Below, in pieces: positions 1 to 22,089 of a DNA stretch of 22,089 nucleotides. The first letter of the stretch is position 1. The number at the start of each line of letters is the position of its first letter. The stretch is from a virus, in IMG/VR virus record IMGVR_UViG_3300050821_006630, positions 1-22,089 of that record, one strand, 5' to 3'. The notes beneath the pieces are model-generated. The model had not been told where the DNA came from. It worked only from the letters and a program-made list of their open reading frames with translations, and ran no database searches. The translations under genes were made by a program, and so were the position numbers.

Positions 1-83
1 TAGGAACGGCAAGAGTCGTAAATGGCTAGAATGTTGCCATCTGCATCGCGAAAGCGGCGGGAGTTAGTGATTGTCGTGAACAT
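1..83 (-). CDS. Partial leftward gene, N-terminus only, unknown function
   Basis: The first 27 codons of a gene that runs off the left edge. The ATG at 83 is preceded on the minus strand by AGGAG about 9 nt upstream, a good ribosome binding site, and this decides the start. The visible peptide begins MFTTITNSRRFRDADGN and has no recognisable motif. A promoter-like pair at 220-248 lies about 140 nt upstream on the same strand, so the gene probably has its own transcript with a long leader. Too little is present to name a function. Confidence reflects the good start signal. Confidence 0.55.
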   Translation of the reverse strand, partial: MFTTITNSRRFRDADGNILAIYDSCRS

Positions 84-378
84 GGCCTAAACTCCTAGGT
101 TTGGCGGCCTAGCAAAGCTTGTTTTCTTTTCACTGAGGGCTTCTCCTTTGGCCGATCCCTTGTGCCCGGCTGGCTTGGTCCTTTATCCCTGGGCCGCGGT
201 GTATCTTGTCTATGATTAGAATATCGCACTATTGCGACCGATAGTCAAGTGGTAAATCAAAATAATTAGATTTTTTTGATCACAAATTGTTACATTGGCT
301 GGAAATAGATAAACGGCGCTTTACCTAAATGTTGTTTTGAAGTTAAGTTACTGAAATTATTTCTATTTTTTTGTGCGA
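84..378. other. Intergenic region, no gene seen
   Basis: No plausible reading frame was found on either strand. The left half is mixed GC. The part from about 240 to 370 is strongly AT-rich with T and A runs. It contains the promoter-like and inverted-repeat element described separately at 220-248 and probably serves as the regulatory leader of the leftward gene at the window edge. Confidence 0.5.
220..248 (-). promoter_or_regulatory. Candidate leftward promoter with inverted repeat in its spacer
   Basis: Read on the minus strand there is TTGACT (248-243), a 17-nt spacer, then GATATT (225-220). The inverted repeat ACTAT-N8-ATAGT occupies 228-245, overlapping the -35 end and filling most of the spacer, where a repressor would block polymerase. 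It points at the gene starting at 83. The -10 match is only fair, so this is an inference from position and pattern. Confidence 0.35.
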
Positions 379-570
379 TTAGTCTATAGGCGGGAGCCCG
401 TGCGCAATCGCGGCGCAGGCAAGTGCGATATGTCTTGGAATTCGGCGCTCACGGGTTTCGTCCTCGTAAGCCGCATAACCGTTTTCGGAAACATCAAGGG
501 CTTGTGCTGCCTGCTTCTTGCGCCAATGCATTCGCATGCGCCAAGCCTTAAGTGATTTTGGGGTCATCAT
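379..570 (-). CDS. Small Cro/CI-type helix-turn-helix protein
   Basis: A 63-residue protein, or 62 if the second ATG is used, almost entirely one HTH domain. The pattern LKAWRMRMHWRKKQAAQALD, followed by VSENGYAAYEDETRERRIPR, matches the common phage/rhizobial form in which an N-terminal F/LKAWR motif leads into the first helix. The helix-turn-helix lies roughly at residues 18-40 and the conserved IALACAAIAHGL tail follows. It is likely a DNA-binding repressor or Cro-like regulator. No ribosome binding site precedes the ATG, but a promoter-like pair ends about 6 nt before it, suggesting leaderless translation. It overlaps by 2 nt the start of a rightward ORF. Family assignment is firm; its operator is unknown. 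Confidence 0.8.
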   Translation of the reverse strand: MMTPKSLKAWRMRMHWRKKQAAQALDVSENGYAAYEDETRERRIPRHIALACAAIAHGLPPID

Positions 571-757
571 GCCGCAAGAATGCGACCATAGAGGCGGTTT
601 GTCAAGTTTTTTGAGATTCGAGATATCTGATTATCTCAATGACGAAACGGTCATCGCCGAATATCTCTTGGCTGCGGCCGATGATCCGGATCCAGAGGTG
701 CTTTTGTGTGCTGAGGTCGATGTGCTGGCGAGCCGGCTGCGGGACTTGCCTGGTTAA
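569..757 (+). pseudogene. Truncated antidote-like protein (COG3636/HigA-type N-terminus)
   Basis: Up to 62 residues from ATG 569; a later TTG at 611 is possible. The core DYLNDETVIAEYLLAAADDP, followed by DPEVLLCAEVDVLASRL, matches the N-terminal helices of addiction-module antidotes of the DNA-binding prophage protein group, whose pattern is D-Y-L-x-x-E-x-I-A-x-Y-L-x-x-A-x-x-D-x-D-P. Those proteins normally run on for about 50 more residues carrying the HTH. Here the frame stops at 755-757, so the DNA-binding half is missing and no toxin gene is beside it. The ATG at 569 overlaps the HTH gene start and its promoter, which argues against that start. It is probably a remnant, though a short functional form cannot be excluded. 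Confidence 0.45.
577..605 (-). promoter_or_regulatory. Candidate leaderless promoter for the HTH gene
   Basis: On the minus strand TTGACA (605-600) is followed after 17 nt by CATTCT (582-577). Transcription would begin near 570, exactly at the ATG of the HTH gene, which has no ribosome binding site. The -35 is a perfect consensus and the -10 is weak. Leaderless repressor mRNAs are known in temperate phages, such as lambda cI from PRM. Confidence 0.4.
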
Positions 758-956
758 TTCTTTTCCAGATTCCACCTAAATATGTTAGATATTTGGCTAG
801 CACTGAGTCATAATCGTCAATGAATATCTCATTATCTGTCTCGCCTTTGGTATTGATAATTAAGAACTCATTATCGTCGCTTCTAAGCCACATGAGGAAT
901 TCACTAATATCTTGAATGCGACGCTCAACCGGGGCTTTTTCGTCTTCGTATCCCAT
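651..956 (-). CDS. Small acidic protein of unknown function
   Basis: A 101-residue protein starting at ATG 956. The start is chosen because AGGGAG lies about 9 nt upstream on the minus strand, while the longer frame back to 1010 has no such signal. The first 70 residues (start MGYEDEKAPVERRIQDISEF) are rich in D and E with aromatic residues and look like a real globular protein. The last 30 residues become P/R/H-rich where the frame runs antisense to the antidote-like ORF, so the original stop may have been lost. A promoter-like pair lies at 1009-1038. I do not recognise the family; an anti-defence or immunity-type role would be speculation. Confidence 0.5.
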   Translation of the reverse strand: MGYEDEKAPVERRIQDISEFLMWLRSDDNEFLIINTKGETDNEIFIDDYDSVLAKYLTYLGGIWKRINQASPAAGSPAHRPQHTKAPLDPDHRPQPRDIRR

Positions 957-1008
957 TGGCCAATCTCCCTTGATGACTAGAATGCAATGCATGCGCGCTC
1001 TCGCCGTC

Positions 1009-1038
1009 ATTATTACAGATTCTCTGGCTGGCTGGCAA
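1009..1038 (-). promoter_or_regulatory. Candidate leftward promoter
   Basis: Minus strand TTGCCA (1038-1033), an 18-nt spacer, then AATAAT (1014-1009). It lies about 50 nt upstream of the ATG at 956 and would transcribe the small acidic protein gene. Both hexamers match the sigma-70 consensus at five of six positions, but the spacer is one longer than ideal. Confidence 0.35.
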
Positions 1039-1061
1039 GGCGTGGGATTGGATAGGGACCT

Positions 1062-1235
1062 ATGGCGCTTTACGTCGGGCGAGAATTGAGGGACAAACTA
1101 GAAAATCCCCTTATTTTTCAAGGTCCTTTGGCGGGCGGAAATTCGCCGTCATTATCGAAGGTAGACGGCTACGATGTAACAATTTTAATCGATATCTATA
1201 AGGCGGTCATCGCCGCCGAAGCAGACGGCAGATAA
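1062..1235 (+). pseudogene. Fragment resembling P63C-domain phage protein
   Basis: A 57-codon frame, bounded upstream by an in-frame TAG at 1053. The peptide contains LRDKLENPLIFQGPLAGG and then VDGYDVTILIDIYKAVIAAE. This resembles the start of the P63C domain of phage/rhizobial antirepressor-like proteins, in which 'NP-I-F' is followed by 'GY-A-T-I-L-D-I-C-A-I-A-G-L'. Full members are several hundred residues; here translation stops after 'EADGR', so both ends are missing. A weak AGGGA precedes the ATG. It is most likely debris of an antirepressor-type gene. The match is from memory of the pattern, so confidence is moderate. Confidence 0.4.
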
Positions 1236-1333
1236 GTTAGACGGAATTGATTTGGTTTTGGGGGAATTGGATGCTATTATTCTGATTGGATGCGATGGAA
1301 TCAGCCCCGCAGAGGCTTCGATCAAATCCAAAA
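1236..1333. other. Short gap with no recognised feature
   Basis: The stretch between the P63C-like fragment and the tRNA-like element shows no frame with a plausible start and no clear inverted repeat. Confidence 0.4.
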
Positions 1334-1394
1334 GGTGGCGGCCAGGGGGGAACTTGAACTCCCGACCTCCGGCTGAGATAACCTGGCCGTCACC
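1334..1394 (-). other. Degenerate tRNA-like hairpin element
   Basis: On the minus strand the ends pair over 13 positions with one mismatch: GGTGACGGCCAGG (1394-1382) against CCTGGCCGCCACC (1346-1334). The inside contains a T-arm-like GGGAGTTCAAGTTCCC. At 61 nt it is too short for a normal tRNA, and I cannot fit a D-arm or a seven-base anticodon loop with U33. It may be a tRNA remnant, a minimal tRNA-like structure, or simply a strong hairpin ending the leftward membrane-peptide transcript. Classified as other because a working tRNA is not supported. Confidence 0.4.
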
Positions 1395-1459
1395 TAAAAA
1401 TTCTCAAATCATTGCATAAATGTCGTAAGGAAGCGCCAGCCGGTGCTGACGTGCATGTT

Positions 1460-1543
1460 TCAAGGGCGCTCGGGGAAAATGCAAATCCCAAGAAGAAGGC
1501 CAAGGATGATGCCGAGGATGAATCCGATGATGTAGCTGATCAT
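1460..1543 (-). CDS. One-helix membrane peptide B (27 residues)
   Basis: The peptide starts MISYIIGFILGIIL and ends CIFPERP; about 20 hydrophobic residues with G-x3-G spacing form one transmembrane segment, followed by a short charged tail. It lies 9 nt downstream of a similar gene at 1553-1639, and both begin with the same ACTGGCAAATGATC context. A third relative is at 13093-13185. All three end in a hydrophobic run plus a tail with Arg, then a TGA followed by AAAC. No good ribosome binding site is visible, so translation may be coupled to the gene before it. The phage role is unknown: a holin-like, anti-holin or superinfection-type membrane peptide is possible. Confidence 0.5.
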   Translation of the reverse strand: MISYIIGFILGIILGLLLGICIFPERP

Positions 1544-1552
1544 TTGCCAGTT

Positions 1553-1639
1553 TCAACTGCGCTCGGAGAGAAGCCAAAGAAAAAGAATCCATGTGCCGAG
1601 CATGGCGACGATGACGATGACAGGAATGATGAGGATCAT
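1553..1639 (-). CDS. One-helix membrane peptide A (28 residues)
   Basis: Starting at ATG 1639 the peptide begins MILIIPVIVIVAMLG and ends FLWLLSERS: one long hydrophobic segment and a short polar end. An earlier ATG at 1657 would add six residues; I prefer 1639 because the nearby paralogue (1460-1543) uses the same AACTGGCAAATGATC start context. The two genes look like a tandem duplication that has diverged. The opposite strand shows only charged, low-complexity translation, as expected from the complement of a membrane segment. Function is unknown; it is probably inserted in the inner membrane. Confidence 0.5.
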   Translation of the reverse strand: MILIIPVIVIVAMLGTWILFLWLLSERS

Positions 1640-1657
1640 TTGCCAGTTTACCAACAT

Positions 1658-1782
1658 GACATTAGGGGCCAAGCTATCACAGGATACAGGCGAAACAAAC
1701 AATAAAGTTTGCCGAAGTTCCCAAGGTCGATGAGTTGCTAGGCTTAGTTGTGGCCAAATTGAAATCAGAATTAATTTAGGAG
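1658..1782 (+). pseudogene. Possible start-less coding fragment
   Basis: The plus strand contains a clean 24-residue stretch, KFAEVPKVDELLGLVVAKLK plus SELI, ending at the TAG that overlaps the AGGAG of the next micro-ORF. No ATG, GTG or TTG opens this frame. The frame of the ATG at 1656 (MTLGAKLSQDTGETNN) would join it after loss of one T near 1711, so this may be a small gene broken by a frameshift. Low confidence. Confidence 0.25.
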
Positions 1783-1836
1783 ATGGTACTGGCCATGCGG
1801 CTTCCGAAAGAGAACGTGAGCTTGCGTGACGGTTGA
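1783..1836 (+). CDS. Micro-ORF 1 of the late-operon leader (17 residues)
   Basis: An ATG with AGGAG immediately upstream opens a 17-codon frame (MVLAMRLPKENVSLRDG) that ends in TGATG, overlapping the next micro-ORF by one base. The short length makes a coding role uncertain. The signal and the chain of overlaps suggest a translational entry point for the structural genes. Confidence 0.3.
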   Translation: MVLAMRLPKENVSLRDG

Positions 1837-1895
1837 TGTCCCGGGTTATCCGCAGATTCGTAGCGATCACTTTTTGTTACAAGGGGTGTCTATGA
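1836..1895 (+). CDS. Micro-ORF 2 of the late-operon leader (19 residues)
   Basis: Begins in the TGATG junction with the previous micro-ORF and ends in the ATGA that opens the gene at 1892. The peptide (start MSRVIRRFVAITF) is basic and unrecognised. An alternative explanation is that this stretch is the in-frame N-terminal extension of the next gene, read from GTG 1826. Confidence 0.25.
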   Translation: MSRVIRRFVAITFCYKGCL

Positions 1896-2377
1896 CCGTC
1901 GAGGAATTCGCGGCGGCATTCCTGGCCAAGCTAGACAATATAACCAACCTTCTTCAACCTAACAAACCGGTGCGTATTGCGCTGGACCTTCCCATTATCA
2001 CAAGGAATGGAAAACTTATGTCGAATTTTGAACTAGCCGACGACACAATTGCCGCTATTGCAATTCACGTTGTCGATGCCGCCGGCGATGTCGTGCCGGC
2101 CCCAACGGGTGACGTATTTAGTGCCGTTTCCAGCGACCCGACGAAAATGACCGCCATGATCGGGACAATGCCATCCGGCCCTATGGTTGGCGCTGTGGCG
2201 CTAATCCTTACACCGCTGGTGAAGCTTGCCGCGGCTCTTACTGCCACAGTCACTGACACGGCGGCACTGACATCGGAAGTATTGACCGTCGATGTCGTTT
2301 CCGACCTTACGCCGAAAGCCATATCTCTCGATACTGTTGACGCCGTCCTGACGTCACAAGCCGTGCCGGCCGCCTAG
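1892..2377 (+). CDS. Beta-rich phage structural protein, unknown
   Basis: A 161-residue protein when started at ATG 1892, which has AAGGGG 6 nt upstream. A GTG at 1826 would add 22 residues. The N-terminal 25 residues (MTVEEFAAAFLAKLDNITNL) look helical. The rest is rich in V, T, A and D with alternating hydrophobics, including DDTIAAIAIHVVDAAGDVVP, as in Ig-like or other beta-sandwich virion domains. It is first in the rightward appendage operon and 4 nt before the next gene. I do not recognise a named family. It is probably a minor virion or tail-associated protein. Confidence 0.6.
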   Translation: MTVEEFAAAFLAKLDNITNLLQPNKPVRIALDLPIITRNGKLMSNFELADDTIAAIAIHVVDAAGDVVPAPTGDVFSAVSSDPTKMTAMIGTMPSGPMVGAVALILTPLVKLAAALTATVTDTAALTSEVLTVDVVSDLTPKAISLDTVDAVLTSQAVPAA

Positions 2378-2381
2378 CAGC

Positions 2382-2795
2382 ATGGCTATCCCGAACAAGT
2401 TCCAGCATTTTGTTAATGATTATGTGACCGGCGTTATAAATTTCTCTACCGACACATTCAAGCTGGTACTTACCAATACGCTGCCCGTTGCAACGCAATA
2501 TCATTATTCGAATCTTGTCGGAGAAGTTGCGAACGGAAATGGCTATACGACCGGCGGCCTGACCATATCTGGAGTCGCACAGACATATTCTGCCGGCGTA
2601 ATGACAGTGACAGCGAATCCTGTAACCGTCACTGCCTCTGGGGGGAGTATTGGGCCATTTGAATATTACATTTATATCGACGCGACTACAGGAACCAACA
2701 TTGTTTGGTATGACTATGGGGTGCCTCTCACGCTGGCCTCGACGCAGTTCATTGTGCTAAGCCCAATAGCAAATATTTTATTCACTGAAAGCTAA
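2382..2795 (+). CDS. Phage virion protein of the 'NKF..FV..GV.NF' family
   Basis: 137 residues opening MAIPNKFQHFVNDYVTGVIN, then 'FSTDTFKLVLTNTLPVA' and 'NGNGYTTGGL'. The order of these motifs is typical of a widespread small phage protein usually annotated as hypothetical or structural, encoded among tail-fibre genes. It is all-beta by appearance, with no signal peptide or membrane segment. Its stop TAA lies inside a 19-bp sequence repeated 179 bp downstream, and the following frame opens at the GTG two codons further on. The family resemblance is good, but no biochemical role is known to me. Confidence 0.7.
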   Translation: MAIPNKFQHFVNDYVTGVINFSTDTFKLVLTNTLPVATQYHYSNLVGEVANGNGYTTGGLTISGVAQTYSAGVMTVTANPVTVTASGGSIGPFEYYIYIDATTGTNIVWYDYGVPLTLASTQFIVLSPIANILFTES

Positions 2796-2981
2796 AATGT
2801 GGTCAAAGATGCAACGAACGGATCTTTCTCTGCTGCTTCAGATGGCTATCTTCTTCCTGCTGCAGTTGTCAGCACGGCTTGTACTGTACAATCTATCAAC
2901 TCCGGTGCCGCCAATGTAGCGGCGAATACGGTCACGGTCATCGTCAACGCGATCGTAGGAATACTGAAAGCTAAAATGTGG
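2784..2981 (+). repeat. 19-bp direct repeats bracketing 160 bp
   Basis: ACTGAAAGCTAAAATGTGG occurs at 2784-2802 and again at 2963-2981. The first copy contains the stop of the upstream gene and a GTG start. The second contains the GTG start of the giant protein gene in the same arrangement. The 160 bp between looks inserted. Confidence 0.85.
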
Positions 2982-3080
2982 CCAATGTTGACAGCCCGAC
3001 GCTCTACAGCATCGCATTTAGTAATGGCGTTGATCAGACGACGCGCGGTCCGCTTGGGCAATCTGCGTCCTATTCGTTAA
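2799..3080 (+). CDS. Small ORF between direct repeats, doubtful
   Basis: A GTG-started frame of 93 codons. The first 60 codons ([20 protein letters not shown], then [20 protein letters not shown]) have the Ser/Ala/Thr/Val-rich look of phage fibre proteins. From about 2975 the frame overlaps the giant ORF and becomes Arg-rich, so the real C-terminus is probably lost. Its start lies in the first copy of a 19-bp repeat and its coding-like part ends at the second copy. It is best read as a fibre-gene fragment inserted at the junction. It may be translated but is probably not a complete protein. Confidence 0.35.
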
Positions 3081-6000
3081 AATTCAGCAATGCCTCACCG
3101 GACGTTACGCAAACCAGCATCACACTTTCGACTGTATGGAAGTTCAGCACCGACCCAACGAACATAGGCCTAACAGCGTCGCCAGCGTGGTCCTCGGTTA
3201 GCTTTAATGATAGCGGCTGGGGCAATCTTAATTCCGGTGCGACCTGGGAAAGCCAGGCACCAGGCATCTATTCTGGTTATGGCTGGTATCGCCAGGACGC
3301 TGTTGTTCTGCAGCCGCAGATGCTCGGTGGGCAGTGGCTTGTCCTGACCCTGGCGCCACTGTTTGGCAATGATGACGTTTATTTCAACGGAACGCGCATC
3401 GGGGGGATCAAAGGCGAATTTCAATATGCCAACAAGAACAAGCGCGTATATTATATCAATCCGAGCCTTGTTCAGCAGACCAACACGATCGCCATACGTA
3501 TGTGGGGCGGCACTCTCGACGGGGGGCCATTTAGCGGGCTCACAGGCGGTCCCTACACCCTTGCGGCCTATACCGGGCAGCTATGGCAGCGCCCGTCTGG
3601 CGGAGCGCTCTCCACCGAAATCCCGATGGAGGCGTACGACCTAAGTTCCGCGCAAAATGGCACCGCATTTGATATTATTGTAAGGCCAAGTATCAATATC
3701 TCGGCAATGACGACGCCGACGCTGTTCTACTCGGTTAACAGCCTTTATGAAAATTCCGTTCTTGCGTCCGGCTCGACGGCAATCGCGCCCGGCTCGGATG
3801 GAATCAACCGCGCCATATGCCACATCAATTCGGCTTTGGCGGTGCAAGTTTATCTAACTGGCAATATCGATGTTGTGTGGAGCATCATCGATGCTGCTCA
3901 GATGCTATGGACGAATACCGGCCAGACCCTTAATATTACTGGGCCTGGGCAGGTTTTGCCGTACACGCTTTGGTCTCGAACTTTTGGTGCAGGGCAAGTC
4001 GTATTGCCGCCCGATGGTCAAGCGCTGATCGTTGGCTCGGCAATGTATACGGTGTTCATACCTGATAACACCGCTGTGATAACTGTTCTGACGGTTGACG
4101 ATACAGGCACAACCGCGGGCGTACCTAACTCAACATATTGGTCGCTTCAATCGAATGCGCAGGTTGGCTCCGCACCATGGGGTGATCTGCTAACATACAC
4201 GTATAGCTCGCTCCCTGGCGTTGTAACTGGCGGTCAGTGGATTCAGGTTGCTACTGGCTCGAAATACTGGGGAGGCAGTCCGCCATCATCTGGACCGATG
4301 GCGACCTTCACGGTCGATCGGACCGCAACGGTCTATATTGCGATCGACAATCGCGCGCCGCTGTTTGGCTTGAATTCCTGGACAGATACTGGGCTACGCG
4401 CGGACGTCAGCCAGCGGCCTACGGCGGGCACTGCCGAGTTTGAATTTTGGGGTCAGTACTGGGCAGCAGGGACTGTCACACTTCCCGTCGATCATGGAGT
4501 GGGCTCGGCCTATGGATTGTATTTTGTAGCCATCCCGGATAACACTGTCGTCATATCTAACATTGTCTTCAACGATGTGGCGAATTCTTCTCACTGGCAT
4601 TTGCTGCAAAATCTGCAGCTAGGCAATCTTTACATCGACAATGGGGTTATTCAGTTCGTTGGTGTCCCGCCCGCATTTCTAGGCTCACAGTGGATTCAGC
4701 CGGCCGATAGCTCCAAGGGATATAAGACGCCGCCCGCGCTAGCGACGTTTACGATCAGCAAAGCTGCTTGGATTTATATAGCGCAAGATACGAGGGTTGC
4801 CGGATCGCCCGGTTCGTCGACCTCGAGCGCGACAAACATATCGTTTGCCACGCGCGACACAACGCAGCTAGCGGCGCTATCGCCAACCCATGAAACTACA
4901 CCATTCGGTTCGCTTAAATTAGTCGATGTCATCACTTGCGGTACGGCGACGATATCAGAGCCGCATCCATACATAGAAACCGGGATTGATCCTTATCCGT
5001 CGGTATCGAAGCATACGCCAGGCGCGGCGACACAATATGGCGCCCCCATTACATCCGTGCAGACGATTCTTGGGAGCCAGGCGCGCGTCTCGAGCTATGG
5101 ACATTTCGGCTACAGGGTTGGTGCCGGCGGCCTGACGGTTGGCAAGCAATATGTGCTGGCGGTCACTTATCCGGAAGACATTCCACGCATTGTCGGAATG
5201 ACGATCAATGCCGGCCTGAATTACTACGATGGCGGCTGGAAAAATGGTCTCAATGGTCAAATCGGCGGGATCTATGATCCCTGGCCGCTGAGCAATGCAT
5301 GGCAGACAAATTATAGCGTTTTCACTCTTGGGAACTTTACCACTGATACCGGTGGTGCTGAAGACGGGGACGCCACTAACGGGGTCTGGGTGTATTTCTG
5401 TGGAATCACCAACCGCAACGGTCCTAACAATCAATTCTGGTGGGTCTATAGCGGTGGCCCAGCGATCGGTCAGATCAAGCTTTACGAAATCGATCCGGTA
5501 GCGAATGCTCCGGTTATCACTTATCCTGGCGCTCTCCCGCGCCGAACTATTACATTCGATTGGGAGCGCGCTCCGGCTCACATACCGTCTGACTTGTGCA
5601 GCTATGCGCAGCTCATGGGCTACAATGCAATCTCGCCGTGTGTTGGGACGAAATGGGGAACGAATCACTACGGCGAGCCGCTTGCCGGCTATAACACTTC
5701 TGGGGAAGATCCGCAGAATTGGCCGATTTTTGTTTCGTATGTTACAGGCTCGAATACTCCGCCAGCTAATCCATTTCCGGCGACTCCATCGCTTCACAAG
5801 CAGTTCCTCGATGCAACAGCCGCGGCGGGGATTGATTATTATCCACGGTTTGAATATGGAGGTTCTTACGATCTCCCGCATACCGCATGGTGTACCAATG
5901 CCGCCGGCACGAACGCAAATCCAGATCGTTATCCAGCCGCGGGGCCGGTAACAGCGAATATTCTGAATTCGGCCGTGCTGACGGAAATAACTGCGCTGTT

Positions 6001-8230
6001 TAATAATATGGTGCAGCCGTACGCTGCCACATATTCACATTTCAAAGGTATGTTGTGGCGTCAGCGCAAAGACACCATGACGATCAGCTATGGCGCCGCG
6101 GATATCCTGCTGTTTCAAACCGACACCGGCAATATGTATCCTGGCGGTGTGCAGCTCGCTCAATATACCGGATCTATCACTCTCACGACTTTGACTGTCA
6201 CGGCGATTTCAAGCGGGACAATCTCCGTTGGCGATACAATCCTCGACGCTTCTGGGAACGTTGCCACTTTAACAAAGATTACCGCCCTCGGAACAGGAAC
6301 CGGAGGGACTGGAACTTACACAGTTTCGAAATCGCAGACAGTTGCTAGCGAGGCAATGTATGATGTTAACGCCGCGGCATTGGCCACATGGGCATCGACT
6401 GGTGCGATTCAGCCGCTCTATGCAACATGGTGGCATACGGAGCGAGCCGAGTTCCACTACGCCGTCCTTGCTCAATTGCAGACCTATCGCAGCGACCTGG
6501 TTATCTGGTATTACAACTGGGATAGTGACAAGTTCGGAATATTGAAGCCGGACATGGACGACTTTCTCGGCGCCTATGTTCCGCTTGAGAATAGCGGCGG
6601 CGCGTCATATTATACGACCGACGATACTGACCGGAATTCATATACCGCAGCACAATATACGACCGCGCTCAGCACAGGAAATTTTGCACCGTCCAATCTC
6701 GGCGTGCCTGCGAGGGCCGATGCGCTCTGGCCTGATTACGCGATTAGACCGTCTCTCTATACAACGCCTGGATTCCGGATATTCGGTCCGATCACGAATA
6801 ACGCCTATGCGCTCCCTGCATACGTTCAATATTTCCAAACGGTCGACGGCGTGGCAATGTCGCAGGCCGAACCATATGCCGATATCGACGCGTACGGCCC
6901 ATATCCAAAATATGAAGCATCACAGATTATTGGTGCTGGGCCATTCAGTATGGCCCTCGAGGTTCAATCATGGGCTTACGGAGATGCGAATCTCCTGAGT
7001 TGGACGCCTTACACTTACGGGCGGGGGTTCGCTGACTATCATCGCTATTTTGCGGCGGCATTCCTGGCGCTGCCGAATATATCAGGAACGACTCTCGGCG
7101 GCATGCCGGCTAACACAACGGTACGGACATACACATCCGGATCAACGACATATGTCGGTGTTGCCTACACAGGACTTTCGTCAGCGACATTAAATCTAAC
7201 AATTCCTGGGCCGTGGGCATTTTCTCCGGCCTTCGCGCTCATTACGGATCTAGTCGCAAATACCACCACCAATGTTCCGGCCGGTAGCACATTGCCATTG
7301 ATGGTCGTGTCCGGTCCAATGCAATTAAATTCATTCTCTATTACGCAAGGATCACAAATGGCCGGTCTAACAGACTATACGGCGCAGGCGCTTTTGAATT
7401 GGGAAACCGGTCAATTAGCGATGCCGGCGCTGCCCTCGGATTGGATTGGGCTGTTCACTACCGCCCCGACAAGCGATCTTGGTGTTACTGGTGCGACAGA
7501 GGTTTCCGGCGGCTCATACGCCAGAATTCAGGCATCTGGTAGCGTCACGGCTGTCTCGGCTACCGGCTCGACGATTACATTTTCCTCACTGCCCTCGTGG
7601 GTCACGGTCGGGATGTCTGTTCGCGATATAACTACGCCAGGCAATGTCCCATCGTCGACAACGGTTACAATTATTGGGACGCCGGCAAACGGCGTAACAT
7701 GCAATAACTCGGTGTCCGGCGTCGGAACTGATGTTATAAGGTTCAGCGCATTTACGCCCGCCTCTGCCTCGAGCGGATCCGAACCGGCGACGGTGCCGGC
7801 GCAGGCAATAACCAACTCTATCATCACATTTGCGCAGGCTACCGCAAGCTGGGGCACGGTGACGGCGGTGGGCCTCTTTGATGCCGTGACCTCCGGCAAT
7901 CTCATCACATGGGATTATATGGGCAATAATAAGTGGTTGCCCTTCTCATGTACCCTGGCGAGCCCAGGGGTATTAACATCTCCGGCGCATGGATACGCGA
8001 ACGGCAACAGCGTGGTCGTATCCTCGAAGCCTGGCGGCACGCTTCCGACGACTGGCGGCTCATGGGCCGGTCTTCTTACCGTGGCCAACGTGGCGACCGA
8101 TACGTTCACGGCGGGCGTCAACACGACGTCGACCGGCGACGGTCTTGTGCGCTTGGTTGCCTCGCAGGTGATCGCCACCAACGTCACAATGTCCATCCCT
8201 GCTGGTTCGCTGATCCTCACCGCGGCATAA
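2978..8230 (+). CDS. Giant tailspike-like protein with glycoside-hydrolase-like region
   Basis: 1750 residues from GTG 2978, which follows an in-frame TAA. Residues about 52-197 look like the sugar-binding jelly roll of GH2-type enzymes: [17 protein letters not shown], then [23 protein letters not shown] and [11 protein letters not shown]. The middle is beta-rich with two similar segments (around 300-430 and 480-620). From about 852 ([14 protein letters not shown]) to about 1385 the sequence resembles a TIM-barrel glycosidase: [51 protein letters not shown] beta sandwich follows to about 1450. Residues 1066-1126 are an inserted Gly/Thr-rich beta domain. Residues 1461-1750 begin [14 protein letters not shown], a separate phage fibre family. 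It is probably a virion depolymerase or receptor-binding spike. The catalytic acids are not established; E and D candidates lie in DWERA and FEYG. Confidence 0.65.
7358..8230 (+). other. Possible internal start: 290-residue C-terminal fibre protein
   Basis: The codon for residue 1461 of the giant ORF is an ATG with AAGGA about 8 nt upstream, and the protein from there begins [20 protein letters not shown]. This is the usual N-terminus of a stand-alone phage fibre family (pattern MAGLTDY..., then '[10 protein letters not shown]' and '[10 protein letters not shown]'). The same gene may therefore yield both the long spike and a short separate C-terminal protein. Two inserts of unrelated beta sequence interrupt the family pattern, at about 7543-7750 and 7935-8160. 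Confidence 0.45.
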
Positions 8231-8239
8231 GGTTTTATC

Positions 8240-8665
8240 ATGGCCATCTTTTCATTAGCGCTGAATACAACGGTGACGACGACCGCGGCTGCGGCAATGG
8301 ATCTTCTGGCGGCGTCAACAGCGAACCCGCGCATTTATGAGGTTAGCGCCAATCTCGGCGCCGCGACGGCATCGACATATGGGCTAGGGCGTGCTGGAAA
8401 TACCCCAGTGCAGACTAGTGGTGTGTTGCTTCTTTCTGAAACCACGCTAGACACCGCGACTACAAAGGCCGCGGTTGCGTGGGGAACCGCCCCGACCGTG
8501 CCGGCGAACTTCTTCCGCCGCATATCGCTTCCCGCTACTATTGGTGCCGGTGTGTTCTGGACGTTCCCGCGAGGCCTTATCCTTGCGGCTTCGGCCGCAA
8601 TGGAATTTTGGAACCTTGCGACGAACTCGGCAAATACTAACGTTCATTGGGTGATCGAAGAGTGA
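8240..8665 (+). CDS. Phage virion protein, tandem paralogue 1
   Basis: 141 residues beginning MAIFSLALNTTVTTTAAAAM. Landmarks are GLGRAGNTPV, the central AVAWGTAPTVPANFFRRISL, and the C-terminal NTNVHWVIEE. The next gene keeps the same landmarks (GMGRASNAPV, AIAWSKAPTVPANYHRL, NLNVSWEIGL), so the two are duplicated relatives. All-beta composition and position among fibre genes suggest a minor virion component, perhaps a trimeric baseplate or fibre subunit. An AAGG lies about 9 nt before the ATG. Its stop overlaps the GTG of the following gene (GTGA). No named family is recognised. Confidence 0.65.
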   Translation: MAIFSLALNTTVTTTAAAAMDLLAASTANPRIYEVSANLGAATASTYGLGRAGNTPVQTSGVLLLSETTLDTATTKAAVAWGTAPTVPANFFRRISLPATIGAGVFWTFPRGLILAASAAMEFWNLATNSANTNVHWVIEE

Positions 8666-9108
8666 GCCGCATATATTCAGCTTCCTCTACAATAGCTGGT
8701 GGATCAGGTATCGCGGCCCCAATATGTGATTTGGAATCATCCGCAGTTGAGTCTCCATCTATCCTGGCTATTGATTTTAGCATAGTTCCAGCTGTTGCCA
8801 ACACGATGACTTTTGGCATGGGCCGAGCATCTAATGCTCCTGTTTCATCATTTGGCATACCGTTTTTAGCTGAGAATCCAATTGACCCAGCTAGCACATC
8901 TATATTAGCGATTGCCTGGTCGAAGGCTCCTACGGTTCCGGCAAACTATCATCGTCTATTTTCATATGTTAATAGTCCGGCTCAATATAATATATACACA
9001 TTTCCGGCAGGGTTCAAGGTCTTGCCTAGCAGTTCATTTGTCGTGTGGGTTGTCGGCACTGCTGGCCGGGCCGCCAATCTTAATGTTTCGTGGGAAATTG
9101 GACTGTGA
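8662..9108 (+). CDS. Phage virion protein, tandem paralogue 2
   Basis: 148 residues from GTG 8662, chosen because it overlaps the previous stop in a GTGA junction, the arrangement also used by the next gene. The earlier GTG at 8647 would overlap more. It begins MSRIYSASSTIAGGSGIAAP, and residues 40 onward are clearly related to the upstream gene, sharing the APTVPANY/F core and the C-terminal N-x-N-V-x-W motif. Base composition is more AT-rich than the first copy, suggesting an old duplication or separate acquisition. Probably a structural partner of the upstream product. Confidence 0.65.
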   Translation: MSRIYSASSTIAGGSGIAAPICDLESSAVESPSILAIDFSIVPAVANTMTFGMGRASNAPVSSFGIPFLAENPIDPASTSILAIAWSKAPTVPANYHRLFSYVNSPAQYNIYTFPAGFKVLPSSSFVVWVVGTAGRAANLNVSWEIGL

Positions 9109-9335
9109 GTCATGCGCAAGATCCTGATGATCTCTGGGGTGATGCCGTTATATCTAAAATTGAGATATGCTGTCGTCGCAATGGTTCGATGAGTGTTGCT
9201 GGATCTATTGATAATTTGCAATACGCTCTTGCGGTTCTCGATAATGCGCGTGATTCCATCAAAAGTTTCCACGCAAGGAGGCGCGCGAATGGGAATGGAT
9301 CGGTCGTCATTCCAGGGCATGATGTAGCTGTATGA
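9105..9335 (+). CDS. Small conserved phage protein, unknown
   Basis: 76 residues from GTG 9105, overlapping the previous stop (GTGA). The core KIEICCRRNGSMSVAGSIDN is followed by LQYALAVLDNARDSIKSFHA, a helix with alternating charge, and a C-terminal VIPGHDVAV. I recall this pattern in small hypothetical proteins of alphaproteobacterial phages, where it often lies between fibre genes and may be non-structural. It ends by overlapping the ATG of the next gene (ATGA). No catalytic motif is visible. The two adjacent cysteines are not arranged as a metal site. Confidence 0.6.
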   Translation: MSHAQDPDDLWGDAVISKIEICCRRNGSMSVAGSIDNLQYALAVLDNARDSIKSFHARRRANGNGSVVIPGHDVAV

Positions 9336-10438
9336 GTTATTTTTTCGGCATGACCCCTGCCACGTATGTAATGGTAGGGGCGTTCGACGAGGAGAGGACT
9401 GCGCTATCACGTCCTGAATGGGCATATCAATGCCGGGTGCTTCATCTTATCCAATCCGCGAATCAGTTTTCGGGCCTATGGCCCGCGAGCAGGATTAGCT
9501 CTGGCGATCCTACGGCGCCCGCTACGCTGCTTGGGCAAGATAGTGGTCAGACTGGCGCATGGGGGCCAATGGAAATAGGGACAATTGGGAACGGTGGCCC
9601 TACGACATTCTTGTCCGGCCGCACGCTGGACGGCAACAGCAACCCTCTATATGGGGTAACGGTTAGGGGATATCGAACTTCCGACAATCTTTTCGTTGGC
9701 CAAACAACAAGTGATGCGAATGCTAATTATTCTCTAGGCGCAGTTTACCCTGGCGTTACGCATTATCTCGAGGCCTATTTCCCGGCCCCAAACCTGCTTC
9801 AGTATTCTCAAACATTCACTAATGCATATTGGAATACTGGCGGCGGCACTTGCACGGTAGGCTCAACGGTTACTGCTCCTGACGGAACGACAACAGCATA
9901 TATTCTCACGGAGGCATCAACTACCGGCAATCATCAACTGCAGCTCACTACTCCATATGCACCTCCCAATGGAACGGCCGGAACATTTATATTTTCAATT
10001 TATGCTAAGTTAGGTACGAGTGCTGATCGTCGGATCTACGTAGGGTTTGCCGATGGTTCTGGCAACGGATGCGTGATAATTTTAAATCTTGCGACTGGTG
10101 TAGCTGGAGATGCTATTATTACATATGGTTCTGGATATAGCGCAGCAAGCGGCGGCATTAATACGGATAGCATAGCAACTGGAGTTGGTGGAAATGGATG
10201 GTATCGCTGCTGGGCGACAGCTTTCACTACCACTAACGCTGTTCAATCTCCTAATTTTGGCCTTGATAATTTGGCGGCGGGCGGCAATACAAATAGTTAT
10301 GCCGGGAACGGGACGTCCAGCATTCAAGTATGGGGAGCACAATTCAATTTCGGCGGAATCCTGAAGCCATATGTTGCAACCACAGCTCTCGTGCCTGATA
10401 TAGTAGGAGCCACAATTAATACGCTTATGCCCGCGTGA
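9332..10438 (+). CDS. Virion protein with carboxypeptidase-regulatory-like domain and inserted binding domain
   Basis: 368 residues. Residues 1-90 (MSYFFGMTPATYVMVGAFDE) form a unit shared with the next gene. Residues about 92-150 (FLSGRTLDGNSNPLYGVTVR, then TSDNLFVGQTTSDANANYSL) resemble the Ig-like carboxypeptidase-regulatory fold. Residues 151-352 are an insert lacking in the paralogue: LLQYSQTFTNAYWN, TAPDGTTTAYILTE, GWYRCWATAF and QVWGAQFN follow the order of the phage LamG/carbohydrate-binding-like domain that typically ends in a 'PY..T' motif, here KPYVATT. The last 16 residues match the paralogue again. It is probably an appendage protein that binds a host glycan. Its ATG overlaps the preceding stop by 4 nt. 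Confidence 0.65.
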   Translation: MSYFFGMTPATYVMVGAFDEERTALSRPEWAYQCRVLHLIQSANQFSGLWPASRISSGDPTAPATLLGQDSGQTGAWGPMEIGTIGNGGPTTFLSGRTLDGNSNPLYGVTVRGYRTSDNLFVGQTTSDANANYSLGAVYPGVTHYLEAYFPAPNLLQYSQTFTNAYWNTGGGTCTVGSTVTAPDGTTTAYILTEASTTGNHQLQLTTPYAPPNGTAGTFIFSIYAKLGTSADRRIYVGFADGSGNGCVIILNLATGVAGDAIITYGSGYSAASGGINTDSIATGVGGNGWYRCWATAFTTTNAVQSPNFGLDNLAAGGNTNSYAGNGTSSIQVWGAQFNFGGILKPYVATTALVPDIVGATINTLMPA

Positions 10439-10447
10439 GGTGGTGAT

Positions 10448-10951
10448 GTGAGCTATCTGTTCGGTATAACACCGGCAACATATGTTCAGGTAGGAGCATT
10501 TGACGAGGAAAGGACCATCCTATCGCGTCCGGAGTGGTCATATCAGAATCGCGCCGTACACCTCGCCACATCCGCACACCAATATGTTGGTTTATGGCCA
10601 ATGAGTAGGATAAGCGCTGGAGATCCCACTACCCCAGCCGCATGTCTCGGACAGGATAGTGGGCAGGCCGGTCAATGGGCACCATTAGAGATCGGTACGA
10701 TTGGCAATGGCGGCCCTACGGCGTTTTTATCTGGCCGCACTGTCGATATTAACAGCAATCCACTTTCCGGTGTTACGGTGCGCGGGTTTAGAACTTCTGA
10801 TAATTTGTTTGTTGGTCAAACGATAAGCGACGCGAACGGGAATTTTCAGCTTGGCACGCCATATCCTGGAGTAACCCACGATCTCGTTGCATACCTTGTC
10901 GGCACGCCGGACACGGCCGGGACTACGGTAAACACTCTTGTCCCCGCATAG
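10448..10951 (+). CDS. Paralogue of the upstream virion protein, without the insert
   Basis: 167 residues from GTG 10448. It aligns from end to end with the first 150 and last 16 residues of the gene before it (MSYLFGITPATYVQVGAFDE, GLWPMSRISAGDPTTPA, GTIGNGGPTAFLSGRT, TVNTLVPA) but has only a few residues where the other carries a 200-residue domain. The Ig-like carboxypeptidase-regulatory pattern is at about 92-155. GAGGTGG lies before the GTG. The likely function is the basic scaffold of a tail or fibre attachment protein, the longer copy being the receptor-binding form. Confidence 0.65.
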   Translation: MSYLFGITPATYVQVGAFDEERTILSRPEWSYQNRAVHLATSAHQYVGLWPMSRISAGDPTTPAACLGQDSGQAGQWAPLEIGTIGNGGPTAFLSGRTVDINSNPLSGVTVRGFRTSDNLFVGQTISDANGNFQLGTPYPGVTHDLVAYLVGTPDTAGTTVNTLVPA

Positions 10952-10960
10952 GGGGACTAA

Positions 10961-12652
10961 ATGACAACTATTTATCTTCTGTCTGGCAGTTCGCCATCTA
11001 CGACTATTATACTTGAGGCCGGACCGACCAGTGCCGTAGCGGTGCGGATGAGCGCGGCATCCAGCGATGCATTCGCGATGTCTGGGATAGTATCCACGGC
11101 CATTTTGAGCCGGTCATCGTCTGCGTCCTGGTCGCAATTTAGCGGCGCTGTGACTCTCGCCGGGAGGATGCTCGGCAGCGCGTCCTTTAGAAACAGTTCA
11201 TCTTTTAGCGGGGTAATGGCGGCATTCATCGCTTCTATCTTCAAAGTGCGAGCCACGGCATCAGGGGTGGTATCGGCTGCATTTTTGAGCGGAGCATCCG
11301 GGACCACGCGATCGGGCTTTGCCGGCGTTGTCTCTCTTGCCGCGAGGCTCCGCAGCGGCGCGGCTAATAGAGCCACAAACATTGGGGGAATGTCCCCGGC
11401 CGTTTTAATACGCGCGGGTGTAAATAGCGCTGTTTCGATGGTCGGTGTTGTGTCGACTGCCGTTCAGGGCATGGCTGCTGGAACATCTAGGTCGCAATTT
11501 GCTGGAGTCGTGTCGCTTGCAGCAAGGCTCCGGGCGCGCGCGGCGGTTAAAGTTGCACCTATCGGAACATCGCTTTACGCGGCGCTTATCGCCTCGGTTT
11601 CGGCGGTCCAGATTGCGGCATCTTTTGTTACCGCGCCCATACTAACGATTTTCCTTGTCCGCGGGCGAAACCAGCCTGATGACATTACAGTCAAGCTAAC
11701 AACAATCAGTGGAGGGAGCCAGTTCAATTCCGGCGTGACAGCCGGGGCTGCCTCGAGCGCCAAAGCTACGATGCTCGGCCTTGGGCAAATGGGCGCTTCG
11801 GGCATGGCATCAGGCGCGGCCCGTGCCGTGATGGCGGGTATTGGTACATTCGCCGCTAAGCTGAAAGGCAGCGGATACATCCGGGCACGCTTGTTCGGCG
11901 CAACCACCTGGCTCCTATCGCCGGCCAGGACAAGCATGCGTATCGGGGCATCTCTCGGCATCGCCGCCGTGAGTTCGATTGCCTCGACGAGCGCCGCACA
12001 GGCCATCATGACTGGCATCGCCAGCGTCAGCGCGCGGGTGCGCGGGCGCGAGGTCACCTACCTGCAAGGAGTGATGGCCGGGACCGTGACGGCCGGCGCC
12101 ACGCTTGCCGCGAGGACGTTTAGAAACTTCGGCATGATTGGCACAATGGCTATGGGCGCCGCTCGCGTTTCCGCGGTATCGGCCCTTTCGGCAGCCAATG
12201 CCAAGGGAATGTATCTAATCGCCAGACTTGCCTCGCAATCTGGGCTGCGGGGCGTGGTTTTAGGCAAGGTTGGTATTTCGGCCAGAATTTCGGCGGCGAC
12301 ATTTGCCCGCGGATTTATTTCCGGCGTTGGAACGTTTACGGCCCGCATAGCGAGTGTCGCAAGCGTTCTTCCGGTTATGAGGCTGGTCTACTTTGTAAAA
12401 GTAGCGCTTTCGTCATTCTCTGGCGTGCGGTCAGCATTCTCGTTTGGCGCTCAAGTTGCCATAAGGATTCAGGCAGCGGCTCTCGCGCGCACGGCAATGT
12501 CTGGGACTGGAGGCTTCGCCGCTAAGGTTCGGAATGCGGCGGCGATGCTGTTCAGGGCTCTTGGGCTTAGGGTAATCCAAATCGATCCGATATTTATGGT
12601 CGATTACCCAGCGGAAAATACAGATTTTACGATAGATTATCCCACGGAATAG
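10961..12652 (+). CDS. Repeat protein of about 20-residue units, probable fibre
   Basis: 563 residues with AGGGGG before the ATG. From about residue 35 to 500 it is a chain of degenerate units of about 20 residues with the pattern [F/M/I]-x-G-[V/I]-x-[S/T]-x-A-[A/R]-h. Clear examples are FSGAVTLAGRMLG, FSGVMAAFIASIF, FAGVVSLAARLRSGA, FAGVVSLAARLRARA, MTGIASVSARVRG and ISGVGTFTARIAS. The sequence is rich in A, S, G and R and has almost no acidic residues until the last 25 (PIFMVDYPAENTDFTIDYP). Some hydrophobic runs occur but no clean signal peptide. Periodicity suggests a solenoid or fibrous trimer. No named family is recognised; an appendage role is inferred from neighbours. Confidence 0.6.
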   Translation: MTTIYLLSGSSPSTTIILEAGPTSAVAVRMSAASSDAFAMSGIVSTAILSRSSSASWSQFSGAVTLAGRMLGSASFRNSSSFSGVMAAFIASIFKVRATASGVVSAAFLSGASGTTRSGFAGVVSLAARLRSGAANRATNIGGMSPAVLIRAGVNSAVSMVGVVSTAVQGMAAGTSRSQFAGVVSLAARLRARAAVKVAPIGTSLYAALIASVSAVQIAASFVTAPILTIFLVRGRNQPDDITVKLTTISGGSQFNSGVTAGAASSAKATMLGLGQMGASGMASGAARAVMAGIGTFAAKLKGSGYIRARLFGATTWLLSPARTSMRIGASLGIAAVSSIASTSAAQAIMTGIASVSARVRGREVTYLQGVMAGTVTAGATLAARTFRNFGMIGTMAMGAARVSAVSALSAANAKGMYLIARLASQSGLRGVVLGKVGISARISAATFARGFISGVGTFTARIASVASVLPVMRLVYFVKVALSSFSGVRSAFSFGAQVAIRIQAAALARTAMSGTGGFAAKVRNAAAMLFRALGLRVIQIDPIFMVDYPAENTDFTIDYPTE

Positions 12653-12654
12653 AG

Positions 12655-12981
12655 ATGGCAAGAGCCGCAAAGAACTTTCCGGCGATCTATTCGACCGAGC
12701 AAGTCGCGCTGTCATTCAATTTCGCGCCAGCCCTAGCGCCTGGGGAGACGCTATTAACATCGACATCAACACCGGCAGTTTCGGTTGTTGTTGTGGCAGG
12801 CACGGACGCGGCTCCATCCTCGAGGCTTATCGGAACCCCGGTGATAATCGGCCTAGTTGTGGTGCAGATGGTCGGAACTCTGCAGGGCGGTGCAATCTAT
12901 GATTGGAGTGCGACAGTTGGGACAAGTGCGGGGCAGATATTAACCCTAAACTCTCATCAGACTTGCGAGAGTTTGCAGTAA
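12655..12981 (+). CDS. Probable phage fibre-tail adaptor-like protein
   Basis: 108 residues, starting 2 nt after the previous stop. The order FPAIYSTEQVALSFNFAPAL, GETLLTSTSTPAVSVVVVAG, SSRLIGTPVIIGLVVVQMV and then IYDWSATVGTSAGQILTL matches a widespread small beta-sandwich phage family. Its members read 'D...LDF...L..GETI...T...V..G.D..P..ML.G.P.I.G..V.Q...GG..G..Y.....V.TS.GQ.L'. Such proteins are sometimes annotated as fibre-tail adaptors. It is the last gene before a strong terminator, so it closes the appendage operon. The C-terminus (SHQTCESLQ) is slightly unusual. Confidence 0.6.
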   Translation: MARAAKNFPAIYSTEQVALSFNFAPALAPGETLLTSTSTPAVSVVVVAGTDAAPSSRLIGTPVIIGLVVVQMVGTLQGGAIYDWSATVGTSAGQILTLNSHQTCESLQ

Positions 12982-13029
12982 ATTTAACTTAGATGGCTAG
13001 CCAATCGACGGAAGGATTTATGAAGTTTG

Positions 13030-13055
13030 GGGGCGGCGCTGAAACGTGCCGCCCC
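13030..13055. terminator. Strong hairpin between convergent transcripts
   Basis: GGGGCGGCGC-TGAAAC-GTGCCGCCCC forms a 10-bp stem (one G-T pair) with a 6-nt loop, followed on the plus strand by ATTTGATTTG, a weak U-rich tail. It lies between the rightward appendage operon (ends 12981) and the leftward membrane-peptide gene (ends 13093), so it may serve both. Confidence 0.7.
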
Positions 13056-13092
13056 ATTTGATTTGCTCCCGGCAGGCGCCGACGTGTACGTT

Positions 13093-13185
13093 TCAACGGC
13101 GTTTAGCGAGAAGCCAAAGCCCAAGAAACCAAACAACCAGACCACCGGTAAGGGGGATTAAGAACCAACCGAGGAAAGCGCTCAT
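13093..13185 (-). CDS. One-helix membrane peptide C (30 residues)
   Basis: Begins MSAFLGWFLIPLTGGLVV and ends LWLLAKRR: one transmembrane segment with a basic end, giving an expected N-out/C-in topology. It starts 8 nt after the stop of the winged-helix gene on the same strand, so the two are probably co-transcribed. Its C-terminal coding and the sequence after its stop resemble those of peptide B at 1460-1543: both continue TGAAAC, then CACGTC and GC-rich positions. It is too short to assign to a family. A role in membrane perturbation or regulation of lysis is only a guess. Confidence 0.5.
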   Translation of the reverse strand: MSAFLGWFLIPLTGGLVVWFLGLWLLAKRR

Positions 13186-13193
13186 TGTCAATG

Positions 13194-13664
13194 TCAATAG
13201 CTCGCGTGCTGCTCGGTTTCGGAATTGCCGCCATGCGGCTGGGCGTCGCCGAGCCAAGTCTTTTGCTCGACGTCGTAAACGGCGAGACCAGTCTTCTTGA
13301 GGTCCATAAGCGTCGCGCGAACGGAGGTTTCCTTAAAGCCGGTTCCCGTGACGATTTCTTCGACCGTCATCGGGGCCGACGCGATCAGACTCACGATGGT
13401 TTTCTTGACGCCCTTAGTGCGGGGGCCAGAGGCCTTCTTGACGCCGCGGGCGATGACTGGGGCCTTGGGCTCCTTGGGGGCCTTGGGGGCTTTCGCAGAG
13501 GCGTGTCGAGCGCGCATCCGTTGCGGCAAGTCTGGGCCGTTGCCGGCTGGGGTGATCGGGCCAGCAATACGCACGGCGTTCTCGATAAGCATTTCATATT
13601 TCGCTGCAGCGCGGCCAGCCTCGTAGGCTGCCTGCTCGACAGCATTTCGCATATTCGTAGTCAC
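13194..13664 (-). CDS. Winged-helix DNA-binding regulator
   Basis: 156 residues from GTG 13664, chosen because AAGGAG lies 10 nt upstream; the ATG at 13652 lacks this. The N-terminal helix (AVEQAAYEAGRAAAKYEMLI) precedes a basic, proline-rich linker (KAPKAPKEPKAP). A C-terminal winged helix at about 95-145 reads KTIVSLIASAPMTVEEIVTG and then 'TGFKETSVRATLMDLKKTGL', with a final basic/aromatic wing. This looks like a transcription regulator or a DNA-organising protein with a flexible tail. It follows the tRNA-like element on the same strand and shares its promoter, and it lies between the two rightward late operons, a good place for late-gene control. Confidence 0.65.
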   Translation of the reverse strand: MTTNMRNAVEQAAYEAGRAAAKYEMLIENAVRIAGPITPAGNGPDLPQRMRARHASAKAPKAPKEPKAPVIARGVKKASGPRTKGVKKTIVSLIASAPMTVEEIVTGTGFKETSVRATLMDLKKTGLAVYDVEQKTWLGDAQPHGGNSETEQHASY

Positions 13665-13701
13665 TGTTTTTGCACTCCTTTTTGTTGATGATGTTGTTAG
13701 G

Positions 13702-13801
13702 TGACCCTGGTAGGAATTGAACCTACAAGCACTTATACGGGGTATAAATTCCGCATCAATTTTATACGGATGTATAGAACCGCATCTCCCTCCAAGGGTC
13801 A
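13702..13801 (-). other. tRNA-like element with duplicated hairpins
   Basis: On the minus strand the ends pair perfectly over 7 bp (TGACCCT/AGGGTCA), and the 3' half has a perfect T-arm, GTAGG-TTCAATT-CCTAC. Between them lie two copies of a roughly 29-nt unit, each folding as ATGCGG-N10-CCGTAT. Neither loop has the seven bases expected of an anticodon loop, and there is no clear D-arm. With the extra unit the element is 100 nt. It may be a tRNA altered by an internal duplication, a tRNA-like regulatory RNA, or the leader of the winged-helix gene downstream. Classed as other because decoding function is not supported. Confidence 0.5.
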
Positions 13802-13815
13802 GGGCCTGGGTCGCT

Positions 13816-13843
13816 AGATAATATGTCCGTTCAGGAAAGTCAA
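13816..13843 (-). promoter_or_regulatory. Candidate promoter of the tRNA-like element and regulator
   Basis: Minus strand TTGACT (13843-13838), a 16-nt spacer, then TTATCT (13821-13816). Transcription would begin near 13809, just before the tRNA-like element at 13801. The same bases carry the AGGAAAG ribosome binding site of the divergent terminase gene, so the two directions share one short control region. Confidence 0.45.
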
Positions 13844-13849
13844 TAAATA

Positions 13850-14176
13850 ATGCCAAAGATTGGCGGCAATAGGAAAGGCGCCGGGCGGCCACCGGGCGCT
13901 CTTACCAAGCGCTCTCAGGAGATTCGTGCAGAGGCAGTTCTGACTGGCATGACGCCTCTAGAGGTGATGCTGGCCGCAATGCATCATTATCAAGAGCTTG
14001 GAGATTACGATAAAGCCGCTCTGTTCGCCAAAGACGCCGCGCCGTATATGCATCCTCGCCTCGCGAGTGTCGAACATGCTGGCAAAAACAATGCAGCCCA
14101 CGAGCGTAGCTTTACGATAACAATCGGCAATGCGAAGATCAATGAGGAAAAGCGGCCGGCACATTTGGATAGCTGA
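13850..14176 (+). CDS. Terminase small subunit-like protein
   Basis: 108 residues. The N-terminal basic stretch NRKGAGRPPGALTKRSQEIR, then GMTPLEVMLAAMHHYQELGD, then AKDAAPYMHPRLASVEHAG follow exactly the pattern of small proteins encoded upstream of large terminases in alphaproteobacterial phages. The small subunit would bind packaging-site DNA and load the motor. AGGAAAG lies about 11 nt before the ATG. The stop overlaps the next ATG by one base (TGATG), consistent with coupled expression of both subunits. The assignment relies on position and family pattern, not on a visible HTH. Confidence 0.75.
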   Translation: MPKIGGNRKGAGRPPGALTKRSQEIRAEAVLTGMTPLEVMLAAMHHYQELGDYDKAALFAKDAAPYMHPRLASVEHAGKNNAAHERSFTITIGNAKINEEKRPAHLDS

Positions 14177-15417
14177 TGCACTACGAAAGGCCAGTCCTCT
14201 ATCAGAAACAGAGGGCGGCGATATTCGAACCGAAGGACTCGTTAGGAGAACCCGCCAGGTTCTCGCTAACCGAGGCATCAACTAAGACCGGGAAAACGGT
14301 AGGCTGCATTGCTTGGCTGTTCGAGCAGGCTTTAAAGGGGAAGGCGGGTCAGAATTATTGGTGGATTGCTCCCGTATTCGGGCAGGCGCAAATTGCCTTC
14401 CGGCGCATGAAGCTAGCGGTGCCTATGGATCTTTACCAGAGTACCGAAGTACCGCCCATGATAACGCTTGTGAACGGTACAATTATCACGTTCAAGTCGG
14501 GGGAAAAGCCTGATGGGCTATATGGAGAGGATGTTTTCGCCGCCGTTATCGACGAAGCGTCCCGCATGCGTGAGGAAGCTTGGCATGCGCTACGCTCGAC
14601 CCTTACCGCGACCCGCGGACCGGCACGCATCATTGGCAACGTTAAGGGCCGCAAGAATTGGTTTTTCGCGCTCTGCAGGCGGGCAGAGGCCGGTGAGGCC
14701 GGGCTTAGCTATCATAAGCTCATCGCGGCCGACGCGGTCAATGCAGGGGTGCTTGCGGATGAAGAGGTTGCGGACGCACGGCGCATCCTTCCTGACGCTG
14801 TATTCCGTGAGCTGTACCTTGCTGAGCCCTCTGACGATGGCGGTAATCCGTTCGGGCTAGCCGCAATTGCGCGGTGTGTAGAGCCGCTGGCCGCGACCAC
14901 GCCCGCTGTGTGGGGATGGGATCTTGCGAAGCATATCGATTGGACCGTGGGGGTTGCTCTCGATGAATATGGGCGAGTGTGTCGTTTCCATAGGTTTCAA
15001 GGATCGTGGGACAACACTATGGAGCAAATCATCGCCGCAACCGGGTCGACGCCAGCACTCGTTGATTCTACCGGAGTCGGCGATCCGATTGTTGAAATAC
15101 TGCAAAAGCGTCCAGGAACGAGATTTGAGGGATATAACTTTAGCTCTTCCTCCAAGCAAAAGCTAATGGAGGGGCTTGCGGTCGCGATCCAGAAAAGGGA
15201 AGTGACATTCCCGGACGGACCGATTCGAATGGAACTGGAAAATTTTGAGTATGAATATACGCGGACCGGCTGTCGATATACCGCGCCGGAAGGGTTCCAC
15301 GATGATTGCGTTTGCTCTTTGGCATTGGCCAATCAGCATAGAATGCACGCATCACGGCCGCTTGTGATTAGCGACGACGTTCTTAGATGGTCTGCCGCGG
15401 GCGGGCGAAGGTGGTAG
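14176..15417 (+). CDS. terL: Terminase large subunit
   Basis: 413 residues: the DNA-packaging ATPase and nuclease. The Walker A region is EASTKTGKTVGC, with Ala in place of the first canonical Gly, as in this subfamily. Walker B with the catalytic carboxylate is VFAAVIDEASRMREEAWHAL at about residues 120-138. A coupling motif is visible at GPARIIGNVKGRKN. The RNase H-like nuclease domain begins near 245 (VWGWDLAKHIDWTVGVALD), continues with LVDSTGVGDPIVEIL, and ends with the conserved FHDDCVCSLALAN near 370-383, giving the metal-binding Asp residues. Length is normal for the family. It moves DNA into the prohead through the portal encoded two genes later. Overlaps the small subunit stop by one base. 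Confidence 0.93.
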   Translation: MHYERPVLYQKQRAAIFEPKDSLGEPARFSLTEASTKTGKTVGCIAWLFEQALKGKAGQNYWWIAPVFGQAQIAFRRMKLAVPMDLYQSTEVPPMITLVNGTIITFKSGEKPDGLYGEDVFAAVIDEASRMREEAWHALRSTLTATRGPARIIGNVKGRKNWFFALCRRAEAGEAGLSYHKLIAADAVNAGVLADEEVADARRILPDAVFRELYLAEPSDDGGNPFGLAAIARCVEPLAATTPAVWGWDLAKHIDWTVGVALDEYGRVCRFHRFQGSWDNTMEQIIAATGSTPALVDSTGVGDPIVEILQKRPGTRFEGYNFSSSSKQKLMEGLAVAIQKREVTFPDGPIRMELENFEYEYTRTGCRYTAPEGFHDDCVCSLALANQHRMHASRPLVISDDVLRWSAAGGRRW

Positions 15418-15421
15418 AGAT

Positions 15422-15670
15422 GTGGATAAGCTCTCGCCTAATCTATTAGGATACGGACTCACAACGGCATTTATTTTGTATAGGTTCCCCGATTTCAAGT
15501 CGCTGCTCCAGACTTTTATATGGCAAGATTACGACACGGAGCCGGAGTTCCCGAAATTGCGAGCGTTCATTGCCCATTGGAAGGCCAATATAGAAGGCCC
15601 ACTATTTTCCGTTAAGATCGCTCACACATCCTTGATCATGCCTGATGATTTCAAGATTAGGCTGAACTGA
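15422..15670 (+). CDS. Usg-family protein
   Basis: 82 residues from GTG 15422. GYGLTTAFILYRFPDFKSLL, then QTFIWQDYDTEPEFPKLRAF, then VKIAHTSLIMPDDF align with the Usg family of Rhizobiales, remembered as YGLTTAEILYRMPD-x4-LQT-x-VWQDYD-x-AP-x-FP with a closing 'VRVAHS-LI-PAE'. That family is a short chromosomal protein of unknown function. Here it lies 4 nt after the terminase and just before the portal, so it is inside the packaging operon and should be made late. The usual N-terminus is slightly shortened. Family identity is strong; whether it was captured from a host or is a phage branch of the family is open. Confidence 0.8.
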   Translation: MDKLSPNLLGYGLTTAFILYRFPDFKSLLQTFIWQDYDTEPEFPKLRAFIAHWKANIEGPLFSVKIAHTSLIMPDDFKIRLN

Positions 15671-15674
15671 GTCC

Positions 15675-17408
15675 ATGAAAGGAGCCGTGACAAGCCGCCG
15701 CAAGCCTGTGCCGACGCAAGGCCCCATTATTACCGACTCGGTTCTCGCCTTCTCGTCATGGCCTCAGCGTGCTCCCGTTCAGCCATTTACAGTTCCAGAG
15801 CATCCTCCTGGTGTTGTACCATCCGGCCGCGGCATGGCGATGGATGATAGCCTTAATGGCTCATTATCATGGGCGGCATCCAGCTTAACTGGATCGATGT
15901 ATCTCGGCGCCGATCATTTTATCGGCTACCCGGAGTTGGCCTTGCTTGCCCAGCGTCCGGAATATCGCCGGGTTTCCGAAACCATCGCAACCGAGATGAC
16001 GCGAAAGTGGGTTCGCTTTCAAGCTGTTGGGGATTCGGACAAGACAGACAAAATATCTAAGATCGAGGCTGCATTCGAGCGATTCCATATCCGGGATATC
16101 TTTCGAGAGGTTGCCGAGCAGGATGGCTTTTTCGGCCGCGGCCATATTTATATCGATCTCGGAACAACCGAGGATCCTGATGAGCTAAAGACGCCCATTG
16201 GCGATGGGCATGACAAGGTAAGCGCCGCCAAAGTAGGTAAGGGATCGCTCAAGGGATTCAAGACTGTCGAGGCAGTCTGGTGCTATCCGATGAATTATAA
16301 CGCTCGCGATCCGCTGGGCGATGATTGGTATAATCCTGGCTCATGGTTTGTCATGGGCAAGGAAATTCATGCATCTAGGCTACTTACATTCATTGGCCGT
16401 GAGGTTCCGGATCTTCTCAAGCCGGCATACTCATTCGGCGGACTATCTCTATCGCAGATCGTCATGCCGACAGTTGAGAGTTGGCTTAGAACCAAAAAAA
16501 GCGTCGAAGAGCTAATTCACTCGTTTTCTGTTAGCGGCATTATAACCAATCTTACAGATCAGTTGAATTCTAACCCGGATTCTGCAACCGGACTACATAG
16601 GCGGGTTCAGCTATTTAATAATTTGCGCGATAACAAGGGTCTGATGGTTTTGAACAATCAGGCTGGGGCTGAAGGGGAGGAGTTCTTTAACGTTTCGACG
16701 CCGCTCGGGACTCTTGATCACCTGCAGGCTCAATCACAAGAACATATATGTAGTGTGTCAGGCCTTCCGCTAATTAAATATACCGGCATCACTCCATCAG
16801 GGCTTAATGCATCGTCTGAAGACGAAATTAGATCATTTTATGATTGGGTACATTCCTATCAGGGATTATTGTTTTCATCGGAATTAACAACTGTTCTCGG
16901 CTTTATACAGCTGAATGAATTTGGTTCCGTCGATCCGGAGATAACATTCGAGTATGAGCCGCTTTGGTCGCTCGATGAAAAGGCTCTTGCTGAGAAGCAA
17001 AAGATCGAAGCGGACACAGACCAGATTCATATTGCGACCGGGGTTATTGCGCCTAGCGAAGCTCGCCAGCGGGTAGCCGGCGATCCAGACACGCCATATG
17101 CTGGATTGAACCTGAGCGATGAGCCTGGCGCGCCGGATAAGAAGGTCGAGTATGGCGCGAAGGCCACTACGGCGGTGGTCGAGGCATTCACTGCGGGCCT
17201 GATCAGTCATGCTCAGGGGTTGAAAGAACTTCTCGAATCGTCGAAAGAATCTGGAATTTTCACGACCATCACGCCGGAAGATATTAAGGAAGCCGAGGCC
17301 GAGCCGCCACCTTCAGAAATGGAAATGATGGAAGCGCAGGCAAAACTTAAGATGCAACCGCCGGATGGCGGAATGCCGAAGCCGACAGGCAATGGTGGTG
17401 AGGATTAG
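15675..17408 (+). CDS. Portal protein, DUF1073 family
   Basis: 577 residues. The family's core is seen in NGSLSWAASSLTGSMYLGAD, then FIGYPELALLAQRPEYRRVS and ETIATEMTRKWVRFQA, followed by DGFFGRGHIYIDLG and later GLPLIKYTGITPSGLNASSE with DEIRSFYDWVHSYQ. These are hallmark DUF1073 portal features. The dodecameric portal would sit at one vertex, pass DNA and bind the terminase and head-completion proteins. The C-terminal 40 residues are acidic, with M/Q/P-rich low complexity. It follows the Usg-like gene by 4 nt and precedes a small gene by 2 nt. The N-terminal 40 residues are proline-rich. The ribosome binding site before ATG 15675 is weak. Confidence 0.9.
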   Translation: MKGAVTSRRKPVPTQGPIITDSVLAFSSWPQRAPVQPFTVPEHPPGVVPSGRGMAMDDSLNGSLSWAASSLTGSMYLGADHFIGYPELALLAQRPEYRRVSETIATEMTRKWVRFQAVGDSDKTDKISKIEAAFERFHIRDIFREVAEQDGFFGRGHIYIDLGTTEDPDELKTPIGDGHDKVSAAKVGKGSLKGFKTVEAVWCYPMNYNARDPLGDDWYNPGSWFVMGKEIHASRLLTFIGREVPDLLKPAYSFGGLSLSQIVMPTVESWLRTKKSVEELIHSFSVSGIITNLTDQLNSNPDSATGLHRRVQLFNNLRDNKGLMVLNNQAGAEGEEFFNVSTPLGTLDHLQAQSQEHICSVSGLPLIKYTGITPSGLNASSEDEIRSFYDWVHSYQGLLFSSELTTVLGFIQLNEFGSVDPEITFEYEPLWSLDEKALAEKQKIEADTDQIHIATGVIAPSEARQRVAGDPDTPYAGLNLSDEPGAPDKKVEYGAKATTAVVEAFTAGLISHAQGLKELLESSKESGIFTTITPEDIKEAEAEPPPSEMEMMEAQAKLKMQPPDGGMPKPTGNGGED

Positions 17409-17410
17409 TC

Positions 17411-17650
17411 ATGGCTGTTGCAACATCTCTAGTGCAAGCAATAACAACTGACTGGACCGACTTGGGAGTGGGGCCATTTCTTGCCGTTGAGTCCGGCGAG
17501 GCTAATAATTTATTCGCGATAGCTGATTCGAAGCCTGGCCTTACTCCAACATTCGGTTGGAGAATTAATTCGGATTTCGGCCCATGGTCGAGCGCGACGA
17601 CAAGCCATCTTTGGGTTTTTGGAACCGGTGAAGTCATAATTTCCAAATAA
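17411..17650 (+). CDS. Small beta-rich head-region protein
   Basis: 79 residues beginning MAVATSLVQAITTDWTDLGV. The landmarks are WTDLGVGPFLAVESG, a Pro/Gly segment, and HLWVFGTGEVIIS near the end. The pattern is like small phage virion proteins that occur between portal and head genes, perhaps a decoration or stabilising subunit. It starts 2 nt after the portal stop. No metal or catalytic motif is seen. The assignment is from composition and context only. Confidence 0.55.
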   Translation: MAVATSLVQAITTDWTDLGVGPFLAVESGEANNLFAIADSKPGLTPTFGWRINSDFGPWSSATTSHLWVFGTGEVIISK

Positions 17651-17684
17651 TAGGGAAGAACCTCCAGCATGAGTAATAGCGTTT

Positions 17685-17828
17685 ATGGAGATTACGGGAA
17701 TCTTTTTCTATGATTGGTGGGCCGAGAACACTTATATGCTTGAGAATGGCTTGCCGGGAGATGTCTTGAATCTACGCGATAGGCTTAACGAGGCTTTCGC
17801 AGAAGCCTCAAAAAGGGATAAAAGATAA
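17685..17828 (+). CDS. Small protein of 47 residues
   Basis: ATG 17685 to TAA 17826-17828, encoding MEITGIFFYDWWAENTYMLE, then NGLPGDVLNLRDRLNEAFAE and a basic end. The C-terminal half is a likely amphipathic helix. The stop overlaps the next gene's ATG by one base (TAATG), which supports it as real. An ATG at 17669 in another frame has GGGAAG upstream but opens only 14 codons. The function is unknown; similar short genes near portal proteins exist in many phages without known roles. Confidence 0.55.
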   Translation: MEITGIFFYDWWAENTYMLENGLPGDVLNLRDRLNEAFAEASKRDKR

Positions 17829-18349
17829 TGACTAATACGCTTTGGGATCCGAACATTGGCAATGTTGCGAATCCAACCCTTGCCTCGGCGACGATCAATT
17901 CCCTGACTGCGCCTATTTTAACGGTCACTGCTCTCACTGCGCCTACTTTAACGGTTGGTTCGGTAATTGATTCGGCCAGCGGAATTGCTGGGAAAACGGA
18001 TTTTCAGCAGAGATTAAGTTTGCCAGTCACGGCGGTCACCAATACTGATTATACAATGTCGGTCCCGGTCGGCGCGACGATTATGACAATTTGGGTTTAT
18101 ACGACAACGGCATACACTGGGACCACCGCTAATATTTCGATTGGCAGTGCTGCAGCCGGTGCACAATATGTTGCGGCCACTGATATCCATGCTGTTGGTA
18201 TTGTCCAATTGACATTTGCGGCTGGCGGCACCGCCGGACTGCTCTCAATGCCTGCCGGTACGCCAAATCTCTTTATTAGGATTGCGCAAAGCACGACGCC
18301 GACCGCGGTTGGCGCTGCAACGCTTGTTGTTGATTACACACAGGCGTGA
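17828..18349 (+). CDS. Beta-rich virion protein, unknown
   Basis: 173 residues. The N-terminal 20 (MTNTLWDPNIGNVANPTLAS) are followed by a Thr/Ala/Leu repeat (LTAPILTVTALTAPTLTV) and then a body of alternating hydrophobics (DYTMSVPVGATIMTIWVYTT, TPNLFIRIAQSTTPTA). No catalytic residues stand out. Its start overlaps the preceding stop by one base and its stop overlaps the next GTG by 4 nt. It is likely a head decoration or head-spike protein, given its place between portal and MuF-type genes. Confidence 0.6.
   Translation: MTNTLWDPNIGNVANPTLASATINSLTAPILTVTALTAPTLTVGSVIDSASGIAGKTDFQQRLSLPVTAVTNTDYTMSVPVGATIMTIWVYTTTAYTGTTANISIGSAAAGAQYVAATDIHAVGIVQLTFAAGGTAGLLSMPAGTPNLFIRIAQSTTPTAVGAATLVVDYTQA
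17906..17955 (+). repeat. Tandem 30-bp-period repeat inside the structural gene
   Basis: ACTGCGCCTA followed by one variable base and TTTAACGGT occurs at 17906-17925 and 17936-17955 with 19 of 20 matches. The repeat stays in frame and adds a second LTAP-x-LTV unit to the encoded protein. Confidence 0.8.
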
Positions 18350-19107
18350 ATGTTCATAGTTCTTCTTTCAAGCGCCGCGGTTCGCAGCCGCCGCTTCTAA
18401 AAGCCTTCCTTCGTGCCCGCAAGGCGGAAACGCAATTCGCGATCCGGCTACGCAAGATTGCTTCGCACATTGGGGATATTGTTCGTGGGTTTGATCCGTC
18501 AACTAGTGACGGATGGATTCAAATGCATGCGGCGCTCGATCGCTATGCCCAGCTCATTGAACCATGGGCGCGCGCGGTTGCGAATCGGATGATCACGGAA
18601 GTTGCGGCGCGCGATAAGCAGACCTGGCGAGAGGTGTCTAGCCAGATGGGCAGGGCGCTCCATCAGGAGATCGAATATGCGCCGATTGGCGCTACAATGC
18701 AGCGGCTATTAAGCGAGCAAGTTCACCTAATTAAGAGCCTGCCACTTGACGCCGCGCAGCGAGTTCATGAACTTACGATAGAGGGCATCCAGCAAGGCAC
18801 GCGGGCAAAGGACATTGCTACCGAGATCATGCGGACCGGCGAGGTCAGCAAAAGCCGGGCCACTTTGATTGCTCGGACTGAAGTAGGGCGCACCGCAACG
18901 GCACTGACGCAAGCCAGGGCGCAGTTTGTTGGTTCAGAGGGTTACACCTGGGCAACGGTGCGAGATAGCGACGTAAGGCCTTCCCACAAGGCTATGGAAG
19001 GCAAATTTGTTCGCTGGGATAGCCCGCCAACTCTCGACGGTTTAACAGGCCATGCTGGGGCGCTTCCGAATTGCCGATGCGTGCCCTTGGTGATTATCGC
19101 ATCCTGA
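18346..19107 (+). CDS. Phage head morphogenesis protein, MuF/SPP1 gp7 family
   Basis: 253 residues from GTG 18346. The C-terminal MuF domain is clear: SRATLIARTEVGRTATALTQ, then YTWATVRDSDVRPSHKAMEG, KFVRWDSPPTLDGLTGHAG and LPNCRCVPLVI, with the conserved R, H, G and CRC positions. The N-terminal half is helical. Members are minor capsid proteins needed for prohead assembly and may be ejected with DNA. The GTG overlaps the upstream stop by 4 nt. No C-terminal toxin or effector domain is fused, which some MuF proteins carry. Length is standard for the short form. Confidence 0.88.
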   Translation: MNVHSSSFKRRGSQPPLLKAFLRARKAETQFAIRLRKIASHIGDIVRGFDPSTSDGWIQMHAALDRYAQLIEPWARAVANRMITEVAARDKQTWREVSSQMGRALHQEIEYAPIGATMQRLLSEQVHLIKSLPLDAAQRVHELTIEGIQQGTRAKDIATEIMRTGEVSKSRATLIARTEVGRTATALTQARAQFVGSEGYTWATVRDSDVRPSHKAMEGKFVRWDSPPTLDGLTGHAGALPNCRCVPLVIIAS

Positions 19108-19125
19108 AAGATGAGGAGTAAGCCA

Positions 19126-19500
19126 ATGTCTGAATCCATAGAGCGCATTGAAAACATGATCCGCGTCGTGAGCGAAATTGCAGATGATAGGTTCGATATT
19201 AAGCGGTGGTTTGACTATCGTTCCGGATGTGGCTGTGCGATTGGCCATGCTATGCAGGACGCTTACTTTGTAGCGCGGAGATTTACCCCCCCTCTTGGGC
19301 GCAGGGATGTGTATGAATTTGTTGCCGATTATTTTGGCATTAGCGAAACCCGGGCAACGCAGCTTTTTGTCATCGGAATTGGGTACGAAACGCGATTAGA
19401 CGTGCTTGCTGGGCTTCGCGTATTGCTGCTTGAGAAAATAGCTCAAGAGCTTCCGGCGATGCTCGGCCCAGTTTGGGCAGTAGAACTTGAATTAACTTAA
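19126..19500 (+). CDS. Unknown protein with CGCAIGHA motif
   Basis: 124 residues from ATG 19126, chosen over ATG 19111 because AGGAG sits 8 nt before it and inside the longer version. The sequence RWFDYRSGCGCAIGHAMQDA resembles small phage/bacterial proteins with a C-x-C-A-x-G-H/W-A motif. A helical C-terminal half (DVYEFVADYFGISETRATQL and LDVLAGLRVLLLEKIAQE) follows. The Cys/His cluster at about 34-42 may bind a metal, but only three ligands are evident. It ends exactly one base before the protease ATG. Function unknown. Confidence 0.6.
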   Translation: MSESIERIENMIRVVSEIADDRFDIKRWFDYRSGCGCAIGHAMQDAYFVARRFTPPLGRRDVYEFVADYFGISETRATQLFVIGIGYETRLDVLAGLRVLLLEKIAQELPAMLGPVWAVELELT

Positions 19501-21324
19501 ATGCCAATTAAGCAATGCAAGTTGCCAGACGGCGGCGACGGCTGGCAATGGGGCGATGCCGGCAAGCGCTACGCCGACCGGGCCGATGCTGAAAAGCAGG
19601 CCGCGGCGGCGCATGCTAATGGCTATACGGGGGATGAGTGGTCCGAAGAGGCACGCAAGGCAGCATTAGAGGCTAGGAGAGCAAAATCTGGCGGAAACAA
19701 AGAAGACGACCATGATAAGGAAAAAGAACAACATGAGATCAGCGCCCGTCTAAAAAAAACGACAGAGCGCGAGACAGCGTTCCGTCATGATACAAATTAT
19801 AAGCGACTGATGGAAGCCAAAAAGGAAGACAAGCACAAAATTGTTGCAGAAATGTCTCCAGCCGAAGCCAAATTACATTTAGAGAGATTGAATTCCGCTC
19901 CTGGCGACGATCCGGCTGCTCGCAAAGCGTTAGAATCTAAAATCCAAGCGCATGACGCTCTAGCGCTCGACAAAGCCTCGGTTCGCACCATTGATGTCGA
20001 TGGCCATCTACACATTGCCGAAAGCAATATCTCCAAAGCTACTGTCAATCCATACATCGGCCGCGAAATCCCGGATTGGAAAGAACTAGGGCTCGATGGT
20101 GATCGAATCTATTATCTACTCCGCGATCCGGCGGAATTAAAAAAGGCCGTCGATACCTTTGACGGTAAGCCACTGCTATTCAAGCATCGCCCGGTCGATG
20201 CCGATGACCATGCTTATGACACGGTTGTCGGTGCGGTTTACAATCCTGTATTTGATGCTCCATTCCTCAAAGCTGAATTGGTTGTTTGGCCAGGCAAGGC
20301 CATTGATGCAATCGAGGATGGCTCAAAGCAAGAGCTTTCATGCGGATATCGCTATAAAGCTGATATGACTTCTGGAGTTTACCAGGGGCAGGCTTACGAT
20401 GGCGTTATGCGAGAAATCCAGGCAAATCATGTTGCGTTAGTTGCGGAGGGGCGCGCCGGTCCCGAGGTTGTTGTCGGCGATTCCAATGGAGAAATAATCA
20501 TGTCTAAGACCGTATTGAGCCGCAAGGCCGCTGTGGCCCAAGGCGCACTCCTAGTTTATCTGCGGCCGAAGCTGGCGCAGGATGCAAAGATCGATCTTAC
20601 GCCCATCCTTGCGAAGATCACCAAAGACAATTTCAAGGACAGCAAGCCGAGCATCATTACGGCGCTCTCGGAGCGGACTAAAGGAAAACTCGCCCAGGAT
20701 GCGTCCATAGATGACGCCGGCTCACTTCTCGATTCCATTGCCGCACTTGATATCGCCGAGGATGAGGAAAAAGATATGCCAAAGAACGCGGCCGAGGACG
20801 ATTGGGACGACGAGGACGATAAGAAAGAAAAGGCCAAGGACAAAAAGAAGTCCGCGAAAGACGCCGACATGGACGATGATAAGGAAGACGACAAGGACGA
20901 GGAAGAGCAGGAGCCAAAAGGCAAGGCTAAGGACAAGAAAAAGGGTGCCAAAGATGGCGAGCCTGACGACCTTGTGACAAAGCCCGCCATGGATGCGGCA
21001 ATTGCATCGGCCGTGAAGACCGCGACGGCATCGGCGATCAAGACCCAGCGTGACATTCGCGATGCGGAGCGTGTGGCCCGTCCTTATGTCGGCGAGCTAG
21101 CCATTGCCCATGATAGCGCGATTGACGTCTATCGCACCGCGCTCGATGCCATGGGAATCAAGACTGATGGCATTAACGAGCTTATTGCGCTCAAGACCAT
21201 CCTGGAAATGCAGCCTAAGGCTTCCGATCCAAAGGCAAAGGCGCCGCGGGTTGCCATGGATGCCGCGGGAGCAAAGTCGTTCTCGGAGATGTTCCCAGAC
21301 TCGGCAAAAATCCGGATTATGTAA
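19501..21324 (+). CDS. Prohead protease-scaffold fusion (DUF2213 protease)
   Basis: 607 residues. Residues 1-45 (KQCKLPDGGDGWQWGDAGKR) are a short extra domain of a type seen near phage head genes; 46-170 are charged and helical. Residues about 175-330 form the DUF2213 protease: ISKATVNPYIGREIPDWKEL, KHRPVD with His229, QELSCGYRY with Ser280, and QANHVALVAEGRAGPEVV with His310. These are likely catalytic-centre residues of the capsid maturation protease. From 334 on the sequence (MSKTVLSRKAA) is scaffold-like, with a very acidic/Lys-rich low-complexity stretch at about 420-485 and a helical end. A nested scaffold start is likely. It sits directly upstream of the cement-like gene, with the major capsid gene expected further on. 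Confidence 0.82.
   Translation: MPIKQCKLPDGGDGWQWGDAGKRYADRADAEKQAAAAHANGYTGDEWSEEARKAALEARRAKSGGNKEDDHDKEKEQHEISARLKKTTERETAFRHDTNYKRLMEAKKEDKHKIVAEMSPAEAKLHLERLNSAPGDDPAARKALESKIQAHDALALDKASVRTIDVDGHLHIAESNISKATVNPYIGREIPDWKELGLDGDRIYYLLRDPAELKKAVDTFDGKPLLFKHRPVDADDHAYDTVVGAVYNPVFDAPFLKAELVVWPGKAIDAIEDGSKQELSCGYRYKADMTSGVYQGQAYDGVMREIQANHVALVAEGRAGPEVVVGDSNGEIIMSKTVLSRKAAVAQGALLVYLRPKLAQDAKIDLTPILAKITKDNFKDSKPSIITALSERTKGKLAQDASIDDAGSLLDSIAALDIAEDEEKDMPKNAAEDDWDDEDDKKEKAKDKKKSAKDADMDDDKEDDKDEEEQEPKGKAKDKKKGAKDGEPDDLVTKPAMDAAIASAVKTATASAIKTQRDIRDAERVARPYVGELAIAHDSAIDVYRTALDAMGIKTDGINELIALKTILEMQPKASDPKAKAPRVAMDAAGAKSFSEMFPDSAKIRIM
20500..21324 (+). other. Probable nested scaffold start within the protease gene
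   Basis: The ATG at 20500 (residue 334) is in frame and preceded by GGAG 8 nt upstream, a strong site. The product would be 274 residues: the scaffold without the protease. It matches the arrangement of lambda C/Nu3, where a scaffold is made from an internal start inside the protease gene. The junction lies just after the DUF2213 domain ends. Confidence 0.6.
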
Positions 21325-21346
21325 TCATAGGTAAAGGAACTCAATT

Positions 21347-22089
21347 ATGTCTTTTCAAACTTCTGTTGCAACCGTTCCGGCGCCCGGCGTAGAAGGTGAC
21401 TGGGCGAGTTCCAATGTTCGTATGTTCTACCCTGCCGGCCCCGGCGGATTGGTTACAGGCGCCGCCGGCCTTACCATCGGCCGATTTGCCTGGCTTCAGC
21501 CATCCCCGCTCGATCCAAACGGGGCGCCGACAATTGCCAATAACTTTGGCAGCGGTCAGCCGGCTGGGTTTGTTCATCGCGAATATCAGGGTCTTTTGAC
21601 AATATATTTGGCGGAAACCAGCTATCTGATTCCGCCTGGTTTCGGCTGTTCATTGATGACCGGCGGTGACATTTGGGTCAAGAACAATGGCACAACCGAA
21701 GTCATCTATGACACATTTGCCTATGCAAACTATGCGGACGGCAAGGTGTCGTTTGGTGCAGCGGCATCTGGCGCCACCGCGTCTGGTTCGGCTTCGTCAA
21801 TCGCGGCCGGAACCGGCAGCGCCACGGGCACGATAACCGGAAATATCGCAACATTCGGAACAGTCACCGGAACAATGAATCCAGGCGGAATCCTGACAGG
21901 AACCGGTGTTGCGACTGGCACGACCATTGTTGCACAGCTCACGGGCGTGGCTGGGGCAGCTGGCACCTACTCCGTGAGCATTCCAGACCAGGCCGTCGCG
22001 TCCACGACCATCAGCGAAACTCATGGTGTCCTGACGGTTGGGGGCACTATTGTCGGCGCTTTCGGCGTTGGCGACGTTCTGTCTGGCAG
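21347..22089 (+). CDS. Cement/decoration-like protein with repeated beta domain, partial
   Basis: Open from ATG 21347 (AAAGGA about 9 nt upstream) to the right edge, at least 247 residues. The N-terminal part (MSFQTSVATVPAPGVEGDWA, ASSNVRMFYPAGPGGLVTGA, GLTIGRFAWL, GFVHREYQGLLTIYLAETS, IPPGFGCSLMTGGDIWVKNN) follows the phage structural cement protein family, small proteins that lock the capsid. At about residues 156-223 a Gly/Thr-rich unit begins (GTGVATGTTIVAQLTG, GAAGTYSVS, AVASTTI). After it a second copy appears to start (HGVLTVGGTIVGAFGVGDVL). This would make the protein longer than plain cement proteins. The same kind of unit is in the tailspike at 6173-6355. The C-terminus is unseen. 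Confidence 0.7.
   Translation, partial: MSFQTSVATVPAPGVEGDWASSNVRMFYPAGPGGLVTGAAGLTIGRFAWLQPSPLDPNGAPTIANNFGSGQPAGFVHREYQGLLTIYLAETSYLIPPGFGCSLMTGGDIWVKNNGTTEVIYDTFAYANYADGKVSFGAAASGATASGSASSIAAGTGSATGTITGNIATFGTVTGTMNPGGILTGTGVATGTTIVAQLTGVAGAAGTYSVSIPDQAVASTTISETHGVLTVGGTIVGAFGVGDVLSG

Follow-up and report, generated by a model that had tools for sequence, protein, structure and literature searches.

The window, by which we mean the whole 22,089-nt stretch of viral DNA, contains one open frame at 2978-8230 that starts with GTG and runs for 1750 amino acids in the reading-frame check. The question it raises is whether this frame makes a single spike with sugar-binding, glycosidase-like and fibre parts, as an earlier note on the sequence had proposed, or more than one protein, and what the large upstream part may do. 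The reading that we favour, with fair but not high confidence, is that of two cistrons: a bacterial-derived enzyme, a probable phage depolymerase in an exchangeable slot, and a separate Gp80-like fibre gene.

The phage context is fixed by a block of head and packaging genes at 14176..22087 (+ strand, as are all features below): terminase (14176-15417), portal (15675-17408), a Mu F-like gene (18346-19107), a head maturation protease (19501-21324) and a minor head gene that runs off the contig (21347-22087). In a sister phage (G001) the counterparts of terminase, portal and head proteins show 87-92% identity to these, and in place of our enzyme that phage carries a GH16-like gene, flanked by homologues of 1826-2377 (75%) and of Gp80 (53%); enzyme and Gp80 are separate genes there. 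Judged by this gene order, the enzyme gene occupies a slot whose content is exchanged between close phages, a GH16-like enzyme and a barrel being swapped within the fibre module of phages with ~90% identical head genes. A chimeric contig is unlikely, both flanks of the cassette being syntenic with the sister phage. The enzyme is encoded in the tail/structural module, as expected of a tailspike or depolymerase; the same module may include a Gp77-like fibre-tail adaptor at 12655..12981, a tentative call (PF23148, E=0.006, 17.6 bits, under the cut-off of 27) for a protein 57% identical in the sister phage.

Residues ~38-307 and 608-1456 match secreted proteins of Lentisphaerota and Planctomycetota end to end at 43-45% identity, and the best whole-protein matches (L188, L178, L179 and L180) have E values of 1e-208 to 1e-220, too low for a chance match. 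These belong to a larger family in the Planctomycetota-Verrucomicrobiota (PVC) group, to which the phage protein is tied both by homology (E 1e-112 to 1e-220, 31-45% identity) and by fold, a (beta/alpha)8 barrel followed by a C-terminal beta-sandwich in AlphaFold models. The bacterial members came to light when bacterial genomes were scanned at the DNA level for LxVxYPEDxPR, a kind of motif that occurs in PVC proteins; the phmmer homology tests are independent of how the motif was chosen. Some Lentisphaerota and Planctomycetota genomes encode several members, those inspected have signal-peptide-like starts (judged by eye), and neighbouring genes include CBM9, SASA esterase, sulfatase, GH43, GH31 and a GntR regulator. 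In the tree the phage sequence nests within the bacterial clade (support 91/99, inside a 100/100 group) on a long branch of 1.42. The enzyme was most likely captured from a bacterium of Planctomycetota/Lentisphaerota type, to judge from its sequence relationships. A search for the portal protein, aimed at a PVC host, had no match in 241 genomes of one phylum, which shows little. No other viral carrier of the enzyme emerged from two scans built on alignments or from a search for WREEMADG, though such scans need exact short motifs and divergent copies would escape them. The phage depolymerase-like gene is linked by homology to a large PVC protein family, and one biochemical characterisation would serve both.

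Residues 1-307 (2978..3898) comprise a short lead, a GH2_N-like jelly roll (~38-187) and a beta domain, as delimited by matches to L188 and L152, with no obvious signal peptide. The jelly roll that had been proposed is indeed present: it covers residues 41-187, which can be aligned to the GH2_N domain in L152 and weakly match the jelly roll of the carbohydrate esterase 9h4u (E=0.003). This N-terminal part matches residues 225-488 of L188 (iE 5e-45). The beta modules of the earlier note were likewise found, at residues 308-607 (3899..4798), where segment 308-480 is repeated in tandem by 475-615 (38% identity, E=4e-16). Compared with the closest bacterial homologues they are inserted sequence; L188 is gapless across the site, its residues 225-488 corresponding to phage 38-307 and its residues 488-921 to phage 608-1059. 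One genome (G128) in the phylum searched encodes a large protein with a related tandem module. Next comes a beta domain at residues 608-850 (4799..5527) with an invariant YPEDxPR at 731-737, delimited by the bacterial family alignments and probably carbohydrate-binding. A second insertion, of 73 residues (1060-1132; 6155..6373), is a mobile phage beta domain that matches phrog_21413 (E=2e-11) and has relatives in ~20 related phage loci and no counterpart in any of the aligned bacterial homologues. The claim of a new depolymerase architecture is thus narrowed: the novelty lies in finding such a protein in a phage and in its two insertions, while the order of domains is already that of the bacterial homologues.

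Structure prediction and a fold search found a TIM barrel in the region that had been called TIM-barrel-like, and not the barrel-less model that would have told against the earlier note. The AlphaFold model of residues 618-1457 (pTM 0.81) has eight beta/alpha units and a C-terminal beta-sandwich, and the barrel of a bacterial homologue was modelled alone with pTM 0.87; the phage barrel is, however, split by the 73-residue insertion. Its first half (residues 851-1059, 5528..6154) spans beta1-beta4 and contains the conserved acids E863 (5564-5566) and E959 (5852-5854) as well as R1028 and R1030. The second half (1133-1370, 6374..7087) spans beta5-beta8, with W1151-W1152, D1302 (6881-6883), the conserved acid E1328 (6959-6961) and R1356, and the beta-sandwich at 1371-1456 (7088..7345) ends where the bacterial homologues end. 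Overall identity to 32 bacterial homologues is 22-37%, and 40 of the 47 positions invariant among them are retained, including YPEDxPR, E863, E959, R1028, R1030, W1151, W1152, E1328 and R1356. At position 1302 the phage has Asp for the Glu present in all 32, a change that, if the residue is catalytic, could alter activity. In the model the invariant acids are found at the C-terminal ends of the barrel strands or close to them, following beta1, on beta3, following beta7 (the Asp here) and within the helix that leads to beta8, and beta4 bears two invariant arginines.

The best Foldseek matches of the barrel are glycosidases of GH13, GH66, GH30 and GH27/36 (E 1e-11 to 1e-8), which bears out the glycosidase flavour noted earlier at the level of fold only, the identities being 7-13%. 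With TM-scores over the query of only 0.14-0.46, these matches indicate no named glycosidase family. Neither Pfam nor NCBIfam has a glycosidase-barrel match for the phage protein, none of the 33 family members hits a Pfam glycosidase profile at E<=1, and phmmer detected no PDB sequence match to barrel or family. Catalytic acids are on beta4 and beta7 in clan A and on beta4 and beta6 in clan D, strands that the acid positions here do not fit. We therefore rejected the named families considered (GH13, GH66, GH30, GH27/36, GH31 and GH2), for want of a profile match and with acids on other strands. That the barrel could not be placed in a named family still stands, although it does have relatives, the unnamed PVC proteins. 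A tblastn search of phages and plasmids (up to E=10), exact-peptide scans of viral and genome contigs and the pattern PRxEYGGSxxLP in viral contigs gave no match that would place the barrel. Among the records searched, no family member has a known activity or solved structure, so fold and context are the grounds for proposing a glycosidase.

The frame itself probably holds two things, the enzyme (residues 1 to ~1456) and a Gp80-like subunit (1461-1750). Alignments of the bacterial homologues stop at phage residue 1455/1456, which is the bacterial C-terminus. A few codons on, the ATG at 7358 (M1461) is preceded at 6 nt by a Shine-Dalgarno sequence, AAGGA (7347..7351); of the ORF's 93 ATGs, counted over all frames, only 2 have a match of at least 5 nt, and this ATG is the only in-frame one. 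From here 7358..8230 would encode a 290-residue protein that belongs to the Gp80 family PF23140 (residues 1464-1564, 59.9 bits against a curated Pfam cut-off of 27), homologous at ~40-69% identity to free-standing viral genes that start at a Met homologous to M1461. Because the bacterial proteins stop at 1455/1456, a Shine-Dalgarno precedes M1461 and the viral relatives stand alone, the fibre part is probably a separate cistron, with ATG 7358 presumably used as an internal start in vivo, and the enzyme gene probably runs into the Gp80-like gene through loss of a stop codon. The phage fibre family seen earlier at the C-terminus is therefore real but probably belongs to another protein, and the supposed 1750-residue spike, although a genuine ORF, is probably a protein of 1456-1460 residues plus one of 290, unless the fusion is made. 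More generally, a gene-finder's 'spike' of this size can be two genes, and the position of the fibre start matters for expression work and for annotation of fusions.

We propose that residues 1 to ~1456 would be a polysaccharide-active enzyme of an unnamed TIM-barrel family, of bacterial origin, that after capture gained the tandem beta modules and the small mobile phage beta domain. Its jelly roll and beta modules may bind a surface or matrix glycan, which the barrel, judging from its modelled fold, would cleave, while residues 1461-1750 would be made as a Gp80-like fibre subunit from their own start. The enzyme would presumably be attached to the virion.

The junction can be read in two other ways. 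The 1750-residue fusion could itself be the functional product, its C-terminal Gp80 domain tying the enzyme to the virion like a depolymerase that hangs by its C-terminus from the fibre; the frame is uninterrupted, the bacterial C-terminus lies only a few codons from M1461, and such a protein would account for how an enzyme that lacks a recognisable anchor of phage type (its N-terminus matches no virion-anchoring domain in Pfam or PHROG) joins the particle. We nevertheless regard this as very unlikely: none of the Gp80 relatives on the 60-odd viral contigs examined is joined to a large N-terminal part, M1461 is a homologous start with a Shine-Dalgarno, and the two genes are separate in the sister phage. 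Perhaps instead the gene is nested, GTG 2978 giving enzyme-tipped subunits and ATG 7358 plain ones, so that a single ORF determines how many fibre units are armed relative to plain ones, with the barrel as the first member from a virus of a glycosidase family lacking a named counterpart. The open frame and well-placed internal start would suit this arrangement, as would the fact that PF23140 takes its name from a podophage GP4 fibre protein, and the bead-chain fibres of phage A-1(L), in which plain subunits are numerous and the distal one is distinct (PMC10966104). That neck fibre, gp82-gp81-gp80, is a multi-gene chain whose distal subunit has a carbohydrate-binding module (PMC10966104), but it lacks a barrel enzyme, and its likeness to the genes here is one of fibre description. 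A single base change could have recently joined two ordinary genes, and we consider the nested gene quite unlikely.

The remaining doubts concern what the enzyme part does. The barrel might be catalytically dead and serve as a glycan-binding adhesin (receptor-binding protein), given the long phage branch and the departures from the wide family at E1302 (to D), W899 (to G) and D994 (to N). Yet E863, E959, E1328, both barrel arginines and 40 of the 47 invariant positions are kept, and several of the closest bacterial homologues also have N at 994, which leaves D1302 as the one unusual acid; an adhesin seems highly improbable. Release of a soluble enzyme at lysis, with no spike, is unlikely in our estimate. 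It would aid escape of progeny through matrix or feed the host; residues 1-1456 are built like bacterial enzymes that are secreted and show no recognisable anchor of phage type, and the GH16-like enzyme of the sister phage includes, close to its start, a stretch that resembles a signal peptide (MKYFGGNILALIAIVLFPLSGSA, by eye). The phage enzyme, however, lacks an obvious signal peptide, carries a mobile domain also present in proteins of related phages, and is encoded in the fibre/tail module, adjoining Gp80 and near the Gp77-like adaptor. We retain as our preferred reading the probable depolymerase encoded next to a probably separate fibre cistron.

Usual phage depolymerases are of the beta-helix type, from which this protein of a phage tail module, with its jelly roll, beta modules and TIM barrel of carbohydrate-active type, differs. 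Barrel-like folds do occur in phage structural and tail proteins, namely BFVD models of Acinetobacter phage IMEAB3 (W6ASE7) and Goslar (A0A482GKF4), at 8-9% identity, and a peripheral TIM-barrel domain of the RcGTA megatron (PMC13420450), the likeness in each case being one of general fold only. The glycosidases of GH13, GH66, GH30 and GH27/36 share the succession of barrel and beta-sandwich, but the conserved acids of the phage family sit at other strands. Residues 1461-1750 belong with the podophage GP4 fibre I protein in PF23140, whose other copies examined are free-standing genes, whereas here the gene is in frame with an upstream enzyme. The closest counterparts of the enzyme are the eight PVC proteins compared (the four best matches with L185, L152, L144 and L099), which have the same order of jelly roll, beta domain, barrel and beta-sandwich and the same conserved acids and arginines, but no counterparts of 308-607 and 1060-1132; unlike the phage enzyme, they have E at 1302 and begin with a signal-peptide-like start and additional N-terminal sequence.

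The virus record, 22,089 bases in length, carries at 2978-8230 (+) a frame that starts with GTG and runs for 1750 codons without a stop. Its sole Pfam match is Gp80 (PF23140, residues 1464-1564), and PHROGs adds phrog_21413 at residues 1061-1134 and phrog_240 at 1459-1567. The surrounding genes encode a terminase, a portal, a Mu F-like head morphogenesis protein, a head maturation protease and a minor head protein, so the frame lies in a phage structural module. Portal relatives in named phages are below 60% identity and come mainly from Proteobacteria; a portal search of 241 genomes from one phylum of the Planctomycetota-Verrucomicrobiota (PVC) grouping gave no match. Among neighbouring genes, 8240-8665 and 8647-9108 are small paralogs (36% identical), and the adjacent pair 9332-10438 and 10448-10951 has a 133-residue N-terminal stretch in common, whose 77% identity suggests a recent partial duplication.

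Direct searches with the barrel region (phages and plasmids, PDB, NCBIfam, and exact peptides in viral and genome contigs) found no relatives. Relatives were then sought by scanning the genomes of 84,980 bacterial and archaeal species for DNA that would encode LxVxYPEDxPR, the motif at residues 727-737; this gave 91 loci, many in Planctomycetota, Verrucomicrobiota and Lentisphaerota. Phmmer showed true homology across residues 608-1456, both for the bacterial proteins at L152 (E=1e-112), L144 and L099 and for about 30 more distant proteins (E down to 1e-20). Searching the genomes behind the pattern loci, and other genomes of the same phyla, yielded closer homologues (L178, L179, L180, L185 and L188) with 42-45% identity and E values of 1e-191 to 1e-220 against the full phage protein; close homologues (E<=1e-30) occur in 5/289 and 1/294 genomes of samples from two phyla. 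In a tree, the phage sequence is nested among the bacterial homologues on a long branch, and with the motifs used no other viral copy of the enzyme was found in IMG/VR. Loci L087-L177 represent a large PVC protein family carrying WREEMADG and YPEDxPR motifs, for which no Pfam or NCBIfam model was found; it is a candidate new glycosidase-like family.

The closer homologues match the phage protein as three blocks, 38-307, 608-1059 and 1134-1455. In L188 the counterparts of the first and second blocks abut directly, as do those of the second and third, so, measured against the bacterial protein, phage residues 308-607 and 1060-1132 are insertions. The former is a tandem beta module repeat (38% identity, E=4e-16) with a distant relative, also tandem, in a large protein of G128, a genome from a PVC phylum sample (E=3e-5). 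The latter belongs to phrog_21413 and is found again at about 20 loci in related phages, which marks it as a mobile phage domain. Residues 158-223 of the minor head protein (21347-22087) weakly match this same domain type (E=0.009).

The earlier note had described a TIM-barrel-like region, and structure prediction bore this out: eight beta/alpha units followed by a C-terminal sandwich are seen in AlphaFold models of residues 618-1457 (built with 33 sequences; mean pLDDT 73.8, pTM 0.81) and of the L152 barrel alone, which lacks the insertion (83.2 and 0.87). Its "glycosidase flavour" was upheld in part, as glycosidases from several families (GH36/27, GH13, GH66, GH30) make up most of the Foldseek matches in the PDB, the best E value being 2e-11 for one model and 9e-9 for the other; because TM-scores are 0.14-0.46 over the query, the likeness to named glycosidases is at the level of fold only. 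Acidic and basic residues invariant in the 33 sequences are E733, D734, R737, R856, E863, E959, R1028, R1030, E1328 and R1356, while at position 1302 all 32 bacterial sequences have E and the phage has D. On the barrel model E863 falls after beta1, E959 on beta3 and D1302 after beta7.

The bacterial homologues end where the phage alignment does, at residue 1455/1456. Four codons lie between residue 1456 and M1461 (ATG 7358), which aligns to the first residue of free-standing Gp80-like genes (L082 and L016). An AAGGA at 7347-7351 precedes this ATG; the ORF contains 93 ATGs over all frames, just two of them with a Shine-Dalgarno match of at least 5 bases, and ATG 7358 is the sole in-frame one, though several other genes of this phage have no strong Shine-Dalgarno, so its strength alone is not decisive. 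A viral contig scan gave 68 loci with Gp80-like relatives; 60-odd had a usable match, and in none of these does a large open frame precede the homologous Gp80 start, the starts being judged less directly for a few loci matched in the C-terminal half only. The simplest reading is two neighbouring genes whose separating stop codon is absent in this record; that absence may be a sequencing error, the sequence coming from one contig. The fibre family proposed for the C-terminus of a single spike is thus present, but more simply as a gene of its own.

The closest phage found, G001 (loci L002, L213 and L082), is 87-92% identical to this one in terminase, portal, head morphogenesis protein and protease. 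Between homologues of ORF 1826-2377 (75%) and Gp80 (53%), a 456-residue GH16-matching protein replaces the 1456-residue enzyme, which points to a single site of exchange for carbohydrate-active enzymes. This protein (L213:4259-5626; motif EEDIME; GH16 E=3e-4, narrowly missing the Pfam cut-off) has a signal-peptide-like stretch and may be a glycanase that the phage encodes for secretion. Around the spike start lies a 28-nt direct repeat (89%; 2784-2811 and 2963-2990), with a GTG start at both copies and a 59-residue fragment (2799-2975) encoded between them; it may mark a recombination junction of the enzyme cassette. The small gene at 19111-19500, between head genes, has a 42% identical homologue in G001 between the GH16-like enzyme and Gp80 (L213:5622-5966); the gene has shifted position. 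Elsewhere, L222:695-3733 is a single 1013-codon frame with NUDIX and anti-CBASS Acb1 matches, and L226:2088-4397 is a phage ORF of 770 residues that lies upstream of Gp80 and ends in an ADP-ribosyltransferase domain.

Among the bacterial homologues inspected, the proteins start with a signal-peptide-like stretch, and the genes have CBM9, SASA esterase, sulfatase, GH43, GH31 and GntR regulator genes as neighbours; this suggests that these proteins act in polysaccharide breakdown. Given this context, the nested tree position, the absence of an obvious signal peptide in the phage enzyme and the location of its gene within the fibre module, we favor a putative phage depolymerase acquired from a bacterium of the PVC type. 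Taken one by one, phage depolymerases, Gp80-type fibres and phage tail proteins with a TIM barrel are already known; for the captured family, its insertions and the way it runs in frame into a fibre gene, we know of no earlier case.
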